A stretch of DNA of 64,000 nucleotides, from contig NZ_FXBM01000002.1 of assembly GCF_900177245.1 (NCBI RefSeq), positions 186,001-250,000 on the forward strand. The letters are read 5' to 3'. Numbering within the stretch: the first letter of the stretch is position 1; each line of letters starts with the position of its first letter. This document shows, piece by piece, positions 1 to 64,000 of this stretch. The translations under genes and the position numbers were made by a program. The notes under the pieces were generated by a model that saw only the letters and a list, made by a program, of their open reading frames with translations, ran no database searches and had not been told where the DNA came from. The DNA is from Rathayibacter oskolensis (GTDB taxonomy: Bacteria > Actinomycetota > Actinomycetes > Actinomycetales > Microbacteriaceae).

Positions 1-47
1 TCGTCGGTGGCGGGGCGCCGGAGGGGCGTGGAGGAGCCGGCGCTCAC
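1..47 (-). CDS. Start of a downstream gene, cut by the window edge (probably an iron-siderophore permease)
   Basis: A GTG at 47 on the minus strand overlaps the TGA stop of the upstream binding-protein gene as GTGA, the coupling used repeatedly in this window. The visible N-terminus reads MSAGSSTPLRRPATD and stays open to the edge. A FecCD-type permease normally follows a siderophore-binding lipoprotein, and a short basic N-terminus before the first membrane segment would fit. Only 15 residues are visible, so the product is inferred from context alone. Confidence 0.4.
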   Translation of the reverse strand, partial: MSAGSSTPLRRPATD

Positions 48-1090
48 GACACCTTGTCGGCGGCGGCGGCGAGGCCCGCGGTGTACTCCTCGAGCACCCA
101 CGGGATGCTGAGCAGGTTGGGCGACGAGGTCGCCATCGCCTCGGAGGAGTCGTCGGTCAGCACGTAGACCGATCCGCGCTCGACGGCGGGGATCTTCGAG
201 AGCAGCGGGTCGGCCTGCAGCGCGGCGAGGGTGGTGTCGTCGCCGTAGACGATGAGCACGTCGGCGTCGAGCTGGTCGGCCGTCTCGGAGCTGAGGGTGC
301 CGCTGAACGCCTCGGAGTCGCCGGTGAGGTCGACGACGCTCGGCGCGAGCTCGAGGCCCAGGTCCTCGACGAACTTCACGCGCGCGTCGTTGGCCGTGTA
401 GTAGGTGAACGAGCTGGCGTCGGTGGGGTCGTACCAGCCGTAGGTGAAGGTCTTGCCGGCGAGCGAGGGGTGCTCGGCGACCGCGGCGTCGATGTCGGAC
501 TCGACGTCGGCGACCTTCGCCTCCGCCTCGTCCTCGAGGCCGAGCGCGGCGCCGTCGAGCTTCGCCGAGTCCTGCCAGGTCGTGCCCCAGGCCAGGCCCG
601 GGTAGGCGACGGTCGGCGCGATCTGCGACAGGGTGTCGTAGTCCTCCTGCGTCATGCCGGAGTAGGCGCCGAGGATCACGGAGGGCGTGAGATCGGAGAT
701 CGCCTCATAGGGGATGCCGTCGGTCTCGTCGAAGAGCGTCGGAGTCTCGTCGCCGGCCGCATCGAGCGCGTCCTTGGTCCAGGCGAGGAGTCCGTCGCCG
801 TCCTCGTCGCCGTAGGAGGCGCGGGTGAAGCCGACCGGGGTCACGCCGAGCGCGAGGGCGACGTCCTGGTTCGTCCAGCTGATCGCGACGACGCGATCGG
901 CCGACTCGACGGTGGTCTCGCCGAAGGCGTGCTCGACGCTGACGGGGAAGCCGGCGCCCGCTCCGGAACCGGACGTCGCATCGTCGGACGCGCCCGCGTC
1001 GGCTCCTCCGGAGCAGGCGGTGAGCAGCAGCGCGGTCAGGCCGAGCGAGGCGACGGCGGACAGGCGGAGGGGGGTGCGGGAGGAGGGCAC
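44..1090 (-). CDS. Iron-siderophore ABC transporter substrate-binding lipoprotein (FecB/FhuD-like)
   Basis: Predicted outer-face lipoprotein that captures ferric siderophores and hands them to an ABC permease. The 348-residue product begins with a lipoprotein signal (hydrophobic LTALLLTAC, then SGG), so Cys26 would be lipid-modified. The rest matches the periplasmic-binding-protein-2 layout of the FecB/FhuD class: VVAISWTNQDVALALGVTPVGF, a DLTPSVILG segment near residue 135, and a long central helix linking two lobes. The GTG start at 1090 has AAGGA six bases upstream. Two iron-box-like sequences lie in the promoter, so repression by DtxR/IdeR with iron is expected. The next gene overlaps its stop, consistent with an uptake operon leaving the window. 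The exact siderophore cannot be read from sequence. Confidence 0.88.
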   Translation of the reverse strand: MPSSRTPLRLSAVASLGLTALLLTACSGGADAGASDDATSGSGAGAGFPVSVEHAFGETTVESADRVVAISWTNQDVALALGVTPVGFTRASYGDEDGDGLLAWTKDALDAAGDETPTLFDETDGIPYEAISDLTPSVILGAYSGMTQEDYDTLSQIAPTVAYPGLAWGTTWQDSAKLDGAALGLEDEAEAKVADVESDIDAAVAEHPSLAGKTFTYGWYDPTDASSFTYYTANDARVKFVEDLGLELAPSVVDLTGDSEAFSGTLSSETADQLDADVLIVYGDDTTLAALQADPLLSKIPAVERGSVYVLTDDSSEAMATSSPNLLSIPWVLEEYTAGLAAAADKVS

Positions 1091-1121
1091 TGACGATCCT
1101 TCGGAGGGGGACGGGGTTGCG

Positions 1122-1140
1122 AAGGTTAACCTAACCTAAC
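1122..1140 (-). promoter_or_regulatory. Iron box (DtxR/IdeR-type operator) over the siderophore-binding gene promoter
   Basis: Read on the minus strand this is GTTAGGTTAGGTTAACCTT, close to the DtxR/IdeR consensus TTAGGTTAGGCTAACCTAA. It lies 32 bases upstream of the GTG start. A possible -35 (TTGAGC, complement of 1152-1157) sits about 17 bases from a -10-like TTAGGT inside the box, so bound repressor would cover the promoter. Confidence 0.75.
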
Positions 1141-1155
1141 TCGGTGGGCGCGCTC

Positions 1156-1176
1156 AAGGTGAGGCGAGCCTTACCT
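1156..1176. promoter_or_regulatory. Second, weaker iron-box-like palindrome
   Basis: AAGGTGAGGCGAGCCTTACCT is an imperfect palindrome with the AGGTNAGGC/GCCTNACCT halves of DtxR/IdeR sites. It lies just upstream of the first box and overlaps the proposed -35. Two repressor dimers on one promoter would give tight iron control; binding is not proven. Confidence 0.5.
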
Positions 1177-1181
1177 GCAGT

Positions 1182-1236
1182 GACCCTCCAGAAGTTGTCG
1201 TACTCGGTGGTCGAGTACGACAACTCTCGGAGGGTC
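1182..1236. repeat. REP-like palindrome, copy 1 (family GTTGTCGTACTCG...CGAGTACGACAAC)
   Basis: A 14-bp perfect inverted repeat (arms 1193-1206 and 1212-1225, loop GTGGT) is wrapped in a second 8-bp perfect stem (1182-1189 with 1229-1236) across a 3x3 internal loop. It lies just 3-prime of the TetR gene. There is no T-tract, so it is not a textbook intrinsic terminator. The same core occurs twice more at 32.4-32.5 kb. Confidence 0.85.
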
Positions 1237-1271
1237 GACGGGCGTCTCGACGGTCTGGGCGTCGCGACGCG

Positions 1272-1802
1272 TCAGAGGGCGCGCAGAACGCGCCGGACGT
1301 GCGCGGCGGGCCAGCCCGGCTCGAAGGGCCGCGAGCGCAGGAGCCACCGGTGCAGGACGGCGCCGAGGAGGAGCTCGGCCGCCTCGTCCGCCTCGGCGAC
1401 GCCTCCGCGACGCAGCCGCTCGGCGACGGCGGCGAGCTGGGGCGTGAGCAGGAGCTCGCGGTACTGCTCGGCGAGCGCGGCGTCGGTCTGGATCGCCGCG
1501 GTGAGGGAGCGGAGGAGCGCCTCCCTGGTCGGATCGGTCAGCTCGGCGATCGTCTCGACGAGGAGCAGCTCGAGGTCGGCCGCGAGATCACCGGTGTCGG
1601 GGACGACGACGCGCCCGTCCGCGTCGAGACTGTGAGCGAGCAGCGCGTCGAAGAGGATCGCGCCGGTCGACGGCCAGGTGCGGTAGAGCGTCTGCTTGCT
1701 CACTCCCGCGCGCGCGGCGATGCCCTCCATCGACAGGGCGCCGCTCTCGGCGAGGGCCAGCGCCGCCGTGTGCACGAGGGTCCGGGTCCGCAGGCGCGCC
1801 AT
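1272..1802 (-). CDS. TetR family transcriptional regulator
   Basis: A 176-residue DNA-binding repressor. The N-terminal helix-turn-helix is clear: LSMEGIAARAGVSKQTLYRTWPS near residues 23-45. The C-terminal part is a helical ligand/dimer domain ending in a TetR_C-like segment (AELLLGAVLHRWLLRSRPF). I chose the ATG at 1802 because longer readings run into the divergent SDR gene. TATCCT lies 7 bases upstream of it (complement of 1810-1815), the spacing expected for a leaderless mRNA. An operator-like palindrome lies between it and the divergent SDR gene, so it probably represses itself and that gene. The inducer is unknown. Confidence 0.88.
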   Translation of the reverse strand: MARLRTRTLVHTAALALAESGALSMEGIAARAGVSKQTLYRTWPSTGAILFDALLAHSLDADGRVVVPDTGDLAADLELLLVETIAELTDPTREALLRSLTAAIQTDAALAEQYRELLLTPQLAAVAERLRRGGVAEADEAAELLLGAVLHRWLLRSRPFEPGWPAAHVRRVLRAL

Positions 1803-1821
1803 GGCTCCGAGGATAGCGGCT

Positions 1822-1855
1822 GAAACGAGACGGTCCGTCCAGTTCGGGCTAGAGT
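1822..1855. promoter_or_regulatory. TetR operator-like palindrome and divergent promoter
   Basis: GACGGTCCGTC (1829-1839) is the core of a longer imperfect palindrome, GAAACGAGACGG/TCCGTCCAGTTC (1822-1845), typical of TetR sites. It is followed on the plus strand by TAGAGT (1850-1855), 7 bases before the SDR ATG, and on the minus strand by TATCCT before the TetR ATG. One site could control both directions. Confidence 0.6.
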
Positions 1856-1862
1856 CGCTGGC

Positions 1863-2675
1863 ATGACTGAGACGTGGATGATCACGGGCGCCGGCCGCGG
1901 GCTGGGTCGGGCGCTCACCGAGGCGGCCCTGGAGGCAGGGCACACCGTCGTCGCGACGGTGCGCGGTGGGCACGATCTGCCTCCGCACCCCGGGCTCGTC
2001 GTGCACCGGCTCGACGTCCGCGACCGATCGGGAGCCGTCGCGGCGGTGGACCGTGCCGTCGAGGCGTTCGGCGGGCTCGACGTGCTGGTGAACAACGCCG
2101 GCCACGGGCTCATCGGGGCCGCCGAGGAGGTCTCGGAGGAGGAGGCGCGCGGCATCCTCGACGCCGATCTGCTCGGGCCGCTGTGGCTGTGCCAGGCGGC
2201 TCTGCCCGTGATGCGCCGGCGGGGGAGCGGGCACCTCGTGCAGATCTCGACGGTCGGGGCGGTCGGCACGATGCCGACGCTGGGCCTCTACAACGCCGCG
2301 AAGTGGGGGCTCGAGGGGTTCAGCGAGGCCCTGGCCGCCGAGGTCGCCCGCTTCGGGATCCGCGTGACGATCGTCGAGCCCGGCGCCCTCGACACGGACT
2401 GGGCGGGCAGCAGTATGCGCTTCGCCGCGCCGATCGCCGCCTACGACGACCTGCGGACGGAGCTGTTCGGCTCGCCGACCGTGCCGTGGCCCGAGGCCGA
2501 CGGCGGCGAGGGGCTGGCGGCTCAGGAGGCGGCCGCGCTGATCCTCGCGCACGTCGCGTCGGGCGACGACCGCCTCCGCCTCCTGCTCGGCGATGACGCA
2601 CCCCCGCAGGTCGCGGCGGCGCTCGAGCTGCGCCGCCGCGACTACGAGCGCGACCCCCGCTTCCCGCGGGCCTGA
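1863..2675 (+). CDS. Short-chain dehydrogenase/reductase
   Basis: A 270-residue cytosolic NAD(P)-dependent oxidoreductase of the classical SDR fold. The N-terminal nucleotide-binding motif is TGAGRGLG (residues 8-15), NNAG follows near residue 76, and the catalytic Ser and Tyr-x-x-x-Lys appear as ISTVGAVG and YNAAK near residues 130-150. The fold and motifs are complete, but the substrate is not predictable. The gene is transcribed away from the TetR gene and probably controlled by it. The -10-like TAGAGT ends 7 bases before the ATG with no ribosome-binding site, suggesting a leaderless transcript. A GC-rich hairpin-like stretch follows the stop at about 2675-2700. Confidence 0.9.
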   Translation: MTETWMITGAGRGLGRALTEAALEAGHTVVATVRGGHDLPPHPGLVVHRLDVRDRSGAVAAVDRAVEAFGGLDVLVNNAGHGLIGAAEEVSEEEARGILDADLLGPLWLCQAALPVMRRRGSGHLVQISTVGAVGTMPTLGLYNAAKWGLEGFSEALAAEVARFGIRVTIVEPGALDTDWAGSSMRFAAPIAAYDDLRTELFGSPTVPWPEADGGEGLAAQEAAALILAHVASGDDRLRLLLGDDAPPQVAAALELRRRDYERDPRFPRA

Positions 2676-2706
2676 AGCCGGCCGGAGCGTTCCGGCGGCT
2701 ACCGGA

Positions 2707-2931
2707 TCACCGGAGCATGCCCAGGAGGCGGTGCCTCCGTTCGCGGTCGAGCAGGTCGGCGCGCTCGCGGCGGAGAGCCGCGACGTCGGCCTGGGTGAGG
2801 GGGAGGCGCCGGTCGCGGCGACTCCAGGCCACCAGTGCGACTCCGAGGCGGAGGGCGAGACGGTCGAGGAGGCCGAGGGTCCGGCGTCGAGGGAGTCGGG
2901 CGAGTGCGGTCGCCCCGAGTGAGGTGTTCAC
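2707..2931 (-). CDS. Small basic hypothetical protein (74 aa)
   Basis: I do not recognise a named family. The product is Arg/Leu-rich with an amphipathic or weakly hydrophobic stretch, LALRLGVALVAWSRR, then a charged helix ending DLLDRERRHRLLGMLR. I chose the GTG at 2931 rather than an ATG 15 codons further upstream because AGAAGG sits six bases before the GTG and nothing comparable precedes the ATG. A tiny ORF with a strong ribosome-binding site lies about 240 bases upstream on the same strand and could share its transcript. It may be membrane-associated. Confidence 0.6.
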   Translation of the reverse strand: MNTSLGATALARLPRRRTLGLLDRLALRLGVALVAWSRRDRRLPLTQADVAALRRERADLLDRERRHRLLGMLR

Positions 2932-3172
2932 GATGTGTCCTTCTGAGGTGCGCGCGGGCGCGCCGAAGAGCGCCACGAGGGCGCGACGAGGAGCGCGCTG
3001 CGGGCGCGCCGGGGCACCGCCGGAGAGGCGGCGCTACGGCACCGCCGACGAGGCGGCGCGGAGGACCCGAGGGTCCTGAACGGGACGACGGTCCGGGCGG
3101 CGGAACCGCCCGGCCGGGAGCTTCTTCGGCGCCGTCACCGTTTGAGCGGTGACGAGCGGGAGGCTCGACCGG

Positions 3173-3229
3173 TCAGTCGGAGAGGGCGCCGGAGAAGCCG
3201 GCGGTGGTGAAGTGCGCGAAGTGCTGCAT
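3173..3229 (-). CDS. Candidate 18-residue leader or signalling peptide
   Basis: The reading frame MQHFAHFTTAGFSGALSD has a near-ideal ribosome-binding site (GAAAGGAG, six bases before ATG 3229) and a plausible promoter on the same strand: TTGCCA, 18 bases, TACGGT. It stops at 3173. The peptide contains two His and three Phe but no Cys and no run of a single amino acid, so it is not an obvious attenuation leader. The next gene on this strand is the 74-residue protein at 2707-2931. Function unknown; it may be a translated leader, a small regulator or noise. Confidence 0.45.
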   Translation of the reverse strand: MQHFAHFTTAGFSGALSD

Positions 3230-3270
3230 GGTCGGCTCCTTTCGTGGATCGGCTCCGTCGACCGTAGCGG

Positions 3271-3315
3271 CAGGCGCGTGCGCCTGGCAAGAGCCCGGAG
3301 GCAGGGACCGGGCTC
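3271..3315 (-). terminator. Two stem-loops after rhaB
   Basis: GAGCCCGG/CCGGGCTC (3291-3298 and 3308-3315, 9-nt loop) begins at the rhaB stop codon. CAGGCGC/GCGCCTG (3271-3277 and 3280-3286) follows. Together they look like the end of the rhamnose transcript; there is no clear T-run, as is common in high-GC genomes. Confidence 0.5.
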
Positions 3316-4741
3316 AGCGCCCCCGCGGCAGGTAGCGCACCGGAGGCACCGCCGCGCGCACCAGCGCCCGCAGCGACTCCAGCGATCCCGTCACGAGCCC
3401 CTGCGCGCGCGCCTGCACGAGGATGTTGCCGATCGCCGTCGCCTCGACCGGACCCGCGAGGACCGGGAGGCCGGTGCGGTCGGCGGTCAGCTGGCAGAGC
3501 AGCTCGTTCTGCGAGCCGCCGCCGACGACGTGCACGGCCGCGATCCGCTTGCCCGAGAGCGCGGAGGCCTGCTCGAGCACGGTGGCGTACGCCTCCGCCA
3601 GCGACTCGAGGATCGAGCGCACGAACTCGGCTCGGGTGCGCGGCTGCGCGAGCCCGCGCTCGACGCACCACTCGACGATGCGCCCGGGGATGTTGCCGGG
3701 CGCCACGAAGCGCTCATCGGCCGCGTCGAAGGTCGTGATCGGCCCGCGGATCGCGGCGGCCTCGGCGAGGAGCACCGCGAGCTCTATGCTCTCGCCGGTC
3801 TGCTTCTCCCAGGTGCGGATCGACTCCGACAGCAGCCAGAGCCCCGAGACGTTCTTCAGGAATCGGACACGCCCGTCGACGCCGCCCTCGTTGGTGAAGT
3901 TGGCGGCCCGACCCTCCAGCGAGACCACCGGCTTCTCGAGTTCGACGCCGACGAGCGACCAGGTTCCGCTCGAGATGTACGCGATGTCGTCGTCGGTGGA
4001 CGGCACCGCGACGACGGCCGAGGCCGTGTCGTGGGAGCCGACGGCGACCACTCCGAGCCGCTGCGGCGCGCCGAGCTCGGCGGCGACGGAGGGCAGGAGC
4101 GGGCCGAGCGCGGAGCCCGGCTCGATCAGCGGCGCGAGGATCTCGTGCGGAAGGGAGAGGCGCGTGAGGAGCTCCGTGTCCCACGCGCGAGTGAGCGGGT
4201 CGAGCAGCCCGGTGGTGGAGGCGTTCGTGATCTCGGTCGCGGCGACCCCCGTCAGCCAGTACCCGATGAGGTCCGGGATGAGGAGGGCGCGGTCGGCGAG
4301 CGCGAGCGTCTCCCGCTCTGCCGCGAGCTGGAAGAGCGTGTTGAACGGCAGATGCTGCAGGCCGTTGCGCCGGTAGAGCGCGTCGGCGTCGATGCGGGCG
4401 TGCACGTCGGCGACGCCGCGCGCGCTCCGCTCGTCGCGGTAGTGGTAGGGCGTGCCGAGCATCCGCCCCCCGCGCAGCAGCGCGTAGTCGACGGCCCAGG
4501 AGTCGACGCCGATCGAGACGACGCCCGGCTCCTCCTTGAGGGCGTTGGTGAGCCCCGCGGTCAGTGATCGGTAGAGCTCGAGGATGTTCCAGTGCAGACC
4601 GGAGGCGTCGCCCTCGTGGATCCGCACCGGCTGGTTCGGGAACCGCGCGACGTGGCGCATCCGCAGCTCGTCGTGCCCGACGTAGCCGAGGATCACCCGG
4701 CCGCTGGTCGCGCCGAGGTCGACGGCGGCGACGGCCTTCAT
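3314..4741 (-). CDS. rhaB: Rhamnulokinase (FGGY sugar kinase)
   Basis: Phosphorylates L-rhamnulose to L-rhamnulose 1-phosphate with ATP, in the cytosol. The 475-residue length fits the FGGY family. The N-terminal phosphate-binding segment is AVDLGATSGRVILG (residues 6-19), the substrate region includes VGIDSWAVDYALL, and the second domain carries YISSGTWSLVGVE and the adenine-site motif VHVVGGGSQNELLCQ. The GTSGR-like ATSGRV and SGTWSL motifs favour rhamnulokinase over xylulo- or glycerol kinase. I took ATG 4741 because GGGAG lies 7 bases before it and upstream sequence has no family similarity. It lies 151 bases after the fused aldolase/dehydrogenase gene on the same strand, so the two act in one pathway. 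Confidence 0.9.
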   Translation of the reverse strand: MKAVAAVDLGATSGRVILGYVGHDELRMRHVARFPNQPVRIHEGDASGLHWNILELYRSLTAGLTNALKEEPGVVSIGVDSWAVDYALLRGGRMLGTPYHYRDERSARGVADVHARIDADALYRRNGLQHLPFNTLFQLAAERETLALADRALLIPDLIGYWLTGVAATEITNASTTGLLDPLTRAWDTELLTRLSLPHEILAPLIEPGSALGPLLPSVAAELGAPQRLGVVAVGSHDTASAVVAVPSTDDDIAYISSGTWSLVGVELEKPVVSLEGRAANFTNEGGVDGRVRFLKNVSGLWLLSESIRTWEKQTGESIELAVLLAEAAAIRGPITTFDAADERFVAPGNIPGRIVEWCVERGLAQPRTRAEFVRSILESLAEAYATVLEQASALSGKRIAAVHVVGGGSQNELLCQLTADRTGLPVLAGPVEATAIGNILVQARAQGLVTGSLESLRALVRAAVPPVRYLPRGR

Positions 4742-4879
4742 CGCAGGACTCCCGGGTGGGGAGAGGTCAGGCGCGGGGAGTGCCTGGAGACCGGGATGCG
4801 ACCCAGTGAGGGTCGCCGTTGCGTCCCCTGGTCTTCCGGAGTCAGGGCTGCCGCCTTTCGGGCGCGGCCGCGGCGTTCC

Positions 4880-4898
4880 CGCGATGACGATGTCATCG
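4880..4898. repeat. Perfect 8-bp inverted repeat at the aldolase/dehydrogenase stop codon
   Basis: GCGATGAC-GAT-GTCATCGC spans the stop codon of the upstream gene. A hairpin here could reduce read-through into rhaB or protect the 3-prime end of the upstream message. No T-run is present. Confidence 0.45.
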
Positions 4899-6926
4899 CA
4901 GGAAGGCCGCAGCCACGCCCGCATCCACGGGCACGTGCAAGCCGGTGGTGTGCGAGAAGTCGGAGGTGCACAGCGCGAACACGGCGTTCGCGACGTTCTC
5001 GGGGACGACCTCGCGCTTGAGGATCGTGCGCTGGGCGTAGAACCTGCCGAGGTCCTCCTCCTCGATGCCGTAGGTCTTGGCGCGGTTCGCGCCCCAGCCG
5101 GAGGCGAAGATCCCGGAGCCGCGCACCACGCCGTCGGGGTTGATGCCGTTGACCTTGATGCCGAACTCGCCGAGCTCGGCGGCGAGGAGGCGCACCTGGT
5201 GCGCCTGGTCGGCCTTCGTCGCCGAGTAGGCGATGTTGTTGGGCCCGGCGAACACCGAGTTCTTCGACGAGATGTAGACGATGTCGCCGCCCAGCTTCTG
5301 GTCGACGAGCACGCGCGCCGCCGCCTTCGAGACGAGGAACGAGCCCTTGGCCATCACGTCGTGCTGCAGGTCCCAGTCGGCCTCCGTGGTGTCGAAGAGC
5401 GACTTCGAGAGCGAGAGCCCGGCGTTGTTGACGACGAGGTCGAGCCCGCCGAACGCGAGCACGGTCGCGTCGATCGCGGCCTGCACGGCGGCCTCGTCCG
5501 CGACGTTCGCCGCGACTCCGATCGCCACGTCGGTCGAGCCGAGCTCGGCCGCCGCCGCCTGCGCCTTGGCGAGGTCGAGGTCGGCGACGACGACGCAGGC
5601 GCCCTCGGCGGCGAGTCGGGTCGCGATGGCCTTGCCGATCCCGGAGGCGGCTCCGGTCACGAGCGCGATGCGGGACGCGAGCGGCTTGGCCTTCGGCATC
5701 CGCTGCAGCTTCGCCTCCTCGAGCGCCCAGTACTCGATGCGGAACTTCTCGGCCTCGTCGATCGGCGCGTAGGTCGAGATCGACTCCGCGCCGCGCATCA
5801 CGTTGATCGCGTTGATGTAGAACTCGCCGGCGACGCGGGCCGTCTGCTTGTTCGCGCCGTAGGAGAACATGCCCACCCCCGGCACCAGCACGATGAGCGG
5901 ATCGGCGCCGCGGATCGCCGGGCTCTCGGCCGTCGCGTGGGCGTCGTAGTAGGCCTGGTAGTCGGCGCGGTACGCCTCGTGCAGCGCGGGGAGGCGCTCG
6001 AGGATCTCGTCGACGGAGGCGCTCGCCGGCAGATCGACCAGCAGCGGCTTCACCTTCGTCCGCAGGAAGTGGTCGGGGCAGGAGGTGCCCAGAGCCGCGA
6101 GGCGGGGGTGCTCGGTGCTGGCGAGGAAGTCGAGGACCTCTGCGGCGTCGGTGAAGTGGCCGACCATCGGGCGGTCGTGCGAGGCGACGGCGCGCAGGTG
6201 AGCGGCGAGGGCGGCGGCCTTGGCGCGGCGCTCCTCCTCGGGGAGGGCGGCGTAGCCGTCGAGGGCGGGGCCGAAGGGCTCCGGAGTGCCGTGCTCGGCG
6301 ATGTAGGCGGCGGCGGCGGCGATGATCTCGAGCGAGTTCGCCTCCGCCTCCTCGCTCGTGTCGCCCCAGGCGGTGATGCCGTGGCCGCCGAGGATCGCCC
6401 CGATGACCTCGGGGTTCGCCTCCTTGATGGCCGCGATGTCGAGGCCGAGCTGGAATCCGGGGCGGCGCCAGGGGACCCAGGCGACGCGCCCGCCGAAGGC
6501 CTCGCCGGTGAGCCGCTCGCCCTCGGCAGCGGTCGCGAAGGCGATCCCGGAGTCGGGGTGCAGGTGGTCGACGTGCGCCGCGTCGACGAGCCCGTGCATC
6601 GCGGTGTCGATGGAGGGCGCGGCTCCGCCCTTGCCGTGCAACGTGTAGTCGAAGGCCGCGACCATCTCGTCCTCGCGGTCGAGGCCCGGGTACACGTTCG
6701 CGAGCGCGCGGAGGCGGTCGAGCCGCAGCACGGCGAGACCGGCCTCGGTCAAGGTGCCCAGGTCGCCTCCCGAGCCCTTGACCCACATCAGCTCGACGGG
6801 CTCGCCCGTGACGGGGTCGGTCTCGACGCCCTTCGCCGAGGTGTTGCCCCCCGCGTAGTTCGTGTTCCTCGGATCGGCGCCGAGGCGGTTCGAGCGGGCG
6901 ATGAGCTCTGCGGCGGTCGAGGCCAT
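4893..6926 (-). CDS. Bifunctional rhamnulose-1-phosphate aldolase / lactaldehyde dehydrogenase
   Basis: A 677-residue fusion. Residues ~1-400 are a class II aldolase/adducin domain (early NTNYAGGNTSAKG, then the metal-binding HVDHLHPDSGIAF and GHGITAWGDT). Residues ~420-677 are an SDR domain (VTGAASGIGKA, NNAGLS, YISSKNSVFAGPNNIAYSATK). In this family the aldolase half splits L-rhamnulose 1-phosphate into dihydroxyacetone phosphate and L-lactaldehyde, and the dehydrogenase half oxidises the lactaldehyde. ATG 6926 follows GGAGAAG closely. Together with rhaB it covers the later steps of rhamnose use. No rhamnose isomerase or transporter is visible in this window. Regulation by the adjacent DeoR protein is likely. 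Confidence 0.9.
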   Translation of the reverse strand: MASTAAELIARSNRLGADPRNTNYAGGNTSAKGVETDPVTGEPVELMWVKGSGGDLGTLTEAGLAVLRLDRLRALANVYPGLDREDEMVAAFDYTLHGKGGAAPSIDTAMHGLVDAAHVDHLHPDSGIAFATAAEGERLTGEAFGGRVAWVPWRRPGFQLGLDIAAIKEANPEVIGAILGGHGITAWGDTSEEAEANSLEIIAAAAAYIAEHGTPEPFGPALDGYAALPEEERRAKAAALAAHLRAVASHDRPMVGHFTDAAEVLDFLASTEHPRLAALGTSCPDHFLRTKVKPLLVDLPASASVDEILERLPALHEAYRADYQAYYDAHATAESPAIRGADPLIVLVPGVGMFSYGANKQTARVAGEFYINAINVMRGAESISTYAPIDEAEKFRIEYWALEEAKLQRMPKAKPLASRIALVTGAASGIGKAIATRLAAEGACVVVADLDLAKAQAAAAELGSTDVAIGVAANVADEAAVQAAIDATVLAFGGLDLVVNNAGLSLSKSLFDTTEADWDLQHDVMAKGSFLVSKAAARVLVDQKLGGDIVYISSKNSVFAGPNNIAYSATKADQAHQVRLLAAELGEFGIKVNGINPDGVVRGSGIFASGWGANRAKTYGIEEEDLGRFYAQRTILKREVVPENVANAVFALCTSDFSHTTGLHVPVDAGVAAAFLR

Positions 6927-6952
6927 GACTTCTCCGTCTGTCTGAACGAACG

Positions 6953-6996
6953 TGTTAACTATCACAGAAGCTAACAGCCGAGCACGGGTGCGTCAA
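6953..6996 (-). promoter_or_regulatory. Promoter and DeoR-type operator of the rhamnose genes
   Basis: On the minus strand TTGACG (complement of 6991-6996) is followed after 17 bases by TAGCTT, a convincing promoter. It overlaps an inverted repeat TGTTA-N14-TAACA (6953-6976), an AT-rich patch in otherwise GC-rich DNA. A repressor bound there would cover the -10. The neighbouring DeoR gene is the natural candidate. Confidence 0.6.
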
Positions 6997-7059
6997 CGGT
7001 CGGCGGGGCGGGTCTCATCGCTCGGAGCCGCACAATGAAGGCTCACGACGACGAACCGA

Positions 7060-7078
7060 CGAGAAAAGGCCGTTCTCG
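7060..7078. terminator. Small hairpin after the DeoR gene
   Basis: CGAGAA-N7-TTCTCG lies between the DeoR stop and the rhamnose promoter. The stem is only 6 bp and there is no T-run, so it is a weak terminator candidate. Confidence 0.3.
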
Positions 7079-7098
7079 GGCATTCAGCCTTCCAGCCG

Positions 7099-7845
7099 TC
7101 ACCGGAGCTCGACCAGCCCACGGAACGGCTCGAGCCGCTCGTCGGACGGCTCGAGCTCGGTGACCATCACGCTGATCGCCGCCCAGTCGAGCGCCCGGGC
7201 GAGCGCCGACCGCTCGAGCTTCGACGAGTCGACGAGCAGCACGGTCTCGCTCGACGCGGCCACGAACACCCGCTTCACCTGCGCCTCCTGCAGCGTGACC
7301 TCGCTGGTGCCCTCGGTCGAGACCGCCGAGGCCGAGGTGAAGAAGCGGTCGTAGTGCAGCTCGGCGGCGCTCGCGCAGGCGAGAGGGCCGACGAAGCTGT
7401 CGGTCTCCTCCTCGAGCTCGCCGCCGATGAGCACCACGCGCGCCCGCGTCGCCCGCGCGGTGCCGTGGTTCTCGAGCGAGTTCGTCGCGATCAGCAGCCC
7501 CGGCGACTCGGGGGCGGCGCCGAGCAGCGTGCCGGCGGTCGAGGAGGCGTCCAGCGCGATCGCACCGGCGCTCGGCACCAGGGCCACGGCCTTGCGGGCG
7601 ATCTCGCGCTTCGCGGCGGCTCCCGCGGCGAGGCGTTCGGCGAAGGGGCGCGGGCGGAGGGCGGCGACGGCTCCTCCGCGGACCCGGCTGAGCCGGCCCT
7701 CCGCCTCCAGATCGGCCAGATCGCGGCGGACGGTCATGGTCGAGACGTCGAGCTCGGCGGCCGCGTCATCGAGGCGGATCGCGCCGTCGCGTTCGAGGAG
7801 CCCGATCAGCCGGGCGCGCCGTCCCGCGGAGTCCACCGTGGCCAT
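7099..7845 (-). CDS. DeoR family transcriptional regulator, probably of rhamnose catabolism
   Basis: A 248-residue repressor. The N-terminal DeoR helix-turn-helix is complete (ARLIGLLERDGAIRLDDAAAELDVSTMTVRRDLADLE, residues ~10-46), followed by GRLSRVRGGA. The C-terminal DeoRC sensor domain contains IALDASSTAG, LIATNSLENH and VLIGGELEEETDSFVG, the sugar-phosphate binding pattern of the family. ATG 7845 follows GGAGGAG. It sits directly upstream of the rhamnose operon on the same strand, and the AT-rich inverted repeat there is the likely target. The effector may be rhamnulose 1-phosphate; that is inference. Confidence 0.88.
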   Translation of the reverse strand: MATVDSAGRRARLIGLLERDGAIRLDDAAAELDVSTMTVRRDLADLEAEGRLSRVRGGAVAALRPRPFAERLAAGAAAKREIARKAVALVPSAGAIALDASSTAGTLLGAAPESPGLLIATNSLENHGTARATRARVVLIGGELEEETDSFVGPLACASAAELHYDRFFTSASAVSTEGTSEVTLQEAQVKRVFVAASSETVLLVDSSKLERSALARALDWAAISVMVTELEPSDERLEPFRGLVELR

Positions 7846-7947
7846 GCCGCTCCTCCTCCGCCGGCGTGGGCCGCCTGCGCGGTCAGCGTAGCGGCGGAGT
7901 CGGACATCCGATCCCGGCGGGGAGGGAGCGACCCCTCCCCGCCTCTC

Positions 7948-8370
7948 TCACTCGCCCCAGGAGGTCTCGAGGTCGATCACCCAGGTGACGCCGAAGCGGT
8001 CGCGGATCATGCCGTACAGCGGGGACCACGCGGCCGGCCCGAACGGCACGACGACCGTGGCACCGTCGGCGAGCGTCGTCCAGTAGCCCTGGAGCTCGTC
8101 GGCGTCGGTTCCGCGGATCGAGACGAAGACGGGGATCGTGCCCGGCTGGTAGGGCGTGTGCGACGGCACGTCGTAGGCCATGACGCGGAAGCCGGCCTCG
8201 GAGGCGACCTGGCCCCACATCAGCTGGTCCGCCTCCTCGGGCGCGGTCACGGTGTGCGCGTCGGAGTAGCTGAGCGCGTCGAGTCGTCCGCCGAAGACGG
8301 ACTGGTAGAAGGTCAGCGCCTCGCGCGCCTGGCCGCGGAAGTTGAGGTGGGTCGTGGTGGTGATGGTCAT
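7948..8370 (-). CDS. VOC family protein (PhnB-like glyoxalase superfamily)
   Basis: A 140-residue single-domain protein of the vicinal-oxygen-chelate fold, closest to the PhnB / YjdN type: THLNFRGQAREALTFYQSVFGG at the N-terminus, MWGQVASEAGFRVMAYDVPS centrally, and FGPAAWSPLYGMIRDRFGVTWVIDLE at the C-terminus. These proteins are usually metal-binding or divergent enzymes of unknown substrate. ATG 8370 has GGAG nearby. It is transcribed away from a WYL regulator, with a perfect 10-bp inverted repeat between them, a pairing often seen for this family. The function in the cell is not known. Confidence 0.85.
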   Translation of the reverse strand: MTITTTTHLNFRGQAREALTFYQSVFGGRLDALSYSDAHTVTAPEEADQLMWGQVASEAGFRVMAYDVPSHTPYQPGTIPVFVSIRGTDADELQGYWTTLADGATVVVPFGPAAWSPLYGMIRDRFGVTWVIDLETSWGE

Positions 8371-8427
8371 GGTCTGCTCCTCGAGATGTCGCCGGGAGCG
8401 CCTCCCGGTGACACCGACTCTCGCGGC

Positions 8428-8454
8428 AGAAGAGGACGTATTCGGTCCTCTTCT
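8428..8454. promoter_or_regulatory. Operator between the VOC and WYL genes
   Basis: AGAAGAGGAC-N7-GTCCTCTTCT is a perfect 10-bp inverted repeat in the divergent promoter. It lies just upstream of the -10-like TAGCAT (8460-8465) of the WYL gene. It is the obvious binding site for that regulator. Confidence 0.72.
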
Positions 8455-8471
8455 CGGATTAGCATCGGCGC

Positions 8472-9410
8472 ATGACCTCGGCCTCCTCCCGTCTGCTCCA
8501 GCTGCTCTCGCTCCTGCAGCTGCGTCGCGTGTGGCCGGGGGAGCTGCTGTCGGAGCGTCTCGAGATCACGCCGCGCACGGTGCGCCGCGACATCGACCGG
8601 CTGCGCGGGATGGGCTACCGGATCCGTGCGGTCAAGGGCCCGGACGGCGGGTACCGGCTCGAGGCCGGATCGGAGCTTCCTCCGCTGCTCTTCGACGACG
8701 AGCAGGCGCTGGCGCTCGCGGTCGCCCTGCAGTCCGTGCCGGTCGCCGGGCTCGAGGAGGCGGCGGGGCGGGCGCTGGCGGCCGTGCGCCAGGTGCTGCC
8801 CGAGCGGCTCCGGCATCGGCTCGACGCGCTCCGCTTCACGACGATCGGCCAGGAGGCGCCGCCGGTGGCGCCCGAGGTGCTCGTCGCCCTGTCGGCGGCT
8901 GTGCGCGCGCGGGAGGTGCTGCGGTTCGACTACGCCGAGGGGGAGGCGCCGCGCCGCGTCGAGCCGCACCACCTCGTCTCGCGGGATGGTCGGTGGTACC
9001 TGGTGGGCTGGGATCTCGAGCGCGACGACTGGCGGGTGTTCCGCGCCGATCGGCTGGTCCCGCGAACGCCCCGCGGCGCTCGCTTCGCACGGCGCGAGCT
9101 GCCCGGAGGCTCCGTCGCGGCCTTCCTCGACGCGCGCTTCAGAGGCGGCGAGGTGGGCGGAGGATGGCCGTGTCGCGGGGCCGTGACGCTGCGGCTGCCC
9201 GCGCGCGAGGTGCTGCCGTACGCCGACGACGGGGCGGTCGAGGATCTCGGCGACGACCGCTGCAGGCTCTCGCTGGGCGCGTGGTCGTGGGAGGCGCTCG
9301 CCGCGTCGTTCGGCCGGTTCGGCGGCGAGATGACCCACGCGGAGCCGGCGGAGCTGGCTGCAGCGTTCGGGGTGCTGGCGCGGCGGTTCGCGGCCGCGGG
9401 GGAGCGCTGA
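8472..9410 (+). CDS. WYL-domain transcriptional regulator (YafY-like)
   Basis: A 312-residue regulator: N-terminal winged helix of the HTH_11 type (RLLQLLSLLQLRRVWPGELLSERLEITPRTVRRDIDRLRGMGY, residues ~6-50), a central WYL domain starting near residue 140 (VREVLRFDYAE..., with RRVEPHHLVSRDGRWYLVGWDLERDDWRVFRADRL), and a WCX-like C-terminus. The WYL domain is thought to bind a small ligand. TAGCAT ends exactly 6 bases before the ATG and no ribosome-binding site is present, so the mRNA is probably leaderless. It probably controls itself and the divergent VOC gene through the inverted repeat between them. Confidence 0.9.
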   Translation: MTSASSRLLQLLSLLQLRRVWPGELLSERLEITPRTVRRDIDRLRGMGYRIRAVKGPDGGYRLEAGSELPPLLFDDEQALALAVALQSVPVAGLEEAAGRALAAVRQVLPERLRHRLDALRFTTIGQEAPPVAPEVLVALSAAVRAREVLRFDYAEGEAPRRVEPHHLVSRDGRWYLVGWDLERDDWRVFRADRLVPRTPRGARFARRELPGGSVAAFLDARFRGGEVGGGWPCRGAVTLRLPAREVLPYADDGAVEDLGDDRCRLSLGAWSWEALAASFGRFGGEMTHAEPAELAAAFGVLARRFAAAGER

Positions 9411-9577
9411 CGGCCGAGGCTCCTCCACAGGCCCGATCCCGCGTCCGATCGTCCCGTTCACACCTCGACGTGGTCATACTCGGTTGGGTCCGGGCGTACG
9501 GTTCCCGCGCTGCTCCACTCGCAGCCCGCATCGCCGGCCTCGGCGACGGCCCTCCGAGATCAGAAACGGGTCCCACC

Positions 9578-9886
9578 ATGTCCTCCCGCGCCCCCGGCTC
9601 GCGCCGCTCCTTCCTCGCCACCCTCGCCCTCGCGGGCACGATCCTGGCTGCCCCCGCGGCGGTCGCCGCCTACTCGACGTCGTATCCGGAGGGAGGGACG
9701 TGGACCTACGGGGTCAGCAACGGCACCGTCCTGTCGGCCTACAACCACGGGTCGCGGGTCCATCGCGCCTCCGTCTACAACGGGACGACCTACGCCACGG
9801 CCTGCAAGAGCCGGAACGTCATGGCGTCGATCAGCGCGCCCGAACGGCCCTACGTCGTGGATCGCGCGTACTACGCCCTCTGCTGA
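9578..9886 (+). CDS. Lactococcin 972-like bacteriocin precursor
   Basis: A secreted antibacterial peptide precursor of 102 residues. It has an Arg-rich start and a hydrophobic export signal (SFLATLALAGTILAAPAAVAA), then a mature part of about 70 residues beginning YSTSYPEGGTWTYGVSNGT. This aromatic/Gly-rich opening, the central YNHGSRVHRASVYNG and the short beta-rich length are the lactococcin 972 pattern. That family blocks septum formation by binding lipid II in lactococci. Two cysteines (one at the extreme C-terminus, YYALC) could form a disulfide. The next two genes are the membrane protein and ATPase that always accompany this bacteriocin type, which makes the call firm. No strong ribosome-binding site was seen before ATG 9578. 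Confidence 0.85.
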   Translation: MSSRAPGSRRSFLATLALAGTILAAPAAVAAYSTSYPEGGTWTYGVSNGTVLSAYNHGSRVHRASVYNGTTYATACKSRNVMASISAPERPYVVDRAYYALC

Positions 9887-9899
9887 GTCCTGAACCGCC

Positions 9900-9928
9900 G
9901 GAGGGGCGGAGCGCTGCTCCGTCCCTCC
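9900..9928 (+). terminator. Intercistronic stem-loop after the bacteriocin gene
   Basis: GGAGGGGCGGAGC-GCT-GCTCCGTCCCTCC forms a 13-bp stem with one G-T pair and a 3-nt loop, 14 bases after the bacteriocin stop. It would act as a partial terminator or 3-prime stabiliser, making much more bacteriocin mRNA than transporter mRNA. Confidence 0.7.
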
Positions 9929-9947
9929 CCCTGCCGGGGAGCATCAC

Positions 9948-12002
9948 ATGAGAAGCAGAAGTGTCGTCGTCGGCTACGTGCTGGCCGTCGTCCTCGCCGC
10001 GGTGTTCGCGTTCCTGTTCGTCCGGTCCTTCGACGCCCGCGGACCGGTCTGGAACGGCGGCTGGCAGCTCCGGGTGTCGGGCGACGCCGAGCCGCGCATG
10101 CCTGCGGCTCAGCTCTACAGCGAACTCGACGCGCTGGCGACGAGCCAGAGGATCGACATCGTCCGATCCGTCGAGGACGCCGATGATCCGGCCGCCGTCC
10201 GGCACCTGTACGTGGCGGGCGACGCTGCGGCGGCCGACCTGCTCCGACGGGGGTACGCGGCCGTCGACACGTCGGTCTCCACCACGGTCGCACCACTCCT
10301 CGAGCTCGGCGCGCTCGATCCCCGGGGTGCGTATCTCATCGGGGGCGCACGCGACGATGCCGAGGCGGTGCTCGCCGTGATCGAGGATGCGGGGTGGTCG
10401 GGTGTCGTCGCTCCCTACGCCTCGGGCATCGACCTCGACACCTACCGCGAGTACGGCGACCTGATGCGCTCACTCCTCGTGGCCGCTCTGGGGATCCTCG
10501 TCCTGGTCGGCGCGGGCACGGTCCTCCGGAGCCGAGCCCACGGGATCCAGCGCCTGCACGGGGTGGGCCCCGTGGGGCTCCTGCTCAGGGAGTGGCGGTC
10601 GCTCGCAGTGCCGGTCGTCGGCCTCTCCCTCCTCGGCCTGACCGCGGTCGCTCTCGCCCTCACCGCCCTGAACGGACTCGCGCAGTTGCCGACGATCTCG
10701 GCACTGTTCGCACGCCTCCTCGGACTCCTCCTGCTCGCCGCAGTCGCAGCGCATGTCGTCGGGATCGCCCTGACCGATGGTCGTCGGCTCGTCGACCAGA
10801 TCACGGGAGAGATCGACGGGTGGTGGGTCCTGCTCGGCGTCTACGCCGTCCGGGTTCCCGCCGTGCTCGTCCTCCTGGCCATCGTCGCTGCGCTCGGGCA
10901 GAGCGCGCGCGTCGCCGAGATCGAGGGGCGCAGCCGGGAGTTCTGGAGCACCGCCGAGGACTCGGTGGTCCTCGGGATCAGCGGCTACTCGGGTGAGGGC
11001 GAGTACCGCGCCGCCATCCCGGCGTTCGCCGAGCTGGTCGTGTCGCAGGCGTCGCTCGGGCAGGCGGTCCTCGCCGAGCCGACGTTCACCGAGGAGCGGA
11101 ACGTGCTGCTCGTCGATGAGGGGTACCTCCGGAGCGTCGACGTCATCGGCGCCGGAGGCGCGCGGATCACCGACGTCCCCGATGGCGTCATCACCCTTCT
11201 CGAACCGGCCGGCACCACGGCCGAACGCCGGCAGAAGGTCATGGCGGACGTCCGGACCTGGCAGGAGATCCAGTCCGGAGTGGCCGTCCCGTCGCCCGGG
11301 ACCGTCGACCTGCCGATCGAGGAGCAGACCGTTCCCACGGGCCAGACCCTCTTCACGTTCCGCACCCTCGACGTGGACGTCTTCGAGCGGGAGACCATGG
11401 TGAAGGATCCGATCCTGGTGATCGTCCCCTCGATGGACGTCGTCGCTCCCTCCGAGCTCTTCTCCGCGATCTCGCGGGGTGCGGTCGTCTTCACGGCTCC
11501 GGACGCCGTCCCCGCCGCAGTGGAGCAGCTCGGTCTCTCCGACATGGTGGCCTCGATCACTCCGGTCGCCTATCAGGCGAACGAGCAGTACCGACGGGCG
11601 CTCGGGACGCTGTCGATCAATCTGATCGGTCTGATCAGCGGTGGCCTCGTCGTCCTCCTCACCGGCCTCGTCGCGGCGGCGGTGCTCGTCGAGAAGGATC
11701 GCCGGCGCGCGTTCGTCCACCGCTTCTCGGGCCTGGGTCCGCTCTCCGCGCATCGGAGCGGACTGCTCCTCGAGGGAGCGCTGCTGTCGGCGACGCTCGC
11801 GCTCGCGGTGGTGCCGCTGTGGTTCCGGGATCCGCAGGACGTCCGGACCGTGCTCGATCTCGGCACGGTCGACACCGAGATGTTCGTCATCGAGCAGACC
11901 GCGCTCGCGGTGGGGCTGACCGTGCTCAGTGCGGTGCTCCTCGTCGCGTGCCTCGGACTCGCCCATCTCCGCGCGGCGCGGTCGCGCACCGTCGACTCCT
12001 GA
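9948..12002 (+). CDS. Bacteriocin-associated integral membrane protein (lactococcin 972 type, DUF1430)
   Basis: A 684-residue membrane protein of the seven-TM family found beside lactococcin 972-like peptides. One TM segment lies at residues ~5-25; four follow between ~165 and ~315; a large extracytoplasmic loop spans ~320-545; then come three more (INLIGLISGGLVVLLTGLVAAAVL near 545-570, and two in the last 90 residues). The arrangement resembles MacB/FtsX-type permeases, with the ATPase encoded by the next gene. It is thought to give self-protection or export. ATG 9948 has GGGGAG six bases upstream. The gene is separated from the bacteriocin gene by a strong hairpin. Confidence 0.85.
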   Translation: MRSRSVVVGYVLAVVLAAVFAFLFVRSFDARGPVWNGGWQLRVSGDAEPRMPAAQLYSELDALATSQRIDIVRSVEDADDPAAVRHLYVAGDAAAADLLRRGYAAVDTSVSTTVAPLLELGALDPRGAYLIGGARDDAEAVLAVIEDAGWSGVVAPYASGIDLDTYREYGDLMRSLLVAALGILVLVGAGTVLRSRAHGIQRLHGVGPVGLLLREWRSLAVPVVGLSLLGLTAVALALTALNGLAQLPTISALFARLLGLLLLAAVAAHVVGIALTDGRRLVDQITGEIDGWWVLLGVYAVRVPAVLVLLAIVAALGQSARVAEIEGRSREFWSTAEDSVVLGISGYSGEGEYRAAIPAFAELVVSQASLGQAVLAEPTFTEERNVLLVDEGYLRSVDVIGAGGARITDVPDGVITLLEPAGTTAERRQKVMADVRTWQEIQSGVAVPSPGTVDLPIEEQTVPTGQTLFTFRTLDVDVFERETMVKDPILVIVPSMDVVAPSELFSAISRGAVVFTAPDAVPAAVEQLGLSDMVASITPVAYQANEQYRRALGTLSINLIGLISGGLVVLLTGLVAAAVLVEKDRRRAFVHRFSGLGPLSAHRSGLLLEGALLSATLALAVVPLWFRDPQDVRTVLDLGTVDTEMFVIEQTALAVGLTVLSAVLLVACLGLAHLRAARSRTVDS

Positions 12003-12024
12003 CTCCCACCTCGGAAGGAACCCC

Positions 12025-12660
12025 GTGATCCTCGCCACCGACCTCGCCAAGGGCTACGGCCGCCGTCCGCTCTGGAGCGGACTCGACGTGACCGTCGCCT
12101 CCGGGAGCACTCTCGCCCTCACCGGAGCGAGCGGCAGCGGCAAGTCGACGCTGCTCAACTGCCTCGGCCTCCTCGACGCGCCCGACTCCGGATCGATCGA
12201 GGTCGACGGGGAGGAGCTCACCCGGCTCGGCGCCCACGGCAGGCGGCGCTTCCGGAGGCATCGGCTCGGCTACCTCTTCCAGAGCTACGCCCTCGTCGAC
12301 ACCGCGACCGTCGAGCAGAACCTCGCGATCGCACTGGGGGAGCGGCGCGGCCGGGCGGGACGGTTCGACACCGCCCTCGAACGCGTCGGCCTCGGAGGGC
12401 GGGGGCGCGAGCGGGTCTCCCGCCTCAGCGGAGGCGAGCAGCAGCGGGTCGCGCTGGCGCGCCTCCTGGTCAAGAGCCCGACGCTGGTGCTCGCCGACGA
12501 GCCGACGGGGGCCCTCGACTCCGAGAACGCCGCGATGGTGCTCGACGTGCTCACCGAACTGGCCGGTCACGGGGCGAGCGTCGTGGTCGCGACCCACGAC
12601 GACGCCGTCGCCTCCTGGTGCGACGCCCGCCTCCACCTCTCGGCCCCGGTCGCCGCCTGA
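12025..12660 (+). CDS. ABC transporter ATP-binding protein of the bacteriocin operon
   Basis: A 211-residue ATPase of the LolD/MacB type, with all motifs intact: Walker [10 protein letters not shown] (residues ~31-39), Q-loop YLFQS, signature LSGGEQQR, Walker [13 protein letters not shown] and H-loop VVATHDD. GTG 12025 was chosen because GGAAGGAA precedes it by 4 bases and upstream residues lack ABC similarity. It starts 22 bases after the membrane-protein stop, completing a three-gene operon. It should pair with the DUF1430 protein to form the bacteriocin immunity/export complex. Confidence 0.92.
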
Positions 12661-12747
12661 CCGTGCACCCGGTCGAGCGCGGAGTCGAGGGGTTGCCAAG
12701 GCGCACCCGGAGGAGTGGGCTGGCAGCACGACAGAGAGAGGTGTCCT

Positions 12748-12990
12748 ATGACGCAGACCTTCCCCGCGTGGTTGCGGGATCAGGAGAAGAGGGACGACGA
12801 GGTCGGCGAGTTCGCCCAGACCTTCGCCGACCGCGACGACCTGCCCGAGCACGGCGGCCGCTCGATCTACGAGGGCTACTTCGCGAGCGAGCCGGCCTCC
12901 GCCCAGGCCGGGCTCGACCGTGCCTGGATGGAGTTCCAGGCGCATCCGGAGCCGTCCGCCACCTCCGACCAGCCGGAGGGACTCCGATGA
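12748..12990 (+). CDS. Small acidic protein resembling YozE SAM-like fold
   Basis: An 80-residue cytosolic protein. FPAWLRDQEKRDDEVGEFAQTFADRDDLPEHGG...IYEGYF...LDRAWMEFQ follows the spacing of the YozE/DUF1250 family (F-x-x-W/F-L, DD-x-x-G/S-x-FA, LP, then a Y-x-x-Y/F and a final aromatic helix). Members form a small helical bundle whose role is not settled. The ATG at 12748 has AGAGAGG upstream. Its stop overlaps the start of the next tiny gene as ATGA. The assignment rests on pattern reading only. Confidence 0.6.
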   Translation: MTQTFPAWLRDQEKRDDEVGEFAQTFADRDDLPEHGGRSIYEGYFASEPASAQAGLDRAWMEFQAHPEPSATSDQPEGLR

Positions 12991-13127
12991 GCGACCAGGC
13001 CCCGAGCCCCGTGCAGGATCCGGCCGACCAGCCGGACAAGCCCTCGCAGGCCGAGGGCGAGGACGAGCGCGACACCCCCGTCGAGGTGCTGCCGGCCGAC
13101 GGGAAGCCCTCCCCGGCCGAGGGCTGA
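12987..13127 (+). CDS. Tiny Pro/Glu/Asp-rich protein (46 aa), translationally coupled
   Basis: The frame begins with ATG 12987, overlapping the previous stop as ATGA, and encodes an almost entirely polar, disordered peptide (MSDQAPSPVQDPADQPDKPS, then a very acidic tail). No domain is recognised. The overlap with the YozE-like gene is the main evidence that it is expressed. Composition resembles other short disordered actinobacterial proteins of unknown role. Confidence 0.45.
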   Translation: MSDQAPSPVQDPADQPDKPSQAEGEDERDTPVEVLPADGKPSPAEG

Positions 13128-13222
13128 GCCCCGGCCCGCTGGTCGGGCGGCTCGCGGGGCGCGGATCTCGATCCGCCGCTCCGCGAGCTGCTCCCGCCGC
13201 ACCCGCCCGCGCAGCCCCTCGC

Positions 13223-14131
13223 TCAGCGGCTCGCCGCCGCCATGAGCTCCTGCGCCTCCGCGCTCTCGGGATACAGCGCGAGCACCCGCTCGAGGTCGCG
13301 TCGCGCCGGAGCGCGGCGCCCATCCGCCAGGTGCGTCGACGCGCGCTCGTACAGCGCCTCGACGCGCAGCTCGATCGGGCGTGCGCTGGTCACGTTCGGC
13401 CGCACCACGCGGTCGAAGGCGTCGAGCGCGCTCTCGATGAGTCCCAGCTCCCGGAGCGCCACGCCCCGCCTGATCAGCACGGCCGCAGAGGCGGCGTCGA
13501 CGTTGACGACCGGCGCCGAGAACCGGGCGAGGTCGCTCCACCGGGAGCGGGCGGAGTAGAGCGAGGCGAGGGTCGACGCGGCCAGCGTCGACGGCTCGAG
13601 GGTCTCGACAGCGGCGGTCGCTCCGGCGGGGTCGTCGGTCGCGGCGAGCTCGGCGTAGAGCAGGCGCAGGGCGGTCGCGTCGAGCGGGACGTCCACGTCG
13701 AGGCCCGCGCTCAGCGGCAGGTGGGCCGTGAGCCCGATCCCGTAGCGGCGGAGGAAGGGGTCGGCGGCCGGGTCGTAGCGGGTGCGCACCAGCCAACCGG
13801 CCAGCCTGATCGCGCGGTCGTCCTCCGGGCGCCCGAGGGCGTCGCGGACCAGTTCGATCACGGCCGCGAGCCGGGACCCGTCGGGCGAGGACGCGGTCGC
13901 CTCGTGCAGCTCCGATGCCGGTGCACCGGCGCGGACGAGCCGGATGAGCGGTCCCTCCCACGGCTGTGCGAGCGGCGAGGGCCGCACGAGACCGGGGCCA
14001 CCGGGCATCGTCAGCGCGGCGGAGATCCGAGAGCGGCTGCGCGAGCGGTTCAGGGCGGGGCCGACGACGGGATGCAGGCGAGCCCCCGAGAGGCTGCGAA
14101 GCTCTCCCTCCTGCCGGAATCCCACTCCCAC
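13223..14131 (-). CDS. Helical-repeat (TPR-like) hypothetical protein
   Basis: About 302 residues, Ala/Leu/Arg-rich, with TPR-like helix pairs in the second half. The last repeat is clearest: PIELRVEALYERASTHLADGRRAPARRDLERVLALYPESAEAQELMAAA. It is preceded by VLIRRGVALRELGLIESALDAFDRVVR. Such repeats usually hold protein partners. The N-terminal 60 residues are basic and not recognised. I chose GTG 14131 because GGAGGGG lies just upstream and a TACTGT box lies about 30 bases upstream; a GTG at 14197 is open too but has no ribosome-binding site. No functional context beyond the neighbouring FAD oxidoreductase, which is divergent. Confidence 0.65.
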   Translation of the reverse strand: MGVGFRQEGELRSLSGARLHPVVGPALNRSRSRSRISAALTMPGGPGLVRPSPLAQPWEGPLIRLVRAGAPASELHEATASSPDGSRLAAVIELVRDALGRPEDDRAIRLAGWLVRTRYDPAADPFLRRYGIGLTAHLPLSAGLDVDVPLDATALRLLYAELAATDDPAGATAAVETLEPSTLAASTLASLYSARSRWSDLARFSAPVVNVDAASAAVLIRRGVALRELGLIESALDAFDRVVRPNVTSARPIELRVEALYERASTHLADGRRAPARRDLERVLALYPESAEAQELMAAASR

Positions 14132-14283
14132 TGCGTGCCCCTCCCACGGTCCCCGGAGGACAGTACGGCGCCCCCCCGAAAGGCCGAGTTTACGCACGTC
14201 GAGCCGAGGTTTCCCCCCGAAAGGGGCCCGACGCGCTGGCGGAGATCGACCGCCGATCCGCGCACGGGTGGCGAGCTGCGTTC

Positions 14284-14307
14284 TAAGCGGAGGAATTCCT
14301 CCGTTTA
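14284..14307. promoter_or_regulatory. 24-bp palindrome, likely operator of the FAD oxidoreductase
   Basis: The core CGGAGGAATTCCTCCG is a perfect 16-bp palindrome (14288-14303). TAAG on the left and TTTA on the right extend it to 24 bp with one mismatch. It lies just upstream of TACGGT (14313-14318), the probable -10, so a dimeric repressor here would block transcription. The regulator is unknown; the nearby MarR and TetR are candidates. Confidence 0.65.
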
Positions 14308-14324
14308 TGCGATACGGTGCTCCC

Positions 14325-15665
14325 GTGCTCCTCGATCACCGTTCCGACGACTACTCCTCCGCCGTCCGGCCCCGCAACTCGGCGACGACCCAGCGCCCGG
14401 CGCGGGTCGCGATCATCCGGAGCCCTGCCGACCTCCCGGCGGCTCTCGAGGAGGTCGCCGCACTCGAGCGGTCCACCGGGCGCGCGCTCGACGTGGTGGT
14501 GCAGGCCACGGGCCACGGCGCCGGCGCGGTCGTCGACGAGAGCGCCGTCCTCCTGGACACGTCTCGGCTCGACGACGTCTCCATCGACCCGGAGTCGCGC
14601 ATCGCGACGGTCGGCGCCGGCGCCACCTGGGCCGACGTCGACGCCGCCGCCGAGCGCCACGGGCTGCTCGGCCTGGCAGGCTCCGCTCCGAGCGTCTCGG
14701 TGTCGGGCTACACCTTCGCGGGAGGCATCGGCTGGCTGGTGCGCCGCGACGGCCTCGCGAGCGGCAGCCTCCGCCGGGTGCACTACGTCGACGGGCGCGG
14801 ACGCTCCCGGATCGCCGCCGACGACGCACCCGAGCGGATCGACCGCGAGGCGCTGTGGGCGTTCCGGGGTGCCGGCGGAGTCGGCATCGCCCACACTCTC
14901 GAGTTCGACCTCGCCGCGGTCGACGGCCTCCACGCCGGATCCCTGCTGTGGCACGGACGCGACCTCCCCGGTCTCGTCGCCACCTGGAGGCTCGGGATCG
15001 CGGCGGTCGGCGCCGGGGTCTCGACGAGCATCGCGGTGATGCACGTCCCGCCGATGCCGCCGTTCCCGGAGGAGCTCCACGGCTCCGTCGCCGTCCACCT
15101 CGCCGTCGCCGATCCCGACGGGCCGGAGGGGGCGGCGCCGCTCCTCGAGGCCATGCGCGCCGTCGCGGTTCCGGTCGTGGACGACTGGGGCCCGAAGGAC
15201 GCCGCGGGGCTCTCCCGCATCCATCTCGATCCGCCGATCGCGACTCCCGGAGTGGGCGACGCGCGCTGGCTCGACGCCTCCACTCCGGACCTCGCCGACC
15301 GCATCCTCGCGGCGGCGGCCGCACCCGGCACTCCGCTGGTCATGGTCGAGATCCGTCACGTCGCCGGTGCGCCGACGCGGCGGGAGGGTGCGGTCGTCCG
15401 CCCTCCCGGCGACTTCGTCTTCCACGCCGTGGGCTCGCTGCTCCTGGCCGAGCGTCCGCGCATCGAGGCCGCTCTGGCTGCGCTGCGGGCGACCTGGGCC
15501 GACGCCGACACGGGCGTCGCGCCCGGCTCGTGGCTGGACGGAGCGGCCGGCGCGTCGTCGGCGCTGCCCGACGACGTCCTCCGCCGGGCGAGGGCCGTCG
15601 CGGACGAGGTCGACCCGGACCACCGCCTCCGCCGGTCGCGTCTTCTCGGGCCGGGCCGTGGCTGA
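14325..15665 (+). CDS. FAD-binding oxidoreductase (PCMH-type domain)
   Basis: About 446 residues. The N-terminal half is a PCMH/FAD_binding_4 domain: VVVQATGHGAGAVVDESAVLLDTSRLDDVSIDPESRIATVGAGATWADVDAAAERHGL, then GSAPSVSVSGYTFAGGIGWLVR and a second FAD segment around GAGGVGIAHTLEFDL. Such enzymes oxidise alcohols or sugars with flavin; no C-terminal BBE motif was seen, so the substrate is open. GTG 14325 was preferred because TACGGT sits exactly 6 bases before it, as in a leaderless transcript. The ATG at 14307 lies inside the palindrome, and its only ribosome-binding-like sequence is 13 bases away. The gene is divergent from the TPR-like gene. Confidence 0.78.
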   Translation: MLLDHRSDDYSSAVRPRNSATTQRPARVAIIRSPADLPAALEEVAALERSTGRALDVVVQATGHGAGAVVDESAVLLDTSRLDDVSIDPESRIATVGAGATWADVDAAAERHGLLGLAGSAPSVSVSGYTFAGGIGWLVRRDGLASGSLRRVHYVDGRGRSRIAADDAPERIDREALWAFRGAGGVGIAHTLEFDLAAVDGLHAGSLLWHGRDLPGLVATWRLGIAAVGAGVSTSIAVMHVPPMPPFPEELHGSVAVHLAVADPDGPEGAAPLLEAMRAVAVPVVDDWGPKDAAGLSRIHLDPPIATPGVGDARWLDASTPDLADRILAAAAAPGTPLVMVEIRHVAGAPTRREGAVVRPPGDFVFHAVGSLLLAERPRIEAALAALRATWADADTGVAPGSWLDGAAGASSALPDDVLRRARAVADEVDPDHRLRRSRLLGPGRG

Positions 15666-15686
15666 GCCGGCCGGGGGTCCCGCGCG

Positions 15687-16187
15687 TCAGCCCGTCCGGC
15701 GGCGACGCGGCGCTGCGGAGCGCGGCGGGGCCGAGCGCGCATGGTCGCGGACCCGGCCGAGCACGTCCGCGAGGACCTCGACGTCCGCACGCTCCAGCGG
15801 CTCGAACAGGAGTCCGTCGAGCACGGCGATGTGGCCGGGGAAGACCCGGGCGAGCAGGTCCCTGCCCCGGTCGGTGATCGTGACCGTGGTGCCGCGCTCG
15901 TCGTCGACGGACGGCGCCCGCGTCACCAGGCCGAGCTCCTCGAGCAGCTTGGCCTGGTAGGTGAGACCACTCCGGCTGTAGACGACGCCGTCGGCGAGGT
16001 CGGTCATCCGGCTGCTCCCCTCCGGTGCGTCGCCCAGGCGGGCCAGGAGCTGGAACTGCACGTAGCTGAGGTCGCCGGCCTCGCGCAGCTGCTGCTCGAC
16101 CGCGTGCCGCACGAGGCTGCTGACCTCGATGAGGGCGAAGTAGGCGCCCAGCTCCGTGGGATCGAGGGAACGCGGAGTCTCGGCCAT
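15687..16187 (-). CDS. MarR family transcriptional regulator
   Basis: A 166-residue winged-helix repressor. The MarR core is clear: LREAGDLSYVQFQLLARLGDAPEGSSRMTDLADGVVYSRSGLTYQAKLLEELGLVTRAPSVDDERGTTVTITDRGRDLL (residues ~35-113), with the DERG/VTITDRG wing. The C-terminus is Arg/Ala-rich and probably disordered. TATGAT lies 6 bases before ATG 16187, again suggesting a leaderless transcript. It is divergent from a quinone-oxidoreductase gene, and tandem repeats in the gap are the likely binding sites. This class commonly senses phenolics or oxidants. Confidence 0.88.
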   Translation of the reverse strand: MAETPRSLDPTELGAYFALIEVSSLVRHAVEQQLREAGDLSYVQFQLLARLGDAPEGSSRMTDLADGVVYSRSGLTYQAKLLEELGLVTRAPSVDDERGTTVTITDRGRDLLARVFPGHIAVLDGLLFEPLERADVEVLADVLGRVRDHARSAPPRSAAPRRRRTG

Positions 16188-16203
16188 CCCGTCATCATAT
16201 CTG

Positions 16204-16243
16204 TGCTGCGAGATCGAAGTACTTGCTGCGAAGTCGAAGCACT
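16204..16243. promoter_or_regulatory. Two tandem 20-bp direct repeats, likely MarR sites
   Basis: TGCTGCGAGATCGAAGTACT (16204-16223) and TGCTGCGAAGTCGAAGCACT (16224-16243) match at 17 of 20 positions and abut without a gap. They lie between the divergent MarR and oxidoreductase genes. Direct rather than inverted repeats suggest two repressor dimers on the same DNA face about two helical turns apart. Confidence 0.6.
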
Positions 16244-16298
16244 GGTAGCGTCCACGACAGATGCTTCAGATTCGAAACACCGACAGGAAGAGATGATC

Positions 16299-17237
16299 AT
16301 GAAGGCAGTGCGATTCCACGAGTTCGGCGCCCCGGACGTCCTCCGCTACGAGGACGTCGAGCAGCCCGTCGCGGGGGAGGGCCAGGTGCTCCTGCGCGTG
16401 GCCGGATCCGCGGTCAACCCGGCCGACAACGGCATCCGAGGAGGGGACCTGCCGATCCCGGTGACGCTGCCGCACGTGCCGGGCTACGACGTCGCCGGCA
16501 CCGTCGCGGCCGTCGGCGCGGGGGTGACCGGTCACCGGGTCGGCGATGAGGTCGTCGGCTTCCTCCCCATGGCCGAGAGCGGCTCGGCGGCGCAGTTCGT
16601 CGTCGCTCCGGCGGAGGCGCTCGTCGCGGCCCCCACCTCCGTCGACCTCGTCGACGCGGCCGCGCTCCCGTCGGTCGCCCTGACCGCCTGGCAGGCGCTG
16701 TTCGACGAGGCCGGTCTGACCGGCGGTCAGCGCGTGCTGATCACGGGCGCGGGAGGAGCGGTGGGCGGGTACGCCGTGCAGCTGGCCCATCGGGCCGGCG
16801 CCCACGTGATCGCGACCGCGAGCCCGCGCAGCCGCGACGCCGTGACGGCGGCCGGAGCCGACGAGGTCATCGACCACACGGGCTCGAGCGTCCTCGAGGC
16901 CGTGACGGAGCCGGTCGACGTGCTGCTGAACCTCGCGCCGATCAGTCCCGATGAGTTCACCGCACTGGTCTCCCTGGTGCGAAACGGCGGGGTCGTCGTC
17001 GCCACCACCGCCTGGATGCCCACGCCCGGCGACGAGGAGCGCGGAGTGCGCGGCGCCGGTGTCTACGTCCGGGCCGACGTGGACGAGCTGAGCGGCCTGG
17101 TCGCCCTGGTCGACCGCGGAGAGCTCAGCATCGACGTCGCGCGGCGCGTCCCGCTCAGCGAGCTCCCCGCGATCCACGCGCAGATCGCCGCAGGCTCGCT
17201 CCGCGGCAAGGTCGTCGCCGTCCCCGACGCCGACTGA
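16299..17237 (+). CDS. NADPH:quinone oxidoreductase-like, zinc-free MDR family
   Basis: A 312-residue medium-chain reductase. The N-terminal GroES-like domain includes AVNPADNGIRGG and PHVPGYDVAGTVAAVGAGV; no catalytic zinc Cys/His set is present. The Rossmann domain has ITGAGGAVGGYAVQLAHRAGAHVIATAS. These features place it with QOR/zeta-crystallin-type enzymes that reduce quinones or enals with NADPH. ATG 16299 is preceded by AGGAAGAG. It is divergent from a MarR gene, and the two tandem repeats between them suggest induction when the MarR ligand appears, as in redox- or electrophile-responsive pairs. Confidence 0.9.
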   Translation: MKAVRFHEFGAPDVLRYEDVEQPVAGEGQVLLRVAGSAVNPADNGIRGGDLPIPVTLPHVPGYDVAGTVAAVGAGVTGHRVGDEVVGFLPMAESGSAAQFVVAPAEALVAAPTSVDLVDAAALPSVALTAWQALFDEAGLTGGQRVLITGAGGAVGGYAVQLAHRAGAHVIATASPRSRDAVTAAGADEVIDHTGSSVLEAVTEPVDVLLNLAPISPDEFTALVSLVRNGGVVVATTAWMPTPGDEERGVRGAGVYVRADVDELSGLVALVDRGELSIDVARRVPLSELPAIHAQIAAGSLRGKVVAVPDAD

Positions 17238-17243
17238 GCGGAG

Positions 17244-17278
17244 GCGCCGCCCGGCGCATCGGATCAGCCGGGCGGCGC
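17244..17278. terminator. Bidirectional terminator hairpin
   Basis: GCGCCGCCCGGC and GCCGGGCGGCGC (17244-17255, 17267-17278) form a perfect 12-bp stem with an 11-nt loop between convergent genes, overlapping the end of the TetR reading frame. It can serve both directions. Confidence 0.7.
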
Positions 17279-17833
17279 GATTCCGCGGAGGAACACGGCG
17301 CGCTGCTGGGCGGCGGCCTCCGGCCAGTCGGGGACGGTCGACATCGGCTGGGCGAGCATCGCTCCGAACCGCACCACCGTCCCGGCGTCGACCTCGCGGC
17401 GCACCGAGCCGTCGTCGTGACCGCGCTCGAGGATCGCCTCCATGGTCCGCCGCATCCGCGCCCGCAGCTCGCCGGACTCGGTGCCCTCGGTCATCGGGCC
17501 GCCGTGGAGCGGCAGGACCAGTTCGTCCCGGTGGGCGAACGACCGCACGAGGAAGCGCTCGATCGCGTCGTGCCCCGTCTCGCCCGTGGCCAGGGCGTCC
17601 TCCGCCTCGGCGAGGATCAGCCGGTAGGCGCGCACCGCCATCGCCTCGAGCAGCGCCTCCCGATCGGGATACCGCCGGTACAGCGTCCCGACGCCCACGC
17701 CCGCGTCTGCGGCGATCTGCTCCATCGGCACGAACCGCCCCTGTGCGAGACCCGATCGCGTCGCCGCGGCGAGGAGCCGCTCGGCGTTCTCGGCGGCGTC
17801 CTTCCGAAGCCGGCGGGGAGGGTTCTGGGTCAT
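17264..17833 (-). CDS. TetR family transcriptional regulator
   Basis: A 189-residue repressor. The N-terminal helix-turn-helix reads RFVPMEQIAADAGVGVGTLYRRYPDREALLEAM (residues ~33-65), preceded by a basic arm MTQNPPRRLRKDAAENAERLL. The C-terminal domain is helical and typical of the family. ATG 17833 has TACGAT 8 bases upstream and no good ribosome-binding site. The gene is convergent with the quinone oxidoreductase and is followed on its own strand by the Gfo/Idh operon running away from it; its target is not evident. Confidence 0.85.
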   Translation of the reverse strand: MTQNPPRRLRKDAAENAERLLAAATRSGLAQGRFVPMEQIAADAGVGVGTLYRRYPDREALLEAMAVRAYRLILAEAEDALATGETGHDAIERFLVRSFAHRDELVLPLHGGPMTEGTESGELRARMRRTMEAILERGHDDGSVRREVDAGTVVRFGAMLAQPMSTVPDWPEAAAQQRAVFLRGIAPPG

Positions 17834-17888
17834 GAGGAGCCATCGTACGCAGGCGACGCTCCGGCTCGGTGCGTCGCCTGCGCGGGCC

Positions 17889-19049
17889 TCAGACGGTGGT
17901 GTACCGCGACGAGTCGGAGGCGCTGCGCTCGACCGCGTCGAGCACGCGCTGCACCTGCAGGGCGTCGGCGAACGACGGAGTCGGCTGCACGCCGTCGGCG
18001 ATCGCGGTGACCAGGTCGACGACCTGGTGGGTGAACACGTGCTCGTAGCCGAGTCCGTGCCCCGTCGGCCACCAGTTGCCGGCGTAGGGGTGCGAGGGCT
18101 CCGTGACCTGGATGCGCCGGAAGCCCTGCGCCTCCTCCGGATCGCTGCCGTCGTAGTACTCGAGCTCGTTCATGCGCTCGAAGTCGAACGCCACGGAGCC
18201 GCGCTCGCCGTTGATCTCGATCCGGTTCGCGTTGCGGCGGCCGAGGGCCATCCGCGTCGACTCGAAGACCCCGAGGGCGCCGCCGGCGAAGGTCGCGGTG
18301 AAGGCGGCGGCGTCGTCGACCGTGACGGGGCCGCGCTCGGCGCCCTCCGCGGCACGACCGCCGAGGCCCGCCTGCTCGGCGAGCACCGGGCGGTCGCCGA
18401 CGAAGGTCCGCAGCATCGCCGAGACCCCGTCGATCCCCTGACCCGTGAGCCACTGCGCCGTGTCGATGCTGTGCGCCCCGATGTCGCCGAGCGCGCCGGA
18501 GCCGGCCTTGTCCTTGTCGAGACGCCAGGTGAGCGGCGCCTCGGAGGAGCTGAGCCAGTCCTGGAGGTACTGGGCGCGCACGTGGCGGATCTCGCCGAGC
18601 CGACCCTCCTCGACGAACCGCTTGGCCAGGGCGAGCGCGGGCGTGCGGCGGTAGCTGAAGCCGCACATCGCGAAGCCCTCGGAGGCGGCGGCCGCCTCGG
18701 TCATCTCCTCCGCCTCCGGCACCGAGCGCGCCAGCGGCTTCTCGCAGAGCACGTGCTTGCCCGCCCGGAGCGCCGCGATCGCGATCTCGGCGTGCTGGTC
18801 GCCCGGAGTGCAGATGTCGATGAGGTCGATGTCGTCGCGCGCGATGACCGCGCGCCAGTCGGCCGACGACTCCTCGGCGCCCAGATTCTCGGCCGCGGCG
18901 GCGGCCCGGCCCTCGTCGCGCCCGACGACGACCGCGAGCTGCGGCCGGAGGGGGAGCTCGAAGAACCGGGGCGCGGTCCGCCACGCGTGCGCGTGGGCCC
19001 GGCCCATGAACGCGTGGCCGATCATCGCTACTCGGAGGGTCGGATTCAT
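17889..19049 (-). CDS. Gfo/Idh/MocA family sugar dehydrogenase
   Basis: A 386-residue NAD(P)-dependent oxidoreductase. The N-terminal Rossmann motif is AMIGHAFMGRAHA, the family signature is LCEKPLA (near residue 95), and the C-terminal alpha/beta domain carries GALGDIGAHSIDTAQWLTG, which contains the G-x-x-x-D-x-x-x-H catalytic pattern. Members act on myo-inositol, sugars or their derivatives. It is the last gene of a ThuA-Gfo-Gfo operon. ATG 19049 is preceded by GGAG. A 13-bp tandem repeat separates it from the upstream Gfo gene. Confidence 0.9.
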   Translation of the reverse strand: MNPTLRVAMIGHAFMGRAHAHAWRTAPRFFELPLRPQLAVVVGRDEGRAAAAAENLGAEESSADWRAVIARDDIDLIDICTPGDQHAEIAIAALRAGKHVLCEKPLARSVPEAEEMTEAAAASEGFAMCGFSYRRTPALALAKRFVEEGRLGEIRHVRAQYLQDWLSSSEAPLTWRLDKDKAGSGALGDIGAHSIDTAQWLTGQGIDGVSAMLRTFVGDRPVLAEQAGLGGRAAEGAERGPVTVDDAAAFTATFAGGALGVFESTRMALGRRNANRIEINGERGSVAFDFERMNELEYYDGSDPEEAQGFRRIQVTEPSHPYAGNWWPTGHGLGYEHVFTHQVVDLVTAIADGVQPTPSFADALQVQRVLDAVERSASDSSRYTTV

Positions 19050-19096
19050 GGTGGTGCTCCTCACGGGCCGCCCGGGAGGGCGACCGTCACGGCGGT

Positions 19097-19148
19097 CTCT
19101 CGGGCGGACTTCTCGGGCGGGGTTCTCAGGCGGGGTTCTCAGGCGGGG
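19097..19148. repeat. 13-bp tandem repeat, about four units
   Basis: TTCTCGGGCGGGG (19110-19122), TTCTCAGGCGGGG (19123-19135) and TTCTCAGGCGGGG (19136-19148) follow a degenerate unit CTCTCGGGCGGAC (19097-19109). The array spans the 3-prime end of the upstream Gfo gene, where its stop codon lies, and most of the gap before the next. It is the only clear short tandem array seen in the window. Confidence 0.8.
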
Positions 19149-20248
19149 ACGGGGGCGAGCTCGCCCGTCGTCGTCTGCAGCGGGACGATCTCGGGACGCT
19201 CCGCGGTGCTGGCGATCGTGATGACCGCCTTCTCGTCGCTCGAGCGCAGGATCGCGTCCATGATCTCGAGGACGTGCAGCCCGAGGCGGCCGGTCGCGCG
19301 GTGCGGGCGGTCCTCCTCGATCGCCTCGGCGATGTCGGCGAGGCCGATGCCGCGGCCCGTGTCGATGTAGCCCGCGGAGTCGGGGACGCTCTCCCAGTCG
19401 CCGTCGCGCACGGCGACCTCGACGGTGTCCGAGAACATGTTGGGGTCGGGGACGGCGATCGTGCCCTCGGTGCCGTAGATCTCGAACTTCGGCGCCCGGC
19501 TCTTCCAGACCTCGAAGCTCACCGTCACGGTCGTGGTCACGCCGCTCGCGTGCTCGAGCAGGGCGCTGATGTGCGTGTCGATCGAGACCGCGATCGGGGT
19601 GCCGGCGCGCGGACCCGACTCGATGGTCCGCGGTCGCGCCGAGCGGGTCGCGAGCCCGGTCACCCGGACGACGGGACCGAAGAAGTGCACGAGCGCCGTG
19701 AGGTAGTAGGGGCCCATGTCGAGCAGGGGGCCGCCTCCCGGCTGGTAGTAGAACTCGGGCGCCGGGTGCCAGCGCTCGTGGCCGGGGGCGGTCCACTGCA
19801 CCTGCGCGGCGATCGGCTCGCCGATCACTCCGGAGTCGAGGGTGCGGCGAGCGGTCTGGATCCCGGTGCCGAGGACGGTGTCGGGTGCGCTGCCGAAGCG
19901 GAGCCCCAGCTCCTCGGCGAGGTCGAGCATCGGCGCCGCCTCCGCGGGGTTCAGCCCCAGCGGCTTCTCGGCGAAGACGTGCTTGCCGGCCTGGAGCGCC
20001 CGGGTGCCGATCTCGACGTGCGCCGCCGGGATCGTGAGGTTGAGGACCGCGTCGACCTCGGGGTCGGTGAGCAGTTCGTCGACCGAGAGGGCGCGGACGC
20101 CGTTCTCGTCGGCGACCTGCCGGGCCCGCTCCTGGTTGAGATCGGCGACCGCGACGAGGCGGAGGCCCGGGAAGGTGGGGAAGTTGGCGAGGTACTGCTC
20201 GCTGATCTTCCCGACTCCGATGATTCCGACTCTCAGCGGGAGGCCCAC
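19139..20248 (-). CDS. Gfo/Idh/MocA family oxidoreductase
   Basis: A 369-residue NAD(P)-dependent dehydrogenase paralogous to the next gene downstream. It has the Rossmann motif VGIIGVGKIS, the family signature FAEKPLG, and the C-terminal substrate domain with GGGPLLDMGPYYLTALVHFFG. The His of the usual D-x-x-x-H pair is replaced here (DMGPYY), so the substrate or mechanism may differ from the sister protein. GTG 20248 follows AAGGGG by 6 bases and lies inside the end of the ThuA gene (16-bp overlap), indicating coupled translation. Two dehydrogenases with one ThuA protein suggests stepwise oxidation of a sugar; the sugar is unknown. Confidence 0.88.
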   Translation of the reverse strand: MGLPLRVGIIGVGKISEQYLANFPTFPGLRLVAVADLNQERARQVADENGVRALSVDELLTDPEVDAVLNLTIPAAHVEIGTRALQAGKHVFAEKPLGLNPAEAAPMLDLAEELGLRFGSAPDTVLGTGIQTARRTLDSGVIGEPIAAQVQWTAPGHERWHPAPEFYYQPGGGPLLDMGPYYLTALVHFFGPVVRVTGLATRSARPRTIESGPRAGTPIAVSIDTHISALLEHASGVTTTVTVSFEVWKSRAPKFEIYGTEGTIAVPDPNMFSDTVEVAVRDGDWESVPDSAGYIDTGRGIGLADIAEAIEEDRPHRATGRLGLHVLEIMDAILRSSDEKAVITIASTAERPEIVPLQTTTGELAPVPA

Positions 20249-20949
20249 AGCAGTCCCCTTTCGATGATGGTGCGGACGTTGTGGTCCTGGAGGATCTCGA
20301 CGCGGTGGCCGGGGGTCGAGACGAAGATGCGGCCGGCGCCCCACTGGCGGGTCCAGATCGCGGGTGAGGTGACGGGCCGGTTCCACGGGTCCCACGGCCG
20401 CACCGCCTGCGTGGTGGTGGCGAGCACGTCGTTGTAGTCGTCGTGGAGGACCCAGTACTGCTCGGTGGTGAGCTCGAAGTCGCTGATGCCCCGGGTGATG
20501 GGGTGCTCGGCGGCCGCCGGCGTCATCTCGATCAGGTGCGGCACGTAGTTGTCCGACTGCTCGCCCGTGCGCTCGTCGGGGTGCTTGCCGGGGTGCGAGG
20601 CGAACTGGCCGCCGATCAGCTGGAGGTAGTCGGAGTTGTTCCGGTACGAGTCCGCGATGCCGCCGTGCCAGCCGGCGAGGCCGGTGCCGCTCTCGACCGC
20701 CGCCCGCAGTCCGAGGAACTCGGGCCACTCGATCGAGGTCATGGTGTTGGACTGCACGATCAGGTCGACGGTGCGGAGGTACTCCTCGTCGGCGTAGACG
20801 GCGGTCGACTCCTCGACTCGCACCTCGAAGCCGTTCTCGGCCAGGAAGGGCAGGAAGAGCTCGGTCGCCTCGACCGGCTGGTGGCCGTCCCAGCCGCCGC
20901 GGACGACGAGCGCCCTCTTGGCGGGGGTGGTGGGAGGGGTGGTGGTCAT
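20233..20949 (-). CDS. ThuA domain protein
   Basis: A 238-residue protein of the ThuA (trehalose-utilisation-like) family, which has a class I glutamine-amidotransferase-like fold. Recognisable parts are KRALVVRGGWDGHQPVEATELF, LIVQSNTMTSIEWPEFLGLRAAVESGTGLAGWHGGIADSYRNNSDY and the C-terminal WTRQWGAGRIFVSTPGHRVEIL. Family members sit in operons with Gfo/Idh/MocA dehydrogenases and work in disaccharide or sugar-derivative metabolism, but the reaction is not well defined. ATG 20949 starts the operon. Divergent from it is a LacI gene, with TTGCGCAA sites in between. Confidence 0.9.
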   Translation of the reverse strand: MTTTPPTTPAKRALVVRGGWDGHQPVEATELFLPFLAENGFEVRVEESTAVYADEEYLRTVDLIVQSNTMTSIEWPEFLGLRAAVESGTGLAGWHGGIADSYRNNSDYLQLIGGQFASHPGKHPDERTGEQSDNYVPHLIEMTPAAAEHPITRGISDFELTTEQYWVLHDDYNDVLATTTQAVRPWDPWNRPVTSPAIWTRQWGAGRIFVSTPGHRVEILQDHNVRTIIERGLLWASR

Positions 20950-21018
20950 GGTCGTCCTCAGTGGGCCGGGCGGATGACTCCGCGGTGCGTCGGTGAACCG
21001 TCGTGCGCGGCGAACCGT

Positions 21019-21028
21019 GTTGCGCAAC
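21019..21028. promoter_or_regulatory. LacI-type operator 1 (GTTGCGCAAC)
   Basis: A perfect 10-bp palindrome, about 70 bases upstream of the ThuA operon. It has the central CG and symmetrical halves of LacI-family sites. Confidence 0.65.
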
Positions 21029-21126
21029 TCGCGCAGCACGAATTCGGGCGTTCGCTCATTCTGCACCGCGCCGGGAGCGCCGGCAAGGCCGATGCGGTTC
21101 CGGTCTCCGCAGATCCGCGACTCCAC

Positions 21127-21134
21127 TTGCGCAA
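21127..21134. promoter_or_regulatory. LacI-type operator 2 (TTGCGCAA)
   Basis: The same TTGCGCAA core, 107 bp centre to centre from operator 1 and just upstream of TATGGT (21147-21152), the likely -10 of the LacI gene. Two sites about ten helical turns apart would suit DNA looping. Confidence 0.65.
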
Positions 21135-21158
21135 CTGCCCGTGATCTATGGTGGTCCC

Positions 21159-22217
21159 ATGGACGACAACGCCGTGACGCCGAAGCCGACGATGGCCCTC
21201 ATCGCCGAGCGCGCGGCGACGAGCGTACCGACCGTGTCGAAGGTGCTCAACGGCGGGACGGACGTCTCGGAGGCGACCAGGATCCGCGTGATGGAGGCGG
21301 CGCACGAGCTCGGCTATCGTCGCCGACCGCGCCTGCGACCCCCGGTCGAGGATCCCCGCGCCGCCCAGATCGTCGACGTCGTCGTCGGGCACCTCAACGG
21401 CAGCTGGATCGGCCCGGTGCTCGCGGGCATCGAGCAGGAGGCGTCGGCCGCGGGAGTCGATCTCGTCCTCACCCGCTCGCGGCCCGACGGCGCATGGATC
21501 AGCCGGCTCCTCCGGCGCCCGTCGCTGGGCGCGATCGTCGTCCTGGTCGACGTCTCGGCGGCGCAGCTGCACCTGCTCACGACCGCCGAGCTTCCCGTCG
21601 TGGTCGTCGACCCGGGCACCAGGCCCCCCGCCGACGTGGCCAGCGTCGGGTCCACGAACTGGGACGGCGGACGGATGGCCGCGGAGCACCTCCTCGAGTT
21701 CGGGCATCGGCGGATCGGCCTGATCGGAGGCACCCGCTCGGCTCTGTACAGCAGCGCACGCATCGACGGCTTCACCACGGCCCTCCGCGAGGCGGGCGTC
21801 TCGATCCCGCGCGAGCGGCTCGCCTACTGCGACTGGAGCCGCGACAGCGCGCGGACCGCGGTCGGCGCGATGCTCGCCGCAGGTGCCGAGCGGCCGACCG
21901 CCGTCTTCGCGTGCTCCGACGTCATGGGCCTCGGCGCCTACGAGGCCGCGGACGACGCGGGTCTGCGGATCCCCGACGATCTGAGCGTCGTCGGCTTCGA
22001 CGACGTCGAGGAGTCGGCCTGGGCCACGCCGCCGATGACGACCGTCCAGCAGCGCATCGGCGAGATGGGAGCCACGGCGTTCCGGATGCTGCACCAGGCC
22101 CACCGGTCGGCGACGCCGCTCGCGTCGGGCGCGACGGCCACGCGGATGGAGCTCGAGACCCGCCTGATCCGCCGCGCGTCGGTCGCCGCCGCGCCCTCGG
22201 TGGTGGGCGCCGTCTGA
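21159..22217 (+). CDS. LacI family regulator of the ThuA/Gfo operon
   Basis: A 352-residue repressor. The N-terminal LacI helix-turn-helix is KPTMALIAERAATSVPTVSKVLNGGTDVSEATRIRVMEAAHELGYR (residues ~9-54), followed by a periplasmic-binding-like sensor domain (VLAGIEQEASAAGVDLVLT; VGSTNWDGGRMAAEHLLEFGHRRIGLIGG; PTAVFACSDVMGLGAYEAADDAGLRIPDDLSVVGFDDVEES). ATG 21159 lies 6 bases after TATGGT, consistent with leaderless translation. The two TTGCGCAA palindromes in the shared promoter are its probable targets. The inducer should be a sugar handled by the divergent operon. Confidence 0.9.
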   Translation: MDDNAVTPKPTMALIAERAATSVPTVSKVLNGGTDVSEATRIRVMEAAHELGYRRRPRLRPPVEDPRAAQIVDVVVGHLNGSWIGPVLAGIEQEASAAGVDLVLTRSRPDGAWISRLLRRPSLGAIVVLVDVSAAQLHLLTTAELPVVVVDPGTRPPADVASVGSTNWDGGRMAAEHLLEFGHRRIGLIGGTRSALYSSARIDGFTTALREAGVSIPRERLAYCDWSRDSARTAVGAMLAAGAERPTAVFACSDVMGLGAYEAADDAGLRIPDDLSVVGFDDVEESAWATPPMTTVQQRIGEMGATAFRMLHQAHRSATPLASGATATRMELETRLIRRASVAAAPSVVGAV

Positions 22218-22303
22218 TCCGCCGCCGGCCGACTCCGTCGCCCCCGGCGGATCGGGGCGATGCGCGCATCGGCCGTGGGCGCGGGTCGCCGTAGCATCGC
22301 GGC

Positions 22304-22777
22304 ATGCCCGACGAGCCCCACCTGATCGAGACCACGGCCGCCGACCCCGAGGCCCTCGCCCTGTTCGCCTCCCAGGAGGCGGAGGTGATGCGGCGCTACG
22401 GCGGCGACGATCCGGGGCCCCGGCCCCACCCCGGGGCGCCGACGCTCCTCCTCCGTCTCGGCGACGCCGCGGTCGGCTGCGTGGCGCTCTCGGCGGACGG
22501 CTCGCTGGGCGAGATCAAGCGCATGTTCGTCGCCGAGTCGGCGCGCGGCAGGGGGCTCAGCCGGCTCCTGCTCGGCGGAGTGGAGGAGCTGGCCCGGCGG
22601 CGGGGCGTCGAGACGCTGCGGCTGGTGACCGGGACGGAGCAGCCCGAGGCGATGGCCCTCTACAGCAGCTCCGGGTACCTCCCGATCCCCGGCTTCGGAT
22701 ACTGGGGCGACGAGCCGGCCACCCGCTGCTTCGCCAAGCGGCTCGCGCCGGCGGTGATCGGCGAGCACGCGGAGTGA
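22304..22777 (+). CDS. GNAT family N-acetyltransferase
   Basis: A 157-residue acetyl-CoA-dependent transferase. The acetyl-CoA motif A is EIKRMFVAESARGRGLSRLLLGGVEELARRRGVETLRLVTG (residues ~69-109), with R-G-x-G-L/Q pyrophosphate contact; motif B follows as EAMALYSSSGYLPI. The acceptor cannot be predicted. TAGCAT lies exactly 6 bases before ATG 22304, so the transcript is probably leaderless. A separate gene with its own ribosome-binding site follows. Confidence 0.88.
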   Translation: MPDEPHLIETTAADPEALALFASQEAEVMRRYGGDDPGPRPHPGAPTLLLRLGDAAVGCVALSADGSLGEIKRMFVAESARGRGLSRLLLGGVEELARRRGVETLRLVTGTEQPEAMALYSSSGYLPIPGFGYWGDEPATRCFAKRLAPAVIGEHAE

Positions 22778-22861
22778 GCGTGCCGCAGGCGTCTTGTCGA
22801 CGGACCTCGCCGGCGCTACCGTCGGCGCAGGCGACGACGCCGCACTCGATCGGAGGCACTC

Positions 22862-23434
22862 GTGGGCAGGCTCATCTACTCCATGATCACCTCGCTCGAC
22901 GGCTACGCCCTCGACGCCGACGGTGGCTCCGACTTCATCGCGATCGACGACGAGTCGCACCGCTTCTTCGGTGATCAGCTCAGCAGCGTCGGCACGTTCC
23001 TCTACGGCCGCCGCATGTACGAGACGATGCTCTTCTGGGAGACGGCCAACCTCGACCCCGCGCACCCTCCGTTCATCGCCGAGTTCGCCCGGCAGTGGCA
23101 GGACGCCGACAAGATCGTCTACTCCACGACCCTCCAGGAGGTGTCGAGCGAGCGGACCCGCATCGAGCGGTCGTTCGACCCCGACGCCGTCCGTGCGCTG
23201 AAGGACGGGAGTGCGCAGGATCTCACCGTCGACGGCCCGACGCTCGCCGCGCAGGCCGTCCGCGCCGGGCTGGTCGACGAGTACCAGCCCGTCCTCGGCC
23301 CCGTGGTGGCGGGAGGCGGCACCCCGTTCTTCCCCGCCGGTGTCCACCTCGACCTGGAGCTCCTCGAGCAGCGCAGCTTCAGCGCGGGCGGTCTCTGGCT
23401 CCGTTACGTCCCGCGCAGGGAGGCGTCGAGCTAG
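22862..23434 (+). CDS. Dihydrofolate reductase family protein (RibD C-terminal domain)
   Basis: A 190-residue reductase of the RibD_C/DHFR-like fold, opening with GRLIYSMITSLDGYALDADGGSDF and containing GTFLYGRRMYETMLFWE and, near the C-terminus, GPTLAAQAVRAGLVDEYQPVLGPVVAGGGTPFF. Stand-alone members bind NADPH, but their substrates are mostly unknown. GTG 22862 follows CGGAGG. Its TAG stop shares the CTAG with the stop of the convergent nucleoside-hydrolase gene. Confidence 0.88.
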   Translation: MGRLIYSMITSLDGYALDADGGSDFIAIDDESHRFFGDQLSSVGTFLYGRRMYETMLFWETANLDPAHPPFIAEFARQWQDADKIVYSTTLQEVSSERTRIERSFDPDAVRALKDGSAQDLTVDGPTLAAQAVRAGLVDEYQPVLGPVVAGGGTPFFPAGVHLDLELLEQRSFSAGGLWLRYVPRREASS

Positions 23435-24318
23435 ACGCCCGATCCGGGAGGCGTCGTCTCGGCTCCGAACTCGAGGAGCTTCGCGAAGAGGTCCTCGATC
23501 AGCCAGCGGGTGTCGAACGCCTCGCAGACGCGGATCGAGTGCGGGCCGACGCCGGGCTCGAGGTCGCCGTTCGAGGAGAACCGCGGAGCCGGCCGGGAGC
23601 GCCAGCGGCCGCCCGCGGGATTCATCACGGCACCGATCGCCGGGCTATCGCCCAGGGAGCGGAAGTCGAGCGGCCCGTACGAGATGGTGTCGTTGAAGGC
23701 GATCAGCTGGTCGACGAGGTAGTCGGCGAGCGGGCTCGTGCCGCGGAGGCGGGTGCGCAGCTCGGCGTGGCCGACTCCGACCATCGAGTAGACGGGCATC
23801 GGGATCTGCCAGACGTCGACTCCCGAGGCCATCACCACGTCGGCTGCGGCCACGTCGTTGATGAGGTTGAACTCCGGCTGGTACGAGGGGATCTCGTCGT
23901 ACGGAGGGCCGCCGACCCACACGACGACCACGTCGTGGGAGGCGATCGCCGGCTCCTCGAGCAGCGCCGAGGCCACATCGGTCAGCGGTCCCAGCACCGC
24001 GATCCAGAGGCGGCCCTCGTCGCGCAGCGCCTCCTCGACGATCAGGCGCGAGCCCTCGCTCGGCGAGGGCGTCCGCTCGTCGCTCAGAGCGACCGCCGAG
24101 CCGTCGGCGACCGGCGCGCCGGCGCCGACGAGAGCCACCAGCCGATCGATCTCCCGCCGCGACTGCTCCGCGCTGCCCTCGCGGCCGAAGTGCGCGGCGA
24201 CCAGCCCCCTGATGTCGAGGGTCGCGCTCAGGAGCGCCTGCACGATCGCGAACTGGTCGTCGGCCTCGTTGGCCGCATCGGTGCTGACGATCAGCCGGTG
24301 CGGAGGCGGCGGCGTCAC
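23431..24318 (-). CDS. Nucleoside hydrolase-like protein
   Basis: A 295-residue protein of the inosine/uridine-preferring nucleoside hydrolase fold. The Asp-rich calcium motif at the N-terminus is a variant, LIVSTDAANEADDQFAIVQALL (usual D-x-D-x-G-x-D-D). WIAVLGPLTDVASALLEEP and EFNLINDVAAADVVMASG match other family blocks. Its start (GTG 24318) overlaps the LacI stop as GTGA, so it is made with the regulator and belongs to the sugar locus rather than nucleotide salvage. It may cleave a ribosyl- or arabinosyl-type N-glycoside; that is inference. Confidence 0.82.
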   Translation of the reverse strand: MTPPPPHRLIVSTDAANEADDQFAIVQALLSATLDIRGLVAAHFGREGSAEQSRREIDRLVALVGAGAPVADGSAVALSDERTPSPSEGSRLIVEEALRDEGRLWIAVLGPLTDVASALLEEPAIASHDVVVVWVGGPPYDEIPSYQPEFNLINDVAAADVVMASGVDVWQIPMPVYSMVGVGHAELRTRLRGTSPLADYLVDQLIAFNDTISYGPLDFRSLGDSPAIGAVMNPAGGRWRSRPAPRFSSNGDLEPGVGPHSIRVCEAFDTRWLIEDLFAKLLEFGAETTPPGSGV

Positions 24319-25316
24319 GCCGACTCCCGCTGCACCAGCGTGGTCGCCAGGATCGGCTGACGGTCGACGTCGCGCCCCTGGACGACGGCGAGGACCGTCT
24401 CGGCGGCGACCCGGCCCATCTCCTCGAGCGGCTGCCGGATCGTGGTGAGCGTCGGATCCGACGTCGTCGCCACCACGACGTCGTCGAAGCCGACGACCGA
24501 GATGTCGGCCGGGACGCGGCGGCCGGAGGCCTGCAGCACCCGGATGGCGCCGTTCGCCATCAGGTCGGAGGAGGCGAAGACGCCGTCGAGATCGGGGTGG
24601 CGCTGCAGGAGCCGCGCCATCGCGGCGGAGCCGCTCTCGAGGGTGAACTCGCCGTGCACGATAGGGCTGTGATCGATCCCGAGCTCGGTGAGCTCGTCCC
24701 GCCAGCCGCGGATGCGGTCGCGGGCGGGCTCCATGTCGTGCGGTCCGGCGATGATCCCGAGCCGGCGCCTCCCGGAGTCGGCCAGGGCGCGCGCGGCGAG
24801 CCTGCCGCCTCCGTAGTTGTCGGAGTCGATGACGATCGAGTCGTCGCTGAGGGCGACGCGAGGGCGCCCGACCCAGGCGATCGGCACGGGGGAGTCGGCC
24901 AGCGCCTGCGCGAGATGCGTGATCTCGTGCTGCAGGATGATGATCGCCCCGTCGACGGCGCGCGAGCGCAGGAACCGGGGGATCCGGTCTCCGTCGTCGT
25001 GGTCGGCCGGCAGGAGCACGGGCTGCACCTCGCCGGCGTAGAGGCCCTTCGCCGCACCCTTGAGCACCGAGGTGAAGAAGGTGCCGGTCAGGCTGTCCAG
25101 CTCGTTGAACGCGACGATGAGGGCGATGGCGCCCGCCCGCCCGCCGCGCAGCATCCGCGCGGCGCTGTTCGCCTCGTAGCCGAGCTGCTTCGCGGCGTGC
25201 TCGACCGCGGCCGACATCCGCACATCGACGTTCGTCCCGCCGGCGAGGACCCGTGCGGCTGTGGCGCGCGATACGCCCGCCGCCCGAGCGACATCCACGA
25301 GCGTGGGTCGAGTCAT
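24315..25316 (-). CDS. LacI family regulator of the oligosaccharide locus
   Basis: A 333-residue repressor: helix-turn-helix TLVDVARAAGVSRATAARVLAGGTNVDVRMSAAVEHAAKQLGY (residues ~4-46), then a sugar-sensing domain (VIDSDNYGGGRLAARALADSGRRRLGIIAG; GVFASSDLMANGAIRVLQASGRRVPADISVVGFDDVVVA). ATG 25316 has AAGGAAG five bases upstream. It is divergent from the sugar ABC importer; sites such as GTTTGCGAAAC in the gap are probable operators. It is therefore the natural local regulator of the 25.9-45.3 kb enzymes. Confidence 0.88.
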   Translation of the reverse strand: MTRPTLVDVARAAGVSRATAARVLAGGTNVDVRMSAAVEHAAKQLGYEANSAARMLRGGRAGAIALIVAFNELDSLTGTFFTSVLKGAAKGLYAGEVQPVLLPADHDDGDRIPRFLRSRAVDGAIIILQHEITHLAQALADSPVPIAWVGRPRVALSDDSIVIDSDNYGGGRLAARALADSGRRRLGIIAGPHDMEPARDRIRGWRDELTELGIDHSPIVHGEFTLESGSAAMARLLQRHPDLDGVFASSDLMANGAIRVLQASGRRVPADISVVGFDDVVVATTSDPTLTTIRQPLEEMGRVAAETVLAVVQGRDVDRQPILATTLVQRESA

Positions 25317-25437
25317 GCTGTCTTCCTTCTGCACGAGGAGTCGACGCTCGGTCTCAGCGAGACGCCCGTGACGGGCTCTCAGGACCTCGATCTCCAGGCT
25401 CCCCCGGGGAGGTCCCCCCGTGGGTCGATCGCGTTCG

Positions 25438-25480
25438 GTTTGCGAAACTTCTCTCGAATACTAGGGGAGATCGATATCTC
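25438..25480. promoter_or_regulatory. Operator-like sites between LacI and the sugar importer
   Basis: GTTTGCGAAAC (25438-25448) has LacI-type halves around a GCG centre. GAGATCGATATCTC (25467-25480) has GAGAT/ATCTC arms, and a close relative, GAGATCGATCTC, occurs between the divergent GH36 and GH127 genes at 39950-39961. The shared GAGATCGAT motif could tie both promoters to one regulator. Confidence 0.5.
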
Positions 25481-25618
25481 ACGGTGAGGTCTCGACTCCG
25501 GAATCGCTCTTGCATGCGGCGGGAGGGGCGGCTACGGTGGCGGCCAAGAGATCGTTCTCTTGACCGAGGCCCCGAGCTCCGGAACCCCCAGCGAGTCCCC
25601 CAACGAAGAGGAACCGTC

Positions 25619-25705
25619 GTGACACGAAGCGTGCAGCCACAGTCACCAGCCGCGACCGCTCTCCCGGAGGATCCGCTCCGAGCGACAGCAGAGGCCCGGT
25701 CCTGA
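25619..25705 (+). CDS. Candidate 28-residue leader ORF upstream of the sugar importer
   Basis: GTG 25619 is preceded by AGAGGA, and the frame reads VTRSVQPQSPAATALPEDPL and eight more residues to TGA 25705. It lies in the 578-bp gap between the divergent LacI gene and the importer, about 190 bases before the binding-protein start. The rest of this gap holds the operator-like sites and CCGGAG-rich repeats but no other convincing gene. Codon use is not decisive, so expression is uncertain. Confidence 0.3.
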   Translation: MTRSVQPQSPAATALPEDPLRATAEARS

Positions 25706-25894
25706 TCCGTCGTCTCTGATCGAGCAGCTCCGACCGGGCCGCTCCGATACCCTCCCCCGGAGCATCCGCTCCTGACGCACCCGCCGATCCGTCGGCTCCC
25801 TCGAACCGGTGGCACCGCCACCGCCGCACCAGCACCTCACATCCCCTCGAGGCTGAGTGGGACTTCACATCCGATACACCAAGGAGACATTGCA

Positions 25895-27193
25895 GTGACG
25901 CAAACCACCATCTTCCAGTCGGCCTTCTCCCGCCGCGGATTTATCTCGGTCGCCGGCGGCACGCTCGCCGTCGCGACCCTCGCCGCGTGCTCGAGCGGTG
26001 GCGGCTCCTCCGACGACCCCAACGCCGAGGTCGCGTTCTGGTCGTTCACCGGCATCAACGCGAAGGACAACGTCACCGAGTACCTCGCGAAGATGCCCGA
26101 CGCGAAGGTCAAGCTGACCGAGGTCGGCAGCACCGTCGAGACGGCCACCGCCCTCACAGCGGCGCTCGCCGGCGGCAAGGTCCCCGACCTCGTCATGATC
26201 CAGAACGACGACCTCCCCCAGTTCGTCGCCAACCCCGGCAACTTCCTCGACCTCCGCACTCTCGGCGGCGACGACGTGGCCAGCGCCTATCTCGACTGGG
26301 CCGCGTCCGCCGCCACCGCCGAGGACGGCTCGGTCATCGCGATCCCGACCGACGTCGGCGGACTCGGCTTCGCCTACCGCGCCGACCTCTTCGAGCAGGC
26401 CGGTCTGCCGACCGATCCCGCCGAGGTCGCCGCGATGTGGAGCGACTGGCCGGCCTTCATCGCGATGGGCGAGAAGTACACGGCCGCGACCGGCAAGCCG
26501 TTCGTCGACAACATCGAGACCAGCGTCTTCTTCTCGACCGTGAACCAGGTCTCCGAGAAGTACTACTCGCCCGACGGCGAGGTCGTCTACGACTCCAACC
26601 CGCAGGTCGAGGAGGCCTTCAAGGTCGCCGTCGACACCTACGACGCCGGGATCAGCGCCGGTATCGCCGCGTGGTCGTCGGGCTGGGCTCCCGGCCGCGC
26701 CAACGGCGCCTTCGCCGTGACGATCGCACCGTCGTGGATCCTCTCGGGCATCAAGACCGACGCCCCCGACACCGCCGGCAACTGGCGTGTCGCGAGCGTC
26801 CCCGGAGTCGGCGGCAACTGGGGCGGCAGCGTCATCGCCATCCCCGCCCGCGCCGCGAACCCCGAGGCCGCGTGGCAGTACATCAAGACGATGATGTCGG
26901 CCGAGGGCCAGACGGATCACTTCGAGTCGTCGGGCACCTTCCCCGCCGCCAAGGAGGCCGTCAGCAGCGACGCCGTCCGCGCCTACACCGACCCCTTCTT
27001 CGGAGACTCGAAGATCGGCGAGGTCATGGCCACCTCGGTCGAGCAGTTCCCGTCCTTCTACAACGGGCCGGACACGACCGCCATCAACGGCGCGCTGCTC
27101 AACACGCTCGTCGAGCTCGAGTCGGGCAACGTCTCGTCGGGCGAGGCCTGGACGACCGCTCTCGCCACGGCCAAGGAGGCCATCGGAGGCTGA
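25895..27193 (+). CDS. Sugar ABC transporter substrate-binding lipoprotein (family 1)
   Basis: A 432-residue extracellular binding protein for an oligosaccharide importer. The N-terminus combines a twin-arginine-like SRRGFISVAGG with a lipobox LAAC, so it is a lipoprotein possibly exported by Tat. The body matches SBP_bac_1: AEVAFWSFTGINAKDN, ALAGGKVPDLVMIQNDDLPQF, AIPTDVGGLGFAYRADLFEQAGLP and the C-terminal PAREAANPEAAW-like block. GTG 25895 has AAGGAG upstream. A strong hairpin separates it from the permeases, so it should be made in excess. Neighbouring enzymes suggest arabinosyl/galactosyl oligosaccharides as ligand. Confidence 0.9.
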   Translation: MTQTTIFQSAFSRRGFISVAGGTLAVATLAACSSGGGSSDDPNAEVAFWSFTGINAKDNVTEYLAKMPDAKVKLTEVGSTVETATALTAALAGGKVPDLVMIQNDDLPQFVANPGNFLDLRTLGGDDVASAYLDWAASAATAEDGSVIAIPTDVGGLGFAYRADLFEQAGLPTDPAEVAAMWSDWPAFIAMGEKYTAATGKPFVDNIETSVFFSTVNQVSEKYYSPDGEVVYDSNPQVEEAFKVAVDTYDAGISAGIAAWSSGWAPGRANGAFAVTIAPSWILSGIKTDAPDTAGNWRVASVPGVGGNWGGSVIAIPARAANPEAAWQYIKTMMSAEGQTDHFESSGTFPAAKEAVSSDAVRAYTDPFFGDSKIGEVMATSVEQFPSFYNGPDTTAINGALLNTLVELESGNVSSGEAWTTALATAKEAIGG

Positions 27194-27210
27194 TCGCCCC
27201 ACCCACCCGA

Positions 27211-27239
27211 GTGGCCCGGCGCGACCAGCGCCGGGCCAC
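27211..27239 (+). terminator. Intercistronic stem-loop after the binding-protein gene
   Basis: GTGGCCCGGCGC-GACCA-GCGCCGGGCCAC is a perfect 12-bp stem with a 5-nt loop, 17 bases after the stop. It would lower permease expression relative to the binding protein, the usual stoichiometry for ABC importers. Confidence 0.75.
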
Positions 27240-27261
27240 CTCTTCGACGGAGGTTCCTCAC

Positions 27262-28233
27262 GTGTCAACGGCGACAGCCACACTTCCCCCCAAGCAGCGC
27301 AAGCAGCCCAAGGCCCCGGTCCAGAAAGCCCTGCGGATCCGCAACTCCCTCTCGGAGCGGATCGCCCCCTACGCGTACATCGCGCCCTTCTTCCTGATCT
27401 TCATCGTCTTCGGGCTGTTCCCCCTCCTCTTCACGTTCTACGTGTCGCTGTTCGACTGGAACCCCATCGGCGAGCAGGTGTTCGTCGGCTTCAAGAACTT
27501 CGAGATGCTGTTCGCGGACGGCCGGTTCTGGAACGCCCTGCTGAACACCTTCGGCATCTTCCTGATCTCGACGATCCCGCAGCTGCTGTTCGCTCTCTTC
27601 CTCGCGCACCTGCTCAACCACGCGCGGCTGCGCTGGGCGAACTTCTTCCGCATGGCGCTCCTGGTGCCCTACATCACCTCCGTCGCCGCGACCGCGATCG
27701 TCTTCGCGCAGATCTTCGACAAGAACTTTGGGCTCATCAACTGGGTGCTCGGGATCTTCGGACTGCCGTCGGTCAACTTCCTCGCGACCAACTACGGCTC
27801 GTGGATCCTCATCTCGGCGATGGTCTTCTGGCGCTGGTTCGGCTACAACACGCTGCTCTACCTGGCGGGCCTGCAGTCGCTGCCGCGCGAGATGTTCGAG
27901 GCCGCCTCGGTCGACGGCGCCTCGAGCTGGCAGCAGTTCCGGCACCTGACGATCCCGGCGCTGCGCCCGATCATCGTCTTCACCGTGATCATGTCGACCA
28001 TCGGCGGGCTGCAGATCTTCACGGAGCCGCTGCTCGCCTCTCCTGAATCGGGCCTCACCTGCGGTGCGGGCCGGCAGTGCCAGACGCTGGCGCTGTTCCT
28101 CTACGAGCAGGGCTTCAGCCAGTTCAAGTTCGGCTACGGATCCGCGATCGGCGTCGTGCTGTTCGTGATCGTCGTCGTCGTGTCGCTGCTCAACTTCTAC
28201 CTCTCCACGCGCACCCGGAAGGCGGCCGTCTGA
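27262..28233 (+). CDS. Sugar ABC transporter permease (MalF/LacF type)
   Basis: A 323-residue inner-membrane subunit with six TM helices (IAPYAYIAPFFLIFIVFGLFPLLF first). The EAA loop that docks the ATPase is MFEAASVDGASSWQQFRHLTIPALRP (residues ~212-237). GTG 27262 follows GGAGG by 7 bases. Its stop overlaps the second permease as TGATG. No ATP-binding subunit is encoded nearby, so a shared MsmK/UgpC-type ATPase elsewhere is expected. Confidence 0.92.
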   Translation: MSTATATLPPKQRKQPKAPVQKALRIRNSLSERIAPYAYIAPFFLIFIVFGLFPLLFTFYVSLFDWNPIGEQVFVGFKNFEMLFADGRFWNALLNTFGIFLISTIPQLLFALFLAHLLNHARLRWANFFRMALLVPYITSVAATAIVFAQIFDKNFGLINWVLGIFGLPSVNFLATNYGSWILISAMVFWRWFGYNTLLYLAGLQSLPREMFEAASVDGASSWQQFRHLTIPALRPIIVFTVIMSTIGGLQIFTEPLLASPESGLTCGAGRQCQTLALFLYEQGFSQFKFGYGSAIGVVLFVIVVVVSLLNFYLSTRTRKAAV

Positions 28234-29135
28234 TGTCCGATGTGATCGATCAGGCCGCTCCGCAGGCCCTCGCCCCGACGATGAAGACCTCGGCGCTGCC
28301 CAAGCGCCGCGGCAAGCCCGGTGGAGTCGGCTGGCCGTCCTACGTGTTCCTCGGCCTCGCCGTCCTGGTGTCGGTGTTCCCGCTCTACTACATGTTCGTC
28401 GTCGCCTCCGTGGGTGCCACGGCCGTCACGTCGATCCCGCCGCGCCTGTATCCCGGCACGAACTTCCTGGCCGTCGCCGAGAAGGTCTTCGACACCGTGC
28501 CGTTCATCGCCTCGCTCGTGAACAGCGCGTTCGTCTCGCTCACCGTCGCGGTGATCTCGGCGATCCTCTGCGCGATGGCGGGCTTCGCGTTCGCCAAGCT
28601 GCAGTTCCCCGGCCGCAACCTGCTGTTCCTCATCGTCCTGCTGACGATGACCGTCCCCGCTCAGCTCAGCGTGATCCCGCAGTACCTGATCGTGTCGTGG
28701 CTCGGCTGGGTCGACACGCTGCAGGCGATCATCGTCCCCGGGCTCGCGAGCGCGTTCGGCATCTTCTGGATGCGGCAGCACATGTCGACGACCGTGAGCG
28801 ACGAGCTCATCCAGGCCGCCCGCATCGACGGCGCGAACTCGTGGCAGCTGTTCTGGCGCATCGCGTTCCCGGTCGTCCGGCCGGCCGCGTTCGTGCTCGG
28901 ACTGATCACGTTCACCGCCGTGTGGAACGACTTCATGTGGCCGTTCATCGTGCTCAAGTCGCCCGAGCTCTTCACCGTGCAGATCGCGCTGAAGCAGCTC
29001 CAGGCGAACCGCTCGATCGATGTCGCCCTGGCGATGGGCGGCTCGTTCATGGCCACCCTGCCGCTGCTGATCGCGTTCTTCTTCGTCGGTCGGCGGATGG
29101 TGTCGGGGATCATGGACGGGGCGTTCAAGGGCTGA
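28233..29135 (+). CDS. Sugar ABC transporter permease (MalG type)
   Basis: A 300-residue partner permease. TM1 is YVFLGLAVLVSVFPLYYMFVVAS; the EAA loop is ELIQAARIDGANSWQLFWRIAFPVVRP (residues ~190-216); the C-terminus ends GRRMVSGIMDGAFKG, typical of MalG relatives. It starts within the stop of the first permease (TGATG) and its own stop overlaps the GH3 start in the same way, so the importer and the first intracellular hydrolase are translated as a block. Confidence 0.92.
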   Translation: MSDVIDQAAPQALAPTMKTSALPKRRGKPGGVGWPSYVFLGLAVLVSVFPLYYMFVVASVGATAVTSIPPRLYPGTNFLAVAEKVFDTVPFIASLVNSAFVSLTVAVISAILCAMAGFAFAKLQFPGRNLLFLIVLLTMTVPAQLSVIPQYLIVSWLGWVDTLQAIIVPGLASAFGIFWMRQHMSTTVSDELIQAARIDGANSWQLFWRIAFPVVRPAAFVLGLITFTAVWNDFMWPFIVLKSPELFTVQIALKQLQANRSIDVALAMGGSFMATLPLLIAFFFVGRRMVSGIMDGAFKG

Positions 29136-31450
29136 TGCTCCACGACGCCCCCACCGCGCTGCCCGAGACCGGCCCGATCGGTCTCGGGTGGCGGGACACC
29201 TCCCTGCCCCCCGCCGAGCGGGCCCGCCTCCTCACCGCGGAGCTGACCCTGGAGGAGAAGGCGGCGCAGCTCGGATCGATCTGGCTCACCGAGTCGGCCG
29301 ACGACTTCGCGCCCCGACTCGAAGGCGGACCCGAGACGGCCGCCGATCCGTTCGAGGGCGGCCTCGGCCAGCTCACCCGGGTCTTCGGCACCGAGCCGGT
29401 CACGGTCGCGGAGGGGGTCCGCCGCCTGCGCGAGCTGCAGGAGCGGGTCGTCGACTCGAACCGGCTCGGGATCCCGGCCATCGCCCACGAGGAGTGCCTC
29501 ACGGGGCTCGCCGCCTTCGGGGCGACGGCGTTCCCGACGCCGCTCGCCTGGGCGGCGACGTTCGACGAGGACCTCGTCGGCGAGATGGCGGGGGCGATCG
29601 GCTCCGACATGCGCGCCCTCGGCATCCACCAGGGGCTCGCCCCGGTCGTCGATGTCGTGAAGGACTACCGCTGGGGCCGCGTCGAGGAGACCCTCGGCGA
29701 GGATCCGTACCTCGTCTCGCAGCTCGGAGCCGCCTACGTCGCGGGCCTCGAGAGCGCGGGCATCATCGCGACGCTGAAGCACTTCGCCGGCTACGCGGCG
29801 TCGCGCGGCGCCCGCAACCACGCCCCCGTCAGCATGGGCGCCCGCGAGTTCGCCGACACCGTTCTGCCTCCGTTCGAGGCGGCCCTCCGGCACGGAGGCG
29901 CCCGCAGCGTCATGACGTCGTACACCGACATCGACGGCGTGCCGAGCAGCTCCAACCGGCACCTGCTGACGGGCATCCTCCGCGAGAAGTGGGGCTTCGA
30001 GGGCACCGTGGTCGCCGACTACTGGGCCGTCCCGTTCCTCCACGCGATGCACCACGTGGCGGTCGACGCCGCCGACGCCGGGCGGCTCGCGCTGGGTGCG
30101 GGGCTCGACGTCGAGCTGCCGACGACCGCCGCCTACGGCGAGCTGCCCCGGCTGATCCGCGAGGGAGTCGTCGACGAGCGCGACCTCGACCGCTCGGTCC
30201 GGCGCCACCTCCGGCACAAGTTCGAGGCGGGGCTGTTCGACGGCGCGCCCCTCGTCCCGGCCGACGCCGAGAGCGTCGACCTCGACAGCGCGCGCAATCG
30301 CGGGCTGTCGCTGCAGCTCGCCGAGGAGTCGGTGGTGCTGCTGCGCGACGACGACGCCCTCGCGCGGCTCGCCTCCGGGACCGTCGCCGTCGTCGGGCCC
30401 GCGGCCGACCAGTTCCGCAGCCTCATCGGCTGCTACGCGTTCCCGAACCACGTGCTCTCGAAGCACCCCGGGCACGCGCTCGGCATCGAGATCCCGACCC
30501 TGCTCACCGCGCTCCGCAAGGAGCTCGGTGCCGACCGGATCCGCTTCGAGACGGGCGGCGCGATCACCTCCGACGACGCCTCCGGCCTCCCGGCCGCCGT
30601 CGACGCGGTCCGCGCGAGCGACACCGCGGTCGTGGTGGTCGGCGACATCGCCGGCCTCTTCGGCGACGGCACCTCGGGCGAGGGCTGCGACGCGGCCGAC
30701 CTGCGCCTGCCCGGCTCGCAGGACGCCCTGGTCGGGGCCGTCATCGAGACCGGGGTGCCGACCGTCGTGGTCGTGCTGTCCGGCCGCCCCTACGCCCTCG
30801 GCGACTACGCCGGCGCCCGCGGCATCGTGCAGGCGTTCTTCCCCGGAGCCGACGGGGCCGCGGCGGTCGCCGGCGTGCTCTCGGGGCGGGTCGCGCCGAC
30901 CGGACGGCTGCCCGTGCAGATCCCGCGTCACCCGGCCGCGTCGACCACCTACCTCCAGCCGGCGCTCGGGCGCTCGAACCCCGGGATCACGGCGCTCGAC
31001 AACACCCCGCTGTTCCCGTTCGGGTTCGGGCTGAACCGCGGCGCGGTCGTCTACGAGGCGCTCGCCGCGCCTGCGGCGCTCGGCACCGACGGCTCGCTCG
31101 ACGCGGCGGTGACGATCCGCAACGACGGGGAGTCGACCGTCGAGATCGTCCAGCTCTACGCGGCGTTCCCGACTGCGCCGGTCGTGCGCCCGGTGGTGCA
31201 GCTGCTCGGCTACGCCCGCGTGCCGATCGCTGCCGGCGAGAGGCTCGCGGTCCACTTCCACGTGGACGCGGCTCGCCTCGCCGTCACCGGCGAGGACGGG
31301 ACGCTCGGGGTGGATCCCGGCCCGCTGCGCCTGATCGCCGGCCCGTCGGCCGCCGACGCCGCGGCCACGGCCGACGTCGCGATCACGGGGGAGCGCCGCG
31401 TGCTCGGGGAGCGCGCCCTGCGCACTCCCTGGTCGGTCGCCTCCGCCTGA
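29135..31450 (+). CDS. Glycoside hydrolase family 3 (beta-glucosidase/beta-xylosidase-like)
   Basis: A 771-residue exo-glycosidase. The TIM-barrel domain holds DLVGEMAGAIGSDMRALGIHQGLAPVVDVVKDYRWGRVEETLGEDPYLV, the KH motif TLKHFAGYAASRGARNHAP and the nucleophile Asp in GTVVADYWAVPFLH (near residue 294). The alpha/beta sandwich domain (VAVVGPAADQFRSLIGCY...) and the C-terminal FnIII-like domain (DGSLDAAVTIRNDGESTVEIVQLYAAFP) follow. There is no signal peptide, so it acts on imported sugars. ATG 29135 overlaps the permease stop. Linkage specificity (xylosyl, glucosyl or arabinosyl) cannot be read from sequence. Confidence 0.9.
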   Translation: MLHDAPTALPETGPIGLGWRDTSLPPAERARLLTAELTLEEKAAQLGSIWLTESADDFAPRLEGGPETAADPFEGGLGQLTRVFGTEPVTVAEGVRRLRELQERVVDSNRLGIPAIAHEECLTGLAAFGATAFPTPLAWAATFDEDLVGEMAGAIGSDMRALGIHQGLAPVVDVVKDYRWGRVEETLGEDPYLVSQLGAAYVAGLESAGIIATLKHFAGYAASRGARNHAPVSMGAREFADTVLPPFEAALRHGGARSVMTSYTDIDGVPSSSNRHLLTGILREKWGFEGTVVADYWAVPFLHAMHHVAVDAADAGRLALGAGLDVELPTTAAYGELPRLIREGVVDERDLDRSVRRHLRHKFEAGLFDGAPLVPADAESVDLDSARNRGLSLQLAEESVVLLRDDDALARLASGTVAVVGPAADQFRSLIGCYAFPNHVLSKHPGHALGIEIPTLLTALRKELGADRIRFETGGAITSDDASGLPAAVDAVRASDTAVVVVGDIAGLFGDGTSGEGCDAADLRLPGSQDALVGAVIETGVPTVVVVLSGRPYALGDYAGARGIVQAFFPGADGAAAVAGVLSGRVAPTGRLPVQIPRHPAASTTYLQPALGRSNPGITALDNTPLFPFGFGLNRGAVVYEALAAPAALGTDGSLDAAVTIRNDGESTVEIVQLYAAFPTAPVVRPVVQLLGYARVPIAAGERLAVHFHVDAARLAVTGEDGTLGVDPGPLRLIAGPSAADAAATADVAITGERRVLGERALRTPWSVASA

Positions 31451-31564
31451 CACCCCCGGAGTCGGGTTCCGCAAGGCCCCTCCGACCGAGTCGGCGCTGA
31501 CATAGCGTGGCTCTGCAGATCCCTCGGCGCGACGGCGCGCGAGGACCACCCCTCGAGGAGAGAC

Positions 31565-32386
31565 ATGCCCGCACTGACCGACACCTTCACCCTGTCCAAC
31601 GGAGTCACGATCCCGAAGATCGGCTTCGGCACCTGGCAGATCCCGGACGGGCCGGAGGCCTACGACGCGGTGACCGAGGCGCTCCGGGTCGGCTACCGCC
31701 ACCTCGACACCGCCCGCGGCTACGGCAACGAGGCCAGCGTCGCACGCGCCCTCCGCGACAGCGGCGTTCCCCGCGACGAGGTCTTCATCACGACCAAGCT
31801 CCCCGCCGAGGTCAAGGACTACGAGGGCGCGAAGGCCAGCTTCGAGACGACGATGGCCGCGCTCGAGCTCGACTACGTCGACCTGTACCTGATCCACGCG
31901 CCGTGGCCCTGGTCGGACATGGGATCGGACCACCGCGACGGCAACATCGCGGCGTGGACGGCGATGCAGGAGATCTACGAGGCGAAGCGCTCGCGCGCGA
32001 TCGGCGTCTCGAACTTCTCGGTGCCCGACCTCGAGTCGCTGATCGCCGCGACCGACGTCGTGCCGCACGCGAACCAGATCCGCTGGTTCGTCGGCAACAC
32101 CCAGGACGAGACGACGGCCTACTGCCGTGAGGCCGGGATACTCGTCGAGGGCTACTCGCCGCTCGCGACCGGCGGGCTGCTCGACAACTCCGACATCGCG
32201 GGGATCGCCGCCGGCTACGGCAAGTCGGTCGCGCAGCTGTGCATCCGCTACCTGCTCGAGAAGGACGTGCTGCCGCTGCCGAAGTCGACGACGCCCTCGC
32301 GCATCGCCGAGAACGCCGACGTCGACTTCACGATCTCGCCCGAGGACCTGGCGGCCCTCGACGCCCTCGTCGACACCGAGGCCTGA
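31565..32386 (+). CDS. Aldo/keto reductase
   Basis: A 273-residue cytosolic NADPH-dependent reductase with the AKR tetrad in place: Asp in HLDTARGYGNE with the Tyr just after, Lys in ITTKLP, and His in LYLIHAPWPW. The C-terminal cofactor region includes LPKSTTPSRIAEN. Family members reduce sugar aldehydes or ketones. Here it could channel released arabinose or another aldose; that is inference from position. A ribosome-binding site (GAGGAGAG) precedes ATG 31565. The two REP-like palindromes lie immediately downstream. Confidence 0.9.
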   Translation: MPALTDTFTLSNGVTIPKIGFGTWQIPDGPEAYDAVTEALRVGYRHLDTARGYGNEASVARALRDSGVPRDEVFITTKLPAEVKDYEGAKASFETTMAALELDYVDLYLIHAPWPWSDMGSDHRDGNIAAWTAMQEIYEAKRSRAIGVSNFSVPDLESLIAATDVVPHANQIRWFVGNTQDETTAYCREAGILVEGYSPLATGGLLDNSDIAGIAAGYGKSVAQLCIRYLLEKDVLPLPKSTTPSRIAENADVDFTISPEDLAALDALVDTEA

Positions 32387-32417
32387 CCCGGCGGCTCCAC
32401 TGCTCCGAGAACGCAAG

Positions 32418-32450
32418 AGTTGTCGTACTCGGTGGCCGAGTACGACAACT
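32418..32450. repeat. REP-like palindrome, copy 2
   Basis: AGTTGTCGTACTCGG-TGG-CCGAGTACGACAACT is a perfect 15-bp inverted repeat with a 3-nt loop. It lies in the gap between convergent genes, and its core is the same as copies 1 and 3. Confidence 0.88.
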
Positions 32451-32496
32451 TCTGGATTGCGGCCCGCCGTCGAGGCGCGGGCACGGCGGCGAGTGT

Positions 32497-32539
32497 GCAG
32501 GAGTTGTCGTACTCGGTGGTCGAGTACGACAACTCCTGC
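32497..32539. repeat. REP-like palindrome, copy 3
   Basis: A perfect 19-bp inverted repeat (32497-32515 and 32521-32539, loop GTGGT). Its outer right flank, CCTGCGTTCTCGG, is the reverse complement of the left flank of copy 2 with one mismatch, so copies 2 and 3 together make a larger nested inverted repeat spanning 32405-32547. Confidence 0.88.
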
Positions 32540-32579
32540 GTTCTCGGCGGAGGGGGCGGGCTCGCGGGACGGGGTGCGG

Positions 32580-33842
32580 TCAGGCGTCGAAGCGCACCAG
32601 GCGCACGCCGTGCGGCTCGACCTCCAGGGGCACGGCGCCGTCGATCACGTCGAGGCGCGCGCCGCTCCAGACGTCGACCGGGGTGCCGGTGACGCCGAGG
32701 TCGGCGAGGTGCGCCCTCAGCGTGGTCCCGGCAGCGCCCAGCCAGAACACAGCGCGCCACTCGACGGGGCCCTGCGACGCGGCCCAGACGACGAGGTCGC
32801 CGTCGCGCACGATCTCGCGGCTCGAGTCGCTGCTGAGCAGCGCGAGCACGTCGTCGTTCGTGAGCAGCTCGAGGGTGTCGGCCGGAGTGTCGGGCAGATG
32901 CCCGCCCATCATCAGCGGTGAGCGCATGATGCACCAGAGCGTCACCAGGGTGCGCTGCTCGGCAGGCGTGAACCGCGAGAGCCGGTCCTCGCCGACGTGG
33001 GCGCGGATCCCGATGCGGCCCAGCGGCAGCATGTCGGCGTCGGCCCACGCGCCCAGGCGCTGGTGCGGAGCCCAGCGCGCCGCGCGCTGGAACTGCTCGT
33101 GGAGCGCGGACCAGTCGTCCCAGAAGTCGTCCGAGATCCGCCACAGCTGCGCGTTCTGCCGCAGCACGTCGAGGTTCTCGAGCGAGAGCTGCTTGCCCGG
33201 CGAGAGGCTCAGGGTCATCGGCCGCCCGGAGGCGTCGACGGCTCGCGATATCGCGGCGATCTCGTCGGCCTGGATCGGCGGGTAGAGCACGTCGTCGAGC
33301 TTGACGAAGTCGACCCCCCACGACGCCAGCTGCGCGAGCACCGAGTCGTAGTACTCCTGAGCCCCGGGTGCGGTCATGTCGACGCCGAAGTTGTCGGGGT
33401 TCCACGGGCAGACGTTCGAGCGGTCGGCGATGTCGGCGCAGGTCGCGGTCGAGCCGAGGATCGGGAGGCGCTCCTCGGCCGCGCGCCGCGGCACGCCCCG
33501 CATCAGGTGCACCCCGAAGCGGAGCCCGAGGGCGTGCACCCGCGCTGCCAGCGCCGTGAACCCGCCCTCTCTCGCGGAGGGGAAGCGGCCGACGGCGGGC
33601 TGGGGCCGCCCCCAGTCGTCGAGGACGGGTGCCGACACCTCCCGGTAGTCGGCCGTTCCCGGGTCGGGCTCGTACCACTGGATGTCGACGACGACCGTGT
33701 CCCAGCCGTGCGGGAGCAGGTGCTCGGCCAGGAACTCGGCGTTCGCCACGACCTCGGCCTCGGTGACGGAGGCGCCGAAGCAGTCCCAGCTGTTCCAGCC
33801 CATCGGCGGGCGGAGGGCGGCGCGGACGCGCTCGGCCCTCAC
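32580..33842 (-). CDS. Glycoside hydrolase family 27 (alpha-galactosidase-like)
   Basis: A 420-residue retaining exo-glycosidase. The GH27 opening is clear (PPMGWNSWDCFGASVTEAEVVANAEFLAEHLLPHGWDTVVVDIQWYEP), with the nucleophile Asp in WGVDFVKLDDVLYP and the acid/base Asp in LWRISDDFWDDW. A beta-sandwich domain closes the C-terminus. GH27 members cleave alpha-galactosides or beta-L-arabinopyranosides. No signal peptide. GTG 33842 overlaps the stop of the upstream arabinofuranosidase (GTGA), so expression is coupled. Its 3-prime end faces the aldo/keto reductase with the palindromes in between. Confidence 0.9.
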   Translation of the reverse strand: MRAERVRAALRPPMGWNSWDCFGASVTEAEVVANAEFLAEHLLPHGWDTVVVDIQWYEPDPGTADYREVSAPVLDDWGRPQPAVGRFPSAREGGFTALAARVHALGLRFGVHLMRGVPRRAAEERLPILGSTATCADIADRSNVCPWNPDNFGVDMTAPGAQEYYDSVLAQLASWGVDFVKLDDVLYPPIQADEIAAISRAVDASGRPMTLSLSPGKQLSLENLDVLRQNAQLWRISDDFWDDWSALHEQFQRAARWAPHQRLGAWADADMLPLGRIGIRAHVGEDRLSRFTPAEQRTLVTLWCIMRSPLMMGGHLPDTPADTLELLTNDDVLALLSSDSSREIVRDGDLVVWAASQGPVEWRAVFWLGAAGTTLRAHLADLGVTGTPVDVWSGARLDVIDGAVPLEVEPHGVRLVRFDA

Positions 33843-36160
33843 TCCGGGGCTCCCGGGCGCTCGGCGCGGACGACGAGAGAGGCGATCGACCACGCGGGCA
33901 CCTCGACCCGCAGAGCATCGACGCCCCGCAGCTCCGATGCCACCCGGCGCAGCGGCGACGGCTCGAAGGCCGCGCCCGCGAGGGGATCGCCTCCCTCGAG
34001 CACGACCGCGCCGGCGACCACCGCGCCCGCGAACCCCGAGACGTGCGCGGCGACCGCGGCGCCGCCTCCGTTGACGATCGTGACCACGGTCTCCTCCTCG
34101 TCGCCCGTTCCGCGGGCGGTGGCTCCCACGGCCACCTCGGGGCTCGGGCGCCGGTCGTCGACGTGATCGTGCACGACGACTCCGTCGTGCCGGACGACGA
34201 GGCGGGAGCCGTCGCGCGAGATCTCGACGCGCCGGGGCACGCCGGTCTGCACCCCCTCGAAGATGTACGGGCCGTCGATCTCGTCGCCGAATCCGTCGTC
34301 GCGGCGCGACAGGATGAGCGAGCGGTTGCGCCAGCTGCCCGCGATCACCTCGTGGGTCGTGCCGGAGGCGGGATCGCCGAGGACGACGTCGAAGCCCTCG
34401 ACGCCCGCGAGGCGGGTGGCCGTGAAGGCGAGGTCGCGGGTGTCGGCCGGGATCGCGAGGTGCGCCTCCGGATGCTCGCCGTCGACGACGACGTCGGGCA
34501 GTGCGACGCCGTCGGCGACGATGCCGGTGAAGGCCGTGCGCGAGCCGGGGGAGGCGAGACGCGCCGGCCCGAGGCGGGGCTCGGGCTGCTCGCGCACCGG
34601 CACTCCGGAGAGACCCACCGGCAGCACCCGCTCGCCGCGGTTCGCCGAGAACAGCGCGTGCACGTCGTACGCCGCCGAGCCGAGCACGGCGTCGTCGGTG
34701 AAGTAGATCAGGTCGGGCGTCCACTGCGAGTCGCCGATGCGGGCGAGCAGCGGAGCGTACGACGCCATGCGCACCACGTCGGAGTTGCGCTCGAGGCCGA
34801 CCATGTAGGCCGCCTCGGCCGTCGCCGAGCGCACGGTCGACCCGCGCGCCGCCCACTCGCCGAGGTAGACGGCGGGGCCGCCGCGCTCGTAGGAGTCGTA
34901 GCGCTCGTGGTTCTGCCAGTGCCAGCGCGGCGAGCGGTAGCCGTGCTCGTCGACGACGTCGAGCTCGAGCCGCCGTGCGACCTCCCAGCCGGCCTCGAAG
35001 TCGCGACCGAACGGCCACGGACCGGCGGTGCCGATCAGCGCGACGTCGGGGTGCGCCTCCTTCAGGGCGGCGGCGATCTGCTCGAAGCGCTCGGTGAACT
35101 GCGCGTCGACCGTGTCCTCGTTGCCGACGCCGAGCATCCGCAGGCCGAACGGCTCGGGGTGGCCCGCCGCCGCGCGCACGCCGCCCCAGCGGGAGTCGGC
35201 GTCGCCGTTCGCGTACTCGACGAGGTCGAGCACGTCCTGCACGTACTGCGGCATGCGCCCGATCGGGATCGCCTGCGCGCCTCCCGGCGTGTTCTGGCAG
35301 CTGACCCCGGCCGCGACGATCGGCATCGGAGTCGCCCCGAGCCTCTCGCAGAGCAGGAAGTACTCGTGGTAGCCGATCGCCATCGACTGGTGGTAGCCCC
35401 AGGTGTTCGGCAGCGGGCGGCGCTGATCGCGCGGGCCGACCGTCGTCTTCCAGTGGTACATGTTGTCGAGCCCGAACCCGTGCACGAGGCAGCCGCCGGG
35501 GAAGCGGACGAACGCCGGGTGCAGGGCCCGCAGCGCCTCGACGAGATCGGGACGGAAGAGCACCGGCTCGCCGCTGTCGTCGAGGGGGCGGAGCTCGACG
35601 AGGTCGACGTCGACTCCCGAGCCCTCGAGCACGAGCGACATGCGGTGCGCGGCCGGCGCCGCGAGATCGGTCTCGACGGCACTCCACTCGCCGGTGAGCG
35701 CGAGGTCGACCGGGGCGACGGAGCCGTCGAGGGCGCGCAGGCCTGCTCGGAGGCGGGCGCCGGGTCCTGCGGCCCTCGCCCGCAACCGCAGGCGCAGCGT
35801 CGCGGTCGGCACGGGCATCCCGTCGTCGTTGTAGCCGCCGTTGACGAGCGTCGCGTCGTGCAGGCGCACGTGCGTGGCGTTGGCCGAGCTCACGGGGTCG
35901 GCGCTGCGGACCCGGACGTCGCCGGACTCGACCGACCACGCGGTGAGCGGGCCCCAGCCGGGGCGGTCGGCGGGCCCGGCCTCGAAGTCGCCGTTCTTCA
36001 CGAGGTCGGCGTTCAGCCCGCCGTCGAGGGCGAAGTTGATGTCCTCGAGGAAGAGCCCCCAGAGGTCGGGGCTGACCTCGCGGCCGGTCGGGGAGCCGAC
36101 GACGACGCCGACGTCGATCGTGCTCACGACGTCGACCGTGCTCGCATCGTCCGTGCTCAC
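33839..36160 (-). CDS. GH51-type alpha-L-arabinofuranosidase, long form
   Basis: A 773-residue cytosolic enzyme. Residues ~20-200 form a carbohydrate-binding-like beta-sandwich (DLWGLFLEDINFALDGGLNADLVKNGDFEAG...). The catalytic barrel follows: FVRFPGGCLVHGFGLDNMYHWKTTVGP, acid/base Glu in MLGVGNEDTVDAQF and nucleophile Glu in VYLGEWAARG. The C-terminus has a further sandwich with a laminin-G-like stretch (FDVVLGDPASG...GRVEISRDGS). GTG 36160 overlaps the next upstream stop as GTGA. The combined layout matches eukaryote-type GH51 enzymes more than the short bacterial form encoded next door, so the two probably cleave different arabinofuranosyl linkages. Confidence 0.85.
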   Translation of the reverse strand: MSTDDASTVDVVSTIDVGVVVGSPTGREVSPDLWGLFLEDINFALDGGLNADLVKNGDFEAGPADRPGWGPLTAWSVESGDVRVRSADPVSSANATHVRLHDATLVNGGYNDDGMPVPTATLRLRLRARAAGPGARLRAGLRALDGSVAPVDLALTGEWSAVETDLAAPAAHRMSLVLEGSGVDVDLVELRPLDDSGEPVLFRPDLVEALRALHPAFVRFPGGCLVHGFGLDNMYHWKTTVGPRDQRRPLPNTWGYHQSMAIGYHEYFLLCERLGATPMPIVAAGVSCQNTPGGAQAIPIGRMPQYVQDVLDLVEYANGDADSRWGGVRAAAGHPEPFGLRMLGVGNEDTVDAQFTERFEQIAAALKEAHPDVALIGTAGPWPFGRDFEAGWEVARRLELDVVDEHGYRSPRWHWQNHERYDSYERGGPAVYLGEWAARGSTVRSATAEAAYMVGLERNSDVVRMASYAPLLARIGDSQWTPDLIYFTDDAVLGSAAYDVHALFSANRGERVLPVGLSGVPVREQPEPRLGPARLASPGSRTAFTGIVADGVALPDVVVDGEHPEAHLAIPADTRDLAFTATRLAGVEGFDVVLGDPASGTTHEVIAGSWRNRSLILSRRDDGFGDEIDGPYIFEGVQTGVPRRVEISRDGSRLVVRHDGVVVHDHVDDRRPSPEVAVGATARGTGDEEETVVTIVNGGGAAVAAHVSGFAGAVVAGAVVLEGGDPLAGAAFEPSPLRRVASELRGVDALRVEVPAWSIASLVVRAERPGAPE

Positions 36161-37671
36161 GCGAGCTCCAGTGAGAGGGTCGCGAACGAGTGCGGCGGGA
36201 GCGTCACGCGCAGCCCCGTCGCCGTCGTCTCGAAGCCGTCGAACGCGACGGGGCTCACGGCGTCCGCGTCGCCCGGGCGGTTGTGCGCGTCGGGCCGGTC
36301 GGCGGTGAGGAGGCGACCGGTCGCGCCGGCCACCGATCCGCCGCGGAAGTCGAGGTCGATCTCGAGCGGCGCGTCGAGGTCGACGTTGGTGAGCGAGACG
36401 AGGACGCGGCCGTCCCTGGTGCTCGCGGAGGCGGAGGCGACCGGGATCTCGCGGCCGTCGACGGTGTGCGTCGGGCCGACGACCGTGGTCGGCAGGACCG
36501 TCGCCTCGTGGTGCCCCTTGTTCATCTCGAAGACGTGGTAGGTGGGGGTGCGCACCATCTCGCCTCCGTCGGGGTCGGTCAGCAGCATCGCCTGCAGCAC
36601 GTTCACCGTCTGCGCGATGTTCGCCATCGTCAGCCGGTCGGCGAAGGAGTGGAACACGTCGAAGTGCCAGGCCGCGACCATCGCGTCGCGGACGGTGTTC
36701 TGCTGGAAGAGGAAGCCGGGGTGCGTGCCGGGCTCGACGTCCCACCACGTGCCCCACTCGTCGAGCACCATCCCGTAGGTCTTCGCGGGGTCGTAGACGT
36801 CCATCACCGCGGCGTGCGAGCGCAGGAGCTCCTCGATGCCCTGCGCCGCGACGATGGTGCTCCAGTAGGTGTCGGCGTCGAAGTCGGTGGCGCTGCCCTT
36901 CGCCGACCAGCTTCCGCCGATCGTGTAGTAGTGCACCGAGACCGCCTCCCACGGGACGGAGGAGAAGGGGTGCGCCCCGATCTCGGGGATGACCTGCATG
37001 AGCGTCTCGGTCCAGGCGGTGTCGGCTCCATCGGCGCCCGCGGCGATGCGGTGCAGCGGAGTGTCGTTGCCGCTCTGGCAGAACGTGCCGAACTGCCGCG
37101 CGAGGTCGGCGTAGGCGCCGGCGCGCATGTTGCCGCCGCAGCCCCAGGTCTCGTTGCCGAGGCCCCAGTAGCGCACGGTCCACGGCTCCTCGCGGCCGTT
37201 CGCGCGGCGGAGGTCGGCCATCGGGCTCTTCCCCGCACCGGTGAGGTACTCGACCCAGTCGGCCATCTCCTGCACCGTGCCCGAGCCGATGTTGCCCGAG
37301 ATGTAGGCGTCGGCGCCGAGCAGCTCGCAGAGCGCCATGAACTCGTGCGTGCCGAAGGAGTTGTCCTCGGCCACCCCGCCCCAGAGCGTGTTGATCAGGC
37401 CCGGTCGCTCCTCGCGCGGACCGATGCCGTTGGTCCAGTGGTAGCGGTCGGCGAAGCAGCCGCCCGGCCAGCGCAGGTTCGGGATGTCGAGCGCCTTGAG
37501 CGCCTCGACCACGTCGAGGCGGATGCCTCCGACGTTCGGCACCGGCGAGCCCTCGCCGACCCAGAAGCCGTCGTAGATGCAGCGCCCCAGGTGCTCGGCG
37601 AAGTGCCCGTAGAGGTGCTTGCTGATGGTCGCGCCCGGTCGGTCGAGATCGACGGTGATGGTGGTGTTCAC
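36157..37671 (-). CDS. GH51 alpha-L-arabinofuranosidase
   Basis: A 504-residue retaining exo-enzyme, the usual bacterial AbfA length. It shows ISKHLYGHFAEHLGRCIYDGFWVGEGS, RWPGGCFADRYHWTNGIGPREERP, the acid/base Glu in WGLGNETWGCGGNM and the nucleophile Glu in GMVLDEWGTWWDVEPGTHPG, plus the C-terminal sandwich. It releases L-arabinose from arabinan or arabinoxylan oligomers. There is no signal peptide. GTG 37671 has GGAG six bases upstream. It lies between the GH36 and the long GH51 gene on the same strand. Confidence 0.93.
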   Translation of the reverse strand: MNTTITVDLDRPGATISKHLYGHFAEHLGRCIYDGFWVGEGSPVPNVGGIRLDVVEALKALDIPNLRWPGGCFADRYHWTNGIGPREERPGLINTLWGGVAEDNSFGTHEFMALCELLGADAYISGNIGSGTVQEMADWVEYLTGAGKSPMADLRRANGREEPWTVRYWGLGNETWGCGGNMRAGAYADLARQFGTFCQSGNDTPLHRIAAGADGADTAWTETLMQVIPEIGAHPFSSVPWEAVSVHYYTIGGSWSAKGSATDFDADTYWSTIVAAQGIEELLRSHAAVMDVYDPAKTYGMVLDEWGTWWDVEPGTHPGFLFQQNTVRDAMVAAWHFDVFHSFADRLTMANIAQTVNVLQAMLLTDPDGGEMVRTPTYHVFEMNKGHHEATVLPTTVVGPTHTVDGREIPVASASASTRDGRVLVSLTNVDLDAPLEIDLDFRGGSVAGATGRLLTADRPDAHNRPGDADAVSPVAFDGFETTATGLRVTLPPHSFATLSLELA

Positions 37672-37721
37672 GAAGGACTCCGTTGTGATCGTGGTCGAGG
37701 TGGCGGGGCCGGGTCGTGCGC

Positions 37722-39920
37722 TCAGGCGTCGACGCGGACGAGACGCAGCACGAGCACCCTGTCGGGATGGAAGGTGGGGAGGTCGAGGCCCGCCTCGCGC
37801 AGGAGGCTCCCCGAGTACGAGGGCGCGTCGGCGTCGCTGTCGAGCGCGACGGTCGCCTCCAGCCAGTGCGGGCTCAGCCAGCCGGGGCCGAGCGACTCCG
37901 GCCGCGCCGCCTCGACGCGGTACCGCGCCTCGGGCAGCAGACCGGGCAGCCGGAGGCGGCGCCGCGAGTCCGCGGACAGAGCGGGCGTCATCACCGTGTA
38001 GAGCGCCTCCGAGCCGTCGACGGCGACGACGCCCCGGAGCGAGGGCGCGTCGGGGTCGAAGTCGCCGTCGCCGACGACGCGCCCGGTGGCGAGCAGCCCG
38101 CGGTGCTCCTTGAACGAGGCGATCCAGGAGGCGAGGACGCCGGCCTCGTTGTCGGTGAGCTCGCGGATGTCCCACTCGATGCCGAAGTGGCCGAGGAACG
38201 CGACGGCGCAGCGCGTGTGCAGGTCGCTGGTGCGGCCGGTGACCGAGGACACCGTCGAGGCGACGTGGGAGCCGAGCATCTCGGGCGGGACGAGGAGCCC
38301 CGTCCAGCGGAGCATCCTCGAGCGGTCGAGCGGATCCTGGTTGTCGGAGGTGTGCACCCGGTCGGTGCGCTCGAGGATCCCGAGGTCGACACGTCCGCCG
38401 CCCGAGGCGCAGCTCTCGATCTCGAGCTCGGGGTGCCGCGCGCGCAGCTCGTCGAGCAGGCGGTAGAGGGCGAGCGTCTGCTCGTGCACGGCTGCGGTGC
38501 CGGTCGCCGGGTGGCCGGCGTCGATCAGATCGCGGTTGTGGTCCCACTTGAGGTAGGCGACGTCGAGGTCGGTGACGAGGCCGTCGAGGGTGCCGAGGAT
38601 GTGCGCGTACGCGTCGGGGTTGGTGAGGTCGAGGACCTGCTGGAAGCGGAACCGCGGAGGCAGCTCGGCTCGGGCGCGGAGGATCCAGTCGGGGTGCGCG
38701 CGGGCGAGATCCGAGTCCTCGTTGATCATCTCGGGCTCGACCCAGAGGCCGAACTCCATGCCCAGGCCGCGGACGTGCTCGGCGAGAGGGCCGAGGCCGT
38801 CGGGCCACGAGGAGGGGTCGGGGGTCCAGTCGCCCAGGCCCGCCCGGTCGTCGTCGCGGCCGAGGAACCAGCCGTCGTCGAGGACGTACCGCTCGACGCC
38901 GAGAGCGGCGGCGCGGGTGGCGAGCTCGGCGAGGGTGGCGAAGTCCTGATCGAAGTAGACCGCCTCCCAGACGTTCAGGGTGACGGGGCGCGGGCGCCGC
39001 GACGAGCGCGATCGAGCCCGGAGGAAGGCGTGGTAGCGGGCGGCGGCGGCGTCGAGGCCCTCGCCGAACGAGCCGTACACCCACGGCGACGTGTAGCTCT
39101 CGCCCGAGGCGAGGCGGACCTCGCCAGGCAGGAGCAGCTCGCCGCCGCGGAACGCGAGGTGGCCGTCGGTGCGCTCGACCGCGTGCTCGTGGTCGCCTCC
39201 GATGCCGACGTGGCAGACCCAGACCTGGCCGGCTGCCGCGTCGAAGCCCGGGGTGCCGACCGCGACGACCGTGGTCGCGTCGAGCCCCGTGCGGCCGCGA
39301 CGGGAGGAGCGGGAGTGGGTGCCGACGGCGACCGGGTGCCGCTGGGGGATCTTCTCGGCGGCCCAGCGCCCCGAGAAGTCGAGGATCTCGCGCGCCGCCG
39401 TCGGTATGCGCAGCGCGGGATCCACCCCGACGATCTCCAGGTGGTCCGCGCCGTCGTTGCGGACGGTGACCCGGGTCCTGAGGAGACCCTGAGGCGAGAG
39501 ATCGATCTCCAGGACGACCCCGATCCCCATCTCGTCGTCGCTCGCCTCGACGACCGCCGTGCCGCTCCCGTGCTGCACGACGCCGCCCTCGGCGAGGCTC
39601 CCGCCGTCGACCGTGACGGAGGCGACCACCGGCCGCGGCGACCACCCGGCACCCGCGCGGTGCACCCTGAGGCCCGGCAGACCGCTCCATCCGGAGGCGT
39701 GCTCGGGCAGGATCGAGGGCTCGTAGGGGACATCGGAGACGCCGTCGATCCCCGTGCGGACAGGCGTTCCGGCGAAGGCGCGGAGCTCGTCGTCGCTCGC
39801 GTCGATCCGCGGACCCCAGTGCGCGATCACCGGCACCGCCCCTCCCGTCTGGGTGAGGAGGACGGACACGTCATCAGCGACGAGGTGGATCACCCGCGGG
39901 AAGTGCATGCGTTCATTCAT
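37722..39920 (-). CDS. GH36 alpha-galactosidase
   Basis: A 732-residue enzyme. An N-terminal beta-sandwich leads into the barrel with VTLNVWEAVYFDQDFATLAELATRAAALGVERYVLDDGWF, the Glu/Asp-rich FGLWVEPEMINEDSDLARAHPDW, the nucleophile Asp in VAYLKWDHNRDLID and the acid/base Asp in RVHTSDNQDPLDR. This is the classic GH36 set; it removes terminal alpha-galactose (raffinose-type or galactan side chains). ATG 39920 is followed by an alternative ATG at 39908; neither has a clear ribosome-binding site. It is divergent from GH127 across 64 bases containing palindromes. Confidence 0.92.
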   Translation of the reverse strand: MNERMHFPRVIHLVADDVSVLLTQTGGAVPVIAHWGPRIDASDDELRAFAGTPVRTGIDGVSDVPYEPSILPEHASGWSGLPGLRVHRAGAGWSPRPVVASVTVDGGSLAEGGVVQHGSGTAVVEASDDEMGIGVVLEIDLSPQGLLRTRVTVRNDGADHLEIVGVDPALRIPTAAREILDFSGRWAAEKIPQRHPVAVGTHSRSSRRGRTGLDATTVVAVGTPGFDAAAGQVWVCHVGIGGDHEHAVERTDGHLAFRGGELLLPGEVRLASGESYTSPWVYGSFGEGLDAAAARYHAFLRARSRSSRRPRPVTLNVWEAVYFDQDFATLAELATRAAALGVERYVLDDGWFLGRDDDRAGLGDWTPDPSSWPDGLGPLAEHVRGLGMEFGLWVEPEMINEDSDLARAHPDWILRARAELPPRFRFQQVLDLTNPDAYAHILGTLDGLVTDLDVAYLKWDHNRDLIDAGHPATGTAAVHEQTLALYRLLDELRARHPELEIESCASGGGRVDLGILERTDRVHTSDNQDPLDRSRMLRWTGLLVPPEMLGSHVASTVSSVTGRTSDLHTRCAVAFLGHFGIEWDIRELTDNEAGVLASWIASFKEHRGLLATGRVVGDGDFDPDAPSLRGVVAVDGSEALYTVMTPALSADSRRRLRLPGLLPEARYRVEAARPESLGPGWLSPHWLEATVALDSDADAPSYSGSLLREAGLDLPTFHPDRVLVLRLVRVDA

Positions 39921-39925
39921 ACCGT

Positions 39926-39961
39926 CGATCGAGACGTGAGTACAGTGAGAGATCGATCTCG
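39926..39961. promoter_or_regulatory. Paired palindromes between GH36 and GH127
   Basis: GTCGATCGAGAC (39926-39936 region) and the perfect palindrome GAGATCGATCTC (39950-39961) occupy almost the whole 64-bp gap. TACAGT (39942-39947) between them is a -10 candidate for GH127. The second palindrome resembles the GAGATCGATATCTC site before the importer, suggesting shared control. Confidence 0.5.
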
Positions 39962-39984
39962 ATCAACGAAGAGGAGCTCCCATC

Positions 39985-41814
39985 GTGCTGTCGCAGCTGG
40001 CCCCGGAGGACACCCGTCTCGAGGGCGGCGTCTTCGATCGCCGCCGCCGTCTGAACCGCGCCTACCTGGTCTCGCTGCAGGATGCGGCGCTGCTGCAGAA
40101 CTTCCTCCTCGAGGCCGGGATCGGCGACCAGAGCTGGCACCTCACCCCCTCGAAGGACACTCCGGAGTCGCGCGGTCTCGACCGCCACTGGGGCTGGGAG
40201 ACGCCCGGCGCCCAGCTTCGCGGCCACTTCCTCGGGCACTGGCTCTCGGCCGCCGCGCGCGAGGCCGCGGTGACCGGCGACCGCCTGCTCCTGGCCCGGG
40301 TCGACTCCGTGCTCGACGGCCTCGAGGAGTGCCAGGTCGCCAATGGCGACGGCTGGATCTGGGCGATCCCGCCCACCTTCCTCCGCCGCCTCGCCGAGGG
40401 ACGGCCGATCTGGGCGCCGCAGTACGCGATGCACAAGACGCTGATGGGGCTCGTCGACGTGCACCGCGACCTCGGTGACGAGCGGGCCCTCCGGTTGGCC
40501 GTGAACGCCTCCGCCTGGATCCTCGACTGGGTCCGCGGGTTCGACGACGACGCGTTCCAGGTGATCCTCGACGTCGAGACCGGCGGGATGCTCGAGGTCT
40601 GGGCCGACCTGCTCGAGGCGACGAGCGATCCCGTCTTCAGCGAGCTGCTCGAGCGCTACTACCGCCGCGACTTCTTCGACGGCCTGCTCGAGGGCCGCGA
40701 CATGCTGACGAACCGGCACGCGAACACCACCATCCCCGAGGTGCTCGGCGCCGCGCGAGCATACGAGGTCACCGGCGACGAGCGCTGGCGGCGCATCGTC
40801 GAGGCCTACTGGGAGCAGGCGGTGACCCTGCGCGGCACGTTCTGCACCGGGGGCCAGACCTCCGGCGAGATCTGGACGCCTCCGTTCGAGTTCGCCGCCC
40901 GCCGCGGCGAGAAGACGCAGGAGCACTGCGGGGTCTACAACATGATCCGCCTCGCCGACGTGCTGCTGCGCTGGACCGGCGAGCTCTCCTACGCCGACTA
41001 CATCGAGCGGAACCTCTACAACGGGATCCTCGCCCAGCAGAACCCCGAGACCGGCATGGTCGCCTACTTCCTCCCGCTCGAGGGCGGAGCCCGCAAGGAC
41101 TGGGGCAGCCCGACGGAGGACTTCTGGTGCTGCCACGGCACGCTGGTGCAGGCGCACACGCGCCACTCCGGCCTGGTCTTCTACCTGGGTGACGACGGCG
41201 AGCTCACCGTCGCGCAGCACATCGGCGCGCGGGCCCGGGTGGCGACTCCGCTCGGCGTGGTGGCCGTGCGGCTCGAGGTGCTCGACGACGCCGGCTACGT
41301 CGGGCCCGACGCGAACGCGGGGGAGGCGGGCGACGCGCACCGCCCCTCCGCCTCACGGCTGCGCGTCGAGATCGAGTCGGAGGAGGGGGTCGCCCAGCGG
41401 GTCCGCGTGCGGATCCCCGAGTGGGTGACCGGCGAGCCCGCCGTCGCCGGCGACGACCGGGTCGAGCGCGTCGACGGCGCTCTGGTCATCGCCCACCCCG
41501 GCGGGCGGACGAGCGTGGACCTCGCCTTCCCCCTCGCCGTGCGCGTCGTGCCGATCCCCGACGAGCCGACCACGGTCGCGTTCGTGGAGGGGCCCGTGGT
41601 GCTCGCGGGTCTCGTCGATCGCGAGGTGGCCCTCCGGGGCGAGGTGCCGACGGCCGCGCTGCTGCTCGCTCCCGACAACGAGCGCCAGTGGACGCAGTGG
41701 CTCGGCGGGTACCGCACGGTCGGGCAGCCCGCGGCGATCCGCTTCCGCCCGGTGCACGAGATCGTCGACGAACCCTTCTCGCTCTACTTCCCGGTCCTTC
41801 CGGCCGGGAGCTGA
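39985..41814 (+). CDS. GH127 beta-L-arabinofuranosidase
   Basis: A 609-residue (alpha/alpha)6-barrel enzyme. The family's metal-binding catalytic set is visible: Glu and Cys in KTQEHCGVYNMI (near residue 310) and the Cys pair in EDFWCCHGTLVQAHTR (near residue 378), the second of which carries the nucleophile in characterised members. HANTTIPEVLGAARAYEVTGDERW is another conserved block. It removes beta-L-arabinofuranose, as on hydroxyproline-rich plant glycoproteins. GTG 39985 has GAGGAG upstream. No signal peptide. An MFS gene and the unassigned glycosidase-like gene follow on the same strand. Confidence 0.92.
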   Translation: MLSQLAPEDTRLEGGVFDRRRRLNRAYLVSLQDAALLQNFLLEAGIGDQSWHLTPSKDTPESRGLDRHWGWETPGAQLRGHFLGHWLSAAAREAAVTGDRLLLARVDSVLDGLEECQVANGDGWIWAIPPTFLRRLAEGRPIWAPQYAMHKTLMGLVDVHRDLGDERALRLAVNASAWILDWVRGFDDDAFQVILDVETGGMLEVWADLLEATSDPVFSELLERYYRRDFFDGLLEGRDMLTNRHANTTIPEVLGAARAYEVTGDERWRRIVEAYWEQAVTLRGTFCTGGQTSGEIWTPPFEFAARRGEKTQEHCGVYNMIRLADVLLRWTGELSYADYIERNLYNGILAQQNPETGMVAYFLPLEGGARKDWGSPTEDFWCCHGTLVQAHTRHSGLVFYLGDDGELTVAQHIGARARVATPLGVVAVRLEVLDDAGYVGPDANAGEAGDAHRPSASRLRVEIESEEGVAQRVRVRIPEWVTGEPAVAGDDRVERVDGALVIAHPGGRTSVDLAFPLAVRVVPIPDEPTTVAFVEGPVVLAGLVDREVALRGEVPTAALLLAPDNERQWTQWLGGYRTVGQPAAIRFRPVHEIVDEPFSLYFPVLPAGS

Positions 41815-41858
41815 CAGTCAGGACTCCCTCTCCCCATGACCTCCCGCCCGGTGCGTCG

Positions 41859-43112
41859 ATGACCGCCGCTGCCGCCGCCCGCGACGCCGCGATCCCCCGC
41901 TCTCGCCTCCTCCTCCCGATCTTCGCGATGCTCGTCGGGTTCGGCCCCCTGACCATCGACCTCGTCCTTCCCTTCCTGCCGTCGCTGCAGAGCGACCTCG
42001 ACGTCTCGGTCGCGACGGCGCAGCTCGTCGTGACAGGAGCGACCTTCGGCTTCGCCGCCGGCCAGCTCGTGTCGGGGCCCCTCAGCGACGCGGTCGGGCG
42101 CAAGTGGCCGCTCGGAGTCTCGGCCGCGCTGCACATCGCGGCGAGCCTGGTGGCGGCCACGACCAGCGAGACGGCCGTGCTGCTCTCGGCGCGCTTCGTC
42201 CAGGGCGCGGCCTGCACCGCGGCCGGAGTCGTCGTCACCGCGATCGTCCGCGACCTCTACAGCGGCAAGCGGCTGGTGACGATGCTCGCCAACCTCGCGG
42301 TGATCGTGTCGGTCTTCCCGATCCTCGTCCCCTCGGTCGGCGCGCAGCTCACCAAGATCATCGACTGGCGCGGCTCCTTCCTCGCCGTCGCGGTGTGGGG
42401 AGCGGTGGCGACGGCCGTCGCGCTCGTGGTGCTGCCCGAGACGCTGCCTCCCGAGCGTCGTCACCAGGGCGGGCTCGGCCCGTCCCTGCGCAACTCCTTC
42501 GGGATGCTGCGGCGGCCGCGCGTGATCGCGCTCGCCGCGGCGTCGGCCGCTGGCTGGTCGGTCGGGTTCGCCTACCTCGCCACCGCGCCGTTCCTCTACA
42601 CGAACGTGTACGAGGTCGGGCCCGATCTCTACGGGCTCCTGTTCCTCGCCACCTCGCTCGTGACGATCGCCGTGGGGCAGACGACCGGGCGGGTGATCGT
42701 GCCGCGGTTCGGCCCGCGGTTCGCGATGATCGCCTCCGCGGTCGTCACGGCCCTCGGAGCCGTCGCGGTCGCGGCCCTCGCCTTCGCCGGAACGCCGCCG
42801 CTGCTCGTCGTCGTCGGCGGGCTCACCTTCGCCCTCGCCGGTCGCTCCCTCGGCTACGCCCCCGTGCAGTACCTCTCGCTGCAGGGCCCCTCGAGCGAGG
42901 CGGGCAGCGTCACGGCGATCCTCGGCACGGTCAGCTTCACGGCGGCCGGGCTCGTGATGCCGGTGATGGGCGTCTACGCGGAGGTGTCGCTCCTCCCGTT
43001 CGCCATCCTCCTGCTCGTCGCGGCCCTCGTGGAGGGCGTGGTGGCGCTGCTGTTCCGGCCGGGGTCGCGGCACTTCGACTCCGGTGCGACCCGACTCGAC
43101 GACGAGAGATGA
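41859..43112 (+). CDS. MFS transporter, Bcr/CflA (DHA1) type
   Basis: A 417-residue protein with 12 predicted TM helices. The family signature between TM2 and TM3 reads GPLSDAVGRKWPL, and TM1 contains FGPLTIDLVLPFLPSLQSDL, typical of the drug:H+ antiporter group 1. It may export a by-product or a toxic sugar analogue; family assignment alone does not show a sugar substrate. The start at 41859 has no good ribosome-binding site, but it is the only start that keeps TM1 intact. It ends one base before the next gene, so the two are co-expressed. Confidence 0.85.
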   Translation: MTAAAAARDAAIPRSRLLLPIFAMLVGFGPLTIDLVLPFLPSLQSDLDVSVATAQLVVTGATFGFAAGQLVSGPLSDAVGRKWPLGVSAALHIAASLVAATTSETAVLLSARFVQGAACTAAGVVVTAIVRDLYSGKRLVTMLANLAVIVSVFPILVPSVGAQLTKIIDWRGSFLAVAVWGAVATAVALVVLPETLPPERRHQGGLGPSLRNSFGMLRRPRVIALAAASAAGWSVGFAYLATAPFLYTNVYEVGPDLYGLLFLATSLVTIAVGQTTGRVIVPRFGPRFAMIASAVVTALGAVAVAALAFAGTPPLLVVVGGLTFALAGRSLGYAPVQYLSLQGPSSEAGSVTAILGTVSFTAAGLVMPVMGVYAEVSLLPFAILLLVAALVEGVVALLFRPGSRHFDSGATRLDDER

Positions 43113-43113
43113 G

Positions 43114-45321
43114 ATGACGATGGACGACTCCGTGCAGATCGCGAACGACGGCTGCGCCCTGCTGGTGCGCGGCGGCGGCATCGAGGTCAGGAGGGAGGGG
43201 CGCCTGCTCTACGCGAACCCGCGGCCGCTGTTCGTGACGGTGAAGACCGTCGCCGCGGTGAGCGAGTTCTGGGACGCCGCCTACGACGACGTCGTCGCCT
43301 CCGACGGCGAGGTCGAGGCGAGGGGGACTCTGACGGTGCCGTCGGGCTCCGTCTTCGCCTTCACCGACGTCTTCGCGCCGGCGGGCACGGGCTTCCGCGT
43401 GAGCCGCACGGTCACGGTGCTCGCGGAGGGGGACGACCTCGGCTTCTCGACGAAGATCTCCCTTCGGATGGTCGAGTCGGACGACGTCCGCGCCTACGAC
43501 TGCTTCGCGCCGGGGGTCCGCTACCGGCAGAACGAGTTCGCGCCCGGCGACGACCTCGACGACGAGTACTTCTGGCGGATGGAGACGCGGTACGCGCTCC
43601 CGGTGTTCGCGATGCAGCACCGGGAGTCGGGCGAGACCGTCGCGCTCTCGCGCTGGGCGGCCGACGTGACCCTGCCGACCGACGGCGTCGTCCGCTCCGA
43701 GAACTTCACCGACGCGGCCTGCACGGTCGGCTCGATCGGCATGAGCCGGCCCGAGAGCCGGACGCTGAACTACCTCTACTACGGGTTCGGCGTGCGCAAG
43801 GACCTCCCGATCGAACCGGCCGGGCTGTCGATCGACTACGTCTACCCGGGCGCCGACGGGCAGCTGCCGCTCGACAACCCCTACTCGGGGCTGGACTACG
43901 ACGAGGAGCCGATGCGGTTCCAGCGGATGAACCATCCCGTCTCGGTCGGGTTCGAGCAGCGCTACACCGTCGCCCTCACGGTCGGCCGCTACGACGGCTT
44001 CGCGGCGATGATGCGCGAGGTCTGGCGCGACGTCTACTCGCGCCTGCGCGACACCCTGTTCGAGGTCGACAACGAGCGCCACTACCGCAACGGGATGGAG
44101 ATCCTGAACCGGTGCACGCGGCCGTACGGCGACTCCTTCGGGCTGCCCTTCGCGTGCCAGCTGCCCGACATGGACGTCTCGAGCGTGTCGTTCCAGTTCG
44201 GGTTCGTCGGGCAGCAGCCGGGCATCGGCTACCAGCTGCTGCGCTACGGCGACCTCGAGGGTGTTCCCGAGGCGTTCGAGAAGGGCGTCGGCGTGGTCGA
44301 CTTCTGGGTGCGGACGGCGCAGACCCCGTCGGGTCTGCCGCGGATGTGCTGGAACCCGACCCTGCAGGACTTCGAGCCGTACCCGCACTACCTCCGGATG
44401 CTCGCGGACGGGGTCGAGGCGATCCTCGACGCCTACCTCCACCTGCGCGCGAAGGGGGACGAGCGGCCGGAGTGGCTGGAGTTCTGCACGCGCGCGGCCG
44501 ACTGGCTCGTGCGGGTGCAGAACGACGACGGCAGCTTCCACCGGGCCTACCACGCCGACGGCTCGGTGCGGATGGACTCCCGGTCGAACACGCCCAGCGT
44601 GATCCGCTTCCTGGTGCAGCTGCACCTCGTGACCGGCGATGCCCGCTACCGCGACGCTGCCGTCCGCGCCGGGGCCTGGACCTTCGAGAACAGCCACCGC
44701 ACGCTCGAGTACCGCGGCGGCACCTGCGACAACGCCGACATCCAGGACAAGGAGGCGGGCATCTACGCCCTCTTCGGATTCCTCGCCCTCTCCGACCTGA
44801 CCGGCGAGGACCGCTGGCTCGAGGGGGCGGTCCGCGCCGCCGACTACACCGAGACGTGGACCTACGCCTGGTCGTTCCCGGTGCGCACGATCCAGCCGAA
44901 GCACCCCTTCAACCAGTACTCGATCAGCGGTCAGAGCATCATCACCATCGGCGGCGGCGCGGACGTGTACATGGCGGCCTGCTCGTACACCTACTACCGG
45001 CTGCACCTGATCACCGGCGACGACCACTACCTCGACTTCGCGGAGTTCATCCACGCGAACACCCGGCAGTCGACCGACGTCGACGGCAGCACCGGCTACG
45101 CGATGCCCGGCCTCGGGCACGAGAGCGGCGACTTCACGAGCCAGACGCTGCAGAGCCACTACCACTGGCTGCCGTGGTGCACGTTCGTCGAGGTCGACCC
45201 GGCGTCGCGGCTGTTCGACACGTTCGGCGTCTACGAGATCGCCCAGGCGCAGCGCCTGCCGCCGGAGGACCGCGCGGCCCGGAACCGCATCTACGACACC
45301 TACGGCCGAGCGTCGCTGTGA
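43114..45321 (+). CDS. Unassigned (alpha/alpha)6-barrel protein, probable novel glycosidase
   Basis: A 735-residue cytosolic protein I cannot place in a named family. Residues ~1-270 are beta-rich (LLVRGGGIEVRREGRLLYANPRPLFVTVKTV... SIDYVYPGADG), like the N-terminal sandwich of several inverting glycosidases. Residues ~290-730 are helical hairpins with WNPTLQDFEPYPHYLRMLADGVEAILDAYLHL, TRAADWLVRVQNDDGSFHRAYHADGS and CDNADIQDKEAGIYALFGFLALSDLTGEDRWLEGAVRAADY, the pattern of six-hairpin barrels. CDNADIQDKEAG and GHESGDF carry clustered acidic residues that could be catalytic. It begins two bases after the MFS stop, at the end of the GH127 operon. An acid-base glycosidase, lyase or epimerase are all possible. 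Confidence 0.7.
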   Translation: MTMDDSVQIANDGCALLVRGGGIEVRREGRLLYANPRPLFVTVKTVAAVSEFWDAAYDDVVASDGEVEARGTLTVPSGSVFAFTDVFAPAGTGFRVSRTVTVLAEGDDLGFSTKISLRMVESDDVRAYDCFAPGVRYRQNEFAPGDDLDDEYFWRMETRYALPVFAMQHRESGETVALSRWAADVTLPTDGVVRSENFTDAACTVGSIGMSRPESRTLNYLYYGFGVRKDLPIEPAGLSIDYVYPGADGQLPLDNPYSGLDYDEEPMRFQRMNHPVSVGFEQRYTVALTVGRYDGFAAMMREVWRDVYSRLRDTLFEVDNERHYRNGMEILNRCTRPYGDSFGLPFACQLPDMDVSSVSFQFGFVGQQPGIGYQLLRYGDLEGVPEAFEKGVGVVDFWVRTAQTPSGLPRMCWNPTLQDFEPYPHYLRMLADGVEAILDAYLHLRAKGDERPEWLEFCTRAADWLVRVQNDDGSFHRAYHADGSVRMDSRSNTPSVIRFLVQLHLVTGDARYRDAAVRAGAWTFENSHRTLEYRGGTCDNADIQDKEAGIYALFGFLALSDLTGEDRWLEGAVRAADYTETWTYAWSFPVRTIQPKHPFNQYSISGQSIITIGGGADVYMAACSYTYYRLHLITGDDHYLDFAEFIHANTRQSTDVDGSTGYAMPGLGHESGDFTSQTLQSHYHWLPWCTFVEVDPASRLFDTFGVYEIAQAQRLPPEDRAARNRIYDTYGRASL

Positions 45322-45379
45322 CTGCGGGGGTGCGGGCCGGGCTCGCGGCGGTGGCGCCGGCGGGCGGTCGGTGGGGCGC

Positions 45380-46060
45380 TCACCCTCCGGGGTTCGAGCT
45401 CGAGTCGGTGCTGCTGAGGTGCGCCATGGCGTCGTAGAGCTGCTGATCGGTCATGGGCGGCTCCGGGATCGGGTGTGCGCGCTCGGCTCGGTAGGCGTCG
45501 AGCATCAGGTGCAGCTGCCGTCGCCAGGCGTCCGGCGCCGAGGTGCTCGTCGCGTCGATCATCCGGCCGTTCGACCAGATCAGGTTGATGATGTCCGCGA
45601 GGACGATGTCGGGGCGCACGCGGCCCTCGTCCTGGGCGCGACCGAGGACATCGGCGATCTGGAGGCACAGCCTGTCGTGGATCCGCTCGATCTCGGCATT
45701 GCCGGGGAACCGCCGAGACAGGAAGTCGTTGAAGCCGCGATCGCCCGCCTGCAGGCGGAACAGGTCCTCCAGGTAGGCGACGAAGCCCTCCCACGGGTCC
45801 TCGGCGTGCAGCCGCGCCTCGGCCCGGTCGAGGAACTCGCGCAGCCGCGGCTCGAAGGCCGCCGCCAGCAGATCGAGCCTGGTCGGGAAGTGGCGGTACA
45901 GGGTGCCGATGGCGACGCCGGCGTCGCGCGCGATCTGCTCGAGCGATGCGTCCACGCCCCGCGAGGCGAACTCCTTCTGCGCCGAGTCGAGGAGCCGAGC
46001 GCGACGCTCCTGCGCATCTCGACGCAGGCGTCGTGTCGTCGGGACCTCGCGCATGCTCAC
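45380..46060 (-). CDS. TetR family transcriptional regulator
   Basis: A 226-residue repressor: basic arm REVPTTRRLRRDAQERRARLL, helix-turn-helix GVDASLEQIARDAGVAIGTLYRHFPTRLDLLAAAF (residues ~35-69), then a TetR_C-type domain (ADVLGRAQDEGRVRPDIVLADIINLIWSNGRMID). GTG 46060 is preferred over ATG 46054 because TAGATT ends exactly 6 bases before it, giving a leaderless transcript. It is divergent from an NADPH-dependent reductase, and a 44-bp inverted repeat lies in the gap. Confidence 0.88.
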   Translation of the reverse strand: MSMREVPTTRRLRRDAQERRARLLDSAQKEFASRGVDASLEQIARDAGVAIGTLYRHFPTRLDLLAAAFEPRLREFLDRAEARLHAEDPWEGFVAYLEDLFRLQAGDRGFNDFLSRRFPGNAEIERIHDRLCLQIADVLGRAQDEGRVRPDIVLADIINLIWSNGRMIDATSTSAPDAWRRQLHLMLDAYRAERAHPIPEPPMTDQQLYDAMAHLSSTDSSSNPGG

Positions 46061-46095
46061 CGGCCGAATCTATCGCGCGCCTCCGGGAATAACCT

Positions 46096-46139
46096 GAGGT
46101 ACCCCTCCGGTTACAGCTCGTGAACCGGAGGGGTGCCTC
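46096..46139. promoter_or_regulatory. 44-bp inverted repeat, likely TetR operator
   Basis: GAGGTACCCCTCCGGTT (46096-46112) and AACCGGAGGGGTGCCTC (46123-46139) pair at 16 of 17 positions with a 10-nt spacer. It lies between the divergent TetR gene and the reductase. The length suggests two repressor dimers or a combined operator and mRNA hairpin. Confidence 0.68.
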
Positions 46140-46208
46140 ACCTTGAGAGTCCCGCCGGTGCCAGTGCCGCTGCCCGGCACTGATCGACAGCGAACAAGGG
46201 ACATCACC

Positions 46209-46826
46209 ATGAGCACCATCAGCATCATCGGCTCCGGCGCCATGGCCGAGGCCATCGGGACCCGGGCCGCCGAGCACGGCCACGCCGTCGAGATCCTGAG
46301 CCGCAGCGCCGACAAGGCGCGGGCGGCCGCCGCACGCATCGGTCGCGGAGCCACGGTCGGCACCTACGGGGCGGCGCCCACGGGCGATATCGTCGTCGTG
46401 GCGATCCTGCACGCCGACGCCGTCGACGTCGTCGCGCACTTCGGCGGGGCACTGGCGGGCAAGATCCTCGTCGACATCACCAACCCGTTCAACGGCGACG
46501 CCAGCGGAGTCGTGACCACCCTCGGCCACTCGGTGGCCGAGCAGATCGCCGCCGTCGCTCCCCACGACGCGCACGTGGTGAAGGCGTTCAACACGATCTT
46601 CGGAGGCGTCATCGCCGCGGACGCGCCCGTGGACGCGTTCTTCGCGGGCGACAGTGCCGAGGCGAAGGCGCGAGTCGCGGAGTTCCTCAGCAGCATCGGC
46701 ATGCAGCCGCGCGACGCGGGCGGGCTCCGCATGGCGCACGCGCTCGAGTGGGCCGGGATCCTGCTGGTCGGGGTGGCGGGCAACGGTGCCGGGTTCGATG
46801 TCGCGCTGAAGGCCGAGGTCCGCTGA
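46209..46826 (+). CDS. NADPH-dependent F420 reductase-like / Rossmann NAD(P)-binding protein
   Basis: A 205-residue protein of the NADP-oxidoreductase, coenzyme F420-dependent fold. The N-terminal dinucleotide motif is IIGSGAMAEAIGTRAAEHGHAVEILSRS, followed by DIVVVAIL and ILVDITNPFNGDASGVVT, then VVKAFNTIFGG and a helical end. Many actinobacterial members bind NADP without F420. ATG 46209 is in a good context after CGAACAAGGG. Divergent TetR control through the long inverted repeat is likely. Confidence 0.85.
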   Translation: MSTISIIGSGAMAEAIGTRAAEHGHAVEILSRSADKARAAAARIGRGATVGTYGAAPTGDIVVVAILHADAVDVVAHFGGALAGKILVDITNPFNGDASGVVTTLGHSVAEQIAAVAPHDAHVVKAFNTIFGGVIAADAPVDAFFAGDSAEAKARVAEFLSSIGMQPRDAGGLRMAHALEWAGILLVGVAGNGAGFDVALKAEVR

Positions 46827-47101
46827 CGAGGGCATCCGATCCCGGCACGGCCGGCCGAACGGGGTGCAGGGAGTTGAGGTAATTTCCTCTGTTCCGAGGT
46901 CCGAGCAGGGGGGTTTCGGGCCACAATGGGGTTCGCGAGTCCCACCCGAGGCACACGTAGGGGTACGTCGTGTCGGGACGCGCAGCTGCAGGTCGACTCG
47001 CTCGTCGCCTCCGGGGTGACGAAGCGCGACGTGGTCGCGGACGTGCTGTCCGGAGCCGCTTCGGCTCAGGCTTCTCAGTCCCCGCGAAAGGTCCCCGCCC
47101 G
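46827..47101 (+). other. Long leader region of the secreted DMFase-like gene
   Basis: This 275-bp stretch has no convincing gene. It contains an AT-rich patch, GAGGTAATTTCCTC (near 46877), with GAGG/CCTC arms, and TAGGGGTACG near 46958, a motif in which AGGGGTAC also occurs in the TetR site at 46.1 kb. A structured 5-prime leader or an extra operator is possible. I found no match to a known riboswitch by eye. Confidence 0.35.
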
Positions 47102-50100
47102 ATGCCCTCCACCCGCGCCCGCCGCCTGCGCGCCACCCTCCTGGCGGTGACCGCCGCCGTCGTGCTCGCCGTCGTCGGCACCGTCGTCCCCACGGCGAAC
47201 GCCGAGACCCCGTGCGCGACCGGGCAGAACGCCATCGTCTGCGAGAACGCGCGACCGGGCGCCGATCCCTCGGAGTGGGACGTCTCCGGCGCCGGCGACC
47301 CCTCGATCCAGGGCTACGCCACCGACATCAGCGTGAACGTCGGCCGGCGCGTCGACTTCAAGATCGACACCGACGCCGCGGACTACTCCGTCGACATCTA
47401 CCGCACCGGCTGGTACGGCGGGAAGGGCGCCCGGCTCATCGCCTCCGTCGAGCCGAGCGCCGCCCTCCCGCAGAACCAGCCGCAGTGCCTCTCGGACGTC
47501 ACCACCGAGCTCTACGACTGCGGCACCTGGGCCGTCTCGGCGGGCTGGGACGTGCCGAGCACCGCCGTGTCCGGCGTCTACGTCGCCCTGCTCACCCGCG
47601 CCGACACGGGAGGCCGGAGCCAGATCACCTTCGTCGTGCGCGACACCGCCAGCACCTCGGCCGTGCTCTTCCAGACCTCCGACACGTCGTGGCAGGCCTA
47701 CAACACCTACGGAGGCTCCAACTTCTACTCCGGCGGGGCGAACGGCCGCGCCTACAAGCTCAGCTACAACCGCCCGGTCACCACCCGCGGCGACAACGCG
47801 GGCCGCGACTTCTACTTCGCCAACGAGTACCCGCTCGTGCGCTTCCTCGAGCGCAACGGCTACGACGTCAGCTACTTCAGCGGCATCGACACCGACCGCT
47901 TCGGCTCGTCGCTGAAGCAGCACCGCACCTTCCTCTCGGTGGGCCACGACGAGTACTGGTCCGGCGCCCAGCGCGCGAACGTCACGGCCGCGCGCGACGC
48001 CGGCGTCCACCTCCAGTTCCTCTCGGGCAACGAGAACTACTGGCGCACCCGCTACGAAGCCTCGCCGACCGCGGGCGGTGCCGCGTACCGCACCGTCGTC
48101 ACCTACAAGGAGACCTGGGCGAACGCCAAGACCGACCCCGCTGCCGAGTCCACCGGCACCTGGCGCGACCCGCGCTTCGCCTCGGTGGTGAACGGAGGCG
48201 GCCTGCCCGAGAACGGCCTGGCGGGCACGCTCTACATGTCCAACTACTCCGACCTGCCCGTGACGGTCAGCGCCGCCGAGGGCAAGCTGCGGCTCTGGCG
48301 CAACACCTCCCTCACGGGGCTCGCCGCGGGCACGAGCGCCGCGCTCGCCCCGCACACGATCGGCTACGAGTCGAACGAGGATCTCGACAACGGCGCGCGC
48401 CCGCCGGGTCTGATCCGGCTCTCGACGACGACCGGCGCGGTCCCGGAGTACCTGCAGGACTTCGGCAACACCGTCGCGCCCGGCACCACCCGGCACAACC
48501 TCACGCTCTACAGGGCGGCGAGTGGCGCGCTCGTCTTCTCGGCCGGCTCCGTGCAGTGGACCTGGGGCCTCGACCAGGAGCACGACGGCGACGGCGCACC
48601 GGCCGACGTGAGGATGCAGCAGGCGCAGGTGAACCTCTTCGCCGACATGGGCGTGCAGCCCACCACGCTGATGACCGGTCTGGTCGCTGCGACGAAGAGC
48701 ACCGACACCACCCGCCCCACCGTCTCGATCACGACGCCCTCCGGCACCACCAGCAAGGCCAACGGGAGCATCGTGACGGTCTCGGGGACCGCGGCCGACG
48801 CCTCCGGGGGGCGGGTCGCGGGCGTGGAGGTCTCGACCGACGGAGCCACCTGGCACCCGGCGTCGGGCACCACGTCGTGGACCTACAGCTACGTGCTGCA
48901 CGGGACGGGCACCGGCACCATCCGGGTGCGCGCGGTCGACGACAGCGCGAACATCGGCACCGCGACGAGCCGGAGCGTCACCATCACCGGCACGGCCAGC
49001 GTCTTCGGCGCCGAGGTGCCGAAGACGATCGACTCCGGAGACAGCTCAGCGGTCACCCTCGGGCTGCGCTTCACGCCCACCGCCGACGGGTTCATCCAGG
49101 GCGTGCGCTTCTACAAGAGCTCCGCCAACACCGGCACGCACACCGGTGCGCTCTGGAACCTCGACCGCCAGCAGCTGGGCAGCCTCACCTTCGCGAACGA
49201 GACGGCGAGCGGATGGCAGACCGGCACGTTCGCCTCGCCCGTCGCCGTCACTGCCGGGACCCCGTACGTCGTCTCGTACACGACCGCGACCGGCCGCTAC
49301 TCGGCGGCGGAGTGGTTCTGGGCGAGCGCCGGCTACGACGCCGCACCGCTGCGGGTCGCCGGCGGCTTCGGCGCGGAGCCGGCGGGGCTCTACAGCACCG
49401 ACGGCGGTTTCCCCGCCGACAGCTACCGGGCGGGCAACTACTACGTCGACGCCGTCTACAGCACCGTCGACAGCACTCCGCTGAGCGTCGCGTCGCAGAA
49501 GCCGATCGCGGGCTCGTCGAGCGTCGCGCCCTCGACGAGCGTGTCGGGCGTGTTCTCGAAGGCCGTGACGTCGACCTCGGTGAAGATGACGCTGAAGACG
49601 GCCTCCGGCGCGATCGTGGCGGGCAGCACGGCCTATGCGACCGGCACCCGAACCGCCACCTTCACGCCCAGCGCCCCGCTCGCGGCGTCGACCACCTACA
49701 CCGCGACCCTCGCGGGAACCGCGACCGGAGGGGGGACCGTCACGGCCGGCGGCAGCTGGACGTTCACGACCCAGGCTCCCGACTCCGCCGTGGGGGTCTG
49801 CCCCTGCCGCCTCTTCGACGACTCCACGGCCCCCGGGATCGCGCAGGTCTCGGAGGGCACCCCGATCACCCTCGGAGTGCGCTTCGCGCCGACCGTCGAC
49901 GGCACCGTCACGAGCGTGCGCTTCTACAAGGGCCCCGGGAACACCGGGACCCACGTGGGGACGCTGTCGAACGCCGACACCGGAGCCGAGATCGGCCGGG
50001 CGACGTTCGTGGGCGAGAGCACGGGCGGCTGGCAGGAGGTCGTGTTCGCCACTCCGGTCGCCGTGACGGCCGGGACCGACTACGTGGCCGCCTACACGAC

Positions 50101-50773
50101 GACCACGGGGAACTACTCGGCCACGGTCAACGGCTTCGGATCCGGGGGCACGCGCGGCCCGCTCGTCACGGCCGGCGACTCCGGCGCGTACTCGTACAGC
50201 GGTGGCTTCGCCTCGTCGCGCTCCACCACGAACTACCTCGTCGACGTCACGTTCTCGCCGGCGGCGGTGAGCACCCCGACGCCGGCGCCGGCGCCCGCGG
50301 GTGCTCGCCTCTTCGACGGCGCGACGCCCGCGACCGCCTCCGTCGACGACTCGTCCTCGGTCGAGGTGGGGATGAGCTTCACCGTCTCCGCGGCGGGCAG
50401 CGCGACCGGCATCGCCTTCTACAGGGGCTCCCGCAACACCGGAACGCACGTCGGGTCGCTGTGGGACGCCTCCGGCACGCGGGTCGCTCAGGTGACCTTC
50501 AGGGGCGAGTCCGCGAGCGGATGGCAGAGCGCGGCGTTCGCGTCGCCGGTCTCGCTGACTCCGGGGGCGCGGTACACGGTGTCGTATCTCGCTCCGGCGG
50601 GGTACTACGCGGCGACCCCGTCCGGGCTCGCGTCGCCGGTCACCGCGGGTGCGCTGACCACGGCGTCCGCGCCCAACGGCGTGTACCGCTACGGGTCGGG
50701 CGGAGTGATGCCGACGTCGGCGTACAACAGCACGAACTACTTCGTCGACGTGTACTTCCAGGCGCAGGGGTAG
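47102..50773 (+). CDS. Secreted N,N-dimethylformamidase-like protein with three DUF4082 modules
   Basis: A 1223-residue secreted protein. Order: signal peptide (residues 1-33, ending ANA); N,N-dimethylformamidase beta-subunit-like domain ~50-520 (YRTGWYGGKGARLI, SVGHDEYWSGAQRANVTAARDAGVHLQFLSGNENYWR); Ig-like domain ~532-630; DUF4082 ~632-790; Big_5-like ~795-893; DUF4082 ~901-1055; Pro/Ala linker; DUF4082 ~1068-1223. The catalytic-like SGNE block suggests a cell-surface hydrolase, while DUF4082 modules probably bind carbohydrate. ATG 47102 is preceded by GAAAGG. The last 0.5 kb is duplicated at 55.2 kb. Confidence 0.85.
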   Translation: MPSTRARRLRATLLAVTAAVVLAVVGTVVPTANAETPCATGQNAIVCENARPGADPSEWDVSGAGDPSIQGYATDISVNVGRRVDFKIDTDAADYSVDIYRTGWYGGKGARLIASVEPSAALPQNQPQCLSDVTTELYDCGTWAVSAGWDVPSTAVSGVYVALLTRADTGGRSQITFVVRDTASTSAVLFQTSDTSWQAYNTYGGSNFYSGGANGRAYKLSYNRPVTTRGDNAGRDFYFANEYPLVRFLERNGYDVSYFSGIDTDRFGSSLKQHRTFLSVGHDEYWSGAQRANVTAARDAGVHLQFLSGNENYWRTRYEASPTAGGAAYRTVVTYKETWANAKTDPAAESTGTWRDPRFASVVNGGGLPENGLAGTLYMSNYSDLPVTVSAAEGKLRLWRNTSLTGLAAGTSAALAPHTIGYESNEDLDNGARPPGLIRLSTTTGAVPEYLQDFGNTVAPGTTRHNLTLYRAASGALVFSAGSVQWTWGLDQEHDGDGAPADVRMQQAQVNLFADMGVQPTTLMTGLVAATKSTDTTRPTVSITTPSGTTSKANGSIVTVSGTAADASGGRVAGVEVSTDGATWHPASGTTSWTYSYVLHGTGTGTIRVRAVDDSANIGTATSRSVTITGTASVFGAEVPKTIDSGDSSAVTLGLRFTPTADGFIQGVRFYKSSANTGTHTGALWNLDRQQLGSLTFANETASGWQTGTFASPVAVTAGTPYVVSYTTATGRYSAAEWFWASAGYDAAPLRVAGGFGAEPAGLYSTDGGFPADSYRAGNYYVDAVYSTVDSTPLSVASQKPIAGSSSVAPSTSVSGVFSKAVTSTSVKMTLKTASGAIVAGSTAYATGTRTATFTPSAPLAASTTYTATLAGTATGGGTVTAGGSWTFTTQAPDSAVGVCPCRLFDDSTAPGIAQVSEGTPITLGVRFAPTVDGTVTSVRFYKGPGNTGTHVGTLSNADTGAEIGRATFVGESTGGWQEVVFATPVAVTAGTDYVAAYTTTTGNYSATVNGFGSGGTRGPLVTAGDSGAYSYSGGFASSRSTTNYLVDVTFSPAAVSTPTPAPAPAGARLFDGATPATASVDDSSSVEVGMSFTVSAAGSATGIAFYRGSRNTGTHVGSLWDASGTRVAQVTFRGESASGWQSAAFASPVSLTPGARYTVSYLAPAGYYAATPSGLASPVTAGALTTASAPNGVYRYGSGGVMPTSAYNSTNYFVDVYFQAQG
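50250..50773 (+). repeat. Duplicated DUF4082 segment, copy 1 (3-prime end of the secreted gene)
   Basis: Matches 55187-55710 from CGTTCTCGCCGGC to the TAG stop. Over 50265-50773 (509 bp) I counted 4 differences; two more lie just before. The match stops exactly after the stop codon. The two copies are 4,937 bp apart, in the same orientation. Confidence 0.9.
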
Positions 50774-50836
50774 CGGACGCGGCGACCGCGGAGATCGTGA
50801 GAGGCGCTGTCAGTGGCACGTGGCAGGCTCCTGTCC

Positions 50837-51559
50837 ATGACGATCAGGAGTCGATTCGTGCAGGCAGCCCTGAACGGCGATCGGGTGCACCCGGCGGTAC
50901 CGCACACGCCGGATGAGATCGCGGCCGACACGGTCGCGGCGGTCGCGGCCGGGGCCCACTCGGTCCACATCCACGTCTTCGATGACGACGGCCGGCAGAC
51001 GCTGGCCTCCGAGCACGTCGCGCGGGTGCTGCGAGCCGTCCGGGCGGAATCGCAGGTCCCGATCTCGTTGACGACGTCCGCCGACGTGGAGGCGGACCCG
51101 GGGAGCCGCTTCCGGGCGATCGAGGCGTGGACCGAGCTCCCGGACCTCGTGACCGCCAACCAGGGTGAGGCCGGTATCGCCGATCTGTGCGAGCTGCTGG
51201 CGAACCGCGGCGTCGGCATCGAGGCAGGTCTGCTGTCCCTCGACGACGCGCACGCCTTCGTGGCCTCGGGCGCGGCTCGCCGGTGCGTGCGGGTCATGGT
51301 CGAACCGCTCGACGCCGACCCGGATGCAGCGATCGCCCACGCCCGGGCGATCGAGAAGGTGGTCGCCGAAGCCGGCATCGCCCTCGAGCAGGTTCACCAC
51401 GGCGACGGCATCGCCTCCTGGTCCGTCAACCAGCGCGCGATACCGCTCGGGCACGGGATCCGCACCGGCCTCGAAGACACGCCGGTCCTTCCGGACGGTC
51501 GGCTCGCCCGCGACAACGCCGAATGCGTGGCGACCGCCGTCGCGATGCTCGCCCGCTGA
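50837..51559 (+). CDS. Beta-keto acid cleavage enzyme family protein (BKACE/DUF849)
   Basis: A 240-residue metal-dependent enzyme that, in the family, condenses a beta-keto acid with acetyl-CoA and splits it. It opens with FVQAALNGDRVHPAVPHTPDEIAADTVAAVAAGAHSVHIHVFDDDGRQTL, where HIH supplies metal ligands, and ends with the HGIRTGLEDTPVLPDGRLARDNAECVATAV block. It is somewhat short for the family (usually about 280-310). The substrate is unknown. ATG 50837 was chosen by similarity; no strong ribosome-binding site. It lies inside the 4.4-kb segment flanked by the duplicated DUF4082 copies. Confidence 0.85.
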   Translation: MTIRSRFVQAALNGDRVHPAVPHTPDEIAADTVAAVAAGAHSVHIHVFDDDGRQTLASEHVARVLRAVRAESQVPISLTTSADVEADPGSRFRAIEAWTELPDLVTANQGEAGIADLCELLANRGVGIEAGLLSLDDAHAFVASGAARRCVRVMVEPLDADPDAAIAHARAIEKVVAEAGIALEQVHHGDGIASWSVNQRAIPLGHGIRTGLEDTPVLPDGRLARDNAECVATAVAMLAR

Positions 51560-51628
51560 CCGCGCCGGTGATACTCGCCCTCTGACGAAGTCGATGGGCG
51601 AGGTCGGTCGACTCGCTAGGCTCGGCAG

Positions 51629-52588
51629 ATGAGCGACGCCCGCCCTCGTCTGCTGCGTCGTCGTCTGCCGGTCCTGATCGCCGTTCTCGCGGCGGTGCTC
51701 CTCTATGCGACGGTCGTCCTGATGTACGCAGGCGGCATCCGGGAGTCGAGCGAGGGCTGCGAGACGGTCATCGCGGGCGAGGACCCCGTCACGGTGAACC
51801 TGCAGCCGGCGGAGGTGAACGCAGCCCGCCAGAGGCTGGAGTTCCAGATGACGCTGCAGCCGTCCGAGAGCCTGATGTCCTCCGATGGATTCACCTCCGA
51901 CGAGACGATCAGCCTGGTCACCTTCCCGGTCGACGGGGCCAGTGTCCTGACGTTCCCCGCGGGCGAGGTGCTCGACAGCTCGGTGCAGTCGGACTACGCC
52001 GAGGGGATCGTGGAGGAATGGCCCTTCGACAGCTATCGGGCCGACCTGACGACCTTCGCCTTCACCGGCGAAGATCAGGACGACCACGAGCACACCGCTC
52101 TCCCCACCCGGGTGTGCCTCGACGATTCCGTGCCGGGGTGGCAGCTGCACACCGTGACCGAGAACCATCCCGGCAACACCGTGACCACGGCCCGGGGCGA
52201 CGAACCGCTGCCCTCCGTGGTGATCACCGCGACCCGGTCTGCGAGCACGGTCGCCTTCGGAATCGTGCTGCTCGGTCTGATGGCGGTCACGCCGATGCTG
52301 GTCCTGTTCGTGGCCATCAGCGCCTACACCGGTCGCCGGAAGGTGGAAGCCACCCTCACGAGCTGGATCGGTGCGATGCTCTTCGCCGTCATCCCCCTGC
52401 GGAACTTCCTCCCCGGTGCGCCACCGGTCGGTTCGTGGATCGACTACCTCGTCGTGCTGTGGGTGATCGCGGGCCTCGTCACCGGGCTGGCGATCTACAT
52501 CCTGGCGTGGAACCGCTGGGGTCACGGCGCGACCGCCAGACAGCCGATCGTCTCCGGGCCGGAGGACTTGGACACGCGATCCCCGTGA
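51629..52588 (+). CDS. DUF4436-type membrane protein
   Basis: A 319-residue protein with one N-terminal TM (LPVLIAVLAAVLLYATVVLMYAGGI), an extracytoplasmic beta-rich domain of about 160 residues, and three C-terminal TM segments (VAFGIVLLGLMAVTPMLVLFVAI; LTSWIGAMLFAVIPLRNFLPG; YLVVLWVIAGLVTGLAIYILAW). This layout is the DUF4436 family, of unknown function in actinobacteria. TAGGCT lies 6 bases before ATG 51629, with no ribosome-binding site, consistent with a leaderless mRNA. Confidence 0.8.
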   Translation: MSDARPRLLRRRLPVLIAVLAAVLLYATVVLMYAGGIRESSEGCETVIAGEDPVTVNLQPAEVNAARQRLEFQMTLQPSESLMSSDGFTSDETISLVTFPVDGASVLTFPAGEVLDSSVQSDYAEGIVEEWPFDSYRADLTTFAFTGEDQDDHEHTALPTRVCLDDSVPGWQLHTVTENHPGNTVTTARGDEPLPSVVITATRSASTVAFGIVLLGLMAVTPMLVLFVAISAYTGRRKVEATLTSWIGAMLFAVIPLRNFLPGAPPVGSWIDYLVVLWVIAGLVTGLAIYILAWNRWGHGATARQPIVSGPEDLDTRSP

Positions 52589-52739
52589 GGAGAAGCGGGG
52601 TCGCCGTGCGGGAGCAGCAGCAGTGGGGGTGGGAGGGGCTCGCTTCCCGAGAATGCGCCCCACCATCGACAACGCTCGCGCTGACGAGCATCCGTTCGCG
52701 GCCGACGCTGCAGAAGCCGACAGCGCGGTGCGTTCTTGC

Positions 52740-53912
52740 TCAGGCAGCGATGCGTCGGATGCGGGCGAGGGTTCGGTCGATCTCGTCCTCGGTGGTGAAG
52801 TAGTGCGGCGAGAAGCGGAGGAGCGGATGGACGCCGCGCAGGACAGTGTCGAACTGGTTGTGCTCGGGGACGGTCGTGCTCACCGCGATCCGATCCTCGG
52901 CCAGGCGGTCCTTCGCCTCCTGCGCAGAGACTCCGGCGATGGATGCGGTGACGATGGCGCAGCGCTCCGCGCCGAGGTCGTGCGTCGTGACGCCCGGGAG
53001 AGCGTCGAGTCCGTCGCGAAGCAGCGATCCGAGGCCTCTCGCTCGTTCGGCTACCGCTTCGAGACCGAGCTCGAGAGCTTGATCGACGGCTGATCCGAGG
53101 CCGACGACGTTGACGTAGCTCTTCTCCCAGGTCTCGAAACGGCCCGCACCCGGCCGCCAGCGGAAGTCCGTCCCGCCGTCCCAGGTGGCGGAGCCGATCT
53201 CGACCACGTTCGGATCCAGCCGCTCCACGGCCCGAGGACCAGCCCACAGGAACCCGGTCCCTCGGGGTCCGCGGAGGAACTTGCGGCCGGTCCCGGTGAG
53301 CAGGTCGCAACCCAGTGCCGCGACATCGATGGGGAGCTGGCCGACGGCCTGCGTGGCGTCGAGGAGGAAGAGGACGTCGTGCGCGCGGGCGATCGCGCCG
53401 ACCGCGGCCGCCGGGTTGACGAGGCCGCCGCTGGTCGGGATCCAGGTCAGGCCGATGATCTTCGTCCGCTCATCGATCAGGTCGGCGAGAGCATCGAGGT
53501 CGACCTGGCCGTTCTCATCGTTCGGCACGACGACCAGCTCCGCTCCGGTGCGCTGCGCAACCTGCCAGTAGGCCAGGACGGCGCTGCCGTACTCGTCGGC
53601 GGCCGTCAGGATCCGGTCGCCGGGACCGAGCGGTACCGAGTAGAAGGCGGCGTTCCAGGCGTGAGTGGAGTTGTCGAACAGGGCGATCTCCTCGGCCGTT
53701 CCGCCCACGAGGCGCGCCAGGCTGTCGTAGGTGCCTGCGATCGCCTGGCGGGCCGCGTCCTCCGCCTCGTAGCCGCCCAGCTCGGCCTCCAGCCGGAGCA
53801 TGCCCTGCATGGCCTCCAGCGTCGTCTCGGACAGCAGTGCGGCGCCGGCGTTGTTCAGGTGCGTTCGATTCGCGCATCCCGGCGTCCGTCTCCGGAGCGA
53901 TTCCACATCCAT
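52740..53912 (-). CDS. Class V aminotransferase-fold PLP enzyme (EgtE/isopenicillin-N-epimerase-like)
   Basis: A 390-residue pyridoxal-phosphate enzyme. It opens with RTHLNNAGAALLSETTLEAM, has the cofactor segment GLTWIPTSGGLVNPAAAVGAIARAHDVLFLLDATQAVGQLPIDVAALGCDLLTGTGRKFLRGPRGTGFLW, where the Lys in GRKF should bind PLP, and ends with a small-domain block LRFSPHYFTTEDEIDRTL. Hercynylcysteine sulfoxide lyase (EgtE) and cysteine-desulfurase-like enzymes share this pattern; no other ergothioneine gene is seen nearby, so the role stays open. ATG 53912 was chosen because longer readings carry no family similarity. Confidence 0.85.
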   Translation of the reverse strand: MDVESLRRRTPGCANRTHLNNAGAALLSETTLEAMQGMLRLEAELGGYEAEDAARQAIAGTYDSLARLVGGTAEEIALFDNSTHAWNAAFYSVPLGPGDRILTAADEYGSAVLAYWQVAQRTGAELVVVPNDENGQVDLDALADLIDERTKIIGLTWIPTSGGLVNPAAAVGAIARAHDVLFLLDATQAVGQLPIDVAALGCDLLTGTGRKFLRGPRGTGFLWAGPRAVERLDPNVVEIGSATWDGGTDFRWRPGAGRFETWEKSYVNVVGLGSAVDQALELGLEAVAERARGLGSLLRDGLDALPGVTTHDLGAERCAIVTASIAGVSAQEAKDRLAEDRIAVSTTVPEHNQFDTVLRGVHPLLRFSPHYFTTEDEIDRTLARIRRIAA

Positions 53913-54096
53913 GCGCCCATCGTCACAGCCAGCACCACGGGATGCCACCGCTTCCGTGACGCGAAGGACGTTCGTCACGACCGTGGCCGGCGCCGCGCAG
54001 ATCCGAATCGGCTGGAACCCGAGGGCCGGCCGGTTGACGGATCGCCGGCGAGGGAGTCGTCTGGAGAGACGATTCCGAGGACGAGCGGGGAGCCTG

Positions 54097-54993
54097 ATGC
54101 ACATCGTGATGAGCGGGAACGGACATGTCGGATCGGCCACGGCGGCTGCGCTGCTCGATCGCGGCGAGGCGGTGACGGTCCTCGTCCGCGACACCGTCGC
54201 CGCGGAACGTCTGCGCGCTCGAGGCGCTGTCGTCGTGACCGCCGACGCGAGCGATGAGGAATCCCTCCGCAGGGCCTTCCGGTCGGGACGGCGGGCACTG
54301 CTGGTGAATCCTCCGGCGGATCCCTCAGGTGACACCGACCAGGCGGAGCACCGGACCGTCGACACGATCCTCCGCGCGCTGGAGGGGTCCGGGCTCGAGA
54401 AGGTCGTCGCCGTCTCCACCTACGGCGCGCAGGCCGGCGACGGTATCGGCGATCTGGGGACGCTCTGGAGGCTCGAGCAGGGACTGGTCCGGCAGAGCAT
54501 CCCCGCCGCGATCAACCGCCACGCCTACTCGATGACCAATTGGAACGCCTACCTGCCCCTGGTGCTCGACCAGGGGGTCCTCCCGTCCGCCCTTCCAGGG
54601 GATCTGCGACTCCCGATGGTCGCACCGGCCGACCTCGGTGCCGCCGCTGCTGATCGACTGCGATCGAGCGTCGAGGACGCGAGAGTGCTGCATGTCGAAG
54701 GCCCTGACCGGTACACGCCCGCGGACGTCGCCTCCGCGTTCGCGACCGCTCTCGACAGGCCTGTCGCTCTGCACGTGACCCCCCTGGATCAGCTCGAGCA
54801 GATGTTCACCGGCATCGGCTTCTCCGAGACCGCCGCCTCGTCGTACGCGGAGTTGACGCGCCGCACCGTCCACGGGCTGCACCTCCCCGACGACCCCCGT
54901 CGAGGCGCGACGAGTCTGCACGACCACGTCGCCGCACGAGCGGACGAGCACCGCGCCTCATCGCGGCGGTCGCGTCCCGTTGACGAGCAGTGA
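54097..54993 (+). CDS. NmrA-like NAD(P)-binding protein
   Basis: A 298-residue protein of the atypical SDR/NmrA group, with the N-terminal motif MHIVMSGNGHVGSATAAALLDRGEAVTVLVRD and the characteristic SALLVNPPADPSGDT and VVAVSTYGAQ segments. It lacks the SDR catalytic Tyr-Lys pair in the usual place, so it may be a redox sensor or reductase. ATG 54097 follows GGGGAG. Its stop overlaps the start of the broken hydrolase gene (GTGA), showing that the two were once co-translated. Confidence 0.85.
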   Translation: MHIVMSGNGHVGSATAAALLDRGEAVTVLVRDTVAAERLRARGAVVVTADASDEESLRRAFRSGRRALLVNPPADPSGDTDQAEHRTVDTILRALEGSGLEKVVAVSTYGAQAGDGIGDLGTLWRLEQGLVRQSIPAAINRHAYSMTNWNAYLPLVLDQGVLPSALPGDLRLPMVAPADLGAAAADRLRSSVEDARVLHVEGPDRYTPADVASAFATALDRPVALHVTPLDQLEQMFTGIGFSETAASSYAELTRRTVHGLHLPDDPRRGATSLHDHVAARADEHRASSRRSRPVDEQ

Positions 54994-55200
54994 CTGCTCG
55001 CGACCCGGGGCGCAGCAGCGTCCGCCGGGACGGCGTGGAGCTGTCCTACCTCGACACGCAGCGGACTCCTCCCGGTGACGGCGACGAGGCTCCGGTCCTG
55101 CTCGCCCTGCACGGGCACCTCAACGAGGCGCGCTTCATCCAGCAGGGAGCGGTCCCCGACGGGCTCCCCCATCGCGTCGTCGCCCTCGTTCTCGCCGGCC
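54990..55200 (+). pseudogene. Truncated alpha/beta-hydrolase (N-terminal fragment)
   Basis: GTG 54990 starts VTARDPGRSSVRRDGVELSYLDT..., and PVLLALHGHLNEARF is the oxyanion HG motif of an alpha/beta hydrolase. Similarity ends at HRVVAL-VLAGLG near 55195, and the nucleophile, Asp and His are missing. The frame runs on out of phase into the duplicated DUF4082 sequence. The break lies in a short match (CTCGCCGGC-N2-CGGTGAGC) shared by both genes. It was the second gene of an operon with the NmrA-like gene. Confidence 0.8.
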
Positions 55201-55710
55201 TCGGTGAGCACCCCGACGCCGGCGCCGGCGCCCGCGGGTGCTCGCCTCTTCGACGGCGCGACGCCCGCGACCGCCTCCGTCGACGACTCGTCCTCGGTCG
55301 AGGTGGGGATGAGCTTCACCGTCTCCGCGGCGGGCAGCGCGACCGGCATCGCCTTCTACAGGGGCTCCCGCAACACCGGAACGCACGTCGGGTCGCTGTG
55401 GGACGCCTCCGGCACGCGGGTCGCTCAGGTGACCTTCACGGGCGAGTCCGCGAGCGGATGGCAGAGCGCGGCGTTCGCGTCGCCGGTCTCGCTGACTCCG
55501 GGGGCGCGGTACACGGTGTCGTATCTCGCTCCGGCGGGGTACTACGCGGCGACCCCGTCCGGGCTCGCGTCGCCGGTCACCGCGGGTGCGCTGACCACGG
55601 CGTCCGCGCCCAACGGCGTGTACCGCTACGGGTCGGGCGGAGTGATGCCGACAGCCGCGTACAACAGCACGAACTACTTCGTCGACGTGTACTTCCAGGC
55701 GCAGGGGTAG
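55187..55710 (+). pseudogene. Duplicated DUF4082 module, copy 2 (orphan fragment)
   Basis: Encodes STPTPAPAPAGARLFDGATP... to the terminal QAQG, identical to residues ~1057-1223 of the secreted protein except for two substitutions I can see (Arg to Thr and Ser to Ala). It has no start codon with a ribosome-binding site and no signal peptide in frame, and is not in phase with the hydrolase fragment. It is therefore a dead copy, or a donor for recombination with the full gene. Confidence 0.8.
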
Positions 55711-55911
55711 GAGCACCTGGTCGCCGGCGCCGTCCCTCAGTGGCCGGAGACGACGGAGGAGAGGCGGGGGGTGGCGGGCTTCACTCGTTCGGGGGGTGCT
55801 GCCGGGTCGAGACGGTGCGTGTGACCCGTTGTGGGGCTCCGGGCCGGGTGCCAGGGTCGGCACAGGGCGAGATGTGCAGGCGCCCGGCTTCGCTCGGAGA
55901 GGAACCCGCTG

Positions 55912-58005
55912 ATGCGTTCCACCATCACCCGCAGTCTCACGGTCGCCGTTCTCGCCGCCGCGCTCGTCGTCGCCGGCGCTCCCGCTCACGCGGCGCCTGC
56001 TCCGACAGCAGCGGCAGCGGCAACCCCTACCGGCGCCCCTCTCATCGGAGTCGCGTCGAAGCGGTGCCTCGACGTCCCGAATGCGACGACCGTGAACCGC
56101 ACAGTGGTGGTCCTCTACGACTGCAACAAGGGCGCCAACCAGAACTGGACGATCACGGCGAGCGGTGAGATCACCGTGTACGGCGGCGCGAAGTGCCTGG
56201 AGGTGCGCGGCCGCGCGACGACGGCCGGCACCCCGGTGCAGATCAACGACTGCGTCGGCGGGACCTGGCAGAAGTGGCGGTTCGAGAGCGACGGCACCGT
56301 TCGCGGTGTCGGGTCGGGCCTCTGCCTGAGCGTCAAGGATCAGAAGACGGCGAACCGCTCGTCCGTGCAGATCGCGACCTGCGTCGGCGGGGACTGGCAG
56401 AAGTGGAGGACCTCCGCGCTCTCAGCGGATACGACCGCCCCGTCTGCGCCGACGAACCCGCGGGTCGCGGATCTCGGCTGCCGAACGGCGACGTTCTCGT
56501 GGAACGCGTCGACGGACGCTGTCGGAGTGACCGGGTACGACGTGTACCACGACGGTCAGTTCATGAAGGCTGTCGCGGGGAACGTCACCTCGACCAGCAT
56601 CGACGTGACGCCGGGTGCGCAGTGGGGGCTGTACGTGAACGCCCGCGACGCCGCCGGCAACATCTCCCAGGCCAGCGCCACCGTCGCGGTGACGGTGCCG
56701 CAGTGCACGGTCGACACCCAGGCGCCCACCCGCCCGACCGGCCTCACCGCGAGAGCGGCCGGCACCGCCGTCACCCTCACCTGGAGCGCGAGCACCGACA
56801 ACGTCGGCGTGCGCAGTTACACGATCTTCCGCGGCTCCACCCAGGTCGGGACCGTCACCGGCACCGGCACGGCAGCACCGCCCCTGACCTTCACCGAGAG
56901 CGGCCTGACCGCGAACACCGGCTACTCCTATACCGTCGCGGCCGTCGACGCCCAGGGCAACGCCTCCGCCCGCAGCGCTGCGGCCGCCGTGACCACCGGC
57001 GCGGCCTGCAGCACCGAGTTCTGCACCGTCACCCAGACCACCACCGACACCGACATCCCCTGGGGGCTGACCACTCTCTCCGACGGGACCGTCCTGTACT
57101 CGCGCCGCGACGCGCAGGACCTCATCCGGTTGAATCCCGCGACGGGCGTCAAGACCACCCTGGGGACGGTGCCCAACGTCCAGAGCACGGACGGAGAGGG
57201 CGGCCTCCTGGGCATCGCGGTGTCGCCCACCTTCGCGACGGATCAGTGGCTGTACGTCATGCACACCTCTCCCACCGACAACCGGGTCATCCGCCTCAAG
57301 CTCATCGGCGACCGCCTCGACACGAGCACCACGCAGGTCCTCGCCTCCGGGATCCTGCGGAACAAGTACCACAACGGCGGTCGACTGCGCTTCGGCCCCG
57401 ACGGGAAGCTGTACATCAGCACCGGCGACGGCCAGAACACCGCCACCGCCCAGAACCTCGCCTCCCTCAGTGGCAAGATCCTGCGTATCAACCCCGACGG
57501 CACCATCCCCGCCGACAACCCCTTCGGGAACGCCGTCTGGAGCTACGGGCACCGCAATCCCCAGGGACTCGCCTTCGACTCGCAAGGACGGCTCTGGGAG
57601 CAGGAGTTCGGCAACAGCGTCATGGACGAGACGAACCTCATCGTCCGCGGCGGCAACTACGGCTGGCCCGCCTGCGAGGGAACCGCCGGCACCTGCTCCA
57701 CCCCCGGCTTCATCGCCCCGAAGCAGACGTACCCGACCAGCGCGGGCTCCTGCTCGGGCCTCGCCATCGTCCGCGACGTCGTCTACATCGCCTGCCTCCG
57801 CGGGACCCGCCTCTACCGCGCGCCCATCACCGGCGACACCCTCGCCACCCCGACCGCATCCTTCATCGGCACCTACGGTCGTCTGCGCACGGTCGAACCC
57901 GACGGACGAGGCGGCCTCTGGCTCACGACCTCGAACAGCGGGGACAAGGACAGCATCCCGAACAACAGCAACGAGAAGATCCTCCGCGTCACCCTCGGCG
58001 GATGA
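55912..58005 (+). CDS. Secreted PQQ-type sugar dehydrogenase with ricin-lectin and FN3 domains
   Basis: A 697-residue secreted protein. Order: signal peptide ~1-30 (AHA-AP); ricin B-like lectin ~45-165 (KRCLDVPNATT, NQNWTI, KCLEV, QKWRF, LCLSVKD, QKWR); FN3 ~172-262 and ~265-362; beta-propeller of the soluble glucose/sorbosone dehydrogenase type ~365-697 (DIPWGLTTLSDGTVLYSRRD, EGGLLGIAVSP, HNGGRLRFGPDGKLYISTGDGQN, GHRNPQGLAFDSQGRLWEQEFG). Such propellers oxidise aldoses with PQQ, and the lectin should anchor it to glycans. ATG 55912 follows GAGAGGA. It is an apt partner for the sugar locus, but no PQQ synthesis genes are visible here. Confidence 0.9.
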   Translation: MRSTITRSLTVAVLAAALVVAGAPAHAAPAPTAAAAATPTGAPLIGVASKRCLDVPNATTVNRTVVVLYDCNKGANQNWTITASGEITVYGGAKCLEVRGRATTAGTPVQINDCVGGTWQKWRFESDGTVRGVGSGLCLSVKDQKTANRSSVQIATCVGGDWQKWRTSALSADTTAPSAPTNPRVADLGCRTATFSWNASTDAVGVTGYDVYHDGQFMKAVAGNVTSTSIDVTPGAQWGLYVNARDAAGNISQASATVAVTVPQCTVDTQAPTRPTGLTARAAGTAVTLTWSASTDNVGVRSYTIFRGSTQVGTVTGTGTAAPPLTFTESGLTANTGYSYTVAAVDAQGNASARSAAAAVTTGAACSTEFCTVTQTTTDTDIPWGLTTLSDGTVLYSRRDAQDLIRLNPATGVKTTLGTVPNVQSTDGEGGLLGIAVSPTFATDQWLYVMHTSPTDNRVIRLKLIGDRLDTSTTQVLASGILRNKYHNGGRLRFGPDGKLYISTGDGQNTATAQNLASLSGKILRINPDGTIPADNPFGNAVWSYGHRNPQGLAFDSQGRLWEQEFGNSVMDETNLIVRGGNYGWPACEGTAGTCSTPGFIAPKQTYPTSAGSCSGLAIVRDVVYIACLRGTRLYRAPITGDTLATPTASFIGTYGRLRTVEPDGRGGLWLTTSNSGDKDSIPNNSNEKILRVTLGG

Positions 58006-58111
58006 CGTGCAGCGACCACAGGGGCGGCGACGAGCTCGCCGTCCACGTCGCCCGAGGAGTCGACCGTGAGCCCGCCACGCCGAGCGGGTCGCCGTCAGCG
58101 CTGGTCCGGCG

Positions 58112-58558
58112 TCACCCGGTGGGGCCGATCACCTTCAGGAGAAGACGGTTCAGCTCTTCGCTCTCGATCGGCGTGAGGCCGACGTCGGTCAGGTCGTTCG
58201 TCTCCTCCGCGATCGTCCAGACGTCCTCGAGGGCAGCGCGTCCGCGAGCGGTGATCTGGACGGGGTTGCGACGGCCTCTCTCCCTGCCGCCGGTACGCCG
58301 GGTGAGGCCGCGCGCCTCGAGCTGGTCGAGGAGCGGCACCACGCTCTGCGGACGCAGCAGCACCGCCCGAGCGATCTCGGCTGTCGTGAGCTCCTCGTCC
58401 CGGGCGAGAAAGGCGAGCACGCCGAACTGGATGGGGTTCATCCCGTGGACGTCGAGCCGGTCCGCCAGGCGATTGCCGATCAGGCGCGCGGCGCGCGTGA
58501 AGTTCCACGCCAGAACTCCATCGAGCCGAGACGCGGCGCCACTCTCCGCTTCCCTCAC
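58112..58558 (-). CDS. MarR family transcriptional regulator
   Basis: A 148-residue winged-helix repressor: VHGMNPIQFGVLAFLARDEELTTAEIARAVLLRPQSVVPLLDQLEARGLTRRTGGRERGRRNPVQITARGRAALEDV (residues ~37-113) contains the recognition helix and the wing. GTG 58558 has a purine-rich GGAAGGATGGGG stretch before it. It is divergent from an NAD(P)-binding protein, and TAACAG-CTTT-CTGTTA lies between them. Confidence 0.88.
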   Translation of the reverse strand: MREAESGAASRLDGVLAWNFTRAARLIGNRLADRLDVHGMNPIQFGVLAFLARDEELTTAEIARAVLLRPQSVVPLLDQLEARGLTRRTGGRERGRRNPVQITARGRAALEDVWTIAEETNDLTDVGLTPIESEELNRLLLKVIGPTG

Positions 58559-58598
58559 GTCCCCATCCTTCCATCAGGTTGCCTCCGTACCCTCTCAC

Positions 58599-58614
58599 TA
58601 ACAGCTTTCTGTTA
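58599..58614. promoter_or_regulatory. MarR operator TAACAG-N4-CTGTTA
   Basis: A perfect 16-bp inverted repeat in AT-rich surroundings, 17 bases before the divergent ATG at 58631 and 41 bases before the MarR start. This is the classic shape of a MarR box and should control both genes. Confidence 0.75.
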
Positions 58615-58630
58615 CTAGCGGAGGAGTGCC

Positions 58631-59359
58631 ATGACGGACACCGGAAACGACGAGTCCGATGGATCGAGACGGCATTCCCGCGTCCTGATCCTCGGAGCGA
58701 ACGGACCCACCGGTCGGGAGACGACGCAGCAGGCGCTCGCCCGCGGCTACGAGGTGCACGCGCTGACCCGCCACCCCGAGACGTTCCCCCTCGAGCACGA
58801 GAGGTTGCGGATCATCGCCGGCGATGCGACCGATCCGACCGTGATCGACGCGGCGGTCGCGGCCACCGACGCCGTCATCTGCACCATCGGAGCGTCCTTC
58901 ACCCGCCACCCGGTGAACGTCTACTCCGTGAGCTCCCAGCTCCTCGTCGCGGCCCTGCTCCGACACGGACGCCGACGGCTGATGGTGGTGACGTCCTCAG
59001 GAGTGCAGCCGTCTCACCTGCAGCACGGCGCACTGCAGAGACTGTCGTACACGGTCATGCGGCGCTTCTTCGGCCGAACGGTCTACGACGACATGACCGC
59101 GATGGAGGCGTTCGTCTCGGCGAGCGATCTCGACTGGACCATCGTGCGCCCGCCGGGACTGAGCAACGACCCCGGCCGGGGCTATGCCGTGGCCGAGAAC
59201 GAGATCGAGGGCGGCTTCTGCTCCCGCGCCGACCTCGCCCGACTGCTCCTCGACCAGCTCGACGACGACCGCTTCCTCCGCAAGATCGCCGCGGTCTCGA
59301 CCCCGGGGCTCCGGGTGAGCGCCGTGCAGATGATCAAAGTCGAGGTCCTCAAACGGTGA
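58631..59359 (+). CDS. NAD(P)-binding, SDR-like (NmrA/YwnB type) protein
   Basis: A 242-residue protein of the atypical SDR fold: VLILGANGPTGRETTQQALARGYEVHALTRHPE (residues ~18-50), DATDPTVIDAAVAATDAVICTIG, and MVVTSSGVQ, then DLDWTIVRPPGLSNDPGRG. It resembles NAD(P)H-binding oxidoreductases induced by stress; the substrate is unknown. A good ribosome-binding site (GGAGGAG) precedes ATG 58631. The MarR gene opposite is its likely regulator. Confidence 0.86.
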   Translation: MTDTGNDESDGSRRHSRVLILGANGPTGRETTQQALARGYEVHALTRHPETFPLEHERLRIIAGDATDPTVIDAAVAATDAVICTIGASFTRHPVNVYSVSSQLLVAALLRHGRRRLMVVTSSGVQPSHLQHGALQRLSYTVMRRFFGRTVYDDMTAMEAFVSASDLDWTIVRPPGLSNDPGRGYAVAENEIEGGFCSRADLARLLLDQLDDDRFLRKIAAVSTPGLRVSAVQMIKVEVLKR

Positions 59360-59459
59360 GCACCCGCTTCCCCGGCCGACCAGCGGCCCCCCACGAGAAC
59401 GGACGACGCGCAGGGCATGACGTCTCTCCGAGACGGCGAGCACCGAGAGACGACCTGCG

Positions 59460-60398
59460 TCAGCGGGCCTCCGTGCGCGTATCCCGACGGGACGGCACGT
59501 CGGCTGAGAGAGGGCGGCCCGCCCGCTCCTCGAGCAGTGCAGCAGCGAGGAGCTCGCCGTCCACGTCGCCGAAGGAGGCGAGGGCCTCCCGGTGCAGGCG
59601 CGTGACGAGCTCGATCGTCTCGTGCGGCGTCCCGGCTTCCTCCGCGAGTCGGAGGACCGTCTCGAGCTCCTCGACCACGCGGCCGAGAGAGAAGTCGGGC
59701 AGGGGGTCGCCGGCCAGGATCGACGGCGCGTGCCGTTCGAGGAACGCACTCGCGCCGGGACTCTCGAGCAGCGCGGCGTGCAGCGCGGACGGGTCCCAGC
59801 CCAGCGCCCGGCCGAGGAGGAGGACCTCGGTGACCGCGATCACCTGCCCGAACCAGAGGGTGTTCGCGATCAGTTTCGCGACGTGCCCGAGCGCAGGATC
59901 CGTCTGCACGACGGTGGCCGAGCCATCGTGCCCCAGCGCGGTGAGGATGCCCGACACCTCCCGCACCTCCGCGGGCTCCCCCGCGAGGTAGAAGCCGAGC
60001 GTGCCCGCGGCGGCGTCCGCCGGCCCGCCCCGCATCGGAGCCGCGACCGAGCCGACACCGCGACCCGCCGCCTCCACCACCAGGGCCGACACGCTCCGCG
60101 GATCGTTGCTCGTGAAGTCGAGCCAGACACCGCCCGGAGCCAGCGCTCCGAGCGCACCGTCCGCTCCGGTCAGGGCGTCCCGGCATTCGATCGGCCCCGG
60201 CAGCACGGTGATCAGCGTGTCCGAGCGAGCGGCCAGCGCACCACCGTCCGGCGCCGTCGGCAGACCCTCGGCACGCGCGCGCTCCAGCGCCCCCTCGTCG
60301 ATGTCCGACACCGTCACGTCGAACCCGTGCCGGTGGAGGCGCCGCGCGACGGGCGCTCCCATGCGGCCGTACCCGAGGATGCCGATGCGTCTGCTCAC
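59460..60398 (-). CDS. NAD(P)-dependent 3-hydroxyisobutyrate-dehydrogenase-like oxidoreductase
   Basis: A 312-residue beta-hydroxyacid dehydrogenase/imine-reductase family member. The N-terminal motif is IGILGYGRMGAPVARRLHRHGFDVTVSDID, the conserved substrate motif is SVAAPMRGGPADAAAGTLGFYLAG, and the catalytic Lys lies in HVAKLIANTLWFGQVIAVTE. The fold and Lys are intact. The substrate is probably a hydroxy acid or a cyclic imine. GTG 60398 is chosen because no upstream residues match. It is divergent from the SAP-domain gene, separated by 49 bases. Confidence 0.86.
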   Translation of the reverse strand: MSRRIGILGYGRMGAPVARRLHRHGFDVTVSDIDEGALERARAEGLPTAPDGGALAARSDTLITVLPGPIECRDALTGADGALGALAPGGVWLDFTSNDPRSVSALVVEAAGRGVGSVAAPMRGGPADAAAGTLGFYLAGEPAEVREVSGILTALGHDGSATVVQTDPALGHVAKLIANTLWFGQVIAVTEVLLLGRALGWDPSALHAALLESPGASAFLERHAPSILAGDPLPDFSLGRVVEELETVLRLAEEAGTPHETIELVTRLHREALASFGDVDGELLAAALLEERAGRPLSADVPSRRDTRTEAR

Positions 60399-60447
60399 GG
60401 CCCCAGCATGCCTCGCTCCGCACGGCGGACACGAGGAGGATGAGCCC

Positions 60448-61044
60448 ATGTCGACGACGGACGGACCCGCCTCCCGCACGGACACGGACCCCGGCGGCGG
60501 GACGGAGGAGACCAGGCCCCCGCTCGATGACCGGCTGACCGAGGCCGAGTTCCGCCGCTGGTACTGGCTCCGCGACGAGCTCGCCGCGTTCGCGCGCGCC
60601 CGCGGCGTGAGCGCATCGGGAGCCAAGACCGCGCTGACCGAGCGTCTCGCCGACTCCCTCGCGGGCCGGACGACGACCGCTCCTCCTCGGCAGGCCGCCA
60701 CGCCGCAGCTCGCCGGCCCGCTGACCTCGGACACCGTCGTCCCGGCGGGTCAACGGGCGAGCCAGCTTCTCCGCGCCTGGTTCCTCGATCAGGTCGGGCC
60801 GTCGTTCCGCTTCGACGCCGCGATGCGCCAGCATCTCGCGTCGGGTGGGGGGACGCTCGGCGATGCGGTGGCCTTCTGGCACGCCTCGCGATCGAACGAG
60901 CCGCGGCCGATCGAGCCGCAGTTCGAGCTCAACCGCTTCACCCGCGCCTGGCACGCCGAGCACCCGAACGGCGACCGCGCCGAGCTCCTCGCCGCCTGGC
61001 GCGAGTACCGGGCGCTGCCCGCCGACGCCCGCAGCCGGGCCTGA
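60448..61044 (+). CDS. SAP/HeH- and DUF6434-domain protein
   Basis: A 198-residue cytosolic protein. An N-terminal SAP/HeH-like helix pair, LTEAEFRRWYWLRDELAAFARARGVSASGAKTALTERLADSL (residues ~30-71), should bind DNA or another partner. The rest, AGQRASQLLRAWFLDQVGPSFRFDAAMRQHLASGGGTLGDAVAFWHASR, follows the pattern of DUF6434, which is often fused to SAP. Function is unknown; a nucleic-acid role is plausible. ATG 60448 is preceded by GAGGAGG. Confidence 0.78.
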   Translation: MSTTDGPASRTDTDPGGGTEETRPPLDDRLTEAEFRRWYWLRDELAAFARARGVSASGAKTALTERLADSLAGRTTTAPPRQAATPQLAGPLTSDTVVPAGQRASQLLRAWFLDQVGPSFRFDAAMRQHLASGGGTLGDAVAFWHASRSNEPRPIEPQFELNRFTRAWHAEHPNGDRAELLAAWREYRALPADARSRA

Positions 61045-61086
61045 ATCAGTCGAGCGTTCTGCCCGTGCTGTGACGCGCGGGCAGGA

Positions 61087-61806
61087 TCAGCGCGTTCCGC
61101 CGTATGCCGCGGGAACGAGGTCCTTCCTGGGCTCGCCGCTCTCGACGAGTTCGAGGATCGCGTCAGCGACGTGCTCGGGTGCGTCGAAAGTCGCTCCGGC
61201 CGTCATCGCTTCCGCGGCGGCGCGACCCGCTCGGATCGAGGTGAGGAACTCGGTGTCGGTGGCGAAGGGGATCATCGTCGATACAAGGACTCCCGTCCCC
61301 TCCAGTTCGTTCCGGGCGATTGCGGACAGACGCTCGAGGGCGATCTTGGATGCGACGTAGCCGCCCGTTCCCGGGACATCGGCGAAGGTCGTCCCGGAGC
61401 TGACGTTCACGATGCTGCCCGCACCCTGACGGCGCATGGCCGGCAGAACGGCCTGCATCATGGCCAACGGCGCCACGAGGTTCAGTTCGAGGACGCCGCG
61501 GAAGTCATCGAGCGAGATCTGCTCCGTCTCGGCCTGGAGGCCCTGACCGGCGTTGTTGACGAGCACGTCGATGCGTCCGAAAGCATCGAGCGCCGCCTGC
61601 GCCAGCGCCGTCACCTGCGCCTGGTCGGTGACGTCGCAGCGCACCGCGATCGCTCCGTCGAGCTCCGCCGCGAGGTCTCGCACGCGGTCCTCCCGCCGGG
61701 CGGCCAGGACGACCCGCGCCCCGGCGGCCGACGCGGCTCGAGCGGTCGCAGCCCCGATACCGGACGACGCGCCTGTGATCACGAACACCGAATCCTTGAT
61801 CTTCAT
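61087..61806 (-). CDS. Short-chain dehydrogenase/reductase
   Basis: A 239-residue classical SDR: VITGASSGIGAATARAASAAGARVVLAARRED (residues ~9-40), VLVNNAGQGLQAE, the catalytic Ser in NVSSGTTFADVPGTGGYVASKIAL, with Tyr and Lys in YVASK. It is divergent from a TetR gene, and a perfect 14-bp inverted repeat lies between them. ATG 61806 has AAGGAGAAG upstream. The substrate is unknown. Confidence 0.9.
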   Translation of the reverse strand: MKIKDSVFVITGASSGIGAATARAASAAGARVVLAARREDRVRDLAAELDGAIAVRCDVTDQAQVTALAQAALDAFGRIDVLVNNAGQGLQAETEQISLDDFRGVLELNLVAPLAMMQAVLPAMRRQGAGSIVNVSSGTTFADVPGTGGYVASKIALERLSAIARNELEGTGVLVSTMIPFATDTEFLTSIRAGRAAAEAMTAGATFDAPEHVADAILELVESGEPRKDLVPAAYGGTR

Positions 61807-61848
61807 GGTCTTCTCCTTCGCCCGGCCACCGATCGGCGGCTCTCGACA

Positions 61849-61880
61849 CGAATTACGCTACTGCCAAGTAGCGTAATTCG
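61849..61880. promoter_or_regulatory. TetR operator: perfect 14-bp inverted repeat
   Basis: CGAATTACGCTACT-GCCA-AGTAGCGTAATTCG. The 32-bp site sits between the SDR and the TetR gene, and is AT-rich in a GC-rich genome. It overlaps the probable -35 region of the TetR promoter, and would repress both genes. Confidence 0.82.
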
Positions 61881-61904
61881 ATGAGCGGCCGTAGTCTTCG
61901 GTGG

Positions 61905-62549
61905 ATGGACACCCCTGCCCGGCAGCCCGGCGGCCCGCGATCGAGCGAACCGCAGCCCGGCCGCCCGTACGACCGCTCGAGCGACGCGCTGATCCTGGCG
62001 ACGACTCTCGATCTGCTCGCCGAACGCGCCTACGAGCGCGTCACCCTCGACGACGTCGCCACCCGCACCGGCAAGGCCAAGACGACCCTCTACCGCCGTT
62101 GGCCCACGAAGGACGCCCTCGTCCTGGCCGCGATCCGCTCGATCGGACGACCCCCGGAGATCGATCTCCTCCCCGACCGGGGGTCTCTGCGGTCTGATCT
62201 GCTCGCCGTGATCGACTCCCCCTGGCTCGGCGGGGCCGACCGGCGGTCGTCGATCTTCGCCGGTCTCATGGTCGCCGCTCGAAGCTCTGGGAGCCTGGCC
62301 GACGTGATCAGGGCCGAGGTCACCGAACCGTACGTCGAGATCTATCGTCGCCTCCTCGAGAGGGCGATCGACCAGGGCCGGGTGCCTCGGGAGACGACGG
62401 AACGCGTGGCCGTCCTGGCAGAGGTGATCCCCGCGATGAGTACCCACCGCCTCGGTGCCGGCAGCGAACCCCTCCGACGCGATTTCTTCGTCTCCGTGCT
62501 CGACGACGTCGTACTCGCAGCACTCCGAGGATCGGGCGGCAGTCTGTAA
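61905..62549 (+). CDS. TetR family transcriptional regulator
   Basis: About 214 residues. Helix-turn-helix: LDLLAERAYERVTLDDVATRTGKAKTTLYRRWPTKDALVLAAI; the C-terminal domain ends in FFVSVLDDVVLAALRG. I chose ATG 61905 because TAGTCT (61892-61897) ends 7 bases before it, giving a leaderless mRNA and placing the operator upstream of the promoter. The alternative ATG 61881 directly abuts the operator and has no ribosome-binding site. It probably represses itself and the divergent SDR. Confidence 0.82.
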   Translation: MDTPARQPGGPRSSEPQPGRPYDRSSDALILATTLDLLAERAYERVTLDDVATRTGKAKTTLYRRWPTKDALVLAAIRSIGRPPEIDLLPDRGSLRSDLLAVIDSPWLGGADRRSSIFAGLMVAARSSGSLADVIRAEVTEPYVEIYRRLLERAIDQGRVPRETTERVAVLAEVIPAMSTHRLGAGSEPLRRDFFVSVLDDVVLAALRGSGGSL

Positions 62550-62610
62550 CGCTCCAGCACAGATGACTCAGAGCGGAACGCTCACCCGGTGCAGGTCATC
62601 GCCCGGATCC

Positions 62611-62633
62611 GAGACGCGCATCACCCGCGTCTC
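62611..62633. terminator. Hairpin after the TetR gene
   Basis: GAGACGCG-CATCACC-CGCGTCTC, an 8-bp perfect stem with a 7-nt loop, 62 bases after the TetR stop. It could terminate that gene or the TetR remnant running in from the right. No T-run. Confidence 0.45.
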
Positions 62634-62679
62634 GACCAGGTGCTGCAGTGGATCGTCCCGAGAGGGGCAGCCGGAGTCG

Positions 62680-62868
62680 TCAGGGCTTGCCTGGGCGGAG
62701 TCGATCCACCATCAGGTCGATGCGGTCCAGATGCTGATCCGGCCGGAGACGCCCGCCCTGGCCGAGCAGGACGAGCCCGTGCAACGCAGCCCAGAACACC
62801 TCCGTGAGGACCTCGGCGTCGTCGTCGTCGACTCGCGGCCCGATCGCCGCCCGCATCTCGTCACCGGA
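62680..62868 (-). pseudogene. TetR regulator remnant (C-terminal ~62 residues)
   Basis: SGDEMRAAIGPRVDDDDAEV... then FWAALHGLVLLGQGGRL and DRIDLMVDRLRPGKP to a stop at 62680. The FWAALHGLV segment is the ligand-domain core of a TetR_C family. There is no helix-turn-helix on this side: the frame loses all TetR similarity at about 62868, where it meets the hydrolase fragment on the other strand. Confidence 0.75.
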
Positions 62869-62876
62869 CGCCGTCG

Positions 62877-63143
62877 ATGGCGTCGGCCGCGAACCACTTC
62901 CTCGTCGCGGAGAGCGCGCCTCCTCTCGACCTCTCCGTGCTGCGCGGGGTGCCGACGCTGGTCGTCCACGGCTCGTCCGATCCCCTCTTCCCGCCGGCGC
63001 ACGGTGAGGCGCTCGCGGAGGCGCTCGGAGCGAGCCTGATGGTGCTCGACGGCGTCGGCCACCAGGCACCGCCGCCCGCGACGTGGGTCGAGCTCGTGCC
63101 GGCGATCGCCGGCCATGTGCGGAAGCACGGCTCCCGAGCCTGA
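62877..63143 (+). pseudogene. Alpha/beta-hydrolase remnant (C-terminal ~88 residues)
   Basis: Begins MASAANHFLVAESAPPLDLS... and continues LRGVPTLVVHGSSDPLFPPAHGEALAEALGASLMVLDGVGHQAPP. The catalytic Asp (HGSSDPLF) and His (GVGHQ) are present, but the whole N-terminal half with the nucleophile Ser is missing. An ATG happens to open the frame, but no complete enzyme is encoded. Similarity starts within 10 bases of where the TetR remnant ends, on the opposite strand. Confidence 0.8.
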
Positions 63144-63176
63144 CGTCGTCGTCCGCTCGGGTCACGCGGTGCTAGC

Positions 63177-63470
63177 GTGCGCCAGTCACATGATCGGACG
63201 CGGGCCGTCCTCTTCGGAGTCGCCGTGCATCTGGCGCGGTTCGGCGTCATCACGGGCGCCCTCGCCGCGGCGGCCGCGATCGGGATTCCAGGCTGGTACC
63301 TCGGCCTGACCGCGAACGTCGCGTGCGTCGTCTTCGCGTCAGCGCTCGTGACCTGGCGGCGGCTGTGGCGCACGAGCGGGATCCTCGCCGCCGGTCGCGG
63401 CCGGACCGCGCTGCTGCTCGTGTTCTTCGCGGCTGCGACTGCTCGGCTGAGTGACCGGTGCCCGCACTGA
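63177..63470 (+). CDS. Small predicted membrane protein
   Basis: A 97-residue product with two hydrophobic segments, FGVITGALAAAAAIGIPGWYLGLTANVACVVFASALV and a shorter TALLLVFFAAATARL, and Arg-rich borders. No family is recognised. GTG 63177 overlaps a TAGCGT box, so a start a few codons downstream is possible. It follows the hydrolase remnant and may be its old downstream neighbour. Confidence 0.5.
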   Translation: MRQSHDRTRAVLFGVAVHLARFGVITGALAAAAAIGIPGWYLGLTANVACVVFASALVTWRRLWRTSGILAAGRGRTALLLVFFAAATARLSDRCPH

Positions 63471-63572
63471 CGCCGCGGTGACAGACGGCGCGCGGAACGA
63501 GCGGTGGGTCGGCTCCCGCTGAGTGCGTCACCTCTCACGCGGATCCGGGCGGCCCATTGTCAGCAGCGCCTC

Positions 63573-64000
63573 TCAGAGGTGGACGACCTCCGGGCCGGCC
63601 GCATGCGAGTACTCGAAGAACAGGTGGGACACCAGGGCGGCCCGGGACGACACGCCGGTTTTCATGAGCACGGCTTTGACGTGATCCCGCACGGTGTGCT
63701 CGGAGAGGAACAGGGAGTCCGCGATCGCGGTCGTCGACTCTCCTCGTGCCAATCTCAGCGTGACCTCGAGCTCGCGACGCGACAACCCGTAGGCCTCTGC
63801 GAGCATCGGTGCGAGGTCTCGGCGGGTCGTCGGATCGATGGTCACCGCGAAGGCCCGTGGTTCACCTGTCGATCCGCGCAGCGCTGATGCCCGGATCCGC
63901 AACCACTGCCCTGAGCGCGATGGCAGCAGCATCTCGCCGGTTCCGTGTGCGCGACCGTGCTCGACGGCCCTGGCGTGCGCGAGCGCGGTGGTCAGCGCGG
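63573..64000 (-). CDS. LuxR family transcriptional regulator, C-terminal part (gene runs off the window)
   Basis: At least 142 residues, open to the right edge. The C-terminal LuxR/NarL helix-turn-helix is complete: YGLSRRELEVTLRLARGESTTAIADSLFLSEHTVRDHVKAVLMKTGVSSRAALVSHLFF. The visible N-terminal part (LRIRASALRGSTGEPRAFAVTIDP) resembles a PAS or GAF sensor edge. The start lies beyond the window, so length and input domain are unknown. Confidence 0.85.
   Translation of the reverse strand, partial: ALTTALAHARAVEHGRAHGTGEMLLPSRSGQWLRIRASALRGSTGEPRAFAVTIDPTTRRDLAPMLAEAYGLSRRELEVTLRLARGESTTAIADSLFLSEHTVRDHVKAVLMKTGVSSRAALVSHLFFEYSHAAGPEVVHL

What the first reader, a model, noticed from the sequence alone, without database searches (positions are those of the whole stretch)
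43114..45321. Unassigned (alpha/alpha)6-barrel protein at the end of the GH127 operon: possible new glycosidase family
Seen: a 735-residue protein with a beta-rich N-terminal domain and a helical-hairpin C-terminal domain, no signal peptide, starting 2 bases after an MFS gene and downstream of GH127 on one strand. Known: many inverting glycosidases and lyases share this two-domain layout. Inferred: it acts on an arabinosyl or galactosyl oligosaccharide. I cannot link it to a named family; CDNADIQDKEAG and GHESGDF are candidate acidic active-site blocks.
Basis: partly seen in the sequence, partly recalled or inferred. Interest (0 to 1): 0.8.

Follow-up and report, generated by a model that had tools for sequence, protein, structure and literature searches.

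The report
Unassayed XuaI-type sugar-cutting enzyme candidate
The gene encodes a two-domain protein whose published relative (XuaI) could not be purified intact and has no known function; relatives often lie beside enzymes that strip arabinose and acid groups from plant-fibre fragments, so it is probably an uncharacterised sugar-cutting enzyme for such side chains.

Summary
Window 43114-45321 (+) encodes a 735-residue protein whose ATG starts 2 bases after the MFS stop codon. AlphaFold2 gives a confident two-domain model (pLDDT 85.4, pTM 0.90): a galactose-mutarotase-like beta super-sandwich (1-292), then an (alpha/alpha)6 barrel. It passes no Pfam or NCBIfam cut-off; a single-sequence PDB search gave nothing.

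Its authors call XuaI "unknown function" and obtained only a little proteolysed protein. Relatives occur in Paenibacillaceae, Clostridia and a few Microbacteriaceae; the Microbacteriaceae copies, window included, form one clade nested among Paenibacillaceae, which suggests transfer. 44 of 80 loci show tested arabinofuranosidase-type hydrolases or esterases nearby; a carboxylesterase lies 5-66 bp upstream in 17.

Best reading (0.55): a cytosolic, probably inverting exo-glycosidase acting on an arabinofuranose-based decoration of imported oligosaccharides, in an unassigned sequence family. Lyase or dehydratase rivals are weakened, not excluded: 5 of 12 XuaI-bearing genomes lack GH88/GH105. GH127, PL27 and GH154 membership fails at sequence level. 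Reaction, linkage and CAZy status are untested.

The parts
43114..45321 (+). XuaI-type protein, 735 aa (P0001)
   Evidence: Open frame; 68% identity over 720 aa to R. cellulolyticum XuaI; 47-84% to relatives in 80 genome loci
43114..43989 (+). N-terminal galactose-mutarotase-like super-sandwich, residues 1-292
44053..45225 (+). [quoted passage not shown]
44518..44538 (+). Loop alpha5-alpha6, QNDDGSF (residues 469-475), D472
   Evidence: D472 100% in 78 near rows; D in 10 of 12 distant rows
44722..44760 (+). Loop alpha7-alpha8, TCDNADIQDKEAG (residues 537-549): D539, D545, E547
   Evidence: All three 100% in 78 near rows; D or E at 539 in 12 of 12 distant rows, E at 547 in 11 of 12, D at 545 in 6 of 12
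45115..45135 (+). Loop alpha11-alpha12, GHESGDF (residues 668-674), E670
   Evidence: E670 99% in near rows; E in 11 of 12 distant rows in the alignment, but the alignment placed T in the two Bacteroidales rows
41859..43112 (+). MFS transporter, Bcr/CflA-like, directly upstream
   Evidence: PF07690; TIGR00710 193.4 bits, under its 200.9 cut-off; present in 5 of 5 Microbacteriaceae loci
39985..41814 (+). GH127 (beta-L-arabinofuranosidase family), with ExC and CC cysteine motifs
   Evidence: PF07944 279 bits; alignment; with the XuaI-type gene in 5 of 5 Microbacteriaceae loci
37722..39920 (-). GH36
   Evidence: PF02065 379 bits
36157..37671 (-). GH51-type arabinofuranosidase
   Evidence: PF06964 153 bits
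33839..36160 (-). second GH51-type arabinofuranosidase
   Evidence: PF22848 261 bits
32580..33842 (-). GH27-type (Melibiase_2)
   Evidence: PF16499 74 bits
31565..32386 (+). aldo/keto reductase
   Evidence: PF00248
29135..31450 (+). GH3
   Evidence: PF00933, PF01915
25895..29135 (+). sugar ABC importer: putative binding protein (25895-27193, judged by eye from its lipoprotein-like start) and two permeases
   Evidence: Gene calls; tblastn with permeases of relatives, 23-28% identity
24315..25334 (-). LacI-type regulator, 87% identical to one about 6 kb upstream of the XuaI-type gene in L011

Best explanation
The gene encodes a cytosolic carbohydrate-active enzyme, orthologous to XuaI, that most likely hydrolyses a glycosidic bond from the non-reducing end of an imported, arabinofuranose-decorated oligosaccharide. 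A mutarotase-like super-sandwich packs on an (alpha/alpha)6 barrel; barrel loops 5-6, 7-8, 9-10 and 11-12 plus a loop of the beta domain would line an acidic pocket, and two carboxylates (candidates D472, D539 or E547 with E670; E157 assisting) would act as general acid and base in a one-step inverting hydrolysis. SHOWN: gene, orthology, fold model, conservation, gene neighbourhoods. INFERRED: hydrolysis, inversion, the pocket, the acid/base pair, and the substrate. Most specific substrate guess: the feruloylated or acetylated arabinosyl side chain of xylan, after or beside the esterase, for example the beta-D-Xylp-(1->2)-L-Araf core of FAX/FAXG (about 0.2 on its own).
For: XuaI identity: in L106, markers HK, RR, binding protein, two permeases, GH51, GH43, GH39, a XuaH-sized esterase-group ORF and a SASA-type esterase lie in the published S R A B C D E G H J order, with a 732-aa ORF between the two esterases, the published length of XuaI, 68% identical to the window protein. 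The xua operon imports and dismantles arabinoxylodextrins; XuaH is a feruloyl/p-coumaroyl esterase and XuaJ an acetyl esterase of CE20 (PMC9675976, PMC11127375). Neighbours in the 80 loci (single-HSP tblastn, lower bounds): GH51 22, GH43 groups 13/5/3, COesterase 19, GH95 7, GH127 6, GH39 4, SASA-type 3; at least one of these in 44 of 80 loci, and in 35 of the 51 loci >=17 kb. COesterase is directly upstream, gap 5-66 bp, in 17 of 19 places, though 16 such genomes give only 1-8 PF00135 matches each. Four of 52 scanned other neighbours are PF00756 esterases. GH127 and MFS neighbours in 5 of 5 Microbacteriaceae loci. More distant relatives with F5/8C modules (L107) or ricin-type lectin (L091) point to a glycan-degrading enzyme. 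Fold. Conserved acids on the loops.
Against: No activity was found in print for any member (searches in Tried and rejected). The fold is shared with lyases, phosphorylases and isomerases, so it does not prove hydrolysis; the closest full-length fold match is a lyase family. None of the 9 genes called at 29135-45321 of the window matched an esterase family, so the feruloyl link is borrowed from Firmicutes. 36 of 80 loci show none of the tested GH or esterase markers, many being short contigs. Neighbour linkage can reflect the pathway rather than the reaction. No coordinates were available to check that the conserved acids face one pocket at a suitable distance. D617, invariant in near rows, is kept in only 4 of 12 distant rows, and D545 in 6.
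Confidence: 0.55

Rival explanations
1. A lyase or dehydratase: like PL27 (Rha-GlcA lyase) or the former GH154 (glucuronate dehydratase), it would beta-eliminate at C4 of a uronate and leave a 4,5-unsaturated uronosyl end for GH88/GH105.
Against: 5 of 12 XuaI-bearing genomes, R. cellulolyticum's included, have no PF07470 (GH88/GH105) match at E<=0.001. No sequence match to PL27 or GH154 structures. PF07470 was not among the 25 commonest of 84 families matched by 52 neighbours.
Confidence: 0.13
2. A sugar isomerase or 2-epimerase of the AGE superfamily type, acting on free sugars or reducing ends in the cytosol.
Against: Histidine H684 is not kept in 5 of 12 distant rows, whereas AGE enzymes use a histidine pair (recalled). 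AGE enzymes lack the N-terminal super-sandwich (recalled). Distant relatives with a signal-like N-terminus and F5/8C or lectin modules fit a glycan-degrading enzyme better.
Confidence: 0.1
3. A phosphorylase (GH94/GH65-like) that phosphorolyses xylobiose or an arabino-disaccharide in the cytosol.
For: Cellobiose, lactose and chitobiose phosphorylases are among the top Foldseek hits to the full model. Xylobiose is left undegraded by the assayed Xua enzymes (PMC9675976), and XuaI could not be assayed.
Against: TM-scores 0.25-0.33 only; no sequence match at E<=10; no phosphate site was tested.
Confidence: 0.12
4. A distant, degenerate GH127 or GH76 member with a known reaction.
For: PF07944 24.8 bits against a 24.9 cut-off in P0001, and 40 of 41 members match at E<=0.1 (best 1e-8); PF03663 (GH76) in 32 of 41, best 2.1e-7. 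Profile A3 hits GH76 mannanases at E 7.5e-7.
Against: The best P0001 stretch to PF07944 is 29 residues of helical hairpin. GH127 profile comparison gives probability 1.6% (pairwise E 0.031). P0001 has no CC pair. The GH76 match covers about 72 residues.
Confidence: 0.05

Closest known systems
XuaI (Ruminiclostridium cellulolyticum xua operon, PMC9675976 and PMC11127375)
   Same: 68% identity over 720 aa, same length class (732 aa), no signal peptide reported, same kind of import-and-degrade locus with GH51
   Different: The window locus has GH127, GH36, GH27, GH3 and an MFS gene, and no esterase among the 9 genes at 29135-45321; XuaI lies between a feruloyl esterase and a CE20 esterase. Function of XuaI unknown.
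PL27 L-rhamnose-alpha-1,4-D-glucuronate lyase BACCELL_00875 (5nok, 5no8)
   Different: 10-11% identity, no profile hit; its unsaturated product would need GH88/GH105, absent in 5 of 12 XuaI genomes
GH127 beta-L-arabinofuranosidases
   Same: (alpha/alpha)6 barrel (recalled); the window's own GH127 is a neighbour
   Different: Domain order differs (recalled); no CC motif; profile comparison 1.6%
GH76 mannanases and AGE-type epimerases/isomerases
   Different: No N-terminal super-sandwich match in those rows (aligned range starts near residue 314); about 10% identity
GH94 phosphorylases, GH52, a GH15-type enzyme (dextran dextrinase), PL26
   Same: Among the Foldseek hits to the full model; sandwich followed by barrel (recalled)
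   Different: 9-11% identity and low TM over the full chain
GH154 / glucuronate dehydratase (PMC12269599; 8OI4, 9O4U)
   Same: A family first filed as a hydrolase, with (alpha/alpha)6-type fold (fold recalled)
   Different: BcGDH construct is residues 24-423; no sequence hit

Membership tests
XuaI orthologue group | Full-length sequence identity to XuaI | tested here: met
   68% over 720 of 735 residues; the R. papyrosolvens copy (L026, 732 aa) falls in the same tree
XuaI orthologue group | Locus with sugar importer and arabinofuranosidases | tested here: met
   GH51 x2, GH127 and ABC genes in the window
XuaI orthologue group | Adjacent carbohydrate esterase (frequent, not defining) | tested here: not met
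   No esterase family matched among the 9 genes called at 29135-45321; directly upstream in 17 of 80 relatives' loci
GH127 (PF07944) | Score over the curated cut-off | tested here: not met
   24.8 against 24.9 bits, best stretch 29 residues
GH127 (PF07944) | Cysteine/glutamate metal site (ExC and CC; role recalled) | tested here: not met
   No CC in P0001; its sole ExC lies in helix alpha5, whereas the window GH127 has both
GH76 (PF03663) | Score over the curated cut-off | tested here: not met
   15.5 against 25.9 bits for P0001
GH76 (PF03663) | Catalytic Asp-Asp pair in place | not testable with these tools
   No residue-level superposition available; the pair is known here only from PDB titles
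PL27 | Sequence similarity to a founding member (BACCELL_00875 chain) | tested here: not met
   5nok/5no8 not among hits at E<=10 of phmmer or two profiles
PL27 | Two-domain sandwich + barrel fold | tested here: met
GH154 / uronate dehydratase | Sequence similarity to solved members (8OI4, 9O4U) | tested here: not met
   Not among hits at E<=10
GH154 / uronate dehydratase | GH88/GH105 partner in the genome | tested here: inconclusive
   PF07470 absent in 5 of 12 XuaI-bearing genomes, present in 7 and in a 13th
AGE (GlcNAc 2-epimerase) superfamily | Pfam PF07221 over the cut-off | tested here: not met
   Not listed for P0001 at E<=10; only 6 of 41 members at E<=0.1, best 0.0021
New CAZy family | No assignment in CAZy | not testable with these tools
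   CAZy/dbCAN not held. Pfam and NCBIfam give none over cut-off for P0001. The xua authors used CAZy in 2022 and reported unknown function
New CAZy family | Demonstrated activity of one member | not tested
   XuaI yielded only a small amount of proteolysed protein (PMC9675976)

The most novel reading that the evidence does not exclude
XuaI and this protein found a new glycoside hydrolase family that cleaves a linkage no assigned family in these loci covers, inside feruloylated arabinosyl side chains of grass xylan (for example beta-D-Xylp-(1->2)-L-Araf), and the Microbacteriaceae acquired it from Paenibacillaceae and rewired it to GH127.
Probability: 0.22. Interest if true: 0.75.

Novelty: new variant of a known kind. 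Interest (0 to 1): 0.55.

Why it matters
Feruloylated arabinosyl side chains are a structural feature of grass arabinoxylans, and the one called FAXG is reported as ubiquitous to cereal grains (PMC4712305, abstract). A conserved protein of unknown reaction sits in the published arabinoxylan operon of R. cellulolyticum and in many similar loci of soil, gut and plant-associated bacteria. Naming its reaction would fill the open slot of that pathway and give a function to the relatives found here (424 confirmed in one scan). The orthologues listed here, one from the thermophile T. xylanilyticus, offer a way round the proteolysis that stopped the XuaI assay.

Tried and rejected
Rejected: GH127 assignment from the near-cut-off Pfam hit (cysteine motif and profile comparison). 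Rejected as membership: PL27 and GH154 (no sequence match). The antisense ORF as a gene.

Led nowhere: phages tblastn gave no match; phmmer of P0001 against PDB gave none; a promoter and terminator scan of 39700-45500 found no site; the distant Bacteroides relative against PDB gave three LanC-like hits at E 0.15-0.3; NCBIfam over 15 members gave only weak matches (best TIGR02474, 7 of 15, E 1.6e-4). Paper searches: 'XuaI' whole word gave 10 papers, of which two (PMC9675976, PMC11127375) are about this protein judging by titles; GH154 (17), new-GH-family/feruloyl, R. cellulolyticum/selfish, xylopyranosyl-feruloyl, PL27, Thermobacillus, Paenibacillus clusters and FAXG (131) listed, by titles and abstract starts, no assay of it. 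Subscription papers are not held. Passages of PMC7815789 named FA, FAX, FAXX and FAXG as esterase substrates. Families missing from fold tables were not used as proof. A Foldseek search of the N-domain alone could not be queued; only the VIA second look was obtained.

Weak points: naive longest-ORF gene calls fail in GC-rich loci, so neighbours were recounted by tblastn with at least half of the query in one HSP; the GH group also counted GH36, which changes no total. Rows dropped: searches left out 3 of 83 proteins outside 640-800 aa (L064, L074, L076); A4 holds 39 of 80 relatives plus P0001, chosen by hand; A5 holds 52 of 87 unannotated neighbours (of 136 collected, 49 belonged to groups annotated before). 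The tree used the quick method, with midpoint root, long branches L001-L003 and an unusual letter make-up in five rows, P0001 among them. In some searches only up to five candidates per genome were scored, so those prevalences are lower bounds. The ORF read as GH8 in L106 was not tested.
Full report
WHAT IS THERE. The frame 43114-45321 (+) codes for 735 residues. The upstream MFS gene ends in TGA at 43110-43112 and the ATG is at 43114, with another ATG at 43120. Upstream on the same strand lie GH127 (39985-41814) and MFS (41859-43112); diverging from them are GH36, two GH51-type genes and a GH27-type gene; further left are an aldo/keto reductase, a GH3, an ABC importer and a LacI regulator. 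The next called gene, 45380-46060, is on the other strand. The LacI protein is 87% identical to one about 6 kb upstream of the XuaI-type gene in Planctomonas (L011), which suggests that 24-45 kb is one system.

FAMILY SEARCHES. Pfam gives only sub-threshold matches (PF07944 24.8 bits with cut-off 24.9; PF03663 15.5 with cut-off 25.9). NCBIfam gives nothing near a cut-off, PDB sequences nothing at E<=10 by phmmer. Over 41 relatives PF07944 appears in 40 and PF03663 in 32 at E<=0.1, and a 15-row profile finds GH76 chains at E 7.5e-7 through about 72 residues. These are read as shared (alpha/alpha) repeats; that reading is inference.

RELATIVES. tblastn of plasmids found three distant relatives (Deinococcus, Segatella, Bacteroides). 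A scan of genome contigs gave 424 relatives among 589 pattern matches; the best 80 were kept, at 47-84% identity. In an 81-row tree the six Microbacteriaceae rows, window included, are one clade (SH-aLRT 100) among Cohnella and Paenibacillus rows, as expected if they acquired the gene from Paenibacillaceae; the root was drawn at the midpoint. The window protein pairs with that of Rathayibacter sp. Leaf185 (82-84% identity; support 90). Near-full-length matches: 5 of 199 Microbacteriaceae genomes (these may be the same genomes as the five loci above), 7 of 11 in the genus of R. papyrosolvens, and 15 complete plus one stop-interrupted copy in 197 Paenibacillaceae genomes.

LINK TO THE LITERATURE. 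PMC9675976 (abstract and passages seen) describes the xua operon of R. cellulolyticum: sensor, regulator, ABC importer, GH51, an 88-aa protein, GH43, GH8, GH39, esterase XuaH, XuaI (732 aa, unknown function) and esterase XuaJ. PMC11127375 (passages seen) shows XuaH to be a feruloyl/p-coumaroyl esterase and XuaJ an acetyl esterase and again calls XuaI unknown. XuaI was cloned, but only a small amount of proteolysed protein was obtained. Its ORFs and marker matches follow the published order: kinase, regulator, binding protein, two permeases, GH51, a small ORF, GH43, an untested 383-aa ORF where GH8 should be, GH39, a 265-aa ORF of the XuaH-sized esterase group, the 732-aa protein and a SASA-type esterase. 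The 732-aa protein is 68% identical to the window protein. So the finding's protein is an XuaI orthologue.

NEIGHBOURHOODS. In the 80 loci, by single-HSP tblastn (lower bounds): ABC permeases 41, GH51 22, carboxylesterase (PF00135) 19, GH43 groups 13, 5 and 3, GH95 7, GH127 6, GH39 4, SASA-type esterase 3; at least one of these enzymes in 44 of 80 loci and in 35 of 51 loci of 17 kb or more, hence none in 36 of 80 (families). The carboxylesterase is directly upstream with a gap of 5-66 bp in 17 of 19 places, while 16 such genomes give only 1-8 PF00135 matches each, fragments counted apart. Four of 52 other neighbours are PF00756 esterases. All five Microbacteriaceae loci keep GH127 and MFS with the gene, in two arrangements; no esterase family matched among the nine genes at 29135-45321 of the window. 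T. xylanilyticus, whose signal-less feruloyl esterase Tx-Est1 is known (PMC11127375 passage), has a carboxylesterase directly upstream of its copy; whether that gene is Tx-Est1 was not tested.

CONSERVATION. In 78 near rows D472, D539, D545, E547, D617 and E157 are invariant and E670 is 99%. Against 12 distant rows, D or E is kept at 539 in 12, at 157 in 11, E at 547 in 11 and at 670 in 11, D at 472 in 10; D545 is kept in 6 and D617 in 4. The earlier alignment put T at 670 in the two Bacteroidales rows, so that column is less sure. D472, D539, E547 and E670 lie on or at the ends of the loops between helices 5-6, 7-8 and 11-12 of the model, the side that carries the active site in (alpha/alpha)6 enzymes (recalled). 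Two distant groups carry CBM-like modules: four F5/8C domains in a Cohnella protein with a signal-like N-terminus and one inserted in a neighbouring relative (L107), and ricin-type lectin plus Big_4 in L091.

MECHANISM AND RIVALS. These facts favour a carbohydrate-cleaving enzyme acting on imported arabinofuranose-decorated oligosaccharides; inverting hydrolysis is common for this plan (recalled) and remains inference. The PL27- and GH154-like options need an unsaturated uronyl hydrolase: PF07470 is missing from 5 of 12 XuaI-bearing genomes, R. cellulolyticum's included, but it is present in the other 7 and in a 13th, Cohnella's, with 13 matches, so this weakens the option without excluding it. 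GH154 is itself a caution, because a family filed as hydrolase proved to hold dehydratases (PMC12269599; passages, some from its abstract, and section 8 seen). A phosphorylase reading is kept because xylobiose is left over by the assayed Xua enzymes.

VERDICT. Observation confirmed; interpretation partly supported: a real, conserved, unassigned two-domain protein, now tied to XuaI and to arabinoxylan side-chain metabolism. New-family status cannot be declared without CAZy and an activity.

Noticed in passing
L107:3828-17910 (Cohnella zeiphila): A second locus with two more distant relatives of the family around an apparent ABC importer and two-component system (judged by eye): one with a signal-like N-terminus and four F5/8C domains, one with an F5/8C domain inserted in the region of the alpha9-alpha10 loop.
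   Followed up: partly
L091:1-3738 (-): Distant relative in Microbacteriaceae with ricin-type lectin and Big_4 domains, possibly secreted; no Pfam family for its N-terminal catalytic-like part.
   Followed up: no
L021, L025, L031, L022, L027, L006, L011: IlvD/EDD dehydratase, DHDPS-type, aldehyde dehydrogenase and FAH-family genes beside XuaI-type genes, as in oxidative pentose or sugar-acid pathways.
   Followed up: no
L092-L097: A second group of about 650-770 aa Microbacteriaceae proteins with the motif GAPEDVDLAPTSEDGY at the same place and no Pfam family over cut-off.
   Followed up: no
G372:C21:42971-44440: A Paenibacillaceae copy of the family with one in-frame TGA, apparently degenerate.
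   Followed up: no
window 47102-50773 (+): Large exported-looking protein of 1223 aa with three similar repeats towards its C-terminus (seen by eye); not analysed.
   Followed up: no
window 23431-24318 (-): Nucleoside-hydrolase-like protein (PF01156 65.6 bits, PF07632) next to the LacI gene of the locus.
   Followed up: no
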